A program made the translations under genes and the position numbers. Under the pieces are notes generated by a model that did no database searches, was not told the DNA's origin, and was given only the letters and a program-made list of their open reading frames with translations. This document shows, piece after piece, positions 1 through 64,000 of a stretch of 64,000 nucleotides of DNA. The stretch is from positions 186,001-250,000 of the forward strand of contig JABFGH010000004.1 in assembly GCA_013112585.1 (NCBI GenBank). The letters run 5' to 3'. The number at the start of each line of letters is the position of its first letter. Within the stretch, counting starts at the first letter, position 1. The stretch is from Ignavibacteriota bacterium (GTDB taxonomy: Bacteria > Bacteroidota > Ignavibacteria > Ignavibacteriales > Melioribacteraceae).

Positions 1-289
1 TGTTTGAAGGGCGGTAAAAATTAATTATGCCTTCAACCATATTTGAATTAATACTGTTAGGAAATTTTAAGTACATATTTTTTCCGGCTAAGCTGATTAC
101 GGGCTGTTCGGGTAATGATTTTGTGCGGGTTACTTTGTCAATTTGATTTTGAAATGCAAGTTCTTTTTCATAATAATCATCTGTAACAAGATTAACATCA
201 ATGGTTGTTGTAAACAAAACAACACCAACAGTTGCAATAACAAATGCGATATAAAAAATTGCTATTCCTAATCCCCAATTCATTTTCAT
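1..289 (-). CDS. ccoH: FixH/CcoH-like cbb3 oxidase assembly protein (partial)
   Basis: The gene is cut by the left edge, leaving about 96 codons. The protein has a single N-terminal membrane helix (about residues 5-26) followed by the FixH hallmark region VTDDYYEKELAFQNQID and then the start of a periplasmic domain. FixH/CcoH helps assemble or stabilise the cbb3 oxidase in the inner membrane. Its ATG at 289 overlaps the TGA stop of ccoG (ATGA overlap), so the two are translationally coupled. It was found by reading the reverse strand beyond the annotated ccoG stop. Only the product after residue 96 is unknown. Confidence 0.85.
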   Translation of the reverse strand, partial: MKMNWGLGIAIFYIAFVIATVGVVLFTTTIDVNLVTDDYYEKELAFQNQIDKVTRTKSLPEQPVISLAGKNMYLKFPNSINSNMVEGIINFYRPSN

Positions 290-1704
290 TTTTCAGAACC
301 TCTCTTACTTACTTTTCCTAAAAAGGAAGTTTTAATAACGTCAATAATATTATCTTCGGTAGTAACTGCAATTTCAATTTGAGTATTCATTACTTTTATT
401 TGATCCTTGTCAAGTATAACTAAAAATTTAGCCTCTTCAACTCCCTGCGGTTCAATAATAAGATCACTGCCGATAATTTTAATTTCACCTTCAATATTTT
501 GTAATTCTAATTTAGCCGGAAGCGTTTCAAAAGTTTTATTGATAATCTTCAAATCATATAGATTGCTGATTTTATTATTAGGCTGCTCTTGAAATATTAT
601 TCCCGGAGTTCGCAGAATAGAAAGCTCAAAATCAGAACGGGTAATTAGAAGTCCGGTTAACAATGATAGAAGCAGAAACAGTACTGCAGTGTAACCAATT
701 GAACGTGGTGTAAATAATTTGCGGACTTTAGTTTCAATCTCATTTTTAGAGGCATATCTGATCAAACCCTTTGGTCTATTTACTTTTGTCATTATAGTAT
801 CGCAGGCATCAATACATGCGGTACAGTTAACGCATTCGAGCTGCGTTCCGTTTCGAATATCAATTCCGGTAGGGCAAACTTCAACGCATTGGTTGCAGTC
901 AACACAATCGCCCAGATCGTTTTCTTGTCCCTTTTTAATTTTACCGCGCGGCTCGCCTCTTAAATGATCATAAGCGATCACAATTGAATCCCGATCAAGC
1001 ATTACGCCTTGCAGCCTTCCGTATGGGCATACCATTGTGCAAACCTGCTCGCGGAATTTTGCAAATATAAAATAAAAGACTCCTGAAAAAATTAATATTG
1101 AAGTTAAGCCTGCTAAATGCTCTGCCGGCGGATCTGAAATTATTTCCAAGAGCTGATCCATTCCAATGATATAGGATAAAAATATGTTGGCAATAAAAAA
1201 TGAGAGGGAATAAAATATTATATGCTTTGAAGTTTTCTTAATTATTTTTTCACTCGTCCAGGGTGCTCTATCTAATCTTCTCTGCTGACTTGAATTACCC
1301 TCAATCCAATATTCAATTTTTCTAAAAACCATTTCCATAAAAATTGTTTGCGGGCAAACCCAGCCGCAAAATATTCTGCCGTAAACAACAGTGAATAAAA
1401 ATATTGAAACAACAACTGCAATCATAGCAATTACAAAGAGAAAAAAATCATGCGGACCGAATGAAATACCGAACACAATAAATTTACGTTCAAGAAAATT
1501 AAACAGCATAAAAGGTCTACCGTTAACTTTTATGAAGGGAGTAATCACAAGTATTGCTAACAAAATAATACTAACAATATTGCGGGCATTATAAAATTTG
1601 CCCTTCGGCTTTTTAGGGTAAATCCAAATCCGTTTACCTTCATCGGTTACGGTCGCTAATTTATCTCTAAATTCTTCGTTGTCTTTTACTTCAGTATTTT
1701 CCAA
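286..1704 (-). CDS. ccoG: cbb3 oxidase accessory ferredoxin CcoG (RdxA/FixG)
   Basis: This 472-residue membrane iron-sulfur protein is used to build the cbb3 oxidase; in studied bacteria CcoG acts as a cupric reductase supplying Cu(I). About five membrane helices are visible (near 38-57, 83-105, 165-185, 200-215 and 340-358). The motif FCGWVCPQ lies near residue 112, a second CTMVCPYGR near 224, and two ferredoxin Cys clusters (CVDCNQCVEVCP and CVNCTACIDACD) at about 265-300. A C-terminal Ig-like domain follows. The start is TTG with a poor ribosome site, and no in-frame ATG exists upstream. The gene lies 294 bases downstream of the nos cluster rather than next to ccoP, which is unusual. Confidence 0.95.
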   Translation of the reverse strand: MENTEVKDNEEFRDKLATVTDEGKRIWIYPKKPKGKFYNARNIVSIILLAILVITPFIKVNGRPFMLFNFLERKFIVFGISFGPHDFFLFVIAMIAVVVSIFLFTVVYGRIFCGWVCPQTIFMEMVFRKIEYWIEGNSSQQRRLDRAPWTSEKIIKKTSKHIIFYSLSFFIANIFLSYIIGMDQLLEIISDPPAEHLAGLTSILIFSGVFYFIFAKFREQVCTMVCPYGRLQGVMLDRDSIVIAYDHLRGEPRGKIKKGQENDLGDCVDCNQCVEVCPTGIDIRNGTQLECVNCTACIDACDTIMTKVNRPKGLIRYASKNEIETKVRKLFTPRSIGYTAVLFLLLSLLTGLLITRSDFELSILRTPGIIFQEQPNNKISNLYDLKIINKTFETLPAKLELQNIEGEIKIIGSDLIIEPQGVEEAKFLVILDKDQIKVMNTQIEIAVTTEDNIIDVIKTSFLGKVSKRGSEK

Positions 1705-1852
1705 GGTGTGTTCCGGAATATTTCCATAAAATTTCGAATTACATTTGATGTAAATTCAGGTAATAAGTTGCAAAATTTGAATAATAATATCTCAAAAATT
1801 TGTATTAATTATTTTGGAATTGAATGTTGAAAGGATTAGAATTATCCATAAA

Positions 1853-1932
1853 TGTCATTGCGAATCCATCGGCTAACGATTGAAGCAATCTCTAACAACA
1901 GATTGCTTCGGTTAAAACTACTCCCGATGACA
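1853..1932. repeat. Nested palindromic repeat (GTCATTGCGAA family)
   Basis: A perfect 10-bp stem, GAAGCAATCT at 1882-1891 with AGATTGCTTC at 1900-1909, sits inside outer arms TGTCAT at 1853 and ATGACA at 1927. The same core AGATTGCTTC and TCATTGC ends recur at 53649-53777, so this is a dispersed intergenic repeat rather than a gene-specific terminator. It fills much of the 294-base gap between the nosL-like gene and ccoG. Because it is a hairpin it could also stop or process the nos transcript, but there is no T-run directly after it. Confidence 0.7.
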
Positions 1933-1998
1933 GCAAATTGTTTCCATCAAAGGCTATTCGTAAACTCGATTAACTTCTGACTTCTGAATTCTGCCTTT

Positions 1999-2484
1999 TC
2001 ACTTCTTCCTACCAGCGATTTCTTCTTTCGACATTTCAACCGCACGATCGTAATTTACAATTTCTTTACCGTTAAAAGTTTTACTGAACTCCTCAGCATC
2101 GTCTAAATTTTCAAATGTAAATTTACTTATTCGGGTCATAGTTCCTTTAAGACTGCTGCCGACTACATAGTGTGCCGTTTCTGCATTTACAAACTTTGTC
2201 GAATTATAATCAATAGCATAAACTGCTTCAGCTTCTTCTTTCATTTCATCAATTCCAATTGTGCTGCAGTTTATTGAGCAGTAAAAATGTGTATCGCCGT
2301 TTTTCATTTTAAGGGCATGATTGGTTGAGATGAATTTTTTTAAATTCATTCCGCAATTTTCGCAGCCCATCTCATGGGTAATTGAATCTACCGAAATACT
2401 TTTTTTAGTTAACTCTGTATTCTCTTTGCTTTCTTGGCAAGCGAATAATAGTGAAGCAATTATTATTAGAAATAAAGTTTTCAT
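1999..2484 (-). CDS. NosL-like lipoprotein (second copy)
   Basis: This protein of 161 residues has a lipoprotein signal with lipobox LLFACQ and a copper-chaperone-like CENCGMN motif, followed by the NosL fold pattern (FYCSINC, then repeated alpha-beta units). NosL proteins carry Cu(I) to apo-NosZ in the periplasm. I chose the ATG at 2484 because AGAGG lies nine bases upstream; an ATG at 2493 in the same frame touches that ribosome site. It is last in the nos run, 26 bases after nosY. It is only distantly similar to the other NosL here (5305-5742), so the two may serve different steps or different copper enzymes. Confidence 0.8.
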   Translation of the reverse strand: MKTLFLIIIASLLFACQESKENTELTKKSISVDSITHEMGCENCGMNLKKFISTNHALKMKNGDTHFYCSINCSTIGIDEMKEEAEAVYAIDYNSTKFVNAETAHYVVGSSLKGTMTRISKFTFENLDDAEEFSKTFNGKEIVNYDRAVEMSKEEIAGRKK

Positions 2485-2510
2485 TTTAAACATCCTCTTT
2501 TATTAAAAAA

Positions 2511-3293
2511 TTAAAAATCTTTCCGCTTAGATTTAACTACAATTAAAAGCAATGGTAAAATAATCCAGAGTGATAAAAGTACGAGAGAGAAAAACAATCC
2601 GAAACTAGTGCCGAAAAAATCTTGAAACACTGCACCGGTATAACCAAGCAGAGCGGATATATCGAGTTTAAGAATAATTAGTATTCTCGATAAATCAATA
2701 GGATTGAATATGGTTGCACCTAAAGCAAATTTATCTAAGGGGTAATCATCAAACATAAGCATTGTAATTAGGAACAAGCCGTCGTAAATAACGGCAAAAA
2801 ATAACCAGGTAATAATAGCAAGACCAAATCCCTTTATTTTATCATCAAAGTATAGCGCTAAGTTAAACGCGAGTGCCACAAAAATAAATGAAAGCATGGC
2901 GCCGATTAGCAGAAGAGAAAAAAAGTTAAATATTTCTGCCGATTGGAAAAGACCGTAAGCAAGAAATGGTATCCCGAGTCCGACTACGAGACTAAGAGAA
3001 AGCGACAAACTTATACCGAGATATTGACCAACAAAAATATTACTTCTCTTAATCGGTTGTGCTAAAAGTAGTTCGGTAAACTCCTTCGAATTATAAAAAT
3101 ACATTACTCCAAAAAGTGTACCTATTAGCGGAGTTAGTACAATAATAATATTCAGTAAAGTTATAACAGCTTTTGATACATCCTGGTTAAGAAAAAGCAA
3201 AATGAAACCCAGAGCCAGGTAAAATAGAAAATAAATGTAGCTCCATCTGCTTCGCATCAAATCATAAAAACTATACTTTAATATTTTAATCAT
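2511..3293 (-). CDS. nosY: ABC transporter permease NosY
   Basis: A 260-residue, six-helix membrane protein of the ABC-2 permease type. Together with NosF and NosD it forms the NosDFY complex, which is needed to mature the CuZ centre of NosZ. Its first eight bases overlap the end of nosF, as expected of co-translated partners. The Asp-rich cytoplasmic loop DDKIKGFG and the spacing of helices fit the family. The function call leans on gene order (nosD-nosF-nosY) as much as on sequence, but the order is standard. Confidence 0.92.
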   Translation of the reverse strand: MIKILKYSFYDLMRSRWSYIYFLFYLALGFILLFLNQDVSKAVITLLNIIIVLTPLIGTLFGVMYFYNSKEFTELLLAQPIKRSNIFVGQYLGISLSLSLSLVVGLGIPFLAYGLFQSAEIFNFFSLLLIGAMLSFIFVALAFNLALYFDDKIKGFGLAIITWLFFAVIYDGLFLITMLMFDDYPLDKFALGATIFNPIDLSRILIILKLDISALLGYTGAVFQDFFGTSFGLFFSLVLLSLWIILPLLLIVVKSKRKDF

Positions 3294-3993
3294 CGGATTC
3301 TCTCAATACGTTGGCAATTGCGTTTTCTAAATTATCTTGTTCGGTTTGTTTTTTAAGCTCGTCTGTTGTTCCTTGAAAATATATTTTACCGTCCAATAGG
3401 AAAACTATTTCATCAGAGATCTCTTCTACCAAACTCATAATATGAGTGGAAATTAAAATTGTTTTCCCTTCATCTTTTTTCTGTTTGATAATTTTTTTCA
3501 AGCTAATTAATGCAACAGGGTCAAGTCCTGTAGTTGGTTCATCTAAAATTATCAGCGGGGCATCAAACATAAAAGTAATTACAATATTAACTTTTTGACT
3601 TGTTCCGCCGGATAAATTGCTCAGCTTTTTATCAAGGTGAGATTCTAATTGAAACAATGAAATTAATTCATTTTCATTTATAGAAGTATTTCTCAAATCC
3701 TTAATCATTTTGAATAATTCTTTTACCTTTAGGTTTTGCGGAAAGTGAGCAATTTGCGGCATGTACGAGATATCATCACGGTACTGCCATTTCCCGATAA
3801 CCTCTTTGCCGTTAATTTTTATTGTTCCTTTGTTGGGAACAACAATCCCGAGTATCGATTTTATCAGTGTGGTCTTGCCCGATCCGTTTGGACCAAGCAC
3901 GGTATGAATTCCGCCATTTAAAAATGACAAATTTATTCCGTCTAATACAGTCAATTTGCCGAATCGTTTTACTAAATTATTAATTTCTATCAT
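3286..3993 (-). CDS. nosF: ABC transporter ATPase NosF
   Basis: A 235-residue ABC ATPase. Walker A GPNGSGKTTL is near residue 36, the signature LSGGTSQK near 127, and Walker B LIILDEPTTGLDP near 147, followed by the switch His in STHIMSL. It powers the NosDFY complex that matures the CuZ site of NosZ. The start overlaps the end of nosD by 14 bases and the end overlaps nosY by eight, so the three subunits are probably made in fixed ratio. Confidence 0.94.
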   Translation of the reverse strand: MIEINNLVKRFGKLTVLDGINLSFLNGGIHTVLGPNGSGKTTLIKSILGIVVPNKGTIKINGKEVIGKWQYRDDISYMPQIAHFPQNLKVKELFKMIKDLRNTSINENELISLFQLESHLDKKLSNLSGGTSQKVNIVITFMFDAPLIILDEPTTGLDPVALISLKKIIKQKKDEGKTILISTHIMSLVEEISDEIVFLLDGKIYFQGTTDELKKQTEQDNLENAIANVLRESDD

Positions 3994-5224
3994 TTACCGG
4001 TTTCATTAGTGGATTAAAATCTTTTAAGTTATCAGGCGTAAATACGGGCGATACTTTTTCTGAAAAATTAATTATATCAACAAATAAGCTTCGCAGCAGA
4101 ATGATTGTTTCCGGGGTTCTGTTTACAACGTATGAAAAAAGTTTCACCGGACGGTAGGGGATATCACCGATGTTATCCTTGTTCAAATCATACCCGGTAT
4201 ATTCGCTCCAATAATTTTTATCAAAAATATTTCCGTTAATTCTTCCATTGTAGGAAATATCAAAAGCGTTATGCATAAAATTATTCCGCATAAGTTTATT
4301 ACCGTAACATGCACCCAAAAATTTTATTGCCCATCCGTTGCTTTTAAAATTATTATTTTCAAAAACAACTCTGTTGCTGCCCTCGGCATTTACACCGATT
4401 GTATTTTGCTCAAAAATGTTATCAATTATGTCAGCATCATATATTTCTTTAAGAAGTAAACCGTAGGATGCGGTTCCCCAATTCAGGCGGAAAATGTTTT
4501 TGCGCATATATATTCTTTTTGAAAACATAACAGCAACACCGGCGCCGTTATTTTCAAACATGTTATTCTCATACCTATCATCGTTTGAAAACATAAAGTG
4601 CAGACCGTATCGAATATTCCGCCTGCTTTTGTTTCCGCTAATTGAACTGTGTTTTGCAAATTCAAAATAAATGCCGTCACGCATTTGTTCAATTATGTTA
4701 TCGTTAACTTCAATTTTGGATGCATGCCATAAGTGAATTCCATTGCCGGAATTATGTTCATGTACAGCATTTCCTTTTATAATATTTTTTGAGATAATTC
4801 CGTTGTGTGATTTTTCAATCAGTATAGCAAAAAAAGGATTGATGAAAATATTATTTTCAATTACGAAATTATCGATTCGATAAGTATGAATTGCGGCATA
4901 ATCCGAAGTGTAGCTTTTACCCACATTAATAAGTTTGAATCCCGAAATTGTAACACTATCCGAGAGCACTTCAAATATATATCCCTTTTCCATTGCATCA
5001 ATTGTAGGATGATCAATACCGATCAGCTTAATCGGTTTTTCGATCCTTAAATCATACTCTTGATAAATGCCTGCCTCAACAATAATTTCATCACCGTTTT
5101 CTGCTGCGGCAATTGCTTCCTTAATTGAAGTATAACCGCAGGATTTGCAGACCTTAATTTGTTTTGCGGTGAGTTCCGTAAAGGCAAAAAGAAGAAGTGC
5201 GGTAAAAAATAATTGTTTAATCAT
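3980..5224 (-). CDS. nosD: Periplasmic copper-site maturation protein NosD
   Basis: A 414-residue exported protein with a Sec signal peptide (about residues 1-20) and a right-handed parallel beta-helix of CASH/NosD repeats through about residues 60-330, seen as many N-N-x-F/I turns such as IENNIFINPF and FENNGAGVAVMF. NosD is the periplasmic partner of the NosFY transporter in CuZ assembly. An early Cys pair (VCKSCGY) is seen just after the signal peptide. The gene starts 59 bases after a strong hairpin that separates it from nosL, so it may have its own promoter or be expressed by readthrough. Confidence 0.95.
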   Translation of the reverse strand: MIKQLFFTALLLFAFTELTAKQIKVCKSCGYTSIKEAIAAAENGDEIIVEAGIYQEYDLRIEKPIKLIGIDHPTIDAMEKGYIFEVLSDSVTISGFKLINVGKSYTSDYAAIHTYRIDNFVIENNIFINPFFAILIEKSHNGIISKNIIKGNAVHEHNSGNGIHLWHASKIEVNDNIIEQMRDGIYFEFAKHSSISGNKSRRNIRYGLHFMFSNDDRYENNMFENNGAGVAVMFSKRIYMRKNIFRLNWGTASYGLLLKEIYDADIIDNIFEQNTIGVNAEGSNRVVFENNNFKSNGWAIKFLGACYGNKLMRNNFMHNAFDISYNGRINGNIFDKNYWSEYTGYDLNKDNIGDIPYRPVKLFSYVVNRTPETIILLRSLFVDIINFSEKVSPVFTPDNLKDFNPLMKPVNDRN

Positions 5225-5244
5225 TATAAAGCTTTCGTTAAAAA

Positions 5245-5283
5245 AAAATGAAGTAAAAATATAAAAGATTTCTACTTCATTTT
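5245..5283 (-). terminator. Intrinsic terminator between nosL and nosD
   Basis: On the minus strand an 11-bp perfect stem (AAAATGAAGTA pairing with TACTTCATTTT) is followed by a run of eight or nine T. It lies right after the nosL stop and before the nosD start, so it is a strong candidate for partial or full termination inside the nos gene series. Confidence 0.75.
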
Positions 5284-5304
5284 AATGATAAATCGTAATA
5301 TATA

Positions 5305-5742
5305 TTAAAATAATTTTTTCAGTTCATCCCAACTGTAAATTGTTCCATCTTTTTCTTTCTGTTTTTCAAGGGCGTCTTCCTTTTTTTCAAAGCCGGTTAG
5401 GTTAGCACCCATAGGACTCGGCAGATTTTCACTTATTAAATAAGTAGAATTTAATGCATCTACCAGCTTACCCGGAGTAGAATAATCAGTAATTAAAAAT
5501 AACTCAATCTTAATTTCGTTTTCACGTTCCTTAATATCCTGCATCATACATTCAATTGCATCGTATTTGTATGGTTTGCCTTTGTCGGTAACAATCTCTG
5601 CTGCATGCTGTTTATCTACGATGTTCATTTTGCAGTAATAGCAAGCATCTTTTCCGTAATCAATCGGGCTTTGCTCAATAGCGCAAGAAGTTAGTACGAG
5701 GCTGATACAAAGCAGAACTAAAATTAAATTAGTGCGTTTCAT
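5305..5742 (-). CDS. nosL: Copper chaperone lipoprotein NosL
   Basis: A 145-residue lipoprotein with lipobox VLTSC (Cys at about residue 20). The mature part carries the NosL copper motif ACYYCKMNI near residues 34-42 and the conserved DAIECMMQD segment with a further Cys and Met pair. NosL is an outer-membrane-type or inner-membrane-anchored Cu(I) chaperone for NosZ. A GGAAG ribosome site overlaps the end of the preceding membrane protein gene; the two genes are one base apart. A terminator hairpin follows. Confidence 0.9.
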   Translation of the reverse strand: MKRTNLILVLLCISLVLTSCAIEQSPIDYGKDACYYCKMNIVDKQHAAEIVTDKGKPYKYDAIECMMQDIKERENEIKIELFLITDYSTPGKLVDALNSTYLISENLPSPMGANLTGFEKKEDALEKQKEKDGTIYSWDELKKLF

Positions 5743-5743
5743 T

Positions 5744-6319
5744 TTATTTCTTCCTTTCCTCTTTTAATGCAACATAGAAAGCAACGGGAGATAAACAAAC
5801 ACCAACAAATAAAAAGATAGACCCAAGCATGGGGTATGAGTGTGCAGTAAAATTTAAAATTTGTTTCGAGCCTAATACCGGAGGCATGTATGCTTGTCCC
5901 GGCATTTTGATTGCTGCTTTCGGATCCAGATTATGTCCGTAATCGTAAAGCCATAAATAAAAATCATACATACCCGCCGTGCCTAATATCGCCATCAATA
6001 CAAACCATACAATGTATAATTTTTTGTTGCCGATAAATGCAAATATCAAACCAAGTAGAGACATTGATATTATTACAATCGGAAAAATATCAAATTCTTT
6101 CATTTCAGTTGGGAGGGGTTTCATTCCAACATAATGGTTCATCAAATCAATATTTTGGATATCACCTTCGTTTGCGCCTTCCATTTTATTAAGTGAGATA
6201 TCTATCCCCAATGGAATTGGGTATTGGGGGGCTTCCAAGGTAATATTCCACATAGGGAATACAAATAAGAAAAGTGGAAGAATAGCAGCGGCAATCATTA
6301 ATATTTTTGATAGTTTCAT
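5744..6319 (-). CDS. nosB: NosB-like membrane protein of clade II nos cluster
   Basis: A 191-residue protein with four predicted membrane helices (about 7-25, 82-100, 105-125 and 160-182) and an extracytoplasmic loop after helix 1 holding PQYPIPLGI. It is the first gene after nosZ, the position of the conserved membrane protein named NosB in clade II nos clusters, whose biochemical role is unknown. The name rests on position and topology; I cannot confirm homology without a search. The long loop between helices 3 and 4 contains the pattern MPGQAYMPPVLG, rich in Met and Pro, which could contact metal or a partner. Confidence 0.65.
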   Translation of the reverse strand: MKLSKILMIAAAILPLFLFVFPMWNITLEAPQYPIPLGIDISLNKMEGANEGDIQNIDLMNHYVGMKPLPTEMKEFDIFPIVIISMSLLGLIFAFIGNKKLYIVWFVLMAILGTAGMYDFYLWLYDYGHNLDPKAAIKMPGQAYMPPVLGSKQILNFTAHSYPMLGSIFLFVGVCLSPVAFYVALKEERKK

Positions 6320-6339
6320 CGTATAACTCTTAAATTATA

Positions 6340-6376
6340 AAAAGGATACAGCACTTAAAACATGCTGCATCCTTTT
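6340..6376 (-). terminator. Hairpin after nosZ
   Basis: A 14-bp stem with one G-T pair (AAAAGGATGCAGCA with TGCTGTATCCTTTT on the minus strand), a nine-base loop and a TTTTT tail lies between the nosZ stop and the nosB-like start. It would allow nosZ mRNA to be made or kept in excess of the accessory genes. Confidence 0.75.
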
Positions 6377-6418
6377 AAAGATTACAAATTCATTTTTTAG
6401 TAAATGAATTATTGAAAA

Positions 6419-8383
6419 TTATTCACCGTCAAGCGACCAGCTTAATTTTATGTTGGATGACTTAGGTGAAACTCTAACATATCCCTGCATTTCCTGATGC
6501 AGAGCCGAACAGAAATCTGTACAGTAGAATGGCCATACACCAACTTGTTTCGGTTCCCAAACAAATGTTTCTGTTTGTCCCGGCATAATTAATAATTCGG
6601 ATGTGTTCGCACCAATTATACTGATACCATGAGGTACGTCGTAATCTTGTTCTAAGTTTGTTACATGGAAATAAACTCTATCGCCGACTTTAATTCCTTC
6701 AATATTATCGGGCGCAAAGTGACTTCTAATCATAGTCATGTAAACATGAACGTCTTTACCTTTACGTACAACTTTTGTTTCTTTTTCAGACTTTGCCACA
6801 TAAGGATGCTTGTTATCTTCTAATCTATATATTTTTTTAGAATTAGGTGCAATTAACGAAGCTGGAGCACCTGCGGCATAATGGGGCTCGCCGATAGTTG
6901 GGAAGTCTAATAACAATTCCATCTTATCGCCTGTGATATCATAAAGCTGTGCCGAATGACAAACCTCAGGTCCGGTTGGCAAATAACGGTCTTTAGTAAT
7001 TTTATTTAGTGCAACCAAATATTTACCAAAAGGCTTACGCGAGTTTCCACCCGGAATCATCAAGTGACCAACAGAATAATAAGTTGGTTTTCTATCAATA
7101 ACTTTCCATGTTCCTAACTGCCACTTAACTACTTCAGAAGAAATAAAGAAGGTTGTATAGGCATAACCGTTTGCATCAAATTCTGTATGCAATGGACCTA
7201 AGCCCGGCTGCATTACAGTTCCGGCGTTAATAGCATCAAAGTTTAGTATAGGAATACCATAAGCATCACCGTCAAATTTTTCTTCTTTAATTGCTTTCTG
7301 CATTTTAGTAAATGAATGCACAGTTAATGAAGCAGCTAATTTACCATTACCAACAATATATTCACCGGATGGGTCAACATCGCAGCCGTGAGGTGATTTA
7401 GGTGTTGGAAGGAAATATACTAATCCCGGCAATTCCGCAGGATCTAAAACTTTAACAGATTTTTTCATTGTGGATGTAGCTGTGTGAGTATCTTCATCAT
7501 ACACGTTGTGTGCATAATTAGCTTTCATAGTTTTAAACTTGCCAGCTTTAATGTACTCTTCAGCTTTTTTCCAGTTGACTGCTGCTATAAAATCTTTATC
7601 ATTTTGAGATGCATTAACCTCTAACAATGTACTCGCTTCTTCAGTATTATAAGTAGTAAAGAAAAACCATCCGTGTGATTTTCCTCTTCCGGGGTGTGAT
7701 AAATCATAATCAAATCCCGGCATCATAATCTGAAAAGCAATTTCCATATCGCCATGATCTTTATCTACACTGATAAAAGAAAGTGCTCCTTTGAAATTAC
7801 CTTTGTACTCTGAAATAGGCATATCCCTTTGAGGAACGGGAACAGAGAACCTTGTACCTGCAACAACGTACTCGGTGTTTTCAGTAATAAATGAAGAACT
7901 ATGGTTACCAGCACTGTTTGGTATTTCTATTATTTCTTCAGTTTCAAAAGTTTCTAAACTTATACGTGCAATACGCGGGGTATTATTTGCATTTATGAAA
8001 ATCCAGCGTCCGTCAAGTTCACCGTTAGTTTGCGAAATATCCGGATGGTGAGAATCATCCCACGGAATAAAACCGTATGATGTGTTGAGCATAGGTTTTG
8101 TTTCTTCGTTAAAGCCGTAAGCTTTTTCGGCATCAACAGAAAAAACAGGAATTACTTTAAATAAACGTCCTGAGGGTAAACCATGTACAGCTAACTGACC
8201 GCTGAAACCGCCCGACATAAAGGCGTAAAATTCATCATGCTCTCCCGGGGGAATAAAAACTCTATTGGCAGCGCTTGAAGTTAATGCACCGCTTTTTGAT
8301 CCTCCGTTATTACCGCATCCCGATAATGCAAAAATGCTTGCGATAAAGGCGGAAAGAAAAAATATCTTGAAAGCTACTTTCAT
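6419..8383 (-). CDS. nosZ: Nitrous oxide reductase, clade II (Sec-type, lipoprotein)
   Basis: A 654-residue enzyme that reduces N2O to N2. The N-terminus has no twin arginine; instead it carries a lipoprotein signal with lipobox LSGC (Cys 23), so it is Sec-exported and probably membrane-anchored. CuZ ligands are recognisable in SHHPD, LSHPGRGKSH, SPHGCD, GPLHTEFD, CHSAQ and GEPHYA. The C-terminal cupredoxin domain has the CuA set: DVPHG, then YCTDFCSALHQEM with Cys 621, Cys 625, His 629 and Met 632. AGGAG lies eight bases before the ATG. It is preceded at 45 bases by a FAS1 lipoprotein and followed by a hairpin and nosB, typical of clade II. Confidence 0.97.
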   Translation of the reverse strand: MKVAFKIFFLSAFIASIFALSGCGNNGGSKSGALTSSAANRVFIPPGEHDEFYAFMSGGFSGQLAVHGLPSGRLFKVIPVFSVDAEKAYGFNEETKPMLNTSYGFIPWDDSHHPDISQTNGELDGRWIFINANNTPRIARISLETFETEEIIEIPNSAGNHSSSFITENTEYVVAGTRFSVPVPQRDMPISEYKGNFKGALSFISVDKDHGDMEIAFQIMMPGFDYDLSHPGRGKSHGWFFFTTYNTEEASTLLEVNASQNDKDFIAAVNWKKAEEYIKAGKFKTMKANYAHNVYDEDTHTATSTMKKSVKVLDPAELPGLVYFLPTPKSPHGCDVDPSGEYIVGNGKLAASLTVHSFTKMQKAIKEEKFDGDAYGIPILNFDAINAGTVMQPGLGPLHTEFDANGYAYTTFFISSEVVKWQLGTWKVIDRKPTYYSVGHLMIPGGNSRKPFGKYLVALNKITKDRYLPTGPEVCHSAQLYDITGDKMELLLDFPTIGEPHYAAGAPASLIAPNSKKIYRLEDNKHPYVAKSEKETKVVRKGKDVHVYMTMIRSHFAPDNIEGIKVGDRVYFHVTNLEQDYDVPHGISIIGANTSELLIMPGQTETFVWEPKQVGVWPFYCTDFCSALHQEMQGYVRVSPKSSNIKLSWSLDGE

Positions 8384-8428
8384 ATTTATGCTCCTTATTT
8401 TATTGTTTTTTGTAATTTTTATAAAAAA

Positions 8429-9001
8429 TTATTTTTCAGTTGGAAGTATAACATTATCAACTACGTTAATTATCCCGTTAGAAGTTTGGATTGTTCCTAA
8501 AACTTTAGCGCCTCCAACAGTTACATCTTTTCCTTCAACAACAACCTCTAAATATTCACCGGCTGCCGTGTAAATTTTCCTACCTTTTTTAGATTCTTTT
8601 TTCAAAGACTCAATATTAAATGAACCCGGTGCAGCGTGGTTTGTTAAAATAAATGCCAGCTTTTCTTTATTCTCCGGTTCAAGCAGCGATGCAACTGTTC
8701 CTTCCGGAAGTGCGTCAAATGCTGCATTGGTAGGGGCAAACACTGTTAGGGGTCCTGCATTAACAAGTACATGTTCAATTTCGGCGGCTTCAACTGCTGC
8801 AACTAATGTTGTATGGTCGTCAGATCCCATTGCAACCTGAAGAATGTTTTTTGCCGAAACATTATCAACAACTGATGCCTGACCTTTGGGTGTGTTATCT
8901 TCTAAGTTATTAGAGCTATTTGAAGGTTGTTCTTCGCCTCCGCTATTGCATGCAAATAAAAATAAACATGCAGTAAAAATAATAATCATCTTTCTTATCA
9001 T
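8429..9001 (-). CDS. Fasciclin (FAS1) domain lipoprotein
   Basis: A 190-residue lipoprotein: signal with lipobox LFACN (Cys near residue 18), a low-complexity Ser/Asn/Gly linker, then one FAS1 domain with the H1 box (VFAPTNAAFDALPEG) and H2-like segment (IIVNDVV-like NGIINVVDNVI). FAS1 domains mediate adhesion or protein contact. It is the first gene of the nos run, 45 bases upstream of nosZ, which suggests co-transcription. Why an adhesion-type domain is tied to N2O respiration is unknown; it could anchor or shield NosZ, but that is a guess. Confidence 0.88.
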   Translation of the reverse strand: MIRKMIIIFTACLFLFACNSGGEEQPSNSSNNLEDNTPKGQASVVDNVSAKNILQVAMGSDDHTTLVAAVEAAEIEHVLVNAGPLTVFAPTNAAFDALPEGTVASLLEPENKEKLAFILTNHAAPGSFNIESLKKESKKGRKIYTAAGEYLEVVVEGKDVTVGGAKVLGTIQTSNGIINVVDNVILPTEK

Positions 9002-9405
9002 CTCTCTCCCTTATGATAGTTAGTTGTTAGATTATTTATTTACAATGGATTTTTAATAATGAAAAGAACTTTGTTTGTAAGAATACGAGTTATTTTTCGT
9101 TAATTCAAATTATTGTAAATATAGCATATCAAAAATAAGAATTATTATTCTGAAATAAACTAAAAAAAACATAAGAAATAAAAAATATTTAACTTTATTC
9201 TCCTATCAAGTGATTTTAAAAAAGCGGAATATTGGCTAAAAACGACTAAAAACAAACGATAATCATTTTTTAAAAATATTGGATAAAAAAATTAAAAGAA
9301 TATAAATAATCTTATTTAAGAAAAAAATTGATTGAGTTTTGGGGGTAAGCGGAGTAAAAGAAGGGCAAACAATTTTATTAAAACTGTTTGCCCATTAATA
9401 AAAAA
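9002..9405. other. Intergenic region upstream of nos genes
   Basis: This 404-base, very AT-rich stretch must carry the promoter for the minus-strand FAS1-nosZ transcript. I looked for FNR/CRP-type palindromes (TTGAT-N4-ATCAA) and found none convincing. Its only clear structure is the ccoP terminator at 9363-9393. Confidence 0.5.
9363..9393 (-). terminator. Terminator of the cco operon after ccoP
   Basis: A perfect 9-bp stem (GGGCAAACA with TGTTTGCCC) with a 13-base loop sits 12 bases past the ccoP stop. On the minus strand a short T-rich tail follows. It marks the end of the ccoNOQP transcript and separates it from nos. Confidence 0.75.
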
Positions 9406-10605
9406 TTATTCTTGATTTGTTTCGGTTCTAAAATACTCTAAAATTGCCCGTGTTTCTTCTTGCGATAAATTCTGATTAGCCATAGGAGAAATATATTCCA
9501 TCAGCAGTTCGCGTGCTGCTTTATTTTCCTGAACCATTCTATCGGGTACAAGAATCATATTCATTATCCACTCGGGCGAACGTCGTTCAGTTATGCCGCG
9601 AAGAGCGGGTCCGATAAATCGTTTATCCATCTTATGACATGCCGAGCATTTTAATTCAAATATATCTTTACCTTTTGCTGCAATTTGCGGGTCAATTTCA
9701 CCCAGAGTAACTTCCGTAATAGGACCAACGCCCTTATCTTTCATAGCGGGGTTAACGGCTGCTCCATCGGCTTCTTCATCCGAAGCAGTCCACAATTCGC
9801 CTTCGGGGTCTTTAGGTGCTGCGGGTGTAGTACCTTCCATTGTAAGTATGTAACTTCCAACTTCCTGCATTTCAGTCGGGCTTAATTGTGACTGCCAGCT
9901 TATCATACCTTTTTGAGGAACACCATATTTAATTACTTTGAAAACGTTTTTAATACCACCGCCGTGCACCCAGTACTCGTCAGTTAAATTAGGACCTACA
10001 AGCCCGCCTCCATCGGCGGCATGGCATGCAGCACAATGTTTTAGGTATATTGTTTCGCCATTGGATAGAGCGGAAGGATCGGAAACTCTTGTTACTGATT
10101 CCTCATCGAGCAAAGCCCCGCTTCGTGCTAACAATTGCTGCTGTTCCTTTGCAGCCTGCATTTCTGCCAGGTACTCTTCTTCCTGAATATTTCCGCTGCC
10201 TATTACATGATAGTTGACTAGATAAATTATGCTGAATAGTATTGTGCCATAGAAGAGAAAATTAAACCATGGCGGAATTTTATTATCTAATTCTTTAATT
10301 CCATCGTAATCGTGATCCATTAATATTTCATGTTCTTGCGATATAGGTGTTGATTTTGTAATCCATTTAAATACCGACTTAAAAGGACCGAGCAGTAATT
10401 CACCTTGTGCATCATTTTTTTCTGCATACACTAAAACTAACCACATTAAAAATGCGATGGTAAATGCAGTGATTGCAACCATTACCTTCAACACTGTTTC
10501 CATATTTGTGCCTTCACCGGTTTCAGCAAATAGGGGTGAAGTGAACGAGAATAGGAAAAGTATTGAAAAAAGTATATTCAATAGTTTATTGGATTTCATT
10601 TTCAT
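9406..10605 (-). CDS. ccoP: cbb3 oxidase diheme cytochrome c subunit CcoP
   Basis: About 399 residues. A hydrophobic N-terminal segment (possibly a signal sequence ending at FAETG) is followed by two membrane helices near 35-55 and 115-135 and then two cytochrome c domains with CAACH and CSACH, the CcoP arrangement that feeds electrons to CcoO and CcoN. Longer than many CcoP proteins because of the extra N-terminal helix. The frame stays open to 10635, but the ATG codons at 10605 or 10599 lie at the end of ccoQ with an AGAGA stretch upstream, so the shorter start is preferred. A terminator follows. Confidence 0.93.
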   Translation of the reverse strand: MKMKSNKLLNILFSILFLFSFTSPLFAETGEGTNMETVLKVMVAITAFTIAFLMWLVLVYAEKNDAQGELLLGPFKSVFKWITKSTPISQEHEILMDHDYDGIKELDNKIPPWFNFLFYGTILFSIIYLVNYHVIGSGNIQEEEYLAEMQAAKEQQQLLARSGALLDEESVTRVSDPSALSNGETIYLKHCAACHAADGGGLVGPNLTDEYWVHGGGIKNVFKVIKYGVPQKGMISWQSQLSPTEMQEVGSYILTMEGTTPAAPKDPEGELWTASDEEADGAAVNPAMKDKGVGPITEVTLGEIDPQIAAKGKDIFELKCSACHKMDKRFIGPALRGITERRSPEWIMNMILVPDRMVQENKAARELLMEYISPMANQNLSQEETRAILEYFRTETNQE

Positions 10606-10789
10606 TCTCTGTATTTGTTGATTCTTCATTATCATTTTCTAGCGGAATGTTTTCCATTTTTTTTATGTATTTCTTATCAGCCTTAAATGCCCAGATAACT
10701 ATACCGATAAAGATCAGAAAAAAAAGTATTAACCCGATTATCGGAAAAATTGAAACACCGTCAATGGTTTCTAAATTATCTGAAAACAT
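10586..10789 (-). CDS. ccoQ: cbb3 oxidase small subunit CcoQ
   Basis: A 67-residue protein with one membrane helix (about 13-34) and a charged, acidic cytoplasmic tail ending ENENEIQ. Position between ccoNO and ccoP and topology identify it as CcoQ/FixQ, which stabilises the assembled oxidase. It starts nine bases after the ccoNO stop with GGAA before the ATG, and its end overlaps the start of ccoP. Confidence 0.85.
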   Translation of the reverse strand: MFSDNLETIDGVSIFPIIGLILFFLIFIGIVIWAFKADKKYIKKMENIPLENDNEESTNTENENEIQ

Positions 10790-10798
10790 AATATTCCA

Positions 10799-12925
10799 TT
10801 ACTCCTGTTCTGTATCGTTAACTTTAATATCTGTACCCAATCTCTGCAGATATGCAATTAATGCAATTATCTCTTTGGAAGGATCGGCAGGGGCACCGTT
10901 TTCAATTAAGTCCATAGCAATTTTTTGTGCTTGAGTACTTAACTCGCCAATTGCATAATCTTCCAATCCTTCATCGTATGGTACACCAAGCGACCGCATA
11001 GCAGAAATTTTAGCCGGTGTAGATTCAACATCCAAATCTTGTGTAAGCAGCCAAGGATAAGGCGGCATTAAAGAGCCTGGCGACATTGATCTTGGATTTT
11101 CCATGTGCATGAAGTGCCATAAGTTTGAATACTTGCCTCCGATTCTATGAAGATCGGGTCCGGTTCGTTTGGAACCCCATAAGAATGGATGATCATAAAC
11201 ATACTCGCCGGCTTTTGAGTATTCGCCATATCTCTCTGTTTCCGAGCGGAACGGACGAACCATTTGTGAATGACATGATACACATCCTTCGCGGATATAA
11301 ATGTCGCGTCCCTGAAGCTCAAGAGGGGAGTAAGGCTTTACACTTGATATTGTCGGTATATTCGATTCAACTAAAAATGTTGGAACTAATTCAACTACGC
11401 TTCCGATTAAAATTACACCGGTTGCAATAATTGCAAACACAACAGGTTTCTTTTCTAACCATCGGTGAATCATTCCTCTTGCCGGTTTTTCTTTAACCAT
11501 TACTAGTGCAGGTGCTTCGGTTTCTTCATTTGCAATAAAACTTCCCTGCTTAACAGTTTTAAATAAATTGTAAGTCATTACAAACATTCCCGTAAAATAA
11601 AGTAAACCGCCGATTGATCGGAGAATATACATAGGAACTATCTGCAATACGGTTTCTAAAAAGTTAGGGTATTGTAATAATCCAAGCGGAGTAAACTCTT
11701 TCCACATTAGGGATTGTGTTAAACCAGCCCAGTAAAGAGGAATTGCATAAAGCACGATACCCAAAGTACCGATCCAAAAATGTGCATTAGCTAATTTTTT
11801 AGAATAGAGTTTTGTATTGAACATTCTTGGAAGCATCCAATAAAGCATACCGAATGTTAAAAATCCATTCCATCCTAATGCCCCAATGTGTACGTGAGCA
11901 ATTATCCAATCTGTAAAGTGGGTAACTGCATTCAAACTTTTTAACGAAAGCATTGGTCCTTCAAATGTTGCCATACCGTATGAAGTTACAGCAACAACCA
12001 TAAATTTAAGAATAGGATCATCGCGTACTCTATCCCAAGCACCGCGCAATGTTAATAATCCATTAAGCATACCGCCCCAGGAAGGAGCAATAAGCATAAT
12101 TGAAAAAACTGTGCCTAATGATTGAGCCCAATCCGGCAGTGCGGAATAAAGCAAGTGGTGAGGACCAGCCCAAATATATAAGAAAATTAGTGCCCAAAAG
12201 TGAAGTATTGAAAGCCGGTATGAATAGATTGGGCGATTAGCGGCTTTGGGTAAATAGTAATACATCAATCCTAAATAAGGGGTTGTTAAAAAGAATGCAA
12301 CCGCGTTATGACCATACCACCATTGCACTAAGGCATCTTGAACCCCAGCGTAAACAGGGTAGCTTTTTAGCAAACCAACCGGAATTTCAATAGAATTAAC
12401 TATGTGAAGAACAGCAACCGTAACAAAAGTTGCGATGTAAAACCAAACTGCAACGTAAATATGTTTTTCGCGGCGTTTAACAATTGTTGCCATCATGTTG
12501 TAACCAAAAATTACCCAAACAACTGCAATCATTATGTCAATAGGCCATTCAAGTTCAGCATATTCTTTTGAGGTTGTAAAACCCATAACTAAGGTTATAG
12601 CGGCAAAAACAATTATTAACTGCCAACCCCAAAAGTGCAGTTTACCAAGCAGGTCACTGTACATACGTGCTTTACAAACTCGCTGCAATGAATAATAAAC
12701 TCCGGCAAAAATTGCATTACCAACAAATGCAAAAATTACTGCGTTGGTATGCAAAGGACGCAGCCTGCCGAATGTTGTGTACTGAAGACTAAAATTGAGT
12801 TCGGGAATATAAAGTTGAAGAGCAATCCATAGTCCAACAAGCATACCAACAATACCCCAAAAAACAGTTGCAAAGGTAAACAGTTTTACTATTTGATTGT
12901 CATAACTGAATTTTTCAACATTCAT
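10799..12925 (-). CDS. ccoNO: Fused cbb3 oxidase subunits I and II (CcoN-CcoO)
   Basis: A 708-residue fusion. Residues 1 to about 470 form CcoN, the heme-copper catalytic subunit, with about 12 helices and histidine segments such as QWWYGHNAVAFF and HVHIGALGWNG. After a further helix (near 495-515) comes the CcoO cytochrome c domain with CVSCHSQMVRPF near residue 548. CcoN reduces O2 with high affinity and CcoO passes electrons in. CcoNO fusion is known in Bacteroidota. AGGAG lies eight bases before the ATG at 12925. Confidence 0.96.
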   Translation of the reverse strand: MNVEKFSYDNQIVKLFTFATVFWGIVGMLVGLWIALQLYIPELNFSLQYTTFGRLRPLHTNAVIFAFVGNAIFAGVYYSLQRVCKARMYSDLLGKLHFWGWQLIIVFAAITLVMGFTTSKEYAELEWPIDIMIAVVWVIFGYNMMATIVKRREKHIYVAVWFYIATFVTVAVLHIVNSIEIPVGLLKSYPVYAGVQDALVQWWYGHNAVAFFLTTPYLGLMYYYLPKAANRPIYSYRLSILHFWALIFLYIWAGPHHLLYSALPDWAQSLGTVFSIMLIAPSWGGMLNGLLTLRGAWDRVRDDPILKFMVVAVTSYGMATFEGPMLSLKSLNAVTHFTDWIIAHVHIGALGWNGFLTFGMLYWMLPRMFNTKLYSKKLANAHFWIGTLGIVLYAIPLYWAGLTQSLMWKEFTPLGLLQYPNFLETVLQIVPMYILRSIGGLLYFTGMFVMTYNLFKTVKQGSFIANEETEAPALVMVKEKPARGMIHRWLEKKPVVFAIIATGVILIGSVVELVPTFLVESNIPTISSVKPYSPLELQGRDIYIREGCVSCHSQMVRPFRSETERYGEYSKAGEYVYDHPFLWGSKRTGPDLHRIGGKYSNLWHFMHMENPRSMSPGSLMPPYPWLLTQDLDVESTPAKISAMRSLGVPYDEGLEDYAIGELSTQAQKIAMDLIENGAPADPSKEIIALIAYLQRLGTDIKVNDTEQE

Positions 12926-13030
12926 TTATACAACTCCTTAATTGAAAATAAATTTATGTGAATAAAGTTTTGAAAACAGCGTTAATGTTTTAATTTTTAA
13001 TCAGCTAATTTATAAAAAATATTGTAATTA

Positions 13031-13219
13031 TTATTTTTTTTCTTCCGAATTAATATCTTTTTCTGTTTCGTTATTTTTCTTTTTATCATCAAATAAAATT
13101 CTAACTGCGGGAGTATATTTATCATCATACTGCCCCGATTTTACAGCCCATAAAAATGCGGCTAAAAACCCGATTGCCACTAATAGACTTGCCGATATGA
13201 GCACAACAATTACCATCAT
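13031..13219 (-). CDS. ccoS: cbb3 oxidase maturation protein CcoS
   Basis: A 62-residue single-helix protein (helix about 3-26) with the FixS/CcoS pattern: short hydrophobic N-terminus, FLWAVKSGQYDD, then PAVRILFDDK and a lysine/glutamate tail. CcoS is needed to insert cofactors into CcoN. The ATG overlaps the ccoI stop by one base (TAATG), so it is co-translated with the copper pump. Confidence 0.92.
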   Translation of the reverse strand: MMVIVVLISASLLVAIGFLAAFLWAVKSGQYDDKYTPAVRILFDDKKKNNETEKDINSEEKK

Positions 13220-15633
13220 TATAATAATCCTTTCATTTTTGCAAATGCAGTTGTTGTAAATGATGTAAATACTACTACGGATATTGAACTTAAGGGCATA
13301 AGTATTGCAGCAATAAGCGGCGATAAGAGTCCCTGCACCGCAAAGAATAAGCCTACTAAATTATATAAGAATGAAATAATAAAACTTGCGATAATTATTT
13401 TTTTGCTGAGTTTTGCAAAAGAAATAAATGCGGGCAGCATATCAAATGAATTTGAATCGAGTATGCTGTCGCATGCAGGTGAGAAATTATTTACATTTTC
13501 CGAAATAGAAATTCCGACATCACTTTTAGCTAATGCGCCTGCATCATTTAAGCCGTCGCCAATCATTAGTGTGTTTTTGTTTTTAGATTGGAGCGTAGAG
13601 ATGTAATTTAATTTATCATGCGGTGATTGATTGAATTTCATCTCGGTTCTATCGGGAAAAATTTTCTTTAGTCGTTCTTTTTCGCTTGGGTTATCGCCCG
13701 ATAAAACAGATAAACTATATTTATTGCTAATATTTGCAAGTACTTGTTTTAATGATTTTCGGTATGAATTAAAAAACTTAAAGCAGCCGGTTACTCGTCC
13801 GTTTATTGAAACAAAAACTTGAGTTGTTATCCCGGTTGGATTTATTGGTGCATCGGGATTTATAAAACCCTCGGAGCCGAGTTTGATTAATTTATCATCA
13901 ATAAAAGCCTGCAATCCCTTGCCGGGTATTTCCATAAAGTCGGTTATTGACTTATCGGGAATAGCTTCTAAAAAATTAAATATTTTTCTGCTTAGTGGGT
14001 GACTGGAATTTTTAACAAGTGATTTGATTATACTCTTTTGTTCATCCGATAGATCTTCGCCTTCATACTTTATCTCTGCTTTGTCGGCATCTGTAATTGT
14101 TCCGGTTTTATCAAAAATTATTGTATCGATGTTTGCGAGGTTTTCAACTGCGGCGGCATTTTTAACGTAAAATTTATTTCGCCCAAAAATACGCATTGTG
14201 TTGCCGAGTGTAAAAGGTGTTGAAAGGGCAAGCGCACATGGGCATGCTATAATAAGTATTGCTGTTACTGCATTAAATGTAATTGCCGGATCGTTAAGAA
14301 GCCAATAAACAGCAGTTGCAGCGGCAATAGCTAATACAATAAAAGTAAAATATTTACTAACCATATTAGCTAATGAGGTTGTTCGGCTTTCTTTTTTATC
14401 CGTAAATACCTTGTCGTTCCAAAGCTCGGTTAAATAACTTTGCGAAACTTCTTTTACCGTTTCAAGTTCAATTAAGCCGCCTATTTGTTTGCCGCCGGCA
14501 TAAATTAAATCGCCATTTTTTCTTTCTACCGGAGCTGCTTCACCGGTTACAAAACTGTAATCGATATTTGCCGTACCTTTTATTAAAACTGAATCAGTTG
14601 GAATTAGTTCGTTGTTTTTAATTACTAATCTTTGTCCAACCCTTAATTTATCTAAGGGAATTGTTTTTTCGTTAGAATTTTTGGTTATCGTTACTGCAAT
14701 AGGAAAGTATGATTTGTAATTTCGTTCAAAGTTGAGTGTGTCGTAGGTTTTGTTTTGAAAAAGCCTGCCGATTAGAAGGAAAAAAACTAATCCTGCAAGT
14801 GAATCAAAATAGCCTACGCCTGTTTGAAGAATTACTTCAATCAAACTTCTGAAAAATAGTATGCTTATTCCAATTGCTATGGGTACATCAATATTTATAA
14901 ATTTTCTTTTAAGTCCCTTATATGCAGATGAAAAATATTCGCTGCTGCTGTAGAAAAAAACCGGCAGTGCAAGTAATAAATTTAGAAAACTGAAAATCTG
15001 TTTTATGTCATCCGTAACCTGATCAACGATAGATAAATATTCGGGAAAACTTAACAGCATAATGTTGCCGAAGCAAAATCCTGCAATACCAATCTTGTAG
15101 TAAAGTTTTTTTGTATGGTCTGAAGAAACCTCTTTCTCTTCGGCTTCCAAATTTAACGAAGGTTCGTAGCCGATAGAATCAAGCAGTTCGACAACCTTAC
15201 TGAGCAGAATTTTATCCGGTGCATATTTTATTGAGACTTTCTTTTTTAAGAAGTCAGCTTTTGATTCTATTATTCCGGGATTAAATTTATATAAATTTTC
15301 AAGTATCCAAATACATGAACTGCAGTGCATTTGAGGAATAAAAAAAGTGATGGTTGTAATTGTGCCGTCGGTAAAGTCAATTAATTTTTCTTGCAGCTCA
15401 GGGTCATCGAGATATGAATAGTTTCTAACCGGTTCCGATTTTTTTAATCCCGGTGTTTCTTCATAAGCGTAATAATCGCACAAGTCGTTGGACTTAAGCA
15501 TTTCATAAACAGTTTTACAGCCGTTGCAGCAAAAAACATTATCGTTCAACTTGTAAGTATCATCGGGGCACTCTTCACCGCAATGATAACAAATTAATTT
15601 CGAGTCAACTATATGGGATATTTCTTCAGGCAA
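13219..15633 (-). CDS. ccoI: Copper-exporting P1B ATPase CcoI (FixI)
   Basis: An 804-residue P-type ATPase that exports Cu for the cbb3 oxidase. N-terminal Cys cluster CYHCGEEC...CCNGC (about 15-39), an HMA domain with MHCSSC near 103, eight membrane helices, the CPCALALSTP ion site near 464, phosphorylation motif DKTGT near 508, and the hinge GDGLNDAGAL near 691. The start is TTG; no upstream ATG is available in frame. It is first in the cco operon and overlaps ccoS. Copper selectivity is inferred from the CPC motif and neighbours. Confidence 0.96.
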   Translation of the reverse strand: MPEEISHIVDSKLICYHCGEECPDDTYKLNDNVFCCNGCKTVYEMLKSNDLCDYYAYEETPGLKKSEPVRNYSYLDDPELQEKLIDFTDGTITTITFFIPQMHCSSCIWILENLYKFNPGIIESKADFLKKKVSIKYAPDKILLSKVVELLDSIGYEPSLNLEAEEKEVSSDHTKKLYYKIGIAGFCFGNIMLLSFPEYLSIVDQVTDDIKQIFSFLNLLLALPVFFYSSSEYFSSAYKGLKRKFINIDVPIAIGISILFFRSLIEVILQTGVGYFDSLAGLVFFLLIGRLFQNKTYDTLNFERNYKSYFPIAVTITKNSNEKTIPLDKLRVGQRLVIKNNELIPTDSVLIKGTANIDYSFVTGEAAPVERKNGDLIYAGGKQIGGLIELETVKEVSQSYLTELWNDKVFTDKKESRTTSLANMVSKYFTFIVLAIAAATAVYWLLNDPAITFNAVTAILIIACPCALALSTPFTLGNTMRIFGRNKFYVKNAAAVENLANIDTIIFDKTGTITDADKAEIKYEGEDLSDEQKSIIKSLVKNSSHPLSRKIFNFLEAIPDKSITDFMEIPGKGLQAFIDDKLIKLGSEGFINPDAPINPTGITTQVFVSINGRVTGCFKFFNSYRKSLKQVLANISNKYSLSVLSGDNPSEKERLKKIFPDRTEMKFNQSPHDKLNYISTLQSKNKNTLMIGDGLNDAGALAKSDVGISISENVNNFSPACDSILDSNSFDMLPAFISFAKLSKKIIIASFIISFLYNLVGLFFAVQGLLSPLIAAILMPLSSISVVVFTSFTTTAFAKMKGLL

Positions 15634-15989
15634 AAAGCAATCAATTGTAAATAGGATAAATATTTGTCGGATAAAATATAAAAAACTTTATAGAAAGTCC
15701 TTTTTTGAAGAATTAAATTGCCGTTAAATTTAAGTCAATTGATAATTACTAATAACAATTTGATATAGAATTGTAAAGATGAAAAGAATTACAGCAGCGA
15801 TAAATAAATTTCCAATAAAATTTTAAAAACTATGTTTTTTTCACATTCTTATTTAACTTTGGTGTGTATTGAACTGTTATTAAACTGTTATTAAATATTA
15901 ATCTAAAATTAAATAATTGTTAAGGTTTTAAAAGCCGTCTTCTAACAAAAAATTATTCTATAACAATATTTATTTCAATTGCTCAGCCA
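15634..15989. other. Divergent promoter region between ccoI and Na/Pi symporter
   Basis: A 356-base AT-rich gap between divergently transcribed genes. Its clear element is the Pho box at 15874-15895 facing the symporter. I see no convincing FNR site on the ccoI side. Confidence 0.6.
15874..15895 (+). promoter_or_regulatory. Pho box (two 11-bp direct repeats)
   Basis: Two exact tandem copies of the 11-mer CTGTTATTAAA. This matches the PhoB-box layout of CTGTCAT-type 7-mers at 11-bp spacing with one base change (CTGTTAT). It lies 95 bases before the start of a phosphate symporter, which makes PhoB control a well-supported inference. Confidence 0.8.
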
Positions 15990-17111
15990 ATGAATTCAAT
16001 TCAAAATTATTTAAAAGAACACCCCAATATAATTGCAGTAATCAAATTAATCTTTTTTCTCTATTTATTTTTATTCAGTCTTCAATTAATGGGTGATGCG
16101 CTAAAGCTTTTCGGCAAGGACTTTTCAGAAACATTAATATCTACTACTTCAAATCCATTTGTCGGGTTATTTATCGGTATACTTGCCACATCAATTGTTC
16201 AAAGTTCATCATCAACAACTTCAATTGTGGTGGGGCTGGTTGCAGGCGGTGCAATTGGTATCGATTCTGCAATTCCAATTGTAATGGGTGCGAATATTGG
16301 AACATCAATCACAAACATACTTGCATCACTGCCGCAGATAAATAGAAGCAATGAGTTTCGTAAAGCATTTGCAGCTGCTGTTGTACACGACTTTTTCAAT
16401 TTTTTATCGGTATTACTTTTGTTTCCAATTCAGCTTGCAACAAACTTTTTAGGAATATTAGCTTCAAAGATGACGAATGTTTTTGAAGGAATCGGGGGAT
16501 TATCATTTTTAAGTCCAGTAAAGGCGTTAACAAAACCGGTATCAGAATTTATGGTAGAAAAATCTCTAACCATTTTACCTAATGAAGACTTTGCCGGCTG
16601 GGTTCTTTTAATTATTGCAATTATTTTTCTGTTCCTCGCACTAAAGTATATGGTATCAGCATTAAAAGTTTTAGTTGTAAGTAAAGCAAAAGATTGGTTT
16701 AATAAATATCTGTTTAAAAATCCGCTTCGTGCGTTTGTGGTCGGTATTATTTTAACCGTAATGGTTCAAAGCAGTTCTATAACAACATCGCTGATGGTTC
16801 CGTTAGCGGGTGCTGGGCTGCTTACATTACGACAAGTATTTCCTTATACAATTGGGGCAAATTTAGGAACAACAATAACAGCCATTCTTGCCGCACTTAT
16901 TACAAATCAGCCGGCGGCTGTGGTTGTGGCTTTTTCACATCTGCTGTTTAATTTATGCGGTACGCTCGTTTGGTGGCCCCTTGGCAGTGTACCAATAACT
17001 ATGGCTGAAAAGTTTGCCGAATACTCTACCAGGAGTAAATTTATTCCGGTTGCATTTGTTTTAACAATATTTTTTATTATTCCAATTTTAGTAATATTAA
17101 TTTCCAATTGA
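15990..17111 (+). CDS. Na+/phosphate symporter (NptA/SLC34-like)
   Basis: A 373-residue membrane protein with the inverted-repeat signature of the Na/Pi cotransporter family: QSSSSTTSIVVGL in the first half (about residue 71) and QSSSITTSLMVPL in the second (about 258), each followed by GANIGTSIT or GANLGTTIT. It imports phosphate with sodium. It sits behind a Pho box and seven bases before a PhoU-like gene, so it is probably induced under phosphate limitation. No ribosome site is obvious and the start is the first ATG. Confidence 0.93.
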   Translation: MNSIQNYLKEHPNIIAVIKLIFFLYLFLFSLQLMGDALKLFGKDFSETLISTTSNPFVGLFIGILATSIVQSSSSTTSIVVGLVAGGAIGIDSAIPIVMGANIGTSITNILASLPQINRSNEFRKAFAAAVVHDFFNFLSVLLLFPIQLATNFLGILASKMTNVFEGIGGLSFLSPVKALTKPVSEFMVEKSLTILPNEDFAGWVLLIIAIIFLFLALKYMVSALKVLVVSKAKDWFNKYLFKNPLRAFVVGIILTVMVQSSSITTSLMVPLAGAGLLTLRQVFPYTIGANLGTTITAILAALITNQPAAVVVAFSHLLFNLCGTLVWWPLGSVPITMAEKFAEYSTRSKFIPVAFVLTIFFIIPILVILISN

Positions 17112-17118
17112 GGTAGTT

Positions 17119-17799
17119 ATGATTAAAGAAATTTTAGCTGTGTTTAGAAGTGATAGTATGATGGATCGTGCTTATAATAGATCTTATGACATGATTTACT
17201 TAACGCAGGAAATGTTTAAAACTGCAAAAGATGTACTGCGGTACAGCGAACACAGCAATACAAATATTGATGTTAATGATCAGGATATTGAAGTAAATAA
17301 ATATCAGCGGGAAGTAAGGAAAGATGTACTTAAACACTTAGCTCTTGAAGGAACTGACAACTTATCTTCCGGTTTGGTTTTAGTAACGCTGGTTATTGAC
17401 CTTGAAAGAATAGGTGATTACACTAAAAATATTGTAGAAATTGCCGAGAACCATCCGGAAAAACTATTTGCAGGAAAATTTGAACAAGAGGTTGTTAAAA
17501 TTGAAAAAGCAATTGAAATCAATTTTCAAAAAACTATTGAGTGTTTTAAAAATGCCGATGAAGAAGCTGCAGGATATTTAGTAAAAGAATATAAATGGAT
17601 CAGCAGAACGATTGACGAGATTTTAATGTCGTTAGTTAGGGGAGAGGAGAAAACACTTGCTACCGGATGCACAGTAGCATTGGCGCTTTACATAAGGGCA
17701 TTGAAAAGAATTAATTCACATTTACGTAATATTGCTTCAAGTGTCGTCAACCCTTTCCATCGAATAGGATATAAACCGAAAAAGAATAAAGACAAATAG
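17119..17799 (+). CDS. PhoU-like domain protein
   Basis: A 226-residue, all-helical cytoplasmic protein with the PhoU metal-binding pattern: EVNKYQREVRKDV near residue 58 and LERIGDYTKNI near 96, and a second half with LKRINSHLRNIASSV. PhoU proteins control phosphate uptake through PhoR or, as here, through an adjacent Na/Pi symporter. It shares an operon with the symporter behind the Pho box. Confidence 0.85.
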   Translation: MIKEILAVFRSDSMMDRAYNRSYDMIYLTQEMFKTAKDVLRYSEHSNTNIDVNDQDIEVNKYQREVRKDVLKHLALEGTDNLSSGLVLVTLVIDLERIGDYTKNIVEIAENHPEKLFAGKFEQEVVKIEKAIEINFQKTIECFKNADEEAAGYLVKEYKWISRTIDEILMSLVRGEEKTLATGCTVALALYIRALKRINSHLRNIASSVVNPFHRIGYKPKKNKDK

Positions 17800-17957
17800 A
17801 GCTATCAATAGATATTCATGCCGCAAGTTATAAGGATAAGATATCCAAATAATTTGCTTCGATAAATCGTTATTTTTTTTCTTTATTAAATTGATTTTAA
17901 CTTAAAAATATTTAATATAGTAAAAGACTTTTCCTCAACCCACAATTTGGAGGAATC

Positions 17958-19394
17958 ATGAAACGCTCTATTATCAATTTGCTTATAACAATTTTTATCC
18001 TTTTCAGCTTAACACTAATCGCCCAGCAAAAAGAAGAAATTAAAATAACAACATCGTCGGAAGAAGCATTAAGTTTTTTTTTAGAGGGCAGGCACAAATA
18101 TGAGAACATTCAATACGCAACAGCCGCGGCATTATTTGATGAAGCAATATTAACCGACCCCGAGTTTGCAATGGCTTACCTGTATAGGTCACGTTCGGGC
18201 GGAGGTTATAATGTTGAACGCAAAAACCTTGAAAAAGCTGTTAGCTTAATTGATAAGGTTACAGAAGGAGAGAAACATAAAATATTGTTTTACAAAGCCT
18301 TTGCAGAAGGCAGCGATGCGGAACAGAAACAACATATAGATTTTCTTCTTAAAAACTTTCCTGAGGATAAACGAACCCATTTTAGTGCGGGCATTTACTA
18401 CGATTTTATTACCGATTACCCAACTGCTTTAATGCACTATATTAAAGCAACACAAATTGATGAAAACTATGCAGCAGCATTTAATAAAATCGGTTACTGT
18501 TTTTTTGATTTAGAATATTATAAAGCTGCTGAAGAAACATTTCAAAAATATATAAATCTAAATCCCGATAGCCCAAACCCTTACGACTCATACGCCGAAC
18601 TGTTATTGAAAACTGGCAGATACGAAGAATCGATAGCTCAATATAAAAATGCATATAAAAAAGATTTACTTTTTACATCGGCTCTTTCGGGTATAGGAAA
18701 TAATTATTTATTTATGGGTGATTACAAGAGTGCCCGGGAATATTATCAGAAACACTTTAGAAAAACCACATTGCTCGATGAAAAAATTGAGGCACTAAAA
18801 TTAGAAGCAATTTCATATATTCATGAAAATAATATTCAAAACGGTTTAGAAACATTTACCCAGCTTAGAGTTTTAGCTGAAAAAGAAAACCTGATAACTG
18901 ATGCAGTTGAAGCTCAATTAAGTTCGGCATTTTTATGCATAGAATTTAACAAACCGGAAAAAGCTGAAGAGAATTTAAATCGGGCTGAAGAACTTGCAAG
19001 AATGTCGGAACTGCCTGACGTTGTAAAAGAAAATTATGTTACTCAAGCAAAAAGATATCAATGCCTATATTTAATTAGGAACGGCAATCTTAATAAAGCA
19101 GAGGATGAAATTGCGAAGTACGGAGTTTTAGTAAATCAAAGAAAAAACCCATTGGAAATAAAATCATACTTTTCATTGATGGGATTGTTGGAATCAGTAA
19201 AAGAAAATTATGAAGCAGCCTTAAAGTACTTTGAACAAGCAGATAGGGATGATCCATTCAATTGGTATTATATGGCTAAAGCATATCAAAAATTAGGATA
19301 TTTAGAAACCGCAACGGAACTAATTGTTAAAATTTCGAATTGGAATGAAAACAACCTTAGTTATGCAATAGTAAAATTGCATTTAAAGCAATAG
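17958..19394 (+). CDS. Exported TPR-repeat protein
   Basis: A 478-residue protein with a signal peptide (about 1-21, ending LIAQQ) and tetratricopeptide repeats across most of its length, for example AFNKIGYCFFDLEYYKAAEETFQKYINLNP and repeats near 200-260 and 395-440. TPR arrays bind partner proteins. It has a GGAGG ribosome site before the ATG. Nothing in the neighbours (phosphate uptake upstream, DUF427 downstream) shows its task. Confidence 0.85.
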   Translation: MKRSIINLLITIFILFSLTLIAQQKEEIKITTSSEEALSFFLEGRHKYENIQYATAAALFDEAILTDPEFAMAYLYRSRSGGGYNVERKNLEKAVSLIDKVTEGEKHKILFYKAFAEGSDAEQKQHIDFLLKNFPEDKRTHFSAGIYYDFITDYPTALMHYIKATQIDENYAAAFNKIGYCFFDLEYYKAAEETFQKYINLNPDSPNPYDSYAELLLKTGRYEESIAQYKNAYKKDLLFTSALSGIGNNYLFMGDYKSAREYYQKHFRKTTLLDEKIEALKLEAISYIHENNIQNGLETFTQLRVLAEKENLITDAVEAQLSSAFLCIEFNKPEKAEENLNRAEELARMSELPDVVKENYVTQAKRYQCLYLIRNGNLNKAEDEIAKYGVLVNQRKNPLEIKSYFSLMGLLESVKENYEAALKYFEQADRDDPFNWYYMAKAYQKLGYLETATELIVKISNWNENNLSYAIVKLHLKQ

Positions 19395-19428
19395 GCAATT
19401 AGTTAATTTTATTTTGAAAGGAAAAAAT

Positions 19429-19710
19429 ATGAAAGCAGTTTGGAACAATAAGGTAATAGCAGAAAGCGATAATACAATAGTTGTTGAAGGAAATCATTAT
19501 TTCCCTCCGGCTGATGTGAATAAAGAATATTTTGAAGAAAGCGATACATCATCAACATGCCCTTGGAAGGGTAAAGCAAGTTATTACACAATTAATATCG
19601 ACGGCAAAATAAATGAAGATGCAGCCTGGTATTATCCGCAGCCTAAAGAAGCCGCTGCAGAAATAAAAAATCATGTAGCTTTTTGGAAGGGAGTTGAAGT
19701 AACCGAATAA
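19429..19710 (+). CDS. DUF427 domain protein
   Basis: A 93-residue cytoplasmic protein matching DUF427: MKAVWNNKVIAES at the start, EGNHYFPP, then the family motif TCPWKGKASYYTI and AAWYYPQPK. The function of the family is not settled. The frame is open from a TTG at 19414, but AAAGGA seven bases before the ATG at 19429 decides the start. It may be co-transcribed with the TPR gene, 34 bases upstream. Confidence 0.9.
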   Translation: MKAVWNNKVIAESDNTIVVEGNHYFPPADVNKEYFEESDTSSTCPWKGKASYYTINIDGKINEDAAWYYPQPKEAAAEIKNHVAFWKGVEVTE

Positions 19711-19715
19711 ATTTT

Positions 19716-20303
19716 TTATCCTAAAAAGGGGAGAAAAAACCCGCTCCCTTTTTTGTATTCATCCCAATCTTTATTAAAAACCTCACTTAAGAGATTATCT
19801 TCTAATTTAGCCCTTAAAATAAAAAGAGGTAGAAGAATAAAAATCACAGCAGGCAGAACTAAGAAACTTAACAATGCTAATCCGGCGCCTATATCGCTAA
19901 GAACTTGAAACAAATATTGAGGATGCCTTACACTTTTATAAATACCGCTTGTAATAAGCCGATGAGATTTATATACCGCTACTTCAGTGGAATAATATTC
20001 GCCTAAAGTTTTGAATGATACCGTTTGCAGCCACGAAAAAACAACAAACATTACCAGCCCAATTATTCTTATAAAATTATAATTATCATAAGCTTTATAA
20101 TCCAAAGTACCGATACTAAAAACACCTAAAATTTCAAAAATTATAATAAGAGCGGAAACATTAAGAGGTACTTTCTGCAAATAGGATTTCGGTCGTTTAC
20201 TCACATTAACCACTTTTCCTTTCATTCCCTTTTTTGAACCTGAAAAGTTAGCAGCCATAGAAACGAAGAGCGCAACACCAAATAGTATATTTATGGGGTC
20301 CAT
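19716..20303 (-). CDS. Isoprenylcysteine carboxyl methyltransferase-like membrane protein
   Basis: A 195-residue membrane protein with about five helices. The C-terminal half has the ICMT/phospholipid methyltransferase pattern: YKSVRHPQYLFQVLSDIG near residue 125 and the EDNLLSEVFNKDWDEYKK tail. The HPQY and E-D-N-LL residues bind S-adenosylmethionine in this superfamily. The substrate is unknown. It is convergent with the DUF427 gene, with five bases between the stops. Confidence 0.8.
   Translation of the reverse strand: MDPINILFGVALFVSMAANFSGSKKGMKGKVVNVSKRPKSYLQKVPLNVSALIIIFEILGVFSIGTLDYKAYDNYNFIRIIGLVMFVVFSWLQTVSFKTLGEYYSTEVAVYKSHRLITSGIYKSVRHPQYLFQVLSDIGAGLALLSFLVLPAVIFILLPLFILRAKLEDNLLSEVFNKDWDEYKKGSGFFLPFLG
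19723..19754. terminator. Hairpin at convergent gene ends
   Basis: AAAAAGGGGAG pairs with CTCCCTTTTT with one bulge and a T-run on the plus strand. It lies just past the DUF427 stop and within the last codons of the convergent methyltransferase gene, and probably ends the plus-strand transcript. Confidence 0.55.
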
Positions 20304-20475
20304 GATGTTTTTCCTAAAAATTGATTTATAAATGAGCTAAAAAAGCCAATTATCAAAAGATATCCGGGTGAAATAAAGATCTTAATTTTATGATTTCTAC
20401 ATGTCAAATTTACCTTAGATTAAGCTATTTAGCAAATAGACTTGCAATAGAGTAGATATTCCGCTAATTAAATAC

Positions 20476-20492
20476 TTAGCACAAAATTTGCA
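20476..20492 (+). promoter_or_regulatory. Sigma-54 promoter (-24/-12)
   Basis: TAGCAC at 20477-20482, five bases, then TTGCA at 20488-20492. The consensus is TGGCAC-N5-TTGCW, so there is one mismatch. Spacing is exact and it lies 51 bases before the first pseudopilin-like gene. A sigma-54 activator gene follows the operon at 23141. Confidence 0.75.
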
Positions 20493-20542
20493 TTAAATAA
20501 GCATCATTGTAAAAGTAAGTTTTATAACTAAAAAGGAAAAAG

Positions 20543-21040
20543 ATGAATACCGGTCAGATGATGATAACTCTTGGAGCCATGATGATACTTGGCATGGTTA
20601 TTTTGAGAGTAAATAATGGCTTTTTAAGTACAAATACTGTGCTTCTTGATGCAAAATTAGGTGTGCTTGCGGTATCCCTTGCTACTTCAGTAATTGAAGA
20701 GGCAACCGGTAAAGCATTTGACGCCGAGACTGATACAAATTCAGTTAATAATCGTGCTGATTTAACTAGTTCAGGTTCATTAGGACCAGGTGCCGGTGAA
20801 GTTTATCCAGACTATAATGATTTTGATGATTTCAACGGATTAGTTTATATCAATAATACAATGCCCTCGGCAGTTTTTAAGATTGAATGTTTTGTAGGTT
20901 ATATCAATCCCGTCAACCCGGAAGTATTTGTTTCAACCAGAACATGGCATAAAAAATTGATAGTGCAGGTTACCAGCGAATCAATGGAAGACGATACAGT
21001 AAGAATGAGTGCAATAAACAGTTATTTCTACTTTAGATAG
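20543..21040 (+). CDS. Pseudopilin-like membrane-anchored protein 1
   Basis: A 165-residue protein of unknown family. Five residues (MNTGQ) precede a hydrophobic helix (about 6-24), then an amphipathic helical stretch to about 60 and a soluble beta-rich domain ending NSYFYFR. This is the outline of a type IV pilin or minor pseudopilin, but there is no prepilin leader and no Glu at position 5 of the helix. GGAAAAAG precedes the ATG. It is first in a three-gene operon behind a sigma-54 promoter. Filament membership is inferred from topology and context. Confidence 0.6.
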   Translation: MNTGQMMITLGAMMILGMVILRVNNGFLSTNTVLLDAKLGVLAVSLATSVIEEATGKAFDAETDTNSVNNRADLTSSGSLGPGAGEVYPDYNDFDDFNGLVYINNTMPSAVFKIECFVGYINPVNPEVFVSTRTWHKKLIVQVTSESMEDDTVRMSAINSYFYFR

Positions 21041-21048
21041 GATTAAAA

Positions 21049-21669
21049 ATGGGATTTAGTACATTAATAGATATTCTCGGTTCAACCCTTATCGGCGGAA
21101 TGCTTCTCTTAATTCTACTTAGGTTGAATGATGCATCCGTTGAAAATACATACGTTTATGGAGGTGAATTGATGGTTCAGCAAAATCTTGTTTCAGTAGT
21201 GGAACTGCTTGAACATGATTTTAGAAAAATTGGTTACTGTAAAGATTGGCAGCAGATACCTGATCCATCAAAGTCCATTATAGCTGCAGATTCAAACAGT
21301 ATTACATTTTTAACAGATGAAAATAATGACGGGGTTGTTGATACGATGCGATACTATACAGGACCGCCGAGTGAACTGTTGGGAACTCCTAATCCAAGAG
21401 ATAGAAATTTGTACAGAATAGTAAATGGACAATCATTCCATGCAAATCTTGGGGTAACAGAACTTAAAATGCAGTTTTTTAATGCTTTGGGAGATTCCAT
21501 ATTTTTCCCAATTACGGTACCAAGTGAAATTTATTCAATGCAGATAAACATTACAGTTGAGAACACTTCAGCTTATGATAGGAAGTTCAAGCTTGAAGGT
21601 GAAGATAATTATTCAACAGCTTTTTGGCGGCAGATTAGATTAGCTGCACGAAATTTAAGAAATAGATAG
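21049..21669 (+). CDS. Pseudopilin-like membrane-anchored protein 2 (PilW-like)
   Basis: A 206-residue protein with helix at about 4-24 (DILGSTLIGGMLLLILLRL), then a helical part with VVELLEHDFRKIGYC, similar to the segment after the helix in PilW/PulJ-type minor pilins, and a beta-rich domain with TFLTDENNDGVVDTMRYY. No leader or Glu 5. It starts eight bases after gene 1 with AGGATT before its ATG. The PilW resemblance is by eye and weak. Confidence 0.6.
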   Translation: MGFSTLIDILGSTLIGGMLLLILLRLNDASVENTYVYGGELMVQQNLVSVVELLEHDFRKIGYCKDWQQIPDPSKSIIAADSNSITFLTDENNDGVVDTMRYYTGPPSELLGTPNPRDRNLYRIVNGQSFHANLGVTELKMQFFNALGDSIFFPITVPSEIYSMQINITVENTSAYDRKFKLEGEDNYSTAFWRQIRLAARNLRNR

Positions 21670-21678
21670 GAGTGAAAA

Positions 21679-22926
21679 ATGGGTGGTAAAGCGGCAATTC
21701 TACTCGTACTGGGCTTTAGCCTAATTTTTATGGTTGCAGGTCATAATTTTGGAAATTTATCTACACGATCAGTAGAAAATTTAGCAAAATATTATACCCA
21801 AACTAACGCACACAATATAGCTATTAGTGCTGCTAACATGGCAGCCAGCAATATCTTTTTTGATAAAAATTGGAATACGGGTTATACCAATGTTCCTTTC
21901 AGCAATGGAACTTTCGACGTTTCAGTTGTAACCAGCGGAACTCAAAAAAAAATTATTGCAATTGGAAGTTACCAGGATGAGCATGATACTATAGAGGTTA
22001 TACTCGATCCCAGTCACTTCTCAAAATTTGGAAACTTTTACACCACAATGAGTGCGCTGCCTGCAACGGGCGATACTTTCAACGGTCCGTTTCATACAAA
22101 CAGCAGTATGAAAACACATGGTACCCCGGTATTTTGGGGTAAGGTTACAAGTCGGTATTCATTAAAAATGTATGGTTCGCCAAAAGACCCTAAATTTTAC
22201 GGCGGGTACGAAAGTGGTGTTAATATTCCCTTAGAGTTTGATACCTCCGGTATGAGATTTAATGCTTCAACATCAGGGGCGGTATTTAAAGATACTGCTG
22301 GCTTGGGACGAAAAGTGGATGTAAAATTGAAGTTCAAAGCATCTGGTAATGTTGAATACAGCAGTATGATAAATAATGATGGCGTATGGAGCCCTCCGGT
22401 TGATACTCCGCTTGTTGACCTCTCATCAAATGGAATTATATTTGTTGAAAAAGGGAATATTTTTGTGGAAGGTACCTTAAAGGGAAAGGCGACTATTGTG
22501 GCTTCTAAAAAAGGAAAATCCGGCTGCGGTAATATTTATCAGACCGATAATGTTAGATATGCCAATGATCCTAAAGCCAATCCAAATGCTAAAGATATTC
22601 TTGGAATGGTTGCGGAGGATAATATTAGAATTAAAAAAAATCCTAATACCCTCGGTAAAGATATAATAACTCAGGCTTCAATGTTTGCGAAAAATGGAAG
22701 TATTGGTCCCGATAATGGACTTGTGCATCAAGGAACTTTGCATAGCTGGCGTATTTTAGGAGGCTTAATTGCAAAAACTACACGAGTAACAGCAGACTAT
22801 AATTATGCAGGACAGCCAACAAACGGCTTAAAATTTGTTCATTCTTATGATGATAGGTTTATGAACATGGTCCCGCCGAGCTTTCCTCATACTCGCTATT
22901 ACGAAATTGTTTCGTGGTATGAATAA
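21679..22926 (+). CDS. Pseudopilin-like membrane-anchored protein 3 (PilX-like)
   Basis: A 415-residue protein: MGGK, a helix at about 5-22, then AHNIAISAANMAASNIFFD, which resembles the ARNIAEAGA segment of PilX-type minor pilins, and a long beta-rich C-terminal region with repeated glycine turns (about 115-415) that could be an adhesin-like or substrate-binding head. No leader or Glu 5. AGGAG lies seven bases before the ATG. It is last in the operon, followed by a terminator. Large tip-like minor pilins often have this size. Confidence 0.6.
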   Translation: MGGKAAILLVLGFSLIFMVAGHNFGNLSTRSVENLAKYYTQTNAHNIAISAANMAASNIFFDKNWNTGYTNVPFSNGTFDVSVVTSGTQKKIIAIGSYQDEHDTIEVILDPSHFSKFGNFYTTMSALPATGDTFNGPFHTNSSMKTHGTPVFWGKVTSRYSLKMYGSPKDPKFYGGYESGVNIPLEFDTSGMRFNASTSGAVFKDTAGLGRKVDVKLKFKASGNVEYSSMINNDGVWSPPVDTPLVDLSSNGIIFVEKGNIFVEGTLKGKATIVASKKGKSGCGNIYQTDNVRYANDPKANPNAKDILGMVAEDNIRIKKNPNTLGKDIITQASMFAKNGSIGPDNGLVHQGTLHSWRILGGLIAKTTRVTADYNYAGQPTNGLKFVHSYDDRFMNMVPPSFPHTRYYEIVSWYE

Positions 22927-22963
22927 ATAAAGAATTAAAAATCCCACAACCTGGTTAATGAAT

Positions 22964-22990
22964 AAAGCCCCAATCCAAAGTTGGGGTTTT
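22964..22990 (+). terminator. Terminator of the pseudopilin operon
   Basis: CCCCAA pairs with TTGGGG, extended by A-T and G-T pairs, with a seven-base loop and a TTTTATTTTT tail. It lies 38 bases past the third gene. Confidence 0.85.
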
Positions 22991-23140
22991 ATTTTTCCCA
23001 CTAGTTCACTCTTTGCAATACTTCATCGGTAAAATTTTCAAAAGTAAATATATTTTTATTTTTGAAGGTGTAAGAATTACCAGATTTTATTATATTGAAA
23101 ATAATTTTTTGTTATATTTGGCTTAAAACCAAGGGTGATT

Positions 23141-24490
23141 ATGGATAAAAATGCAAGAATACTTATTGTTGATGATGATGAAACACTTTGTTATCTGCTG
23201 AAAGAAGAATTAGTTCAGGAAGGGTTTACTGTTGATATTGTGCATGACGGCAGCGAAGCAATTGATAAGTTAAAATTTAAGTCGTACGACTTAATGCTGC
23301 TTGATTTGGAAATGAAAATTGTTCATGGTGAAGACGTACTGAAAACGGTAAATCAAAACTACCCATCCATTCAGGTGATAGTGCTTACCGGGAAAAGTGA
23401 AGTTAACACCGCCGTTGAATGTATGAGATTAGGCGCAAGTGATTTTTTAACAAAGCCGTATGAATTTGATCAATTATTAGTTAGAATTGAAAAGGCACTT
23501 GACTTAAAAGAACTTGTAATTGATAACACAGTTTTAAAATCGCAAATTGCCCAAAAAGCATCATCAGAAATAATAGGCAAGAGTCCAAAATTATTAGAAG
23601 TTACTGAATTAGCAAGAAGAGCCGCCGCTTCTCATTCAAATATTTTATTAGAAGGGGAGACAGGTACCGGAAAAGAATTATTTGCAGAATTTATTCACAA
23701 AAACTCACCAAGAAATAAAAAACCTTTTGTAGTAATTAATTGTGCCTCGCTGCCCGACCAGCTTTTAGAGAGTGAACTTTTCGGATATGAAAAGGGAGCA
23801 TTTACTGATGCCAAATCATCCAAGCAGGGTTTAGTTGAAATTGCCGAAGGGGGTACTTTATTTTTAGATGAAATCGGTGAACTTAGTTTAACCTTGCAGC
23901 CGAAACTTTTAAGATTTTTAGAAAATGGAGAGTTCAGAAGGCTCGGAGGTGTAACAACTTTAAAATCGGATGTTAGAGTTATCGGCGCTACTAATAAAAA
24001 CTTGATGGAGGAAGCGGAGAATAAAACTTTTAGAAGAGACCTTCTTTTCAGATTGAATGTAATAACTATTACAATACCTCCTTTAAGGGAACGAGGGAAT
24101 GATATTCTTCTGCTTGCAAAATTTTTCATTCAGAAAAAAATGCCTATTAAAACTAATAAAAAACTGAATGCAGAATCTGAAAATGTTTTATCGGCTTATA
24201 GCTTTCCGGGCAATGTAAGGGAGTTAGATCACACAATCGAACGTGCAATAATTTTTTCGGAAAATGATGAAATAAAAGTATCAGACTTAAACCTGCCCAA
24301 AGTTTCTTTCGGTGATGTGTCTGAAACCTTTAACGAAGCTGCTGAAGTTTTAAAACTTGATGAAATAGAAAAAATTCATATTAAGAAAGCCCTAAATCAC
24401 TATAATTGGAATAGGGAAGAAACGGCAAGAATGCTTGGTATCAGTCAGAAAACTCTTTATTCAAAAATTAAAAAATATAGTTTAAAATAA
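23141..24490 (+). CDS. Sigma-54 dependent response regulator (NtrC family)
   Basis: About 449 residues: receiver domain (1-120; phosphoacceptor Asp in LLLDLEM near 53, Lys in LTKPYEF), AAA+ domain (about 145-385; Walker A GETGTGKE near 172, GAFTDA loop near 220, Walker B GGTLFLDEIGEL near 241, arginine segment DLLFRLNVI), and a Fis-type helix-turn-helix at the end (NREETARMLGISQKTLYSKI). It activates sigma-54 promoters; the promoter at 20476 is the obvious local target. AAGGG six bases before the ATG at 23141 decides the start over a GTG at 23135. The loop reads GAFTDA rather than GAFTGA, a known natural variant. Confidence 0.95.
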   Translation: MDKNARILIVDDDETLCYLLKEELVQEGFTVDIVHDGSEAIDKLKFKSYDLMLLDLEMKIVHGEDVLKTVNQNYPSIQVIVLTGKSEVNTAVECMRLGASDFLTKPYEFDQLLVRIEKALDLKELVIDNTVLKSQIAQKASSEIIGKSPKLLEVTELARRAAASHSNILLEGETGTGKELFAEFIHKNSPRNKKPFVVINCASLPDQLLESELFGYEKGAFTDAKSSKQGLVEIAEGGTLFLDEIGELSLTLQPKLLRFLENGEFRRLGGVTTLKSDVRVIGATNKNLMEEAENKTFRRDLLFRLNVITITIPPLRERGNDILLLAKFFIQKKMPIKTNKKLNAESENVLSAYSFPGNVRELDHTIERAIIFSENDEIKVSDLNLPKVSFGDVSETFNEAAEVLKLDEIEKIHIKKALNHYNWNREETARMLGISQKTLYSKIKKYSLK

Positions 24491-24497
24491 ATTTTTT

Positions 24498-25598
24498 ATG
24501 CCGGAAATAAGGAACAGTAATAACAGAAAATTAGAGAAGCAGTTAAAAGCTGTTGCACATGATTTGAATAATATTTTGTCAAGTACAATGCACAGCATAA
24601 CCCTGCTCAAACAAAAAATTGAAAAGGGGACAGATGAATTTTCACTTGTTGAAATTATCGAAAGCAATTCGAATAGAGCAGCCGATATAATAGATGTTTT
24701 ATTAGATGATAAAAAATCAGTAACTCGCACCTTAAATGTTTCACGATTGTTAAACGAAGTTATACTCGCATTTTCCAGCACAATTACACCTGAATTAAAA
24801 ATTAAAACTGATATTGTAGGCGAGGTTTATAAAATATTTGGAATGCGGTCGAATGTTTACAGAATTATTATGAATCTGCTTGTTAATGCCAAGGAATCAA
24901 TTGAGGGAACCGGTGAAATTTATATTTCACTTTCTAACTTAAATAATAAAAAAGCGGCGGAAATTTTCCCTAATATCAGGGAAGCAAATTATATTCAATT
25001 AAGTATTTCTGATACCGGCTGCGGAATCTCGAAAGAAAATATTAGTAAAATTTTTGTTGAAGAATATTCTACTAAAAATAAAAGCGGCATATCGGGGCTA
25101 GGACTGAATATAGTTAAAGAAATTGTAACCTCTATGGGCGGCTACATTTTTGTTGAAAGCGAACTTGATAAGGGTTCAACATTCACGGTTCTGTTCCCCG
25201 AGTTTAAAAAGAAGGAAATGTCGAAAAAAATTGGTTTGGAAAAAACAATTTTGATTAGCGAGGATGATAAGATTTTATTAAAACTTTTAGCCGAGCTCCT
25301 CGAATCATACAATTTTAAAGTAATTAAAACAGAAGACGGCGAGGGCTGCTTACAAGAATTTATCAGTGAAAGCAAAATTGATTTAATTATTATAGATAAA
25401 AAAATGCCAAACCTTGATGGTATTGATTGTGTTAGGAAAATTAGAGAAATGAAAATTGATGTGCCTGTAATTTTATCGTCAGGTTCAAAGGGCGAGGTAA
25501 GCAGCGGGTTATTAAAAGAATTAAAAATTGAAAAGGTTTTACATAAGCCTTACGATTTTGAGCAAATGCTTTCCTTAATTGAAGAGTTAGTTTACTGA
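24498..25598 (+). CDS. Hybrid histidine kinase (HisKA-HATPase-REC)
   Basis: A 366-residue soluble kinase with no sensor domain: H-box VAHDLNNILSS near residue 18, ATPase domain with N-box NLLVNAKES, DTGCGIS and GLGLNIVKEI (about 105-235), and a C-terminal receiver with acceptor Asp in IIIDKKMPN near 297. It lies seven bases after the sigma-54 activator and is its likely partner, probably NtrB-like. The lack of a sensor part means it must receive its signal from another protein. Its end overlaps the convergent gene by 12 bases. Confidence 0.92.
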   Translation: MPEIRNSNNRKLEKQLKAVAHDLNNILSSTMHSITLLKQKIEKGTDEFSLVEIIESNSNRAADIIDVLLDDKKSVTRTLNVSRLLNEVILAFSSTITPELKIKTDIVGEVYKIFGMRSNVYRIIMNLLVNAKESIEGTGEIYISLSNLNNKKAAEIFPNIREANYIQLSISDTGCGISKENISKIFVEEYSTKNKSGISGLGLNIVKEIVTSMGGYIFVESELDKGSTFTVLFPEFKKKEMSKKIGLEKTILISEDDKILLKLLAELLESYNFKVIKTEDGEGCLQEFISESKIDLIIIDKKMPNLDGIDCVRKIREMKIDVPVILSSGSKGEVSSGLLKELKIEKVLHKPYDFEQMLSLIEELVY

Positions 25599-26270
25599 TT
25601 CTTTCTCATCTTCTGATTGGAGATTAATCATCTTTAAATTATTTAAGTAATCAATAAAAATTGGTTTTTTGATTGCACTCAACTTTTCCAGAATATCAAT
25701 TATATCATGTGTAGCTTTCTCAATAAATTCTACACGCTTAATTAAAAAGTCCTTTGCCCCTTCATCCTTATTCAATTCTCTTCTTATTGCCGCAGTTGAT
25801 AAATTAATTAAAGTTAAAGGCTGTTTTATTTCGTGATTTGCAGTTACAACAGTTGCATTAAAAGTTTTAACTTTTTCTAATTCAAGCAGTAAATTATTTG
25901 TTTCGCTAAATCGTAAGGCAGAATTAATTCGGGCAAGCATTTCATCGCGGTTGAAAGGTTTTTTTATGTAGTCGAATGCACCTGCGTCAAAACCCTCTTT
26001 AATATCTTCGGCATCAGTTAATGCTGTAACTAAAATTATAGGTATATTTTTAGTCTCGTCGTTCTTAACTAATTGTCGGCAAACATCAAAGCCGGAAATA
26101 TCAGGCATCATAATATCAAGTAAAATTAGATCGGGTTTTTCATCAGTTGCTTTCTGAATTCCTGTTTTACCTTCGTAGGCAGCAATTACTTCAAAGCCCG
26201 CACGCTTCAGTCTGTCTTGTAAAATAAAAACATTATCGGGCTGATCATCGACTACTAATATTTTTTTCAT
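25587..26270 (-). CDS. Response regulator with a C-terminal phosphotransfer-like helical domain
   Basis: A 227-residue protein. Residues 1-120 are a canonical receiver (DDQ near 8-10, Asp in LLLDIMMPD near 52, Lys in IKKPFNRD). Residues 125-215 form a helical region with an H-box, TANHEIKQPLTLI (His near 145), like a HisKA dimerisation and phosphotransfer domain, but no ATPase domain follows. It may act as a phosphate relay between the hybrid kinase and other receivers. It overlaps the kinase gene by four bases. The role is inferred. Confidence 0.85.
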   Translation of the reverse strand: MKKILVVDDQPDNVFILQDRLKRAGFEVIAAYEGKTGIQKATDEKPDLILLDIMMPDISGFDVCRQLVKNDETKNIPIILVTALTDAEDIKEGFDAGAFDYIKKPFNRDEMLARINSALRFSETNNLLLELEKVKTFNATVVTANHEIKQPLTLINLSTAAIRRELNKDEGAKDFLIKRVEFIEKATHDIIDILEKLSAIKKPIFIDYLNNLKMINLQSEDEKESVN

Positions 26271-29200
26271 TCAGTTTTAATTTCTTTTTTCTTTAAACTA
26301 TTCTCAATCTTTAACGCTATTGCAGAAGTATCGACAGGTTTGGTTAGTATATCATCAAATCCGTTGCGCTCAATTATCTCGATATCATCGAGCATTGCAT
26401 AGGCTGTCATTGCAACAACCGGTAAATCTGATATTGCATTATCACTTCGGATTTTTTTTATAGTTTCAAACCCATCCATTTTCGGCATCATAATGTCAAG
26501 TAATACTAAGTCCGGTTTTTGTCTGTCTATAGCAAGCAGGCATTCAATTCCGTTACCTGCCGTAAAAGTTTTATAACCTAAGTTACAAACAATTTCGCTA
26601 ACAGTAAATAAGGTATCTTCATCATCATCAACAATTAAAATTATTTCACCCGACGTTGATTCATCTGAATTATCGGTGTTTACTTTATTATAGCCGGAAG
26701 TATTTTTCATCCAGCTTTGATCTAAGTTTAATCGTTTTCGGATTAGCTTGAGAATATCAAGAGGGTGGTGCTGCTCCTTTAGAGTTAATTTTTTTATGGC
26801 TGTGCTTATTCTACTTATTTCTCCTTCGCTTAAGTTCTGAGATATGCTGATAATTAATGGTATGCCGCGTGTATTAGAATTTTGATTTAATAAATTAATG
26901 AAATTTAATTCATCAAAAGATGGAGCAATTAAATTCACTAAAATTAGTTCGGGTTCCGAATCTAATATAATTTTGAATGCTTCATCGTCTACAAAAATAT
27001 TAGTCAGATGGTATTCAGTTCCAATTTCATTTTGCAGTCTTTCAAATGCACCATCTCCAAAATCTATCGAAATAATATTTTTAACTTTATCCTGTTTAAA
27101 AATTTCTACGTTAGAAATTATTTCCCGTACCCGTTTGGGGTCAGTGTCTTTAAAAATATAATCAAATACATCAAATTCATAGCAGAGATCTTCTTCTTCA
27201 AAAATAGATGCGATTACAACCGGAACATTTACAGTAGCAGTATTATTTTTTAACTTCATCAATAAATCCCAGCCGCTCATATCCTCTAAGTCTAAATCAA
27301 TTGTAATTAAGTCGGGTATATTTTTCGTTAGGTAATCCCAACCATCTTTACCGGTATGACAAATTGTTGTTTCGTATTCTTCCGAATCTAAATATTTCTC
27401 CAGAGTTCTATTCGTTTCGATGTCTCTGCAAATTAATAGAATTTGCTTTTTAGAGTTTACATCCTGATGGTTATAAATAATTTGTGAATTCGATTCCTGA
27501 TCATTTTCATCATGAATAACCTGTGCAGAGTTGGGCAGCACAAGAGTAAATGTTGAACCCTCATTTAATTCGCTGTCAACAGAAAGTTCACCTTCCAAAA
27601 GCTCGGCATAGCGCTTACAAATTGCTAAACCCAAACCGGCACCGCCGTATTTACGGGATGTGCCATTATCTACTTGTCTGAACTCCTCAAATATTACGCT
27701 TTGATTATCATGTTCAATTCCAATTCCTGAATCAACTACCTGGAACTCAACAGTATCATTTTCCATTATACCAATTTTAAGTTTTACAAAACCTTCATCA
27801 GTAAATTTAATAGCGTTGGTAATTAAATTTAAAACAATATGTTCGATTTTACTTTTATCACTTTTTAGTTTTATATCAAAGTTAGTAGGGTACTCTACTG
27901 AAAATTTAATATCCTTATCGTAAATTAATGGTTCTACCGAAGCACTAATTTGTTTCACAAAATCGCTTAAATCTATCAGCTCGCTTTCAATTTCAATTTT
28001 TCCAAAATCAAGTTTTGAAAATTCAAGTATGTTATTAATAATATTAAGCAGCCTTCTTCCGTTTCTTAAAATTACTCCGTTTCTTTCTTTCGTTTTATTA
28101 AGTATTCCTTTTTCTTTAAGTACTAATTCCGATAAACCTAAAATTGAATTTAAAGGAGTTTTCAGTTCGTGGGACATTGTAGCTAAAAACTGCGATTTAA
28201 CTCTTGCAGATTCCAATGCCTTTTGTCTTTCAATTTCAAGTTCTTCTGCATTTGCCGTAAGCTCCGTGTGCAGTGCAATAAGTTTTTGGTTCTGCTCGGT
28301 TATATGTTCGTTCTGATCTTGATAGTCCTTATTCAACTCACTTAATTCTCTAACCAGTTCTTCGGCATGTTCAAATGCCGCAGCATTGGTTATACCAACC
28401 GCCAGTTGTTCATGAATATTTTTTAAGTAGCTAAGCACATTAACCAATGGCTGGGATACAGAGCCTAACTCTAATATTCCTATTACCTTTTTATTGTAAA
28501 CGATAGGGAAGGTGATTAGGTAACTGATTTTTATTTCGGCAGCAGCCGATTTTATAACCGGTTGATATTCAGAAAATTTATGCTCGTATGCCTCCTGGTT
28601 TTCAAGAACATTTTTATATAAATCAATTTCCTGGTTCTTAGTTACAAAGTTTTTTCCAACTCCATTATGCGCAAGCAGTCTTAAGTTCTCATCCTCTTCA
28701 ACAAGGTATAAAACGCCGTAGTTTAAATTTGTACTTGATATAATTTTTGTTAAAGCCGCTTCCGAAACTTCCGAGAGAGTAGGGTTTTCATTTATTAACA
28801 TCAGAAACTGAGAGTAGTCTTTTTGATCGGAGTCCTTACTTTTTAATTCATCCAGCATCTGATTAAAGGCTATGCCCAGCTTGCCGATTTCATCATTTGT
28901 AATAATTTCTGCCCGGTGATCCAAATCTCCGCTGCCTATTATTTCAACACTTTCAGATAGATTACTAATTTGTTTTCTTAGTCTGGTAGTTAATAACAGT
29001 ACCAGCACTAATGATAAAAGGATACCCGAAGTAATTAGAACTACGATAATGATATTCATTGTAGTTCTAAATTTTTGAGCTTCCATTGATTTATTAAATA
29101 TTAGAAAACTAAAATTATCTGAAGGAGTTAAAATATTTTTAGGTGAATATTTTGTAGCTAAAAAGTCCGAAGATTCCAATTCTTCGATATAAACATATTT

Positions 29201-29791
29201 AGCATCTTGTCTATCTACATTTTCTATTGAATTTGAAATTGGACTATCTAATTGTGCATTAAGGTATTTATTGGATAGGGAAAAGGGTTTATTGTTGATA
29301 AGCAGAGCAATTTGAATATTTATATCTTCGCTAATTCTATTAAGAAAATTTTCATTAATTATTTTACCGTAATAAACAGTTTCGCCGTTCTCCATTTCCT
29401 CATAATTAAAAACTATATTAGGAAAATTATTAACAAACTCGCTGATCGATTTAATTCTTGTACCGTCACTTTTCATTTGTTTATTGGCGTAATAAACAAA
29501 ATCCAATTCGGAATTATCCTTTACAGTAAATAGAAAATCGATATTCTTCGTATTGTAATTCCGATTATTAAAATCTTTTTGCTTTCTCTTTAGCTCTTCA
29601 AATTCATTCTCCATTTTTGTCAGTTCATTTTTAAACCTAAAAACAAAATCATTTTTAGAATAAAGAAGAGCATTATTTTCTTGTGACAATAGCAAGGTAT
29701 TTGCCGTCGAATGATAGATAATAGTTGAAGCCGCTGAAACTACTACAACTATTAGGAAAGTAATTAGCAGTAATTTAGTACTTATTTTCAT
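26267..29791 (-). CDS. Large membrane hybrid histidine kinase with three receivers
   Basis: An 1174-residue kinase. Two membrane helices (about 6-27 and 243-267) flank an extracytoplasmic sensor. Then follow HAMP (about 268-320), a GAF domain (335-480), a coiled coil (485-530), HisKA with MSHELKTPLNS near 542, the ATPase domain (650-760, DSGIGI and GGAGLGLAI) and three receivers (about 780-895, 900-1015, 1045-1165). The third is canonical. The first lacks one of the acidic pair (LLICRDIE), and the second has Asn in place of the acceptor Asp (LILVNLIAPS), so it is probably inactive. It is next to the receiver gene and the secretin of the filament machine. Confidence 0.95.
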   Translation of the reverse strand: MKISTKLLLITFLIVVVVSAASTIIYHSTANTLLLSQENNALLYSKNDFVFRFKNELTKMENEFEELKRKQKDFNNRNYNTKNIDFLFTVKDNSELDFVYYANKQMKSDGTRIKSISEFVNNFPNIVFNYEEMENGETVYYGKIINENFLNRISEDINIQIALLINNKPFSLSNKYLNAQLDSPISNSIENVDRQDAKYVYIEELESSDFLATKYSPKNILTPSDNFSFLIFNKSMEAQKFRTTMNIIIVVLITSGILLSLVLVLLLTTRLRKQISNLSESVEIIGSGDLDHRAEIITNDEIGKLGIAFNQMLDELKSKDSDQKDYSQFLMLINENPTLSEVSEAALTKIISSTNLNYGVLYLVEEDENLRLLAHNGVGKNFVTKNQEIDLYKNVLENQEAYEHKFSEYQPVIKSAAAEIKISYLITFPIVYNKKVIGILELGSVSQPLVNVLSYLKNIHEQLAVGITNAAAFEHAEELVRELSELNKDYQDQNEHITEQNQKLIALHTELTANAEELEIERQKALESARVKSQFLATMSHELKTPLNSILGLSELVLKEKGILNKTKERNGVILRNGRRLLNIINNILEFSKLDFGKIEIESELIDLSDFVKQISASVEPLIYDKDIKFSVEYPTNFDIKLKSDKSKIEHIVLNLITNAIKFTDEGFVKLKIGIMENDTVEFQVVDSGIGIEHDNQSVIFEEFRQVDNGTSRKYGGAGLGLAICKRYAELLEGELSVDSELNEGSTFTLVLPNSAQVIHDENDQESNSQIIYNHQDVNSKKQILLICRDIETNRTLEKYLDSEEYETTICHTGKDGWDYLTKNIPDLITIDLDLEDMSGWDLLMKLKNNTATVNVPVVIASIFEEEDLCYEFDVFDYIFKDTDPKRVREIISNVEIFKQDKVKNIISIDFGDGAFERLQNEIGTEYHLTNIFVDDEAFKIILDSEPELILVNLIAPSFDELNFINLLNQNSNTRGIPLIISISQNLSEGEISRISTAIKKLTLKEQHHPLDILKLIRKRLNLDQSWMKNTSGYNKVNTDNSDESTSGEIILIVDDDEDTLFTVSEIVCNLGYKTFTAGNGIECLLAIDRQKPDLVLLDIMMPKMDGFETIKKIRSDNAISDLPVVAMTAYAMLDDIEIIERNGFDDILTKPVDTSAIALKIENSLKKKEIKTE

Positions 29792-29795
29792 TTTT

Positions 29796-30158
29796 CTATT
29801 TTTGTAATACTGAACGAATTGTAATGATTAGTTCATCAAGATCGTAAGGCTTACCAATAAAGCCGTCTGCTCCAAGGCGGGAAGAATCCATAGCGCTTTT
29901 TACATCTGCATAAGCTGTAAGAACAATAATTTTTGAGCTGTTGCCAGACTCTTTTAATTTTTTAAGAATGTAAAATCCATCATTACCGGGTAATTTGAGG
30001 TCGAGCAAAATTATGTCGACCTCTTTCTTATTTTCTAAAAATTCAAATGCTGATTCTGCTTGTGTTACATAATCAGTTGTGTAACCAACTTCCTTAAGTT
30101 CTTCAGATAATAATGTGCAAAGACTTACATCATCATCAACAATAAGAATAGATTCCAT
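29796..30158 (-). CDS. Single-domain response regulator
   Basis: A 120-residue CheY-like receiver: acidic pair DDDV near 7-9, acceptor Asp in IILLDLKLPG near 53, Thr in VLTAYAD and Lys in IGKPYDL. It has no output domain, so it acts by protein contact. It lies six bases after the secretin gene and four before the big hybrid kinase, which suggests it couples the kinase to the filament machine, as PilG or PilH do in other pili. Confidence 0.93.
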   Translation of the reverse strand: MESILIVDDDVSLCTLLSEELKEVGYTTDYVTQAESAFEFLENKKEVDIILLDLKLPGNDGFYILKKLKESGNSSKIIVLTAYADVKSAMDSSRLGADGFIGKPYDLDELIITIRSVLQK

Positions 30159-30164
30159 TTCAGC

Positions 30165-31421
30165 TTAATCCTCGCTGTCATCTGATTTGTTTTTGAACTT
30201 GTAATTGTCAATCCATGCATTATGAGCTTTTATCTCCTCTTTTATCGGATTGCCTTTGTCAAGCGTAATTCTATCCTTAAGAGTAGGAATGATCTCTGTT
30301 TTAATTAAAATTACTACTTCTTTTTTGGCAGTGCTAACAGCATCATATCCGGTTAAATATCTTATACCAAATACCCACCAAGGCAAATCTTTTAAGAATG
30401 GGATACCTCTTCTTGTTGAGATATCTTCATTTACAAACAATCCGCCAATTACAGTTTCCTCGCCATTCAGCATAAGTACTTCTGTAGAGGCTGTTTGTTT
30501 GAATATTTCAGTTGTTATCTGTCCCGGAGTTGCAGAACTTCTTTCAACATCAATTTTTAACAGAACATAATCAACACCATCTTCTGAATATAGATGAGGA
30601 ACAACTTCTATTATTGTTCCGGTTGAAATGAATACATCTGTAACGTTGCCGGCAAAATCTTTCTGTTTAATTGAAATATCGGAACCAATTTGAATACGTC
30701 CTTTATTTTTATCCCTTACCTTTATAGAAGGGGATGCAATAATTTCACCCAGTTCTTCAGTTTCAAAAAACTTAAATAATGCCGTCGCCGTGCCATCCCA
30801 ATCACCCATAGAAAAACTTACATCGTCGGGACCAATTGTAAAATCCGGAGGGCGTTCTGTTTGCTGCAATGCTCCTGCACCGCCTGCATTTTCCTGCTGC
30901 TGTGCTTCCTCAGCAAATGTTCTTAATCCGGAGCCAACATTAAAACCATCGTTTGAAAGCATCCACTCCCAGTTAATACCTCGTTCGGTAAATTCACTGG
31001 TATTTGCTTCAAAAAAGACAGCGGAAATTTTCACCTCGCGTGAATTTACCGGGGCGTAAATATCGCTTGCAAGCATTGAAGCCGGATCAACTTTACTTTT
31101 AACCACAATTACAGTTTCCCGCTCTTCATAAACTAAATTATTGTACTGAACAATAATCAGCAGAGCTTTCATATACGGCATTCTGTCAATCTCAATACCG
31201 ATTGGTGTGGTTAGGTTAACAGTTGATACAATTTTTTTTCCTGTTAGTCTTTCACTAATTCCGCTCATTACTCCAATTGCCTGATCAAATGGAATATTTT
31301 CAGAAAGTGTTATTAACTCTTCAGGGTTAACATTTCCGCTTAGCTGCTTCTCGAGCTGAGGCTGTGAGTATGCAGGTATTGCGATGATAATTAACAACAG
31401 ATATACTAGTATTGCTTTCAT
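30165..31421 (-). CDS. Secretin-like outer membrane channel (PilQ/GspD family)
   Basis: A 418-residue exported protein (signal about 1-19, ending AYSQP). The N-terminal half resembles the short STN/N0-N1-type domains (ITLSENIPFDQAIGVMSG, EERETVIVVKS). The C-terminal part holds the secretin core: EIIASPSIKVRDKNKGRIQIGSD, VPHLYSEDG, and ETVIGGLFVNED followed by IPFLKDLPWWVFG. It is short for a secretin, with few periplasmic domains. It would let the filament or its products cross the outer membrane. It is sixth in the machine operon after PilC. Confidence 0.88.
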   Translation of the reverse strand: MKAILVYLLLIIIAIPAYSQPQLEKQLSGNVNPEELITLSENIPFDQAIGVMSGISERLTGKKIVSTVNLTTPIGIEIDRMPYMKALLIIVQYNNLVYEERETVIVVKSKVDPASMLASDIYAPVNSREVKISAVFFEANTSEFTERGINWEWMLSNDGFNVGSGLRTFAEEAQQQENAGGAGALQQTERPPDFTIGPDDVSFSMGDWDGTATALFKFFETEELGEIIASPSIKVRDKNKGRIQIGSDISIKQKDFAGNVTDVFISTGTIIEVVPHLYSEDGVDYVLLKIDVERSSATPGQITTEIFKQTASTEVLMLNGEETVIGGLFVNEDISTRRGIPFLKDLPWWVFGIRYLTGYDAVSTAKKEVVILIKTEIIPTLKDRITLDKGNPIKEEIKAHNAWIDNYKFKNKSDDSED

Positions 31422-31444
31422 TTGAATTCTCTATGTTTATTTTT

Positions 31445-32311
31445 TTATTCTATTCCAAGTGAAACTTTTTCTATAATGCCACCTTTATTCAAAATGAATT
31501 TTACTTCATTTTTCTTATGGTCAACATCAGTAACATAGCCTAAGTAAACTTTATCTCCTTTGTTAAGCACATAAGTTGAGTCTGAATTACCTGAGAGGAA
31601 TGCACCTTCAGGAAGCAGTGCTAACAATTGAGCTGTTTGAACATCAAGCAGGTTGTCTGTGTTCGGCGGTATTTCTTTTCTAATAAGTGGGAAGAACACA
31701 TCGTAAATTCTATTAGGCACAATATTGTTTTCCTGAAATTCTGTTGATGCATAACGGTCATTATCTGAAAAGTAAACCGATACGCTCATATCATAACCGA
31801 CTAAATAGCTCGGTCTCCCTTCTTCGTCAACTTCTACTATGTTGTTCATGTTAGAGGTAGTTACTTTTTTGAGACCTTTACTTCTTTCGATTGCATAAAT
31901 CAATTTATACAGATCGTTAAAAGTTGCTGTGCCGAATAGCCTATATTCGTAATGGCGGAAATGTTCATCTTCCAGTTGTTCTCTAAATTCAATATTTACA
32001 AATGATTTTGATGAAAAGAGAGAACTGATATTTACAACAAAGTTATAAAAGTCATACTGGGTAAGATTTACAGGAATATTGAATTTTCTTAAATCTAAAA
32101 TTGAATCAAGTTTTGCTACTTCCACATTTAGGTTATCTAATTGAGCAAGCAGTTCCTTTGTATCGTAAGCATTTAGATTTAATGCCTCCATCTCTTCTTC
32201 CTTCTCAGCAATTTTTCCTTCTTGATAGAAGAAAGTGAATGCCGAACCGCCGATTATTATTGCAATTAATATTGCAAGTAGAATTAATGTGTTTTTTAAT
32301 TTTCGGTCCAT
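31445..32311 (-). CDS. PilO-PilP-like fusion, inner membrane alignment protein
   Basis: A 288-residue protein with one helix (about 8-30), a coiled coil (30-75), a PilO-type ferredoxin-like domain (to about 185) and a C-terminal PilP-like beta domain (about 220-288; LLPEGAFLSG, DSTYVLNKGDKVYLGYV, FILNKGGIIEKVSL). In classical systems PilO and PilP are separate and join PilN to the secretin. Here they appear to be one protein. It lies one base after the PilMN gene. Confidence 0.78.
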   Translation of the reverse strand: MDRKLKNTLILLAILIAIIIGGSAFTFFYQEGKIAEKEEEMEALNLNAYDTKELLAQLDNLNVEVAKLDSILDLRKFNIPVNLTQYDFYNFVVNISSLFSSKSFVNIEFREQLEDEHFRHYEYRLFGTATFNDLYKLIYAIERSKGLKKVTTSNMNNIVEVDEEGRPSYLVGYDMSVSVYFSDNDRYASTEFQENNIVPNRIYDVFFPLIRKEIPPNTDNLLDVQTAQLLALLPEGAFLSGNSDSTYVLNKGDKVYLGYVTDVDHKKNEVKFILNKGGIIEKVSLGIE

Positions 32312-32312
32312 C

Positions 32313-33860
32313 TTAGTTTGACCAGTCTTTTGTTAGGTTAAAAGTTAAGTTAAATGCAAAAGTTTTTTTATCTCTTAATGGTTCATAAAAAACGCTTTGC
32401 AGGGTTGCCGGACTTTCAAATTCAGCAAATTCCGTAAGGGCTTTGCGCGATCTTGAAAATCCTTCTACACGAATTTGTGTGTCATTAATTTTGCCAATTT
32501 TTGTAATCCAGAAATTTCTTTTGCTTGCTACAAACTCAGAAATTTTACTAACTGCTTTACTCCAAACTTCAGTTCCTTCAGTTGCATTATCCAGTATTGC
32601 CTGGCTCTCTTCAAAGGTGGATATCTTTTGTTCGAGAGGAATTATCTGATCAATTATTGTCTGGTTTTCAGCTCTTATCTGAGTTAGTCTCTGTATCTCA
32701 CTATCTATTTCACTCATTTGTTTATAGTTTGAAAGTACCGAGTAAGTAAAGAAAAATGTTGCCGCAAACAGTAGTGGGAAAATTGCATAACTATGCCATC
32801 CAAGCTGTATTGCTTTTTGATTTTCATGAATGTAGCGGGGGAGTATATTTATGCCTTCAATTTTCTTATCTATCTCAATAAAGTAATCTTCCGCTGCTGC
32901 AATAGGCACTACAAATGATGTTAAGTTTTGTGAGGATTCTTCATCAAGTTTTGAAGTATCGATATTATCAAACTTCAAGGCATTTACATCAGCTTCAGGA
33001 AAAGTACTATAAAATGAAAGTATAAAGTTTTCCGATGTATCCTCGCCGCATAGCACCACGTTATCTAATCGCGGGATATCACCTTTTTCCATTTCCAATA
33101 AAATTTTAGAAAAATAAACATCATAGGAGTAGGAACTTTCCGTACCTATTTCCAATCGTGCACCAATGTGCTTAAGTTTATCTCCTTCTAAAAAGATAAG
33201 GCTGCTGTATTCCTTTTCTGTATATACAATTAATGTTAAATCTTCGGGGAAGAATTTCATATTCCTCGAAACGAAATTGGAAATAGCTACATCAGCACTT
33301 TTAATGGTTGGAATTTTGTAATACCGCCTGTTATTAAACAGCGCAAGTGAATCAACAAAGTTAACAGCTTGCTGCGGACCATCAATAAATACGCATAGCA
33401 GAGATTTATCATTAAACTTTATGTAGTCTATTGAGTCTCTGCTGACGGAAATATTTTTAGTTGCTGAAATATCTTTTATTATTTCATCAAGCAGCTGTTT
33501 CTTGTCGAGAGTTATATCACCTTCAAAAATATGGTAATTTAATCCCGGTTCGCTAATAACAGGAATAAATTCGGATTTGTTTAGTTGAAATCCGCCGAGT
33601 GAATTGGCAATAAAACTGATATCTGCGTTATCTAAAGTACTACTATCTTCACTGTCAAAGTCAACATCCTCAAACGAGAGGTCGCTGCCGGCACCGGAAG
33701 AATAATCATTTACTCCGTCATCAACTTCGGCAAATTCAACTTCGCCTTTGTTAACATGTGCCGATAGTGTTTGATGAAGCGAAATACCATTTTTTGTTTT
33801 TGATAACACAGCGAGTTTAATATCGCCGGATTCATAATATACACTTATTACTGGTTTCAT
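32313..33860 (-). CDS. PilM-PilN-like fusion (GspL-like)
   Basis: A 515-residue protein. Residues 1 to about 340 look like an actin-like PilM/GspL cytoplasmic domain with an acidic linker (about 55-75; VDFDSEDSS). A single helix at about 355-378 (YAIFPLLFAATFFFTYSVL) is followed by a PilN coiled coil and periplasmic ferredoxin-like domain (EGFSRSRKALTEFAEF). It would tie the cytoplasmic ATPase to PilO-PilP. It abuts pilT without a gap and is one base from the PilOP gene. Confidence 0.78.
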   Translation of the reverse strand: MKPVISVYYESGDIKLAVLSKTKNGISLHQTLSAHVNKGEVEFAEVDDGVNDYSSGAGSDLSFEDVDFDSEDSSTLDNADISFIANSLGGFQLNKSEFIPVISEPGLNYHIFEGDITLDKKQLLDEIIKDISATKNISVSRDSIDYIKFNDKSLLCVFIDGPQQAVNFVDSLALFNNRRYYKIPTIKSADVAISNFVSRNMKFFPEDLTLIVYTEKEYSSLIFLEGDKLKHIGARLEIGTESSYSYDVYFSKILLEMEKGDIPRLDNVVLCGEDTSENFILSFYSTFPEADVNALKFDNIDTSKLDEESSQNLTSFVVPIAAAEDYFIEIDKKIEGINILPRYIHENQKAIQLGWHSYAIFPLLFAATFFFTYSVLSNYKQMSEIDSEIQRLTQIRAENQTIIDQIIPLEQKISTFEESQAILDNATEGTEVWSKAVSKISEFVASKRNFWITKIGKINDTQIRVEGFSRSRKALTEFAEFESPATLQSVFYEPLRDKKTFAFNLTFNLTKDWSN

Positions 33861-35090
33861 TTATCCAATCGCTTTTAGTAATTGTAACATTCTTGTTTTA
33901 TTATTTGAGTATGCAAGAGCATTTTCACTTGAGATTTTTCTTTTCTTGTATAATCTTATCAAATCCTGTTCCATTGTTATCATTCCCTGCGGTCCGCCCT
34001 GTGTAATCATGCCGTAAATTTCACTTGTATTGTTGTTTTTAATTGCAGCTTTTACCGATGGTGTGACGACAAGCACTTCTTTAGCCAATATCCGCTTGCC
34101 ATCCAGAGATTCGACTAATTTCTGAGAAATGACTGTTGTTAGTACATCCGCCAATCTATTCCTTACACGCTCCTGTTCAACAGGGTTTACTTCGGCAATA
34201 ATTCTGTCTATAGATTCTACCGCAGATGAGGTGTGAAGTGTAGAAAATACTTTATGACCTGTATCTGTTACCTCTAAAGCGGCTAAAATTGTCTCCGGAT
34301 CTCTCATCTCACCAATTACAATAATATCCGGATCCTGACGTAAAGACTGTACAACACCGTCTTTAAATGAAGGAACATCGCGTCCAACCTCTCTATGCCT
34401 AATTATGCACGCTTCGGATTGATGAACATACTCGATAGGGGAGGCGATAATTACAACATGCGCAGGGTCAAATTTATTATGATAGCCTATTACTGAGTCA
34501 AGTGTGGTAGATTTACCGGAACCTGTAATACCGGTAACAAGTGTTAAACCGAATTTTACATAGTTATGACTCATCGATTTCATTGCATAAGGATGAAATT
34601 CAAGAGCCTCAATAGGCATAACTGATACCGCAATAGAACGCATATTGAGTGCAAGTGAATCTAAGTCAAAATAGGCATCAGCTCTAAATCGAACGTCTTT
34701 TTTCCCTTTCTCGTAATAGAAAGAATAACTGAAGTCAATGTTTCTATCTTTAAGAAGCATTTTACGCTGATTACTTGTAAGTAAACTAAGGATTAGTGTT
34801 GTTGTTTCATCCGTCGTAAACTGCGGAAGGTCTTTAACTCTTTCCTTTTTACCAAACACTCTAAACCAGATAAATGCATTGTTGCCATGACCGCCGATTT
34901 CCACATCGGATGCAGTTCGCTCAATCATTAAACTGAGAATTTTATTCGCCAGTTTATGAAGCATCAATTTATCTTCGGGGTTAAGGTTTTCTATATTGTC
35001 CGATATGTAGCTTACCCGTTCGGGTCCTAGTACAATTTCCGGAATTTGTTTGGAAAAGTTCTCTAATATTTCTTTTGCTGATCCTAACAT
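33861..35090 (-). CDS. PilT-like retraction ATPase
   Basis: A 409-residue hexameric secretion ATPase. Walker A GITGSGKSTTLD near residue 190, Asp box IIASPIEYVHQS near 217, Walker B DIIVIGEMRDPET near 255, His box STLHTSSAVESIDR near 280. It lacks the zinc-binding Cys cluster of PilB, as retraction ATPases do. It drives filament retraction, and with PilB suggests a dynamic pilus rather than a pure secretion system. Its end touches the PilMN gene. Confidence 0.9.
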   Translation of the reverse strand: MLGSAKEILENFSKQIPEIVLGPERVSYISDNIENLNPEDKLMLHKLANKILSLMIERTASDVEIGGHGNNAFIWFRVFGKKERVKDLPQFTTDETTTLILSLLTSNQRKMLLKDRNIDFSYSFYYEKGKKDVRFRADAYFDLDSLALNMRSIAVSVMPIEALEFHPYAMKSMSHNYVKFGLTLVTGITGSGKSTTLDSVIGYHNKFDPAHVVIIASPIEYVHQSEACIIRHREVGRDVPSFKDGVVQSLRQDPDIIVIGEMRDPETILAALEVTDTGHKVFSTLHTSSAVESIDRIIAEVNPVEQERVRNRLADVLTTVISQKLVESLDGKRILAKEVLVVTPSVKAAIKNNNTSEIYGMITQGGPQGMITMEQDLIRLYKKRKISSENALAYSNNKTRMLQLLKAIG

Positions 35091-35162
35091 TTTGGGCGTA
35101 CTTCTCTTATTTTCTGATTGATTTATATCACAATATTATATTCGAAAATTTTTTTTGTAAGT

Positions 35163-36953
35163 TTATTCATCCATTGTTGAAGCAAGTACTTCTTCTAATG
35201 ATGTTAAGCCGTCTTTTACCTTTTCAAGCCCTGATTCCCGCAGACTTAAAGTTCCATCTTTTTTAGCTTGTCTTCTAACAGCTTCTTCATCAACTTCATT
35301 ACCTGAATTAACAATAAGTTCTCTAATTTCCTTTGTAAAATAGAGTGCTTCGTGAATTGCCATTCTGCCTTTGTAACCTGTTCTATTACATTTTTCGCAG
35401 CCATTGGCTTTGTACATCTCTACTTGCTTCCATTCATCAATATCGAGATTTGCAGCTTTTAATAAATCCTCGTCAATTTGTTCAACTCTCTTTTTGCAGT
35501 CAGAGCATAATCTTCTTACCAATCTTTGAGCTACAATTATATTAATTGCATAAGAAATCAAAAACGGTTCAACACCCATTTTGTATAAACGTGCAACTGC
35601 ACTGGGTGCATCATTTGTATGGAGTGTTGAAAATGTTAGGTGACCGGTATTAGCAAGTTTAATTGCAGTTTCTGCTGTTTCCTTATCACGCATCTCACCA
35701 ACTAAAACTATATCAGGGTCATGCCTAAGTATAGATCTAATCGCCTGCTCAAAATCCATTTTGTAACCAATTTTAAGCTGGCGTGCACCTTCAATAACAT
35801 ACTCAACCGGGTCTTCTACCGTAAGTACATTTTTGGTCGGATCAATTACCTGGTAAAGTGCGGCAACAAGAGTAGTTGATTTACCGCTTCCGGTAGGTCC
35901 TGTCATAATCACCATACCCTGCGGCTGTGAAATTGACTTTTGAAATGCTTTTAATGAATAACCGGTTAGTCCAATTTTGCTTATATCTTTAAGTACTTTA
36001 CGGTCATCTAAAATTCTAATTACAATTGTTTCAAATTTATTTTTAAGTTCTGTTCCTACCATCGGTAATACAGAAACTCTGTAACGAATTATATTATGAT
36101 CAATTTCACGCTGAATAAAACCATCTTGAGCGGCTTCTCTTTCAAATCTGTCCATTCCTTTTGCACGGTCTTTAACAACAGCCATAACAGCTTCGGGCAT
36201 TGTATTTTCTTGCGTATGCCAAAGCATCAGTTTACCGTCAATTCTAAAATGGATTTCAGTTTTGTTGCCGCTTTTGGGTACTACGTGAATATCACTCACG
36301 CCCTTACGTACGCCTTCAACAAGTGCTGCTTCAATTAAATTTACAAGCGCACTTTTATTAATTTCAGCGTCAAGTTCTTCTTCGTTTAAGTTTGCTTCAT
36401 CCGGTTCAATTGATAATTCCTCATCGGATTCTTCAATCATTTTCAGATATTCATTTTCCGGGGGAACTAAAACTTGAATTAGTTTATCATAATCTTTTTT
36501 ACGAAGAAAATTTATTTCATACTTTTTAGCGTTTATGGAATATGCAATTTTACTTAATGATCTATCGGTAGGATCAATTGCCGCTAAAATTAATTTGTCG
36601 CGCATTCTGCCGTTAAAACTGAAGGGGATTACCTTATGAGTTAGAAGCATTTGTTTAACTTCATCACTCTGCGAGTCAATCATCTTTTTAATTTCTTCAA
36701 TTTTGGATTCAGGAAGCTCATCTAAATTTATGTTGAGTTCCTTAAAGGCATACAGAACGGCTACTTCTCTAAATATTAAATCATGATCAAAACCAAACTC
36801 ATCAACCAAAATTTGTGCTAAATTTCTTTTAAGTTTGTTCTGATCTTGTGCTTTTATTTGAAGTGATTTTTCTAAAAGTTCAGAATCTATTATTCCTTTT
36901 TTAAGAAGCAGGTAACCAATTTTATCCGTCATTTCCAGTTGAGTATCAAACAT
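35163..36953 (-). CDS. PilB/GspE assembly ATPase
   Basis: A 596-residue ATPase. N-terminal MshE-type domain (about 1-160), then Walker A GPTGSGKSTTL near 356, Asp box, Walker B DPDIVLVGEMRDKET near 411, His box STLHTNDAPSAVARL near 436, and the zinc tetracysteine CSDCKKR and CEKCNRTGYKGR near 484-527. It polymerises pilin subunits. MshE-N domains bind cyclic di-GMP in some relatives; I cannot confirm the motif. It lies four bases after pilC. Confidence 0.93.
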   Translation of the reverse strand: MFDTQLEMTDKIGYLLLKKGIIDSELLEKSLQIKAQDQNKLKRNLAQILVDEFGFDHDLIFREVAVLYAFKELNINLDELPESKIEEIKKMIDSQSDEVKQMLLTHKVIPFSFNGRMRDKLILAAIDPTDRSLSKIAYSINAKKYEINFLRKKDYDKLIQVLVPPENEYLKMIEESDEELSIEPDEANLNEEELDAEINKSALVNLIEAALVEGVRKGVSDIHVVPKSGNKTEIHFRIDGKLMLWHTQENTMPEAVMAVVKDRAKGMDRFEREAAQDGFIQREIDHNIIRYRVSVLPMVGTELKNKFETIVIRILDDRKVLKDISKIGLTGYSLKAFQKSISQPQGMVIMTGPTGSGKSTTLVAALYQVIDPTKNVLTVEDPVEYVIEGARQLKIGYKMDFEQAIRSILRHDPDIVLVGEMRDKETAETAIKLANTGHLTFSTLHTNDAPSAVARLYKMGVEPFLISYAINIIVAQRLVRRLCSDCKKRVEQIDEDLLKAANLDIDEWKQVEMYKANGCEKCNRTGYKGRMAIHEALYFTKEIRELIVNSGNEVDEEAVRRQAKKDGTLSLRESGLEKVKDGLTSLEEVLASTMDE

Positions 36954-36957
36954 GCTG

Positions 36958-38301
36958 CTATCTCATCATCGGGTTTTTCGGACTAATAGTTGCTGTTTCT
37001 GCTGAAACTAATGTTAACAGAATCATCACAATCATAATAACCATTGCAATAAATACTTGAACAAGTTCGATTATGTTTTTCATTCTAAACACGGTCTCAC
37101 TTTCGTAATAGTTGGCGAGCTGTTTAGCTGTATTTTTTATTGTACCGGTTTCTTCGGCTGAGTGGAATCTTGAAATTGCCGTTTCGGTAAACACCCCGCT
37201 GGCTTCAAACGATTCAGTTAACCCGACTCCTTTTTTAAGCATAAGCGGAATTGCAATATTTTTAATTTGCTGTTCAAAGTATTTGTTGCCAGTTGCTTCT
37301 GCTGCAATTCTAATTGGTTCAATACTTTCTGCGGCGCCGCTATACAAGGTGTAAAAAACTCGGCAGAATACTTCAATTAATGTTTTATGAACAAGCGAAC
37401 CAATTACCGGCATTTTAAGCAGGTGTTTATCAACAAACAGCCGTCCTTTTTGGGTTGCAGCAAACCGCCAAAATAGAATAGGCGGAATTATAACGAATAA
37501 AGAAATTAGTACTGGATTGGCTATTAAAAAATCACTCATATCAAGAGTGAAGGCTGTCATTGGGGGTAAATCAATATCAAATTTTTGAAATAATTTTGCC
37601 GTTGCCGGAAAAATATATGCTACGTAAAACAACACTGCGAGAAATAAAACGAATAAGGTAATGAATGGAGTTATTAACGCACTCCTTAAATCTTTTCTAA
37701 ACTGATTTCTTCTCTCTAAAAATTTTGCTGTTGCCCGGTATATTTCTGCCATGTTACCGCTCTTGGATGCAAGTCCAAGCATATATGCGGTAAATTTGCC
37801 AAATATGTTTTCGTATTGTAAGAATACTTTCTGGCTATCGGCGCCTTTTTTAAGATCGTTATTTATCTGCTTAAGTGTTTCTCTTAAAGTTTTATTTTCT
37901 AAATCGTTCACAAGTAGAGTCATAATTTCACTGTACGGCAGTTTCTGTTCTAATAATTCGGAACTAATTTTTACGAATGATAATATATCTTGTGCTGGCG
38001 GTTTTGCTGTATATTCAAAAAGATATTTGTTTACTGAAACTACATTGTATCCAAGCTTTGTTAATGCCTTCTCTACCTCTTCTTTGCTGAAAGCTTTTTG
38101 TTCGCCCTTGACAGGTTTTTCATTCCCTTTTCTAATCTTATAAATGAATGTGCTTTTCTTTTCAACTTTTTTGAGCTTAAGTTTTTTCTTTTCAACAATT
38201 TTACTAATCCTTGTTTTTCCTTCCTTAAATGAAGGAGCATTTAGATTACCTGTTATTGTTTGTCCGTTTAAGTTTACTGCACTAAATCTTATCTCAACCA
38301 T
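36958..38301 (-). CDS. PilC/GspF inner membrane platform protein
   Basis: A 447-residue protein with the GspF duplication: helical cytoplasmic domain (about 110-200), membrane helices near 210-232 and 262-282, and a C-terminal helix near 412-435 (VFIAMVIMIVMILLTLV), with the conserved FHSAEETGTIKNTAKQLANYYE. The N-terminal 100 residues are a basic, Lys-rich domain. PilC is the platform that PilB turns to add pilin. It follows a hairpin 26 bases upstream and begins the machine part of the operon. Confidence 0.92.
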   Translation of the reverse strand: MVEIRFSAVNLNGQTITGNLNAPSFKEGKTRISKIVEKKKLKLKKVEKKSTFIYKIRKGNEKPVKGEQKAFSKEEVEKALTKLGYNVVSVNKYLFEYTAKPPAQDILSFVKISSELLEQKLPYSEIMTLLVNDLENKTLRETLKQINNDLKKGADSQKVFLQYENIFGKFTAYMLGLASKSGNMAEIYRATAKFLERRNQFRKDLRSALITPFITLFVLFLAVLFYVAYIFPATAKLFQKFDIDLPPMTAFTLDMSDFLIANPVLISLFVIIPPILFWRFAATQKGRLFVDKHLLKMPVIGSLVHKTLIEVFCRVFYTLYSGAAESIEPIRIAAEATGNKYFEQQIKNIAIPLMLKKGVGLTESFEASGVFTETAISRFHSAEETGTIKNTAKQLANYYESETVFRMKNIIELVQVFIAMVIMIVMILLTLVSAETATISPKNPMMR

Positions 38302-38327
38302 GGCTCTTTGCTTTTTATTTTGATTAG

Positions 38328-38363
38328 AAAAGGGCTGTTAAGTATTTCTACCTAACAGCCTTT
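38328..38363 (-). terminator. Hairpin between pilin-like gene and pilC
   Basis: GGCTGTTA pairs with TAACAGCC, with flanking A-T pairs and a 12-base loop, followed on the minus strand by CTTTTC. It lies between the last pilin-like gene and pilC, where a partial terminator would keep pilin mRNA well above machine mRNA. Confidence 0.7.
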
Positions 38364-38427
38364 AATTATGAATTGCTAACAGATTGTGAAATAACAAGTC
38401 TGTTGGAAGTTCAGGGGAATAGAGGAA

Positions 38428-38820
38428 TTAACTTCTTCCCTCAGTAAATACTGAATTCACTGAATCCTTAGTAACTGTTGTTACAATCCTCCAGTCATAA
38501 TCGCCATCGGCTGGTAGACCTGTAATAGTAACTTGTGCATTGGCACCGCCAGTAGCACCACTTGCTGCATAAGAACCATTAGCATTAGATAATAAAGCTG
38601 CTGGAACTGAAAATCCTACAAAGCTGTTACCGCCACCTGCCATTGCAGTAGGTTTTCTGTAATACTGCTGTGCCATAGCACCGATTGTTGTACAGTCTGA
38701 TACTACCGCATCTTTAGCTGCTTCTTCTGAACTGGCTGTAAATACATTGATACCAACTACTACTGCAATACCAACTATGATAACGCCCAATACGATAAGT
38801 AATAATTGTTGTTGACCCAT
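38428..38820 (-). CDS. Pilin-like subunit A
   Basis: A 130-residue protein: MGQQQ, then a hydrophobic helix (about 5-28, LLLIVLGVIIVGIAVVVGI), an amphipathic part with AMAQQYYRKP, a GGG turn and a small beta-rich domain. The layout is that of a type IV pilin, but there is no leader peptide of prepilin type and no Glu at position 5. AGGAG lies before the ATG. It shares its first 20 residues almost exactly with subunit B at 38995. It is likely the main or second filament subunit of the machine downstream. Confidence 0.75.
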   Translation of the reverse strand: MGQQQLLLIVLGVIIVGIAVVVGINVFTASSEEAAKDAVVSDCTTIGAMAQQYYRKPTAMAGGGNSFVGFSVPAALLSNANGSYAASGATGGANAQVTITGLPADGDYDWRIVTTVTKDSVNSVFTEGRS

Positions 38821-38994
38821 TGTGAAACTCCTATGTTATTTGAATAAAGTTATTTTGTTGATGTTTATTTTATTTGCTAATTACTATTAAATAAATGTGC
38901 CAAAGTATTTTGTTCTGTTTTTATTCATTTTTTAAGTTTTTTTAACATTTTTTTTTGACTTAGCATTTTCTACATGTAAGTATTGCTTAACACT

Positions 38995-39375
38995 TTAATG
39001 AATTATTGCTGTTTGGATAGTTTTAGGTGTTACCGTTACCGATATGCTTACTGAATCGTTCCCGGTTACAACATCATTGCCTATTCCGGTTATAACAATA
39101 TCGTCAGCGTTTACAACAGCTTCATATCTGCCGGATGCAGTTACAACCAAATCTGCAGGAATTTTCCAGTCTGTAAATTTTCTTCCGCCGCCAAGTAATG
39201 ATCTTGGTCTCTGATAATATTGCTGAGCCATAGAAGCAAGATTAAAGGCTTCGTTAATCATGTTGTCGCGCTTTGCTTCTACTGCACTTGTCTTGAAAAG
39301 GGTTATTCCCAGTATTACCGCAATTCCTACTACGATAATTCCGAGTACGATAAGTAGAAGTTGTTGTTGTCCCAA
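38995..39375 (-). CDS. Pilin-like subunit B
   Basis: A 126-residue paralogue of subunit A: same start (MGQQQLLLIVLG), same SMAQQYYQRP segment and GGG turn, diverged C-terminal domain with VTVTPKT. The start codon is TTG (39375), with GGAG nine bases upstream, while subunit A uses ATG. This suggests lower translation of B. The N-terminus again lacks leader and Glu 5. It is the first gene of the filament gene series. Confidence 0.75.
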   Translation of the reverse strand: MGQQQLLLIVLGIIVVGIAVILGITLFKTSAVEAKRDNMINEAFNLASMAQQYYQRPRSLLGGGRKFTDWKIPADLVVTASGRYEAVVNADDIVITGIGNDVVTGNDSVSISVTVTPKTIQTAIIH

Positions 39376-39742
39376 TTTTCAAGTCTCCGTTATTTATGTG
39401 GAAATTATTTCTTTTGTTTTAATCTGGATAAAGAATAATTATGCCAATATTATTATTTGAATACAGTCTGAAAACAAACTTTTTGTAAGCCGGATAGCGT
39501 ATCGCGAAAAACTTACATGTAGTTGAGCAATTTTTACAATAGTAGTTTTTACTTCTTTTTTGGTTGGCAGGGTGTGGGTTTTTGAGGTTGAAGGTTTGAA
39601 AGTTTTTAAGCTCCATGGGTGCATGATTGCATGTATGCATGGTTGAATGATTGCATGATTGTTTGTAAAGCGAAATTTATTTCGGGAGTAAATTATTATT
39701 TGTAGGGACCAAAGAAGGAGGTGGTTGAGTGAATAATTGAAA

Positions 39743-39892
39743 GATTGCAAGCCTGCCTACCGGGGGTAGAATTGAATTATTTGTTGCAAGTTTCAAGTTG
39801 GCAGGTTACAGGTTGAAAGGATTGAAGCATTGAAGGATTTAATGTTTGAATGGAAACCCGTATTAATATTATCGATTCTACGATTACCGATT
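39743..39892. repeat. Direct repeat, copy 1 (about 150 bp)
   Basis: Starts GATTGCAAGCCTGCCTACCG and ends near CGATTACCGAT. Copy 2 lies 697 bases downstream in the same orientation and is about 85 percent identical by eye. Shared blocks include GTTTCAAGTTGGCAGGTT and AATGTTTGAATGGAAACCCG. Confidence 0.75.
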
Positions 39893-40058
39893 GTCGTAAA
39901 TACTTTTCACATTTGCCATTTCACGTCTCTACATCTTCAGGATTATCAAGATTGAAAGATTATTAAAATTGAAGATTGAAAAAGCAATTAATTTTTAAGT
40001 TTTTAACCCCGTAAGGAGTGGAATTATTATAGAAAATCAAACACCAGTAAATATTAAA

Positions 40059-40206
40059 ACTCCGAGGGAGTGACATGTTTTTTTCAAATCGAATTGCTAA
40101 AGATTATTCATAAAACGTTTTTGTTCTTAGCGTCTCTGCGTCTTAGCGTGCGATGCTTATTTCTATTCACGAAGAGCCGCAAAGAGCAATGTCACTCCTA
40201 CGGAGT
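40059..40206. repeat. Inverted repeat pair of CTCCG...GTGACAT type
   Basis: The 18-mer at 40059-40076 (ACTCCGAGGGAGTGACAT) and the one at 40189-40206 are inverted complements with two mismatches. A related stretch at 40013-40030 (CCGTAAGGAGTGGAATTA) precedes them. Between the arms is a TTAGCGTCTCTGCGTC-type segment like those at 51785 and 56859. Confidence 0.65.
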
Positions 40207-40439
40207 CCTCAATTATGTTTCTATAAAAATATCATACCTTCGGAATTATTAGGGTTGAATGATAAAAGGATTATCAAGATTATCAAGATTGAAAGATGAA
40301 AGGACTCTGAGGCTAAATGATTTTCTTCATTTATATTTTCGATTATTCGATTATTCGATTACCGAACGTCAGCTAGTAATAGATTGATTAAATTGCCGTC
40401 ACACTTCGACTGGGCTCTGTGTGACTTTCTAGATTGTAT

Positions 40440-40590
40440 GATTGCAAGCCTGCCTACCGGAGGTAAGATTTAATAATTGGTTGCAGGTTTCAAGTTGGCA
40501 GGTTGCAGGTTGAAAGGGTTGAAGGATTACATGATTTAATGTTTGAATGGAAACCCGCATTTATATTATCGATTATACGATTACCGATTT
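40440..40590. repeat. Direct repeat, copy 2 (about 150 bp)
   Basis: Second copy of the unit at 39743-39892, in direct orientation. It is followed by a CCTGCC...GGCAGG hairpin (about 40601-40622) absent from copy 1. Confidence 0.75.
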
Positions 40591-40732
40591 TCGATTAGCG
40601 CCTGCCTGCCGATTAGGCAGGATAAACGATTACCGAACGGGCAGGATTATCGTACTAAAACACTTTGTGTGCCCTGATGAAGCCGTTATACTTCTACACT
40701 ACTAAACTTCTAAACTCCTACACTTCTGCTTT

Positions 40733-43015
40733 TTAGACCACTGCCTGCAAATCAGAAGAGGTATCTTTCTGGTTTAACCACTCATCAATAATGATTTTTA
40801 GGAATTGAACATTTATCGGTTTTGCAATGTAGTCATTCATTCCGCCTGAAAGGCAGCGTTCCCTGTCTTTCATACTCGAGTGAGCCGTTAATGCAATAAT
40901 AGGTATACTGCTTATATCACCTTCGAGTGATCTAATTTTTTCAGTTGCAGCAATGCCGTCCATACCTTCCATTTCAACATCCATTAAAACTAAATCAAAT
41001 CTGTAAGACTTAATCGCTTCAATTGCTTCTGCACCGCTCGATACGGCGTCAACCAGATAACCAATTTCTGTGAGTATTTTTAATTCAACTGCCTGATTAC
41101 TTTTGTCGTCTTCAACTAATAAAATACGCTTATTACTAACAGTCTTTTTCGGCATTCCGGAAACGTTGGAACTCTTTTTAACTTCAGTTTTGTTTTCTGG
41201 TTTCACTTCGGATTTATCGCCGGTTTTACCACTATTATCTTTTTGTTCAATTATATTTTCATTATCAAATCTAAACTCGGTTGTAAAGGTAAAAGTAGAG
41301 CCTTCGTTAACATTGCTTTCAGCATATATTTCACCGTTCATCATGGTTACTAATTCTTTACATATTACCAAACCTAAGCCTGCACCTTCTGTTTCGGGAT
41401 TTTTATATTTTACTTTTTTATCGGCATCAAATATTGTGGGCAGCTTATCAGCAGGTATGCCGCAGCCGGTATCTTTAACTTCAGTAATTAATTTAATGTT
41501 TGAGTTTTCAATTTCTTCAATTCCCACTTTCACGGATATCTCACCGGTTTCGGTAAACTTAGCTGAATTACCGAGCAGGTTAACTAATATTTGTCTAAAT
41601 CTTATAGCATCACCGATTAAAGTTTTAGGTATATCAGTAGCAACACTTTGAGTAATCGTTAAGCTCTTTTTTACCAGTGGTGCAATCATCGAAATTGATT
41701 TTTCAATAATACCCTTCATCTCAAATTCCGATTCCTCAATTTCCATTTTACCGGATTCGATTTTATAGAAATCTAAATTATTATTGATAATATCAACTAA
41801 ACTATCGGCAGATATTTTTGCGCTTCTGGCAAAGTCACGCATCTCATTTCCGTCATTAAATAGTTCACCTTCAATAAGTGTTAAGTACCCGATAACCGAA
41901 TTCATTGGCGTGCGCAATTCATGATTCATTTTGGCTAAAAATTCAGATTTACTATTGCTTGCTTTAAGCGCTTTAACTGAATTTTTTTCAGCTTTCATTT
42001 TAGATATTTGAAGCTGCTTAATTGCTCTATTTCTATCCTGTTCAGCTTGCACCTGTCTTGTAATATCCTGAATGCTCCCTTCATAATATAAGAACTCATC
42101 ATTTTCATCGAATATTACTTGAGCATTCATCTTAACATTTATTTCATGCCCTTCGTTTGCTTTAAAGGTAACTTTATAATTTTTAATCTTTCCATGTGTT
42201 TCAAGCAGTTTTATAAAACTTTCATAATCCTTTTCATTTTTGAAAAAATCATCGGGGAATTGTAAATCTTTAATTTCAGACTCTTCGGTATAACCTAATA
42301 TTTTTTGAAAGGAAGGATTACTTATTAGCAGTTTCCCGCTTTTTTCATATTGAAAAATTCCTTGTACTGAATTTTCGAAAATACTTTTAAATTTACTTTC
42401 GAGCATTTTCGCTCTAAATGCTTCATATAGTGATTCTTTTCTTAATCTATAATTTATTGAACTTGCAACCACACTCATTAAACTAATTAGAAGCACAAAA
42501 AGAACTGAACCCCAAACATTAGGTAAAAAGTAAATCGATCTATCATTTAGCAGTATTGATGCTGCAAATACTAAGTTATAATAAATGGAAAGAATAATTT
42601 GGTGCTGAACTTCCCAGCCGAGGAACAGGGCAGAAGTAAAAATAAGTAGCGCCAATATTAGTGAGTTAATTAAAATTGAATCGGGTATTAGCAAGATCAT
42701 TGAACCGAACGATGCAATCAATGATAACAGAAGTATATGGAGAATAATAAATGGATGTTTTTTACCGAATTTGAAATAAGTTGAAGCTAATATAATAAAT
42801 GCGATTATTGTTGCAATAACTCTCCCAAAGTATATTTCTATTGAAAATTCGGCGTAATATCTGATTTCAAAAAGAAGAGCTAAGAGTCCGGCAACAGAGG
42901 TAATAATTGCTATCAGTCTTATCGGTAAAATAAGCAGCTTTTTATTTTCCTCTTTTATAAATTTTTCACTCTCGGCACTATTTAGCTGTTTCTTGTTTTT
43001 TTTTCTCATTTTCAT
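40733..43015 (-). CDS. Membrane hybrid histidine kinase (PAS-HisKA-HATPase-REC)
   Basis: A 760-residue kinase. About six membrane helices lie in residues 28-195, then PAS (about 205-320, YTEESEIKDL), a coiled coil, HisKA with MNHELRTPMNS near 365, ATPase (475-590, DTGCGIP and GAGLGLVICKE), a Lys/Glu-rich linker (595-625) and a canonical receiver (630-750; Asp in LVLMDVEMEG, Lys in IAKPINV). No response regulator gene is beside it. The upstream region has a TTGGCAT element (43085-43092). It points towards the pilin-like genes across the repeat region. Confidence 0.94.
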   Translation of the reverse strand: MKMRKKNKKQLNSAESEKFIKEENKKLLILPIRLIAIITSVAGLLALLFEIRYYAEFSIEIYFGRVIATIIAFIILASTYFKFGKKHPFIILHILLLSLIASFGSMILLIPDSILINSLILALLIFTSALFLGWEVQHQIILSIYYNLVFAASILLNDRSIYFLPNVWGSVLFVLLISLMSVVASSINYRLRKESLYEAFRAKMLESKFKSIFENSVQGIFQYEKSGKLLISNPSFQKILGYTEESEIKDLQFPDDFFKNEKDYESFIKLLETHGKIKNYKVTFKANEGHEINVKMNAQVIFDENDEFLYYEGSIQDITRQVQAEQDRNRAIKQLQISKMKAEKNSVKALKASNSKSEFLAKMNHELRTPMNSVIGYLTLIEGELFNDGNEMRDFARSAKISADSLVDIINNNLDFYKIESGKMEIEESEFEMKGIIEKSISMIAPLVKKSLTITQSVATDIPKTLIGDAIRFRQILVNLLGNSAKFTETGEISVKVGIEEIENSNIKLITEVKDTGCGIPADKLPTIFDADKKVKYKNPETEGAGLGLVICKELVTMMNGEIYAESNVNEGSTFTFTTEFRFDNENIIEQKDNSGKTGDKSEVKPENKTEVKKSSNVSGMPKKTVSNKRILLVEDDKSNQAVELKILTEIGYLVDAVSSGAEAIEAIKSYRFDLVLMDVEMEGMDGIAATEKIRSLEGDISSIPIIALTAHSSMKDRERCLSGGMNDYIAKPINVQFLKIIIDEWLNQKDTSSDLQAVV

Positions 43016-43316
43016 AATCTCATACTGCTTCTTTTTGGGGTTTTACAATTCTTTATTTAGCATATTCATAAATAAGTAATATCTATGCCAACATGATTTT
43101 AAGCACAATTATTAAATAAAATGTCAACATTTCGGGTAATTTAGCGTGTCTGTCAATTTAACGTACCATCAAAAGTCAATACTATGCTACTGATTTTATT
43201 ATCGAAAAAAAATTGGTATGATTTAGGGCACATTTGATATTTAATTCACTTTTTTAGAGCAAAAAGTTACTAATGAAAAAATTACATCAAATTGTGCGAA
43301 AAGATGTGAATTTTAC
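43016..43316. other. Intergenic region upstream of hybrid kinase
   Basis: About 300 AT-rich bases between two minus-strand genes. On the minus strand it holds TTGGCAT-AGATA-TTACT (about 43076-43092), near the sigma-54 consensus but with A for G at -13. I see no terminator for ccmB within it. Confidence 0.45.
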
Positions 43317-43976
43317 CTAATCTTTCCAGATAAAATCGAATAGAAGATAAGAGGCGGTGAGCATAATTACATCGTAGCAAACCAGTACGGCAATCTCAAC
43401 AAAAGCGTCGCTTATTGTGTCGCCGTCGATTGAAAATTTTGTTAATTCCAATAAAGTTAAAATAAGCGGCAGTAGAATTGGGAATGATAAAACAGGATAC
43501 AAAGTACCCTTAGAACTGGCTTTTGAAATAATTGCAGCAATTATTGTTGAGGAAACTGCTATGCCGATATTCCCAAAGAAAAATGAAATTACGAAGAGGG
43601 TGAAATTCTCTATTACGAAAGATTCAAACAGTAAGGAGTATAGCGTAGTAATAAAAATATTCATCAAAAAAACTAAGAGCAGATTAAAAAGTAATTTGCC
43701 GCTGTAAATAGTTGCAGGTGCTGCAATTAACTGAAGTGTTAAAGTTGTTCCTCTTTCTTCCTCGGAAACAAACGCCCTTGATAAACCCGACATTGCCGAA
43801 AAGAAAATAACAACCCAAAGCAAGCCGCCGGTTAAGTAGCCGGAAATTTTTTCGGTACCGATTGAAAATAAAATTACACTGATAGTTACAAGTATAAACA
43901 TCGCTAAGGCATTTATAGCATAACGTGTTCGTAATTCCGAATTCCAATCTTTACTGAATAATGCTAAAGCTTTCAT
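43317..43976 (-). CDS. ccmB: Heme exporter protein CcmB
   Basis: A 219-residue, six-helix membrane protein, partner of CcmA in the system I cytochrome c maturation transporter, which releases heme from CcmE. The family pattern AMSGLSRAFVSEEERGTTLTLQL is at about 60-82. It starts three bases after ccmA ends. CcmC, D, E, G and H are not in the window. Confidence 0.9.
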   Translation of the reverse strand: MKALALFSKDWNSELRTRYAINALAMFILVTISVILFSIGTEKISGYLTGGLLWVVIFFSAMSGLSRAFVSEEERGTTLTLQLIAAPATIYSGKLLFNLLLVFLMNIFITTLYSLLFESFVIENFTLFVISFFFGNIGIAVSSTIIAAIISKASSKGTLYPVLSFPILLPLILTLLELTKFSIDGDTISDAFVEIAVLVCYDVIMLTASYLLFDFIWKD

Positions 43977-43979
43977 AGA

Positions 43980-44609
43980 TTACTTGTACTTTTCAATTTC
44001 AATTATTTCATCGCAGAGCGCTAAATCACTGCTCTCGTTGGATGCTATTATTACTAAATTATCACTTAATTTATTTTTGATAGTGCTGTAAACAATAGAT
44101 TTACCTGCTTCATCAAGGTTGGATGTAGGTTCATCTAAAATTAATAATTGGGGTGAATGCATTAAAGCAAATATAAATTTCATTCGCTGTTTCATTCCCG
44201 ATGAATAGCCGCGTAATTCATCATTACCTCTATCGCCCAACTGAAAATCCTCTAATAGTTTTTCGGCATTATCTTTATCAAATTTATTGCCTCTTATTTT
44301 TGTAAAGAACTCTAAATTTTCCAACGCAGTAAACTCGTCATACAAAACCAAATAAGGTGATACAAAACCGAGATGATCATGTAATTTTTCCGGTTTAATT
44401 TCTTTGCCATTTAAAGTGTGTTCAATTTTTCCGGAGGTGGTTGAAGTTATTCCCGCAATAATTTTTGCAAGTGTAGATTTACCGGAGCCGTTTCTGCCTG
44501 AAAGTCCGTAAACCCTGCCGGTGGTAAGCGTTAAATTTATATTCTTAAAAATCAGTCTTCTACCGAAAACCTTTTGAACATTATTTAGTGAAAGAGAATA
44601 GTTAGTCAT
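43980..44609 (-). CDS. ccmA: Heme exporter ATPase CcmA
   Basis: A 209-residue ABC ATPase. Walker A GRNGSGKSTLAK near 38, signature YSSGMKQRMKF near 132, Walker B LLILDEPTSNLDEAG near 153. Short length and the adjacent ccmB fix the identity. It serves to supply heme for c-type cytochromes such as CcoO, CcoP and the heptaheme protein at 52153. Its start overlaps the end of the metalloprotease gene by eight bases. Confidence 0.9.
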   Translation of the reverse strand: MTNYSLSLNNVQKVFGRRLIFKNINLTLTTGRVYGLSGRNGSGKSTLAKIIAGITSTTSGKIEHTLNGKEIKPEKLHDHLGFVSPYLVLYDEFTALENLEFFTKIRGNKFDKDNAEKLLEDFQLGDRGNDELRGYSSGMKQRMKFIFALMHSPQLLILDEPTSNLDEAGKSIVYSTIKNKLSDNLVIIASNESSDLALCDEIIEIEKYK

Positions 44610-46287
44610 TAAATACCGCTATTTTACCTTTCATAATTTCGGATTCTCGTTTAGTCACATAAACATAAATTCCAGCCGATACTGCATCTCCATAATTATC
44701 CTTACCATCCCAGGTTACTTTCGGTTCATCACTAATTGAATCAACATTCAGCTTTGCCGAGTAAATTAAATTCATGCTGACAGAAAAAATTACAAGTTCA
44801 GCTTCGGGAGAGTTGTTATTTATACTAACCGGAATGTTAACCCGAGGATATTGTGTTGTAACATAGGGCTGAGGGTAAGGGTAATCTAATTGTCTAACTA
44901 CCAGGATCGGTTCGTTTGGAATATTATTTAAAATATTTTTCTGAAGAAATAATCTACTATTGGATGAAGTTAAACTCGTATTAAAAAAATAATTATCAGT
45001 TACTTTTATTTCTCCGCCGGAATTTACCGAAGAAAGCTCAAATGTAAAGGAGGTAATTGCAGGGTCATCTGCATCATACCCGCCGGTTATATCTGCATTA
45101 GTTACTACTGCAATTAATGTATCGCTTCGTCCCTGCGTTTCATCAACATACTGTATGTAATTATTAGACATTGCAAATGATGAAATATTGTTGGCATCGG
45201 AGGGGGGTAAGTAAAGAACTTTTAAGAGCGGTTTTATTAACGGGTAATTTTCTCCCTCTTCAAAGTATGGAAAAGTAATACTCTTTCGGGGACCCGTAAA
45301 ATGCATCCATTCTCCGAACTCATTAAATTCTCTTTTAAAAGAAGTACCTTCTTCGACTAATGCATTTTCTATGGCTCTTAAAGCACGCTGGTCAACCATA
45401 AAATCCCAGGTTCTTTTTAATACATTAAAACCATACTTTTTTTGAAGAAAAATATTCCATATCGCCAGGTCATAACCGTCATTTGTTCCAGGGTCAAATC
45501 TTCCAAATGTCCTTGCAGGATTAGAAAAGTAAGTATGCATGTAGGCATAGTAATCATTCACTTCATCAAAAACGAATTCCTCAAAAGCTGTAGCCGTAAG
45601 TTCATAATAAAAACGGTCGCTTCCTTGGGGCGAGTCTCTATAACCGCCTATTTGTATAGCATGATGAAATTCGTGAGCCACAGTTGCCCGTGCAGCTTCA
45701 ATGCCGTGTGTAGCAAACGATCTGCCGATAAAGTCATTATCTATATGAATGTAACTCGTTGAAGTAAGTCCGGTTACTGATGTTTCGGGAATTGTTGCAC
45801 CGTAGTATGGAATATTAATAATATAAATATCATACTTATCATCTCCGCCTTCAATGCCGTCAGAAGGAGGAACAGGATAGCCTAATTTAGTAATTTCAAA
45901 ATTATAGGTTGAATCTAAAGCAGCAGCAAGTAAATTTAAGTCGTACCCCGGTTTATTTACTCCGCTTGAATCATAATGAATTTTGAAATATCCGCCGGGA
46001 GTAACCATGCTGTTTGTAAGTATTAACCTCGAAAACATCGGCTGCATTATTTTTTGCTGCTCGGGAGTAAACTGATCAAAATAATTTTTCACATCACTTA
46101 CCAAACTAAATCCGCATTTGTTTGATGCATCAGAATCAGCCGTTTTTTTTAATTGGGGTAAATTCTTAAACTTGCCCGAATAGGAATGCATCTCTAAAAA
46201 TGAATTGTATAAGGAATCAAGATTCTGAGCTGCTGCGGATAACAACGGCAGCCATAGTAGGAATAAAGAGAGCTTTAATATTTTCAT
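44602..46287 (-). CDS. Secreted zinc metalloprotease-like protein with FlgD-type C-terminal tail
   Basis: A 561-residue exported protein (signal about 1-20, AAAQN). Zinc motif HEFHHAIQIGG near residue 200 with Glu as base, like the MXAN_6640 family of putative metalloproteases. C-terminal residues 470-561 include VTWDGKDNYGDAVSAGIYVY and end MKGKIAVFND, resembling the FlgD Ig-like region and type IX secretion sorting tails of Bacteroidota. It overlaps ccmA and the FG-GAP gene, so it is in one operon with both. Type IX export is inferred. Confidence 0.75.
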   Translation of the reverse strand: MKILKLSLFLLWLPLLSAAAQNLDSLYNSFLEMHSYSGKFKNLPQLKKTADSDASNKCGFSLVSDVKNYFDQFTPEQQKIMQPMFSRLILTNSMVTPGGYFKIHYDSSGVNKPGYDLNLLAAALDSTYNFEITKLGYPVPPSDGIEGGDDKYDIYIINIPYYGATIPETSVTGLTSTSYIHIDNDFIGRSFATHGIEAARATVAHEFHHAIQIGGYRDSPQGSDRFYYELTATAFEEFVFDEVNDYYAYMHTYFSNPARTFGRFDPGTNDGYDLAIWNIFLQKKYGFNVLKRTWDFMVDQRALRAIENALVEEGTSFKREFNEFGEWMHFTGPRKSITFPYFEEGENYPLIKPLLKVLYLPPSDANNISSFAMSNNYIQYVDETQGRSDTLIAVVTNADITGGYDADDPAITSFTFELSSVNSGGEIKVTDNYFFNTSLTSSNSRLFLQKNILNNIPNEPILVVRQLDYPYPQPYVTTQYPRVNIPVSINNNSPEAELVIFSVSMNLIYSAKLNVDSISDEPKVTWDGKDNYGDAVSAGIYVYVTKRESEIMKGKIAVFND

Positions 46288-48395
46288 TCTATTTTCTGTA
46301 AACTAAAATAATTTTCTGAAGTATTAGTATAAATAAGTATCTGACTTTTATTAAAATCTGCCGCAAAATAATCTTTGCAGTTTAAGTAATCAATATAATA
46401 AATAAGTTTAACCTTTTTGTTTTCAAGGTCAACTTGATATTGTGATAAACTGTTGTTTTGGTAACCCCATAATGAGTATTGATTTTTATCTGCTCTGTAA
46501 CTCAGTTTCAAATTATTAATTTCAATTTTGCTTGATAAAAAAAGATCACTCAATAATATTACTTTGCTATTTAATAAGATGAATGAATTTTCATTTGAAT
46601 TCATGAATGAATGCATTTGAACTTTTTCACTATCATTCATCCATTCAGAGTTTAAGTTACTAAGATTCACCTTTGAAGTATCGGTCTCAAAAATTGTATC
46701 TGAAATAAATGAAGAGGGCGGCTGAAGAAAACTGCGGATGAATTTTATTGTAGAATCTTTTTGCGTCCAATAAAAAGTAGTATCGGTATTACCAGCAATA
46801 ATAAGCCCCGCAACTACATTGCTGTCAATGTATTCCGTATATAAACTTTGTGTATTAGTGTTATAACTTTCTACACGCAGCTCGCCTTCAGATAAAGTTA
46901 AGGCTGCAAATCTATTAGGTAAGCCGTTCGTTATCGATGACGAAAAATAATCTGCATCAATAATTTTCTGTTTTGTAAAAATTCTTTTTGTAGATAATGA
47001 TTGATCTTGCGTGTTAAATAAAATTTCATCGAAATGTTTTCCCGTTCCGTTAAAACAAATAAATCTAATATTTTCCTCGGTTTGTTCTGCTATTTTAATT
47101 TTACTAAAACCGGTTGTAATATTTTGCTTGTAGTACTTAGCAATGCCAAACTGATTATTTAACAGGAATAAAATAAATGCCGAATTCTTTTCATCAAAAT
47201 AATATAGATACATTTTTTTACCTGCGTTTACCAAACCAAAAATATCGGGGGAACAACTTGCAGCAATGTTTAAATTATTTTTTTTATCGGCTGTATATAT
47301 TTGATAGATATAACCATCGGAATCAACAAGGCATATACTTTCTTTATTATTTGTCAGCGGAATAAAGTCATTAATAGCACCACTTTTAAAAAGCAGAATC
47401 GGTTTTGAATATTCATTATCTGTCAGTGCGGTTGAAACTAATAGCTGACTATTATTTTTATCTAAAAAAAGAAAATCATTTTTATCGTCATTATTAATAT
47501 CCTTAAAAATAAAATCTGAATTTTCAACATCATCAATTAAGGTTTGCGTATTTTCAAATGAAGAAACCGAATCGCCGTAAATAGCATTTATACTGCTGCC
47601 GGTGGAGTAAATTATATCAATGAATCCGTCATTATTAAAATCAGATATAATCTGATTAAGTAATTTATCATTCAGTTTAATTTTCCGTTCATCCCTAAAA
47701 CCATTCCCTTCATCATTTGCAAAAATTATTATTGAATTTTCCAGCTCGTCAAATGCAATTAATTCCGGGTAGCCGTCATAATCCAAATCGATTAAATTCA
47801 CGGTTGAAAAAATTCGATTCGTGAGCAGTCGTTCTTCAAATAATTTGAAACGCTTTTGAGTTAAAATAGAAATGCCGTTAAAATTTGTTCCTCCAATAAT
47901 TGCTTCAAGTATGCCGTCATTATTAATATCACCGGTGCACATTACAGAGGGGTATGATTCAAATTCAATTTTGTTAAGCAGATTAATTGTTCCCTTCGGG
48001 GTGAATGAAATAAGACCGGCTAATTTTTCTTTACGGGAAATAAAAATATGATGCTGACCCAGCCCGTCAAAATTATTAAATTTTTTCAGATCACTAATTA
48101 AGTAGAAAAAGAATTTATCTATTGAATTATCGTAGCCGTTTTTACTACCGGGGTGCAGTGTAATTCTTTCATTCTTGGAGCCGAATGTAATTAAGTCTGT
48201 AATTGAATCCTGATTGTAATCAATAGCTGCAATTTTTTGTTTGTTTTTAAAAGATGGAATTTTGTTTACCGCACCGAAGCCGTTTAAGTTTATTTGGGCA
48301 GTTGTTGGGGATAATAAAAAAAAGAAAAGTAAAATGTTAATTAGAAACGTGACGAGTTTTAAGCCGCCTTTGCCTTCGTTCAAGCGCTTGTTCAT
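46284..48395 (-). CDS. Secreted FG-GAP/VCBS repeat protein
   Basis: About 703 residues. A signal-like helix (LVTFLINILLFFFLLSPTTAQ) is followed by FG-GAP repeats with calcium-loop patterns, for example DYNQDSITDLITFG, DINNDGILEAIIGG, DLDYDGYPELIAF, DFNNDGFIDIIYS and DINNDDKNDFLFLD. These form a beta-propeller. Substrate and role are unknown. The frame is open to 48434, but that runs 98 bases into the thioesterase gene; the ATG at 48395 or a TTG at 48383 fits the signal peptide better. It overlaps the metalloprotease gene by four bases. Confidence 0.82.
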   Translation of the reverse strand: MNKRLNEGKGGLKLVTFLINILLFFFLLSPTTAQINLNGFGAVNKIPSFKNKQKIAAIDYNQDSITDLITFGSKNERITLHPGSKNGYDNSIDKFFFYLISDLKKFNNFDGLGQHHIFISRKEKLAGLISFTPKGTINLLNKIEFESYPSVMCTGDINNDGILEAIIGGTNFNGISILTQKRFKLFEERLLTNRIFSTVNLIDLDYDGYPELIAFDELENSIIIFANDEGNGFRDERKIKLNDKLLNQIISDFNNDGFIDIIYSTGSSINAIYGDSVSSFENTQTLIDDVENSDFIFKDINNDDKNDFLFLDKNNSQLLVSTALTDNEYSKPILLFKSGAINDFIPLTNNKESICLVDSDGYIYQIYTADKKNNLNIAASCSPDIFGLVNAGKKMYLYYFDEKNSAFILFLLNNQFGIAKYYKQNITTGFSKIKIAEQTEENIRFICFNGTGKHFDEILFNTQDQSLSTKRIFTKQKIIDADYFSSSITNGLPNRFAALTLSEGELRVESYNTNTQSLYTEYIDSNVVAGLIIAGNTDTTFYWTQKDSTIKFIRSFLQPPSSFISDTIFETDTSKVNLSNLNSEWMNDSEKVQMHSFMNSNENSFILLNSKVILLSDLFLSSKIEINNLKLSYRADKNQYSLWGYQNNSLSQYQVDLENKKVKLIYYIDYLNCKDYFAADFNKSQILIYTNTSENYFSLQKIE

Positions 48396-48822
48396 ATCTT
48401 CGTATTTCGTCTTCACTTTCAGGCTGTATCTCAAAAGTTTTAACAGGATTATTATCTTTATCTATACCTACAAATGTAAGATAAGCAGTATTGGAATGAA
48501 ACTTTTTTCCGTCAATGGGCGTTTCGGCAAAAACTTTTACACCTACTTCTACCGAGGTATTAAACGCACGGTTTACCGAAGAAAGAAGTGTTACAACATT
48601 ACCAAGTTTTATAGGGTGAAGAAAATCGATTCTATCAACGGAGGCAGTTACGCAAACTCTTTGCGAATGTTTTGCCGCTGAAATTGCAGCACAGATATCA
48701 ATCCAATGCATCAGCTGCCCGCCGAGTAAATTACCCAATTGATTTGTGTGATTAGGTAAAACTAATTCCGTCATTGTTACAAATGAACTACTAACCTTCT
48801 TTATAATTTTTTTGTCATTCAT
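48337..48822 (-). CDS. Acyl-CoA thioesterase (hotdog fold, YciA/ACOT type)
   Basis: A 161-residue cytoplasmic thioesterase with the ACOT motif NHTNQLGNLLGGQLMHWIDICAAISA (about 22-48) and VDRIDFLHPIKLGN near 63. It cleaves acyl-CoA; chain length is unknown. The ATG at 48822 overlaps the BamD stop by eight bases; an upstream in-frame TTG at 48834 is less likely. The C-terminus is Arg-rich (RRQRRLKTRH). Confidence 0.9.
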   Translation of the reverse strand: MNDKKIIKKVSSSFVTMTELVLPNHTNQLGNLLGGQLMHWIDICAAISAAKHSQRVCVTASVDRIDFLHPIKLGNVVTLLSSVNRAFNTSVEVGVKVFAETPIDGKKFHSNTAYLTFVGIDKDNNPVKTFEIQPESEDEIRRYEQALERRQRRLKTRHVSN

Positions 48823-49567
48823 TTGTATCGCCAATCAGTTCACCTTTAAGATTTAATACCTCTTTATAATTAGAATTGTCCGTGTACTTTAGTAAATAAG
48901 TATTAATATCGGTTAGGGCTTCCGGTATTTTATTCTTTGAAATTAGTAATTGAATTTTTCTATAAAGTGCATCAGCGGCAAACGGTGTATCGTGATAAGT
49001 TTCGGCAACATTTTGATAATATTTAATTGCTGCATTAGTGTAATCCATCTTCTCATAAATTCGGGCACTGCCGAATTCCTTTCGAGCTAACTTTTCATTT
49101 AGCTGCTGAATTTTCTGCTCTGCTTCTTCAACTTTAGGATTTGCAGGAAAGAAATCGAGAAACGCTTGAAATTCCTGAATAGCTTTTTTGGTATATGCCT
49201 GGTCTAATTGATAATTTGGAGAGAGCTGATAGTAAGATTCGGCAAGCATGTATTGAGCTTCAGGCACATAAGTACTTGCGGGAATATCTCTTATTAATTT
49301 ACTGAACTCGTAAGCTGCTAATAAATATTCCTCTCGGTTAAAATATGTTAATCCTAAATGATATTGTGCATCATCATTAACTGCGCTGCCGGGGTACTGC
49401 AGTAATATTGATTGAAATTCTCTAATAGCGTCTTGATAATCCTCATCTGTGAACAGCTCAAACGCATAGTTGTAATGTTCTTGAGAGGTTAAAACTGTTG
49501 TATCAACACTTCCGGAACAGCCTGCAAAATATGCAGCTGCTAAAATTAACAATCCAAATTTCTTCAT
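48815..49567 (-). CDS. bamD: BamD-like outer membrane assembly lipoprotein
   Basis: A 250-residue lipoprotein (lipobox AYFAGC, Cys near 17) with five TPR-like repeats, for example AIREFQSILLQYPGSAVNDDAQYHLG and YQLDQAYTKKAIQEFQAFLDFFP. This matches BamD/YfiO, the partner of BamA in porin insertion. AGGAG before the ATG at 49567 decides the start; a longer frame to 49600 lacks one. A BamA/TamA-type gene is at 54619, in a separate operon. Confidence 0.85.
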   Translation of the reverse strand: MKKFGLLILAAAYFAGCSGSVDTTVLTSQEHYNYAFELFTDEDYQDAIREFQSILLQYPGSAVNDDAQYHLGLTYFNREEYLLAAYEFSKLIRDIPASTYVPEAQYMLAESYYQLSPNYQLDQAYTKKAIQEFQAFLDFFPANPKVEEAEQKIQQLNEKLARKEFGSARIYEKMDYTNAAIKYYQNVAETYHDTPFAADALYRKIQLLISKNKIPEALTDINTYLLKYTDNSNYKEVLNLKGELIGDTNE

Positions 49568-49652
49568 TATTATCAAGTTGCTCCTGTTTAATATATCCAA
49601 AAAATAAAGCTCAAAATTTAACTAAAAATTCATCTCATTCAAAAAAATAAGA

Positions 49653-50267
49653 TTATTTACTTCTTACAGTAAAAAATAAATATATGGTTACCGCAGCGGC
49701 GCCAATTGCAATTGCAGGTTCAAGCAGACTGGAAAAAAATGGTTCTGCCGGAAGTTCAGATTGCGTAAACGGCAAGGTTCGGTTTTCTGCTGTTTGAATA
49801 AACTCATAATCTAAAGTATCTAGACTTGAATTTTCAAACTTAATCACGTCCGAAATTTTTCCGTTCACCGAGATAAAGTAACTGCCGTTCAAATCAATTT
49901 TTCTTTCAACTAAATAATTACCGAAAAGTCCATCTCTGAATGTGTCGGTATAATCAACATCAGCAGTGTTGAGAGTAAGTTCAAGTATAATCGAATTATT
50001 ACTTCCGCTTGTATTAAGCCGGTATTCATTTTCATTAAAGGATGAAATAAAATTCGATTTCAGCAGCTTCATTTCCTCAGATGAATAATAAATGAATTCC
50101 AGGTTTTTGGAATCGCCGGGCAGCGCATCGGAAATTCCTATTACGGTTTTTTCAACTAATTGGTCTATCACTTCTAAATTAGTTTTTACTTGAGCCACTA
50201 AACTGCTGCCGAGTATTAAAAGAGAGGTAAATACTATTACAAAAATTCTGTTCAATTTGAGATACAC
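49653..50267 (-). CDS. Unknown membrane protein
   Basis: About 204 residues, not recognised. It has an N-terminal hydrophobic segment (signal or anchor, RIFVIVFTSLLILGSSLVAQ), a mixed alpha-beta periplasmic domain and a C-terminal helix (SLLEPAIAIGAAAVTIYLFFTV) ending in basic residues. The frame is open to 50327, but GTG at 50267, with GGA six bases upstream, gives a normal signal peptide. It lies 85 bases upstream of bamD in the same orientation, so it may belong to envelope maintenance. Confidence 0.6.
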   Translation of the reverse strand: MYLKLNRIFVIVFTSLLILGSSLVAQVKTNLEVIDQLVEKTVIGISDALPGDSKNLEFIYYSSEEMKLLKSNFISSFNENEYRLNTSGSNNSIILELTLNTADVDYTDTFRDGLFGNYLVERKIDLNGSYFISVNGKISDVIKFENSSLDTLDYEFIQTAENRTLPFTQSELPAEPFFSSLLEPAIAIGAAAVTIYLFFTVRSK

Positions 50268-50598
50268 ATTTATTCCGTAATCCAAAAAAATTAAATTCAA
50301 AATGTTGTTTTGTAGATGAAAAATCAAGCCTCAATTTAAAGTATCGGTATTCACAAAAATTTAGTTTATCGGCTGCTGCTTTGTTAATCGTAAAAAAATT
50401 ATTGCTTATAACATTTATAAATGAAATAGTTCCTTTTAAATGTGAAAGGTGAAAGGTGAAAAGGCAGAATTCAGAATTCAGAATTCGAGGGCAGAAGAAA
50501 ATGAATAAAATCAATGGTCAATAATTTTTCATAATATTCAATTGGCTTGCCTTTATAATCAATAATATTTAATATCGCTTTGTCAATTTGAGGATTTT
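50268..50598. other. Divergent intergenic region with tandem 7-bp units
   Basis: About 330 bases between divergent genes. Three tandem CAGAATT units lie at 50465-50485. A 21-bp stretch (50456-50476) recurs exactly, inverted, at 1982-2002. No clear promoter motif is visible for the PorQ-like gene. Confidence 0.55.
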
Positions 50599-51537
50599 AT
50601 GAGATTTACAAAAACTTTTGTATTAACTATTACATTTTTTATTTCTTTAAGTATTGCTGCTCAGCAAAATACTTATGATTTTTTAAGATTGGATACGAGT
50701 CCGCGCGCAGCAGCTTTAGCCGGAAGTTTTGTCTCAAATTTTGATGATCCAAATGTTATTTTTTACAACCCTGCCGGTATAAATTCCTTAGAAGAAACTC
50801 CGGTTTCTTTTTCATTTCTAAAACACTTGTTAGACATTAACTCGGCAAGCCTTGCTCTATCAAGAGAGTTTGAAGGTATCGGAAGATTTGGAGCCGGGGT
50901 TCAATATATTAATTACGGTACTTTTACCGGTGCAGATGCCGATGGAAATAAAACAGGTGATTTTGGAGCAGGGGATATAGCTTTAACTTTAGGCTATGCA
51001 AATAAATTAGATGCTAATACTTTTTACGGTGTTAATGTTAAATTTATCTATTCCGGTATAGAAGACAGATCATCCACCGGTATCGCTTTCGATCTCGGAT
51101 TACAATATTTAATTCCCGAAGCCAAGTGGAGTTTCGGATTTTCAGTATTAAACTTGGGCACACAAATCAGTTCCTACTACTCGGCAAAAGAAGATTTACC
51201 TTTAGATATTAGACTTGGTTTTTCTAAGGAGTTGAAACACATTCCTTTCCGCTTCTACTTCTCGTTTATTAAATTGAATGAGAAACAGGAAAAAACATTA
51301 GATAAATTAAAACAATTTACATTCGGCGGTGAGATACGTTTAAGTAAATCGATAAAATTAAGAATTGGATATGACAACGAGAAACGCCGTGAACTTAAAA
51401 TTGGAACCTCTGCCGGCTTGGCAGGCTTTCACGTGGGACTCGGAATTTTAATTCAAGACTACAATATTGATTACGCTTTTTCTCAAATGGGGGATATCGG
51501 AAGTCTGCATAGATTTGGGATTACGACTTCATTTTAA
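50599..51537 (+). CDS. porQ: Type IX secretion system protein PorQ-like
   Basis: A 312-residue outer membrane beta-barrel with signal peptide (about 1-21). The mature start TYDFLRLDTSPRAAALAGSFVS and the motif NVIFYNPAGINSLEE are typical of PorV/PorQ, which shuttle cargo in the type IX system. The barrel runs to the C-terminal Phe (FGITTSF). It supports type IX export for the metalloprotease at 44602. PorV and PorQ are close relatives, so the letter is less certain than the family. Confidence 0.82.
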   Translation: MRFTKTFVLTITFFISLSIAAQQNTYDFLRLDTSPRAAALAGSFVSNFDDPNVIFYNPAGINSLEETPVSFSFLKHLLDINSASLALSREFEGIGRFGAGVQYINYGTFTGADADGNKTGDFGAGDIALTLGYANKLDANTFYGVNVKFIYSGIEDRSSTGIAFDLGLQYLIPEAKWSFGFSVLNLGTQISSYYSAKEDLPLDIRLGFSKELKHIPFRFYFSFIKLNEKQEKTLDKLKQFTFGGEIRLSKSIKLRIGYDNEKRRELKIGTSAGLAGFHVGLGILIQDYNIDYAFSQMGDIGSLHRFGITTSF

Positions 51538-52152
51538 TTTTTTAACAACAAGCGCCAGCTAAATTATATTGAAATTAATTTCTTTATCAAATCTTTGCAC
51601 ACATTGGCTTAAATTCCTCATTTGAAGTGTCCTTCTTCCTTCTCAAACTTTCACTAAAATAAAAACTACAACGATTATAGAAAATGGGATGCCGCATCTG
51701 TCAGCGGACGGATTTCAAGCGGAACATATATCCCCGTTTCATTTAGAAACCGGTGTGCCGGTTATCTTTAGGTTACTACAATCTTATCTCTGCGTTCTTA
51801 GCGTATTTTTATCTCTGCGAACTCGGCGTGAAAAAGCCTTTTACGCAAAGACCGCTAAGCAGAAATACGCTAAGTACATAAAGAAAGCACTACTTTCCTG
51901 TTTGCAGTTTTTTCTTTTATTTATGCGCCAGGCGTACCGGTAAATTTGTGAAAAGTAAGAAGATGATAATTATGAAATAGAATAATAGCTGCCCAAATCA
52001 AATCAGTAAATTATAAACTAAGCTAAAAAAAATCGGGACTATTTGTTTCTCTACTAAGCGTTGGATTTCTTCAAGGGTTTATCTTATCTCATTGTCTTCT
52101 TTCAGTCATTTTGTTATATTAATTTATTGTTGAAACATTAAAGGAGTTCACA
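51538..52152. other. Intergenic region with inverted repeats
   Basis: About 615 bases. It contains perfect 12-bp inverted arms CTTAGCGTATTT (51797-51808) and AAATACGCTAAG (51863-51874) amid CTCTGCG-type repeats. An open frame at 51689-51943 spans these repeats and is not a gene. AAAGGAG lies before the cytochrome ATG at the right end. Confidence 0.6.
51797..51874. repeat. Inverted repeat of TTAGCGT type
   Basis: Perfect 12-bp arms with a 54-base spacer that itself contains CTCTGCGAACTCGGCGTG. It belongs to the same family of CTTCGTG/TTAGCGT elements seen at 40117, 56859 and 57084. Confidence 0.7.
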
Positions 52153-53646
52153 ATGAAAATTCGCCTTCCTGAATCTGCATACAATTTCACTTCCTTAACC
52201 GGGGCAACTATAGCAATAATCAGTTTTTTTATGATAGCTTTTCTATTTATCATTGCTCAGTTTCATACCGAAGGAGGAGCTTATCTCGGTTTAGTGATTT
52301 ACATTATTCTCCCGGTATTTTTAATCTTTGGCTTAATTCTTATTCCAATAGGAATGTACTTAAAGAAGAAGAAAATTGCTGCCGATAAAGCGGAGGGGAA
52401 ATTTCCCAAAATAGATTTAAACAATGTTAGACACAGAAACGCATTTTTTATTTTTGCTGCGGGAACGGTTGTACTGCTTTTCATTTCTGCATTCGGCAGT
52501 TACGAGGCATTTCATTATACAGAATCTGTTGAGTTTTGCGGAACCGTGTGCCATACCGTTATGGAGCCTGAATTTGTTGCCTATCAAAACTCGCCGCATG
52601 CGCGGGTAAAATGTGTTGAGTGCCATGTAGGTGAAGGTGCCGATTGGTATATGCGGTCGAAGCTTTCCGGACTTTACCAGGTTTACGCTGCAATTATGAA
52701 AACGTATCCTAAACCTATTCCAACACCTATTTCAAATTTACGCCCCGCAAGAGAAACCTGCGAAAGATGCCATTGGCCCGAAAAATTTTATGCGAATGAA
52801 TTGAGAATTGAAAAACATTATTTATCCGATGAAGAAAACACTCCTTGGGATATTTATCTAAAAATGAAAATTGGCGCTTCACACAGTGCAAAGGGATTAG
52901 AGGAAGGAATTCACTGGCATATTAATCCTAATATTAAAGTGGAATATGCAGCAACTGATGATCAAAGGGAAAATATTCCGTGGGTTAGATACACCGATTT
53001 AGTATCAGGTGAAGTAATAGATTATATTGATGAATACAGTGATTTTGAAAAGAGTGATTTAGACACATTGATTGTGAGAAAAATGGATTGTATGGATTGC
53101 CACAACAGACCTTCGCATAGTTATCAGCCGCCTGCATTTTTTGTAAACAATGCTTTATCTGCCGGTACAATGCCCGCTGACTTACCCGAGATTAAATATC
53201 TTGCAATGGAAATTTGTGCTGAAGAATTTTCAACTATGGATACAGCAATGATATTTATTGAAAATGAAATTCAATCCTATTACGAAGAAAATTATCCTGA
53301 GGAAGATAAAGAGAAGATAGATTTAGCTGTTACAGGTTTACAGAATGAGTTTAAGAAAAATATTTTTCCCGAAATGAAAGTACGATGGGACGTTTACCCC
53401 AACCACATTGGGCATGTTGAGTTTAACGGCTGCTTCCGATGCCATAATGAAAGCTTAGTTTCTGATGCGGGTTATTCAATTTCGAATGACTGTAATATGT
53501 GCCATACAATTATTGCACAGGGTAACCCGGATAATTTAGAAGTTACTTCAATTACTGAATCACTTGAATTTAAACACCCCTCCGATATTGATGAAGCCTG
53601 GAAGGAAATGGTATGCGTTGACTGTCATACAGGGTTGAATCCATAA
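52153..53646 (+). CDS. Heptaheme NapC/NirT-type inner membrane cytochrome (ImcH-like)
   Basis: A 497-residue protein with three predicted membrane helices (about 14-38, 45-68 and 95-118) followed by a periplasmic domain with seven CxxCH motifs: CGTVCH, CVECH, CERCH, CMDCH, CFRCH, CNMCH and CVDCH. The first part matches NapC/NirT quinol dehydrogenases (ESVEFCGTVCHTVMEPEFVAYQNSPHA). Seven hemes and this length resemble ImcH of Geobacter, which passes electrons from quinol towards extracellular acceptors. It has AAAGGAG before the ATG. No terminal reductase is adjacent, so the acceptor is unknown. Confidence 0.88.
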   Translation: MKIRLPESAYNFTSLTGATIAIISFFMIAFLFIIAQFHTEGGAYLGLVIYIILPVFLIFGLILIPIGMYLKKKKIAADKAEGKFPKIDLNNVRHRNAFFIFAAGTVVLLFISAFGSYEAFHYTESVEFCGTVCHTVMEPEFVAYQNSPHARVKCVECHVGEGADWYMRSKLSGLYQVYAAIMKTYPKPIPTPISNLRPARETCERCHWPEKFYANELRIEKHYLSDEENTPWDIYLKMKIGASHSAKGLEEGIHWHINPNIKVEYAATDDQRENIPWVRYTDLVSGEVIDYIDEYSDFEKSDLDTLIVRKMDCMDCHNRPSHSYQPPAFFVNNALSAGTMPADLPEIKYLAMEICAEEFSTMDTAMIFIENEIQSYYEENYPEEDKEKIDLAVTGLQNEFKKNIFPEMKVRWDVYPNHIGHVEFNGCFRCHNESLVSDAGYSISNDCNMCHTIIAQGNPDNLEVTSITESLEFKHPSDIDEAWKEMVCVDCHTGLNP

Positions 53647-53648
53647 AT

Positions 53649-53777
53649 TGTCATTGCATTGAACTTGCCCACCATTATTTTCGGTGTGACTTTTCCTGCA
53701 CGACAGTATTGCGTGAACTCAATTTACATTATGGTGAGATTGCTTCATCCCGAAAAAAACTCGGAATTCGCAATGAC
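53649..53777. repeat. Palindromic repeat, second copy of GTCATTGC family
   Basis: Ends are GTCATTGC (53650-53657) and GCAATGAC (53770-53777), perfect inverted complements, with the shared core GAGATTGCTTC inside and a further inner pair AATTC/GAATT near the right end. It is the sister of the element at 1853-1932. Confidence 0.65.
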
Positions 53778-53919
53778 TAATGAAATGATTTGCAAAGTAC
53801 CCTTTAGGAATTAGTCAAATAAAAGTTAAGGGCATTATTTATTCGGATAGACTTCTTTACTATATTTACTATTCATTATAAAAGTTTTATTTATTTATCA
53901 AATCATCTAAAAAAATTCA

Positions 53920-54543
53920 GTGTTAAAAAATATCATTTATTTTGGAGTTAGTATTATTCTTTTTTTTGCGGGAGTTATTGTTTACGGAATTATACTAAAT
54001 ATTAGAGAAGATACCTTAGCCGAAGCAATGGACAAAAAAGGCATAGAGGATTTAGGTGATGTTTATCTGCTAATTGATAAAAAAAATTTCACTATTGAAT
54101 TGTTTTCAGATTCTATGCTTGTTAAAAAATACAAAGCTGCTTTTGGAAATAATTCAAGTCCGGTTAAAACATCTTTAGATGATAATGTAACGCCGACAGG
54201 AAATTTTATAATTTGTAACAGAGATACTGCTTTTCTTTACCACAAGCTGCTTCAGATTAACTATCCGAATTTTAACCAGATATCAGAGTTTTACAAAAAT
54301 AATTACATTGATCGTGACGAATATAAAAAACTAATTGCCGCAGTTTCAGAATATGATTTTTTGCCCGAAGAGGGTTTTAAAAAACAACGCATCGGAATTC
54401 ACGGAATTGGTGAGTACAATTTAATATTTAAGAATTTACCATTTGCATTTAACTGGACGAACGGTTCAATTGCAGTAAGCAACGAAGATATTGATGAATT
54501 GTATACCGTTACCAATATCGGAACAAAAGTAGAAATTAGATAA
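53920..54543 (+). CDS. L,D-transpeptidase-like protein lacking the catalytic cysteine
   Basis: A 207-residue protein anchored by one N-terminal helix (about 6-25). The YkuD fold is recognisable: VYLLIDKKNFTIELF, TPTGNFIICN, the His motif RIGIHGIGEY near 160, and the active-site stretch WTNGSIAVSNEDIDEL. In active relatives the Gly is followed by Cys; here it is Ser (codon TCA at 54466). It may be inactive, a regulator or a binding protein. The start is GTG at 53920. It lies upstream of the BamA/TamA-type gene and may share its operon. Confidence 0.8.
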   Translation: MLKNIIYFGVSIILFFAGVIVYGIILNIREDTLAEAMDKKGIEDLGDVYLLIDKKNFTIELFSDSMLVKKYKAAFGNNSSPVKTSLDDNVTPTGNFIICNRDTAFLYHKLLQINYPNFNQISEFYKNNYIDRDEYKKLIAAVSEYDFLPEEGFKKQRIGIHGIGEYNLIFKNLPFAFNWTNGSIAVSNEDIDELYTVTNIGTKVEIR

Positions 54544-54618
54544 TATAATTTTTTGCAATTAAAAATATTTTTAACTGCCTAATAAAAATAAATAGATTTT
54601 TTTTACCCAGGAAAAAGA

Positions 54619-56784
54619 TTGACAATATCATTAAATCCTAAAATTCTAATCATCGTTGTATTTAGCTTTTTGATGCTTTGTTCAAATTATAGTGCACAGC
54701 AATTAGGCAGATATGAACTTGTTAGTATTAATTTTGAGGGGAACGAAAAAATTGATTCCGATAGACTAATTGACGTAATAACTTCGCGCGAATCACCCGG
54801 CTGGTTTTCAAAATTCCTTAATAGCATTTCGGAAAACTGGGGTAACGAAATTGTATATTTTGATTCTCTCCTAATTATTAATGATTTAGAATTGCTGCAG
54901 AATTTTTATTTCGACAACGGATTTTTTAAATCAGATTTTTCTTATAAATACGAACTTGATAACGATGCTTTGCAAGCAGAGTTGACTTTTATAATCGAAG
55001 AAAACGACCCCTCATTTTTCAGCGGTTTTCAAATCTCTAATCTCGATAATATTATTCCACCCTTTGCCGAACGGATTACAGAAGAAATAATTGATATTGA
55101 TACAACCGAAAGGTATTCACGTCAGTTGGTTGAACAGAAAATTATAGAGACAAATCGTTATTTGCGCGATCATGGGCATATGCTCGTTTCAAATAAGCCG
55201 CCGGTAATTACTGTTGATACAAGTTTAAATACAGCCTCTGTTTTTATTGATTATGATTTTGGAAGACGATACAAAATTAGTGAAGTTAATGTAAATAAAA
55301 CCGGCGAAGGTAAAGACCTTGTTTCAAAAAAATTAGTACGTGATTTAGTAGGAATTAAACAGGGCGATTACTATAGCTTTTACGAAACCGAAAGAGCACA
55401 GATACGATTATATAGAACAAATCTTTTTAACTCTGCCTTAGTTACCGGCACCATTGCCGATACTTTAGCCGGAACTGTTCCCATTGATATTAGTACAGAT
55501 ATAGGTTTATTGGATGAACTTTCACCGGAAATTTTAGTGAATGATGATAATGGTTTGAATTTAGGTTTTGGATTAGGATACACAAAAAAGAATTTTTTAG
55601 GTGATGCCCGTAAACTTTCCGTTAGTGCTTCCGCGGCTTCACAAAACCCTATTGAATTTTTTACAACTTTTTCATTAACCGATACATCGCTTTATGGTTA
55701 TACCGATGCGCGTATTGCGTTTGAACAGCCTTTCATTTTTGGTTATCCCATTAATACAACTTTGGAATCATTTGTAACTTTACAAAAACGTAAAGAGGAA
55801 TGGAATGCAACTATTTTCGGTGCAGGGTTAAAATTTGATTTTGAACTGCCGAGAAGAACTTACCTCACTTCAATTCAAACTTATCTGAGATGGGAAAACT
55901 CTGAGTTTATTTTCAAAGAAAGATTTATACGAAATTCACTAAACGTTTTTGCGCGTATTATTACTCTGGAAGATACACCCGAACAAGATTCTCTTTTAAG
56001 CGAAATAAAAAGAACACCGCTGGATGATCTTCCGACAATTTCCCGCAATGCAATTCTGGGTGTTAATATGGGTGCAAATAAAACTGATAACCTTCTTTTT
56101 CCAACTGAAGGATACCGCCTTTCTATTCTGCTTGAAGATGGTAATTCGATTCCTTTTTTAGCAAGTGAAATTGGAAAGTACAATTTTAAAGACCCTGTTT
56201 ATTATAAAGTTGTAGTTTCAACAAGTTTATTTTTACCTGTTTATAAGAAAAAAACATCTGCGTTCGGACTCAAATTTAAAGTCGGTCACATCCATGCATA
56301 TAAAGGGCTCAAATCAAATATTTCGCTCAACCAGCGTTTTTCCAGCGGGGGAAGCAACTCAATTAGAGGATGGAATGCTTTGGAATTGGTGCCTGAATTT
56401 AATACCGCGAATGTGGAGGATTTATTGAACCTGCAGAATTTTACACTTCAGGATTTTAATTCATTATTCAGCCGCGGTTTAACTCCCGGCGGGTTCTTCA
56501 ATTTTGAAGGTTCGATTGAAACTCGAAATAGAATTACCGACGCTTTCGGCACAGCATTATTTGTTGATTACGGAAATACCTGGTCAAGCTACAAGGATGT
56601 TCAATTAAAAAAAATTGCAATTGCTGCCGGATTCGGATTTAGAATTTATACGAGTTTTGCGCCTATCCGATTTGATATCGGCTTTAAGGCATATGACCCA
56701 TTTGATGAAACGTGGATAACCGATAAATCCAAAAAATTGTTTAACGAAATTGCATTCCATATTGGAATTGGGGAAGCGTTTTAA
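54619..56784 (+). CDS. BamA/TamA-family outer membrane protein
   Basis: A 721-residue protein with signal peptide (about 1-26, NYSAQQ), POTRA-type domains (about 30-290; YELVSINFEGNEKIDSDRLI and RYKISEVNVNK) and a C-terminal 16-strand barrel with the RGWNALELVPEF motif (near 595) and ends in IAFHIGIGEAF. It inserts outer membrane proteins or secretes autotransporter-like cargo. The low POTRA count favours TamA-like over BamA. The start is TTG with AGGAAAAAG before it. Confidence 0.88.
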   Translation: MTISLNPKILIIVVFSFLMLCSNYSAQQLGRYELVSINFEGNEKIDSDRLIDVITSRESPGWFSKFLNSISENWGNEIVYFDSLLIINDLELLQNFYFDNGFFKSDFSYKYELDNDALQAELTFIIEENDPSFFSGFQISNLDNIIPPFAERITEEIIDIDTTERYSRQLVEQKIIETNRYLRDHGHMLVSNKPPVITVDTSLNTASVFIDYDFGRRYKISEVNVNKTGEGKDLVSKKLVRDLVGIKQGDYYSFYETERAQIRLYRTNLFNSALVTGTIADTLAGTVPIDISTDIGLLDELSPEILVNDDNGLNLGFGLGYTKKNFLGDARKLSVSASAASQNPIEFFTTFSLTDTSLYGYTDARIAFEQPFIFGYPINTTLESFVTLQKRKEEWNATIFGAGLKFDFELPRRTYLTSIQTYLRWENSEFIFKERFIRNSLNVFARIITLEDTPEQDSLLSEIKRTPLDDLPTISRNAILGVNMGANKTDNLLFPTEGYRLSILLEDGNSIPFLASEIGKYNFKDPVYYKVVVSTSLFLPVYKKKTSAFGLKFKVGHIHAYKGLKSNISLNQRFSSGGSNSIRGWNALELVPEFNTANVEDLLNLQNFTLQDFNSLFSRGLTPGGFFNFEGSIETRNRITDAFGTALFVDYGNTWSSYKDVQLKKIAIAAGFGFRIYTSFAPIRFDIGFKAYDPFDETWITDKSKKLFNEIAFHIGIGEAF

Positions 56785-56858
56785 AAATCCCCACCACAAT
56801 TCTGCTACTTCAATTTTCTTACCTCTCGAATGGTACTCGACAACCTTCATAACTGCCA

Positions 56859-56968
56859 CAAAGACACGAAGACTAAAAGGTATTACCTTACTACAAACTC
56901 AACTGCGCTGTTAGTACCAATATTTTGCTGCTTGTTTTGCACTACTCTAATTTTTCTTCGTGTCTTTG
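56859..56968. repeat. Inverted repeat of CAAAGACACGAAG type
   Basis: Perfect 13-bp arms CAAAGACACGAAG (56859-56871) and CTTCGTGTCTTTG (56956-56968), with further partial pairing towards GCCAC and GCGGC at the outer ends. Confidence 0.75.
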
Positions 56969-57083
56969 GGACTTCGCGGCTGAAAAACGAGTATTGCATT
57001 CTCCTAACTCAATTTTAACTCCCTATAGTTTTCCATTTCTTTGCTGTGAAGGAAGAATCTTCAAAAGATTTAAAAACAATACT

Positions 57084-57141
57084 GCCGCAAAGGCACTAAG
57101 TCACAAAAGTTTTTTTCTTCGTGACTTTGAGACCTAGTGGC
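57084..57141. repeat. Inverted repeat of the same family, short loop
   Basis: GCCGCAAAGGCACTAAGTCA pairs imperfectly with the stretch ending GACCTAGTGGC, with a T-rich loop. It is a second, closer-spaced element like the one at 56859. Confidence 0.6.
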
Positions 57142-57206
57142 TGAAAAATGAGTACAATATTTTTTTATCCCAAGTATAACTTCCTAAAGTAATTCATTTT
57201 AATTTT

Positions 57207-57237
57207 TTTGTTGTCTATAATATTTTAAGTAAATTTG
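57207..57237 (+). promoter_or_regulatory. Bacteroidota-type housekeeping promoter
   Basis: TTTG at 57207-57210, exactly 19 bases, then TAAATTTG at 57230-57237. This is a full match to TTTG-N19-TAnnTTTG. It is 25 bases before the yicC start and should drive yicC-gmk-rpoZ. Confidence 0.8.
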
Positions 57238-57262
57238 CTGACTAAATTTTATGGGAAAGTAA

Positions 57263-58138
57263 ATGATATCAAGCATGACAGGATTTGGTAAAGGAACTGC
57301 ATCAATCGGCAGTTTGGTTGCCGAAGCTGAAATTAAAAGTTTTAACAGCCGATTTTTAGATTTCTCGATCAGAGTGCCGCGAAAAATAGCTAATAGAGAA
57401 TTTGAAATAAGAAATCTTATCAAAAAAGAAATTAAGCGGGGTAAGTTAAATCTTACTGTTAAAATTAAAAAAGAAGGAATTGATGAAGACTTTGTTTCAT
57501 TAAGCACAACCGATTTGAACAACACTTTAGGTCTTATTAAAAAAATAAAAGACACGGCAAAAATTTCTGATGATATAACTCTCACTCATTTACTATCTTT
57601 TCAAAATTCATTTATTAATGATGAAGAAAATGACAGCGAGGATGAATTCAAAGTAGCGATTGAGGCAATAAAATTAGCAATTGCCGAACTAAAAAAAATG
57701 AGACTTGAAGAAGGTAATGAATTGGCAAACGATTTAAGATTGAGAGTCTCGAACATTGAAAAGACCACCTTAAAGATTGAAGAGCAGAGCAGAGATTCCG
57801 TTGACGATTATTTCGGCAAGCTGCGCGATAGAGCAAAACAGTTAACCGAAGATATTGTTGAATATGAAGATAGACTAAATGCTGAACTTGCACTGTTAGC
57901 AGAAAAGTATGATGTAACTGAAGAATTTGTAAGATTGAAAAGTCACATCAAATTATTTTTAGAAACACTAAATAACTCCGATGAAGCCGGCAGAAGATTA
58001 AATTTTATAATGCAGGAAATGAATAGGGAAGTAAACACAATAAACAGTAAAACAGTTTCCACAGAAATTGCACATTACGGAATCTACTTGAAAGAAGAGA
58101 TAGAAAAGATTCGTGAGCAAATACAAAACATAGAATAA
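57263..58138 (+). CDS. yicC: YicC family protein (RNase adaptor)
   Basis: A 291-residue protein with the family start MISSMTGFGKGTASIG and NSRFLDFSIRVPR (about 31-44), and the C-terminal domain with GRRLNFIMQEMNREVNTINSKT. YicC proteins act in RNA decay. It sits immediately upstream of gmk, a common arrangement. Its TAA is directly followed by the gmk ATG. Confidence 0.95.
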   Translation: MISSMTGFGKGTASIGSLVAEAEIKSFNSRFLDFSIRVPRKIANREFEIRNLIKKEIKRGKLNLTVKIKKEGIDEDFVSLSTTDLNNTLGLIKKIKDTAKISDDITLTHLLSFQNSFINDEENDSEDEFKVAIEAIKLAIAELKKMRLEEGNELANDLRLRVSNIEKTTLKIEEQSRDSVDDYFGKLRDRAKQLTEDIVEYEDRLNAELALLAEKYDVTEEFVRLKSHIKLFLETLNNSDEAGRRLNFIMQEMNREVNTINSKTVSTEIAHYGIYLKEEIEKIREQIQNIE

Positions 58139-58732
58139 ATGTCGTTATCAAAAGGAAAATTATTAGTTTTTTCTGCACCGAGCGGAGCAGGTAAAACAAC
58201 AATTGTAAGGTCGGTGCTTAAGGAATTCCCGGAGTTAGCTTTTTCTATTTCTGCAACTACAAGAAAAAAAAGAGAAACTGAAGTTGACGGTGAACATTAC
58301 TTTTTTATCACCGAAGCTGAGTTTAAGAAAAAAGTTGATAACGATGAATTTGTTGAATGGGAAAAATTTTACGATTATTATTACGGTACATTAAAAAGTC
58401 ATATTGAAGATTTAATTGATAATGGAATTAATGTTGTTCTTGAAGTTGATGTTAAAGGTGCTTTAAATATAAAGCAAGTTTACCCGGATTCTGTATTGAT
58501 CTTTGTTATGCCGCCGAGTTTTGATACATTAAAGGAAAGATTAATTAAGCGCAATACGGAATCGGAAGAAGATTTATCAAAACGATTGGAACGGGTTGAG
58601 CTGGAACTTAGTTATAAAGACAAATTTGAAAATATAATTGTAAATGACGATTTGGAAAAAGCAAAAAACGAAGCAAAAAATATTATAAAAAATATATTAA
58701 ATGGAGTTAGAAATGGAAATAGTACCAATTGA
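58139..58732 (+). CDS. gmk: Guanylate kinase
   Basis: A 197-residue enzyme that phosphorylates GMP to GDP. P-loop SAPSGAGKTTIVR near 12, GMP-binding RKKRETEVDGEHYFF near 42 and VEWEKFYDYYYGT near 70, lid RNTESEEDLSKRL near 141. It starts one base after yicC ends and overlaps the omega subunit gene. Confidence 0.97.
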   Translation: MSLSKGKLLVFSAPSGAGKTTIVRSVLKEFPELAFSISATTRKKRETEVDGEHYFFITEAEFKKKVDNDEFVEWEKFYDYYYGTLKSHIEDLIDNGINVVLEVDVKGALNIKQVYPDSVLIFVMPPSFDTLKERLIKRNTESEEDLSKRLERVELELSYKDKFENIIVNDDLEKAKNEAKNIIKNILNGVRNGNSTN

Positions 58733-59006
58733 TTTCAAAGAGATACACGCAAGAGTATCGAACGTGTACGAAGCTGTTGTTGCCGCAGGTAAAAGAGCCC
58801 GTACAATAAACGACAATAATAAATTAGAATACAATCAACTGCTCAGCACAATTGTAGGCGCTGCTGAAGATGATTTTGAGGAAAAAGAAAATCCGGATCA
58901 ATTGAAGCTTTCACTCGAAATGGAAAAAAGACTTAAACCACATCAGCAGGCAATGAAGGAATTGCTGGACGGCGAATTGAAATTTGAATACAAAGATGCC
59001 GAATAA
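58713..59006 (+). CDS. rpoZ: RNA polymerase omega subunit-like protein
   Basis: A 97-residue protein. The segment VSNVYEAVVAAGKRARTIND matches the core of omega/Rpb6, which helps assemble RNA polymerase. The position after gmk is standard. GGAG eight bases upstream favours ATG 58713 over ATG 58701. The gene overlaps the last 20 bases of gmk. Confidence 0.88.
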   Translation: MEIVPIDFKEIHARVSNVYEAVVAAGKRARTINDNNKLEYNQLLSTIVGAAEDDFEEKENPDQLKLSLEMEKRLKPHQQAMKELLDGELKFEYKDAE

Positions 59007-59248
59007 TGGATGCGTGTAATTCCTTTACAGCAAAAATTGTAAAAAAAATTTTAGGAGGCAGCGTTCTTAATAAACATTGCCTCCAACTAAAAAAAAATCA
59101 AAAAAAAACTGCAGTTAAACATTCCGCTAAAACAAAATTAATTCATTCAGCGTCGCCCTTAATCTTAACTCATCAATTTTTATCAGAAATATTTTATTTA
59201 TCTATTGATTGTGAGTGCCAAAGTTATAATTTAAGAACCATAACTTAA
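59006..59248 (+). CDS. Doubtful small ORF after rpoZ
   Basis: An 80-codon frame whose ATG overlaps the rpoZ stop (TAATG), the arrangement of a coupled gene. Against it, the protein matches no family I know and its first half covers a hairpin (GGAGGCA at 59053-59059 with TGCCTCC at 59077-59083) flanked by A-runs. It may simply be spacer. Cys residues in the frame (C4, C25, a CEC near residue 71) give no clear motif. Confidence 0.2.
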   Translation: MDACNSFTAKIVKKILGGSVLNKHCLQLKKNQKKTAVKHSAKTKLIHSASPLILTHQFLSEIFYLSIDCECQSYNLRTIT

Positions 59249-59257
59249 TTGTGAAAA

Positions 59258-60013
59258 ATGAGTAGTGTAAAAAAATATATATTAGAATCACTAAAAGATC
59301 AGAAGGAAATTTTCGGCGATATTTTATATGAAAAATCAATTAATATTGAAGTTAAGGAGCGGCAGGAAATAAAATCAGATAGATGGCATGTTGCCGAAAA
59401 AACTGAAGTAAAAACGGATAACAATTTGTTTATGGAAGATTTTCAAAAAGCGGATAATTTGGCTTCACTAAATGACATGATAAAGGAATGCCAAAAATGT
59501 TCGCTTGGTAAAACACGAAAAAGTTTTGTGTTTGGTGTTGGTAACCCCAATGCAGATATAATGCTTATTGGTGAAGCCCCCGGCGCAGATGAGGATGAAC
59601 AGGGAATACCGTTTGTAGGCAGAGCAGGTAAATTATTGACGGATATTCTAATAGCAATTAATCTACAAAGGGATGAAGTTTACATTGCGAATATTGTAAA
59701 GTGCCGTCCGCCCAAAAACCGAAATCCATTACCGGAAGAAATGGAAACATGTATGCCTTATCTTCACAAACAAATTGAATTAGTAAAACCAAAAGTTATA
59801 TTGTGTTTAGGTTTAGTTGCCTCAAATGCTTTACTTAAAAACAAATCTACCTTAACAGGTTTGCGCGGTAATGTTTATGAACTTAATGATATAAAAGTTA
59901 TGGCTACATACCATCCGGCGGCTTTATTACGCAACCCAAACTGGAAAAAAGGCTGCTGGGAAGATGTTAAAAAATTTAGAAAACTGTATGATGAATTAGT
60001 AGCACGGAATTAA
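59258..60013 (+). CDS. Uracil-DNA glycosylase, family 4
   Basis: A 251-residue DNA repair enzyme that removes uracil. Motif [21 protein letters not shown] near 108, the Asn motif, and motif [12 protein letters not shown] near 219. Four Cys (near 77, 80, 148 and 164) are set to bind the 4Fe-4S cluster of family 4. An extra N-terminal 65 residues, rich in charged residues, precede the domain. It lies two bases before dnaB. Confidence 0.93.
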
Positions 60014-60015
60014 AA

Positions 60016-61470
60016 ATGTTAAAAGCAGTAGGACAAAATTTCGACATAGAGAAATTACGAGCAGTATCCAAGCAATCACCCGCGGCAGTTGAAGTGGAAA
60101 TGGCAGTACTGGGCGCAATGATACTGGATAATGAATCTGTACCCAAAGCGTTTGAAGTATTAAAGCCTGAATATTTTTTCGATAAGAAACACCGCTTAAT
60201 TTTTGAAGCAATGAATTCACTTTATGAATCGAATGAGCCGATTGATAATGTTTCGCTATACGAGGAGCTGCGCAAGGACAGTAATGAAAAAATAAACAAG
60301 GTTGAAGAATCGGGCGGTGCAACTTACATCTCAAAATTATCCGAAGATATTTCTTCTGCTGCAAATATTGATTATCACGCAAGAGTAGTTTTAGAAAAGT
60401 GGATACTGCGGCAATTAATAAATACAGCTATGGATATTGCCGGTTCTGCTTACGAAGGCAACCGTGATGTTTTTGATCTTTTAGATGAAGCTGAATCGAA
60501 AATTTTCACTATTTCGGAAGAGGGGACTAAAGAGTCATTTACATCAATGGAAAAAGCTGTTAAAGAAGCATTGGAATTGATAGAAGCAATCCATTCAAAA
60601 AATGTTTCATCCTTTTCTGTTGCCACAGGTTATTTTAATTTAGATGATATGCTCGGCGGATTTCAAAAGTCTGATTTGATTATTGTTGCCGCACGTCCAT
60701 CGATGGGTAAAACAGCTTTTGCTCTTTCAGTGGCTCGTAATGCCGCAATTGATCATGGAGTACCAATCGCAATTTTCAGTCTAGAAATGTCAACTACTCA
60801 GCTTGCAACAAGATTAATTTCGGCGGAAGCACGAATAAACGCGCACAGTGTAAGGACCGGAAAGTTTAGAGCCGAAGAGGGAGCAAAAATTAGCCGTACG
60901 GTTCACAAGTTAAGTAAAGCTCCCATTTATATTGATGATTCACCCGGATTGACAATATTGGAGCTTCGTTCAAAAGCGAGGCGGTTAAAAACTGAAAAAA
61001 ATCTCGGATTGATAATTGTTGATTATCTTCAGTTAGTTACATCTTCGGTAAGAGTTGAAAGCCGTGAAAGAGAAATATCGATAATCTCTCGTTCGTTAAA
61101 AGCACTGGCTAAGGAATTGAATGTACCTGTTGTTGCATTATCACAGCTTAACCGTGCCGTTGAATCGCGGGCAGATAAAAAACCTATGCTTTCCGATCTA
61201 AGAGAATCAGGTTCAATTGAACAGGATGCTGACGTTGTAATGTTTTTGTACCGACCGGAGGTTTACGGAATAACACAATACCCGAATGATAATATGTCAA
61301 CGGAAGGCGTTGCAGAAGTTATAGTGGGTAAGCAGCGTAACGGTCCTACCGGCGAGGCGAGATTAAAATTTATAAAAGATTATGCTCGATTTGAAAATTT
61401 AGACTTGAGCTACGGCGGGATTGAACCGGAGTCGCTGCAAGAATCAAGTGATGATGAATTCCAGATTTAG
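60016..61470 (+). CDS. dnaB: Replicative DNA helicase DnaB
   Basis: A 484-residue hexameric helicase. N-terminal helical domain (PAAVEVEMAVLGAMILDNES near 25), Walker A ARPSMGKTAFAL near 230, Walker B LIIVDYLQLV near 335, SQLNRAVESRADKKPMLSDLRESGSIEQDADVV near 375-407 with the arginine finger, and the acidic C-terminus. No intein is seen. It ends before a bidirectional terminator. Confidence 0.98.
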   Translation: MLKAVGQNFDIEKLRAVSKQSPAAVEVEMAVLGAMILDNESVPKAFEVLKPEYFFDKKHRLIFEAMNSLYESNEPIDNVSLYEELRKDSNEKINKVEESGGATYISKLSEDISSAANIDYHARVVLEKWILRQLINTAMDIAGSAYEGNRDVFDLLDEAESKIFTISEEGTKESFTSMEKAVKEALELIEAIHSKNVSSFSVATGYFNLDDMLGGFQKSDLIIVAARPSMGKTAFALSVARNAAIDHGVPIAIFSLEMSTTQLATRLISAEARINAHSVRTGKFRAEEGAKISRTVHKLSKAPIYIDDSPGLTILELRSKARRLKTEKNLGLIIVDYLQLVTSSVRVESREREISIISRSLKALAKELNVPVVALSQLNRAVESRADKKPMLSDLRESGSIEQDADVVMFLYRPEVYGITQYPNDNMSTEGVAEVIVGKQRNGPTGEARLKFIKDYARFENLDLSYGGIEPESLQESSDDEFQI

Positions 61471-61543
61471 TCTTTACTGCTGCACTTAAATTCAGTCACC
61501 ATGCGACTGTTACTGCCTTGAAATAAATTTCGTAATACAAAAA

Positions 61544-61565
61544 AGCCCCGAAAATTTCCGGGGCT
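61544..61565. terminator. Bidirectional terminator between dnaB and ccmF
   Basis: AGCCCCG at 61544-61550 pairs with CGGGGCT at 61559-61565. On the minus strand it is followed by TTTTTT, so it ends ccmF transcription; the plus-strand T-run is absent, so dnaB termination is weaker. Confidence 0.85.
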
Positions 61566-61589
61566 ATAAAATTGAGAAGGGTTAAAGTT

Positions 61590-64000
61590 TTATGCTTGTG
61601 ATTCTTTAGTTCTTCTTATTGTTGAAATAACAAATCCGAATGTAACCAGCAGAACACCAAGCCAAACTAAATTTATAAAAGGTTTAATGCTGGCATCAAT
61701 AGTAAGTATTTCCTGCTTAGCAATAATTTCTTCACTCTCTTCAGTTTGTGCAGCATCAAGTTTTGAGAATGCTAAATTAACAGTACCGCCTGCATCAAGA
61801 TTTTTCATTTCAATTCGCAGATTAGCATCTTCCAATTCAACGTTTTCAAAACTTCTGTTACCTTCGCGTGTTACCATCTTAGGTTCTAAAGTTTTTGTTT
61901 TATTTCCATACTCAACAAGCAATTGTGCACCAATCTTAAATTCTTTTCCTTCCTGCATCGACTGCATTGCATCGGGCGGAAAATTAAAATTAGTGAATGT
62001 TATTTTTATGTTTTCAAAGCTAAAGCTTTCACCCTTTTTAAGTGTTGCACTTTCACTAACACCATGATTGTGTGCGCCTGCTTTACCTTCATCGTAACCA
62101 ACCGGTGAAATATAAAAATCATTGGTAAAGCTCGATAGAATATCAGGTTCGCGCATCAAGCTGTTGTTAAACTCGGCAATAAACATAACCGGTTTAATAG
62201 TTGAGACTTTGTTTCCTTGTTTAATATCAATATTAAAATGATATTTTTTGCCGTTATCAAAAGGAGCCCAGCCGGTGAAAGTAACTTCCCTTCCGAATAC
62301 TTCTTTTGGCTCACCCTTAATTAATTCAACCTGTTTACTCTTAGTAAAACCGCCTGTAGCAACAACACCAAGCATAAACAATGCAATACCTATATGAGCA
62401 ATGTAGGCACCCAAATAAGTTTTTCTTCCTCTGAATATTTTATATGCTATTTCAGCATTTACAACAAGAGTAAATGCAGCGGCAAATGTAAATAGCACAG
62501 CCATTAAATCATAAACACCGCCGATAATTACAATTGCGAGAGTTACAACTACAGTTCCTACAATTGAGTTTCTTGATTCCTTGATAATATCTTTACCTTC
62601 GGTGTATTTCCATTTTACCAAAAGGCTAAAGCCATTAAGCAAACCAATGATAATTGCAATTGGCAGGTTAAGTTCATTATAAAAGGTAAGCTCAACTGCA
62701 GTACCGAAAATTGGAGCTGAAGTACCTGCAAGAATAATAATTGCGGATGCAATTAAAGCAACCGAGCCGGTAAACAAAGCTAACTCACGAGAAAGCGCAC
62801 TGCCTTCTTTTGAAAAATTCTCATTTAAGTATTTCCATCTGTAAGCTAATGCGCCAAAACCGATAAATGTAAATGAAAGAATAAATCCGAGAAGAAGAAC
62901 AAATACTACTCTGCCCGGTGCAACAAATGAATGCACGGAAGCATCACTTAAAATTCCGCTTCGTGTAAGGAATGTACTGTATAGAACCAGCACGTAGGTC
63001 ATAATACAAAGTATAAGATTTGTTTTTACAAATCTTCCTGCACCGCCTTCTTTTTGTGTTTTCTTTTGAACAAGAAGAGTATGAACTGAAGCAACGCCAA
63101 TTATCCAGGGCACAAGTGAAGAGTTTTCAACAGGGTCCCAGCCCCAGTAACCGCCCCAGCCTAAAACCCCGTAAGCCCAATAGCCGCCGAGCATAATTGC
63201 GAGTCCTAATACCATTGCGCCCGAAAGCACCCAGGGGAGTGATTGTTTAACCCAATCTTTATATTCATTACTCATTAAGGCAGATAGCGCAAATGCAAAA
63301 GGTACGGTGGACATTGCAAACCCGACAAACAAAATTGGCGGATGGATCTGCATCCAGAAATTCTGAAGCAGCGGATTTAATCCCTTTCCTTGAACAATAA
63401 AATCCTTAATCGCTATTCCGTTAGCGGAAAGCAGCCCATACAAGTCGGAATTCATTTGTATGAAACTTGTTCCGTTGCTCGAATCTTCAAAATAGAAACT
63501 TTGTATAAATGGAAGCGATAAAAAGCTTTCATTAATATTTTTGATATTTATAAAAACAGGGTCAGTCCAGATATATGAAAATGGATTTTTGAGAAGCGGG
63601 TTAACCATTATCAGTAAAAAGGTTAGTGCTAAAGTAAAAACCATCATTACACGGTTCTCAAGATCACCCCGTTTGGAAGTGTATTCTAAAAGTATTAAAC
63701 CGGTAATTGCGGTAAATAAAAGCCATAGCATAAAGCTTCCTTCTTGACCCGCCCAAAACGTTGACATTAATAGTCCGGTTGAAAGATCGCTGCCGCTGTA
63801 ATTATAAACATATTTATATTGATAAGAATGTGTAAGTATTGCATGAAGCAGCATTGCACTTGAGGCAATAACTAAAATTGCCATTGAGTGGTAACCGATT
63901 CTTGCAAACTTTAATGTATTAGTATAACCCTTATGAGTGTAATAATACATTATTATTGTAAAAACGCTGGCAGCCAGTGCCAGGGTAAGTAATATATTTC
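61590..64000 (-). CDS. ccmF: Cytochrome c heme lyase CcmF (partial)
   Basis: At least 803 residues; the N-terminus lies beyond the right edge. An in-frame ATG at 63950 gives 786 residues, but the upstream reading (NILLTLALAASVFTII) continues the first helix of CcmF, so the real start is outside. The WWD heme-handling motif GGYWGWDPVENSSLVPWI and about 14 membrane helices are visible, then a periplasmic domain and a last helix. CcmF attaches heme to apocytochrome c. CcmA and CcmB of the same pathway are at 43317-44609. Confidence 0.95.
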   Translation of the reverse strand, partial: NILLTLALAASVFTIIMYYYTHKGYTNTLKFARIGYHSMAILVIASSAMLLHAILTHSYQYKYVYNYSGSDLSTGLLMSTFWAGQEGSFMLWLLFTAITGLILLEYTSKRGDLENRVMMVFTLALTFLLIMVNPLLKNPFSYIWTDPVFINIKNINESFLSLPFIQSFYFEDSSNGTSFIQMNSDLYGLLSANGIAIKDFIVQGKGLNPLLQNFWMQIHPPILFVGFAMSTVPFAFALSALMSNEYKDWVKQSLPWVLSGAMVLGLAIMLGGYWAYGVLGWGGYWGWDPVENSSLVPWIIGVASVHTLLVQKKTQKEGGAGRFVKTNLILCIMTYVLVLYSTFLTRSGILSDASVHSFVAPGRVVFVLLLGFILSFTFIGFGALAYRWKYLNENFSKEGSALSRELALFTGSVALIASAIIILAGTSAPIFGTAVELTFYNELNLPIAIIIGLLNGFSLLVKWKYTEGKDIIKESRNSIVGTVVVTLAIVIIGGVYDLMAVLFTFAAAFTLVVNAEIAYKIFRGRKTYLGAYIAHIGIALFMLGVVATGGFTKSKQVELIKGEPKEVFGREVTFTGWAPFDNGKKYHFNIDIKQGNKVSTIKPVMFIAEFNNSLMREPDILSSFTNDFYISPVGYDEGKAGAHNHGVSESATLKKGESFSFENIKITFTNFNFPPDAMQSMQEGKEFKIGAQLLVEYGNKTKTLEPKMVTREGNRSFENVELEDANLRIEMKNLDAGGTVNLAFSKLDAAQTEESEEIIAKQEILTIDASIKPFINLVWLGVLLVTFGFVISTIRRTKESQA

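What the first reader, a model, noticed from the sequence alone, without database searches (positions are those of the whole stretch)
30165..39375. Type IV filament machine whose subunits lack prepilin leaders and Glu 5
Two small paralogues (38428-38820, 38995-39375) begin MGQQQLLLIVLG and lie just ahead of PilC, PilB, PilT, PilMN, PilOP and secretin genes. Known type IV pilins need a charged leader ending in Gly and a Glu at position 5 for processing and packing. Neither is present, and no PilD gene is in the window. If these are the subunits, the filament may be unprocessed or cut in an unknown way, with Gln replacing Glu.
Basis: partly seen in the sequence, partly recalled or inferred. Interest (0 to 1): 0.75.

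Follow-up and report, generated by a model that had tools for sequence, protein, structure and literature searches.

The report
Type IV pilus with leaderless pilins
Ignavibacteria-group bacteria carry a complete type IV pilus machine whose pilin subunits appear to be made already trimmed, with no leader and no glutamate 5; most of these genomes also lack the prepilin peptidase, until now counted as a core part of such machines.

Summary
The two MGQQQ proteins have no leader: in-frame stops lie one and five codons upstream. In 207 unique relatives the start codon always sits at this spot, Gly2 and Gln5 are invariant, and no charged residue occurs in residues 1-24. For both AlphaFold models the top structural matches in a second-look alignment are all type IV pilins, and the genes sit directly ahead of pilC-pilB-pilT-pilMN-pilOP-pilQ in Ignavibacteria, with the same machine in Kryptonia, Calditrichota and KSB1. 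The window also holds three further proteins built the same way (20543-22926), read here as probable leaderless minor pilins.

The host genome does have PilD, but in T2SS-like loci with their own classical prepilins. Of 379 near-complete genomes of the class, 202 have the leaderless pilin and only 15 of those have PilD; closed genomes are among those without it.

Best reading: a type IV pilus that has dispensed with leader cleavage and hence with PilD. Assembly and the true N-terminus are inferred, not shown. The 2013 Melioribacter roseus genome paper found pilT, Q, B and C but no pilA or pilD; these genes probably fill that gap. Novelty: new variant of a known kind.

The parts
38995..39375 (-). 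Leaderless pilin paralogue 1 (MGQQQLLLIVLGIIVVG), TTG start
   Evidence: pilin fold
38428..38820 (-). Leaderless pilin paralogue 2, probable major pilin (MGQQQLLLIVLGVIIVG)
   Evidence: pilin fold
36958..38301 (-). PilC, inner-membrane platform
   Evidence: Pfam T2SSF 6e-29
35163..36953 (-). PilB, assembly ATPase
   Evidence: Pfam T2SSE 1.3e-104, TIGR02538 419 bits
33861..35090 (-). PilT, retraction ATPase
   Evidence: TIGR01420 322 bits, over cut-off
32313..33860 (-). PilM-PilN-like fusion
   Evidence: position and size; weak match to Amuc_1101 PilM-like family, 0.0011
31445..32311 (-). PilO-PilP-like fusion
   Evidence: position, size and N-terminal membrane helix; no profile support
30165..31421 (-). 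PilQ secretin
   Evidence: Pfam Secretin 2.8e-23
29796..30158 (-). Stand-alone receiver protein, conserved with the operon
26267..29791 (-). Hybrid histidine kinase, conserved with the operon
20543..21040 (+). Leaderless PilV-like protein (MNTGQMMITLG), probable minor pilin
   Evidence: weak profile link to the leaderless major pilins
21049..21669 (+). Leaderless PilW-like protein (MGFSTLIDILG), probable minor pilin
   Evidence: NCBIfam PRK10557 at 0.03
21679..22926 (+). Leaderless PilX/GspK-like protein (MGGKAAILLVLG), probable minor pilin
   Evidence: DUF4900 1.2e-4, below cut-off
23135..24490 (+). NtrC-type sigma-54 response regulator next to the V-W-X genes (PilR-like by position)
24498..25598 (+). 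Histidine kinase with receiver domain next to the regulator
20477..20492 (+). Sigma-54-like site (TAGCAC-N5-TTGCA) 51 bases ahead of the V-like gene
38887..38902 (-). Sigma-54-like site (TGGCAC-N5-TTTAA) 67 bases ahead of the second pilin gene

Best explanation
This is a type IVa-like pilus machine whose subunits are translated in ready-to-assemble form. The pilins carry no class III leader: the initiator Met (or Gly2 after methionine excision, which a Gly at position 2 should favour) stands where PilD would normally create the new N-terminus. Inferred steps: the hydrophobic N-terminal helix acts as a signal anchor with the N-terminus inside; PilB and PilC extract the pilin into a filament that leaves through PilQ; PilT retracts it; the leaderless V, W and X proteins prime or cap it. 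No leader removal and no PilD-type N-methylation is needed, so PilD could be lost wherever no other prepilin-using system remained. Without Glu5 there is no salt bridge to the neighbour's N-terminal amine; the invariant Gln tract probably supplies uncharged hydrogen bonds instead. Shown here: gene structure, conservation, predicted fold, synteny, absence of PilD. Inferred: assembly, N-terminal state, role of Gln.
For: Leaderless start in 207/207 unique proteins, G2 and Q5 invariant, no charge in residues 1-24. Pilin fold for both paralogues: the top 7 and top 11 second-look structural matches are all type IV pilins. PilC found close to the pilin in 65 of 80 GTDB loci, usually with pilB-pilT-pilMN-pilOP-pilQ behind it. 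Pilin and T2SSF co-occur in 79 of 97 genomes, 10 lack both; 3 of the 5 T2SSF-only genomes have pilC at a contig end. Of 379 near-complete genomes 202 have the pilin and 15 of those have PilD, so 187 have the pilin without PilD, including single-contig genomes G007, G043, G058, G069, G072 and G290; the complete chromosome of G105 also lacks it. Classical N_methyl prepilins over cut-off in only 7 of 97; in the loci read, PilD and classical prepilins lie together in T2SS-like loci. Conservation as in pilins: residues 1-5 98%, 6-27 82%, 81-130 40%. In the V family residue 5 is Glu in L110 and L136 and Gln in most others, which suggests Glu5-to-Gln exchange.
Against: No filament, proteomic or N-terminal data. 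Plain Foldseek gave no significant match, and the Z-scores (about 6 to 10.5) are middling for a long helix plus sheet. Sequence profiles do not link the major pilins significantly to classical ones. The structural register (model n = mature pilin n-3) would put Leu8, not Gln5, at the place of Glu5. Minor-pilin assignment of V, W and X rests on linkage and architecture, with weak profile support. A peptidase of another family cannot be excluded by sequence.
Confidence: 0.8

Rival explanations
1. The MGQQQ proteins are the pilins but are cut after Gly2 by an unrecognised peptidase, Met-Gly being an extremely short leader; the new N-terminal Gln may cyclise.
For: Gly2 is invariant in 207/207, as Gly-1 is in classical leaders; some genomes, this one included, do have PilD.
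Against: No Peptidase_A24 over cut-off in 187 of 202 near-complete genomes, closed ones included; two-residue leader without positive charge, against 6-26 residues in known pilins (PMC4471445); no conserved peptidase-like gene near the operon. Gly2 is also what methionine aminopeptidase prefers.
Confidence: 0.12
2. The machine uses other, classical pilins and the MGQQQ proteins are accessory membrane proteins not in the filament.
For: This genome has classical prepilins and a PilD; sequence similarity of MGQQQ proteins to known pilins is not significant.
Against: The classical prepilins lie in T2SS-like loci with their own GspE and GspF and are over cut-off in only 7 of 97 relatives, whereas the MGQQQ genes track the machine. 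Both MGQQQ models match pilins best.
Confidence: 0.05
3. The system builds a short periplasmic pseudopilus for secretion rather than a surface pilus; the subunits are leaderless all the same.
For: PilC also scores as GspF and PilB as GspE; no surface pilus has been reported from these bacteria in the papers read.
Against: A true PilT family ATPase is in the operon, usual for retractable pili; a separate T2SS-like locus exists in the same genome.
Confidence: 0.15

Closest known systems
Type IVa pilus (PilA/PilE with PilB, PilT, PilC, PilMNOP, PilQ)
   Same: Motor, platform, alignment and secretin genes in one operon; predicted pilin fold with long N-terminal helix and four-stranded sheet; sigma-54-like sites and an NtrC-type regulator near by
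   Different: No leader, no Glu5, no PilD in the locus and in most genomes none at all; PilM-N and PilO-P fused
MSHA-type pilus loci (PMC6668835)
   Same: Locus without its own prepilin peptidase
   Different: MSHA genomes carry a peptidase elsewhere (PMC6668835) and their pilins have classical leaders (general knowledge)
Archaeal type IV pilins
   Same: Glu5 often absent (PMC4471445)
   Different: Archaeal pilins keep a class III signal peptide and a peptidase, except Nanoarchaeota where none was detected
Type IV pilus genes of Melioribacter roseus (PMC3534657)
   Same: Probably the same machine: pilT, pilQ, pilB and pilC reported, pilA and pilD not found
   Different: That paper judged the set incomplete; here the missing pilin is proposed
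T2SS-like system in the same genomes (C20, C39 of this genome)
   Same: Homologous ATPase, platform and secretin
   Different: Has PilD and prepilins with ordinary leaders, Glu5 in three of four

Membership tests
Type IV pilin | Class III leader of 6-26 residues ending in Gly | tested here: not met
   At most Met-Gly precedes the polar tract and helix in 207/207
Type IV pilin | Glu at mature position 5 | tested here: not met
   No acidic residue in residues 1-24 of any of 207
Type IV pilin | About 21 mainly hydrophobic residues at the N-terminus | tested here: met
   Residues 6-27, no charged residue up to residue 24
Type IV pilin | Fold: about 50-residue helix and four-stranded antiparallel sheet | tested here: met
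   Predicted models; first 7 and first 11 VIA-align rows are all type IV pilins. Prediction only
Type IV pilin | Processing by a Peptidase_A24 prepilin peptidase | tested here: not met
   Gene absent from 187 of 202 near-complete genomes that have the pilin; present in this genome, action on MGQQQ untested
Type IV pilin | N-methylated first residue | not testable with these tools
   Needs mass spectrometry
Type IVa pilus system | PilB, PilC, PilT and secretin encoded together | tested here: met
Type IVa pilus system | PilM, PilN, PilO, PilP | tested here: inconclusive
   Two fusion-sized ORFs in the right place; weak or no profile matches
Type IVa pilus system | Minor pilins of PilV, PilW, PilX type | tested here: inconclusive
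   V, W, X families linked to the machine in several phyla; profile support weak
Type IVa pilus system | Surface filament that extends and retracts | not testable with these tools
   Needs microscopy
Type II secretion system | Pseudopilins with class III leaders and no PilT-type ATPase | tested here: not met
   PilT present; no leaders

The most novel reading that the evidence does not exclude
Most of a class of bacteria, plus relatives in Calditrichota and KSB1, runs type IV pili with no prepilin processing at all: major and minor pilins are translated without leaders, Glu5 was exchanged for Gln, and the prepilin peptidase was then lost in most lineages. Leader cleavage and Glu5 would then not be general requirements for type IV filament assembly.
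Probability: 0.65. Interest if true: 0.88.

Novelty: new variant of a known kind. Interest (0 to 1): 0.8.

Why it matters
[quoted passage not shown] Glu5 is held to drive subunit docking by pairing with the neighbour's N-terminal amine (PMC5059446). A natural system without these would show which steps of the pathway are really required. It would also explain why surveys that look for leader motifs or PilD miss pili in these bacteria, as in the Melioribacter roseus genome paper (PMC3534657).

Tried and rejected
Longer leader from an upstream start: rejected, in-frame stops. Divergent PilD behind weak PF01478 hits: the hits in G038, G042 and G007 were read and do not look like PilD; other sub-threshold hits were not read one by one. 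Foldseek against the PDB gave no significant match. HMM search of PDB sequences gave nothing significant, though 2 of the 7 weak hits were pilins. hhalign of the leaderless major pilins to the pseudopilins of the host's T2SS-like locus was not significant. Genomes with T2SSF but no MGQQQ hit: G018, G086 and G095 have pilC at a contig end; G047 has only the T2SS-like system; G092 stays unexplained. Conserved peptidase gene near the operon: none among gene families shared by six or more loci.

Full report
Observation. The first (38995-39375) starts with TTG one codon after an in-frame TGA; the second (38428-38820) starts with ATG five codons after an in-frame stop, behind AGGAG. Nothing longer than MGQQQ... 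can be translated. Neither protein matches a Pfam or NCBIfam family.

Conservation. Homologues were found in 82 of 97 relatives and, in a GTDB scan, in records named Ignavibacteria, Melioribacteraceae, Kryptonia, Calditrichaeota and KSB1. Among 207 unique proteins the start codon (174 ATG, 20 TTG, 13 GTG) is always at the same position; Gly2 and Gln5 are invariant and Gln4 is present in 206; no D, E, K or R occurs in residues 1-24; the median distance to the upstream in-frame stop is four codons. Mean identity falls from 98% (residues 1-5) and 82% (6-27) to 40% in the head (81-130), the pattern of pilins, whose N-terminal helix packs the filament core.

Fold. AlphaFold2 gives a helix to residue 55 and a four-stranded sheet for both paralogues, mean pLDDT 90 and 88. 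Foldseek alone found nothing significant. VIA-align on Foldseek's candidates put only type IV pilins in the first seven rows for one paralogue (Z 9.1 to 6.4, next unrelated row 5.5) and in the first eleven for the other (Z 10.5 to 5.9, next unrelated 5.6; best match N. meningitidis PilV, 86 residues at 1.9 A). Z-scores of this size alone would not settle it; that the top of both lists is made up of pilins only is what makes the match convincing.

Machine and synteny. The operon pil1-pil2-pilC-pilB-pilT-pilMN-pilOP-pilQ, followed by a receiver protein and a hybrid kinase, recurs: PilC is found with the pilin in 65 of 80 loci, and many of the others are short contigs or extra pilin copies. Pilin and T2SSF occur together in 79 of 97 genomes and are both absent in 10. 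Of five genomes with T2SSF only, three have pilC at a contig end, one (G047) has the T2SS-like system, and one (G092) is unexplained.

Prepilin peptidase. The host genome has two Peptidase_A24 genes, each in a T2SS-like locus with GspE, GspF and four prepilins with ordinary leaders, three of them with Glu5. Over 379 genomes selected for at least 90% completeness, the leaderless pilin occurs in 202 and PilD over cut-off in 15, all of them among the 202. So 187 genomes have the pilin and no recognised PilD; several are single contigs. The control search rings in 12 of 14 genomes, archaea included, so the model reaches far. Three weak hits that were read are other proteins. In the 97 relatives, classical N_methyl prepilins over cut-off occur in seven, nearly the same genomes that have PilD.

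Minor pilins. A survey of conserved neighbours brought up three more families, which are present in the window at 20543-22926. V-like (MNTGQMMITLG...), W-like (MGFSTLIDILG...) and X/GspK-like (MGGKAAILLVLG...) begin only a few residues before a hydrophobic stretch, a median of four to five codons after an in-frame stop. In Kryptonia (L119, L122) they lie between pilB and pilT; in a Calditrichaeota locus (L130) behind pilB; in KSB1 (L136) after pilQ. In the V family residue 5 is Glu in L110 and L136 and Gln in most others, the best hint that Gln replaced Glu5; all 15 W members keep an acidic residue at 6 or 8; X has none, as in GspK (general knowledge). Profile support for the three as minor pilins is weak: V against the leaderless major pilins E 1.8e-4 (probability 48%), W against the T2SS-like GspG E 3.6e-4 (37%), both pairwise, and W against PRK10557 0.03. 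They are called probable.

Regulation. Sigma-54-like sites lie ahead of many pilin genes: 66 of 158 upstream regions score at least 8 of 10 against 2.7% of simple shuffles, although in the window as a whole such sites are no commoner than chance. An NtrC-type regulator and a kinase follow V-W-X, as PilR and PilS serve classical pilins (general knowledge).

Mechanism. The pilins appear to be translated in mature form. Gly2 predicts removal of the initiator Met, leaving Gly-Gln-Gln-Gln before the helix (inference from known methionine aminopeptidase preference). In classical pili Glu5 pairs with the free amine of Phe1 of the neighbour (PMC5059446). Gln cannot make that salt bridge; amide hydrogen bonds, perhaps with a modified N-terminus, are the likely substitute. 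The exact register is open: the structural alignments put mature residue 1 at residue 4 of the model. Leader loss probably came before PilD loss, because several KSB1 and Calditrichaeota genomes have leaderless pilins together with PilD.

Literature. The Melioribacter roseus genome paper found pilT, pilQ, pilB and pilC but not pilA or pilD (PMC3534657). A review defines type IV filaments by the leader and the peptidase and names only Nanoarchaeota as lacking a detectable peptidase (PMC4471445). MSHA loci lack a peptidase but their genomes have one (PMC6668835). No paper on leaderless pilins turned up in the held library; subscription journals and preprints are mostly not in it.

Noticed in passing
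window 20543-25598: Second cluster of the same system outside the given coordinates: three leaderless minor-pilin-like genes followed by an NtrC-type regulator and a kinase.
   Followed up: yes
L188, L186, L185, L207 (host C22:6729-7058): The pilin head domain without its N-terminal helix occurs in other proteins, among them a lipoprotein of this genome and one 1415-residue protein with three copies.
   Followed up: partly
L201 and L213 (host contigs C20 and C39): A T2SS-like locus with PilD and classical prepilins is present twice, nearly identical and at the same contig position.
   Followed up: partly
L110 8177-8665, L136 18886-19380: V-like proteins with Glu at residue 5 counted from Met1, where most relatives have Gln.
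   Followed up: partly
window 20477-20492 (+), 38887-38902 (-): Sigma-54-like sites ahead of leaderless pilin genes, enriched across relatives.
   Followed up: partly
G372, G373, G262, G361, G369: Some genomes carry 8 to 10 matches to the leaderless pilin family, on several contigs.
   Followed up: no
L194 (G092:C13:17000-22500): Machine present with no leaderless pilin detected although pilC is not at a contig end.
   Followed up: no
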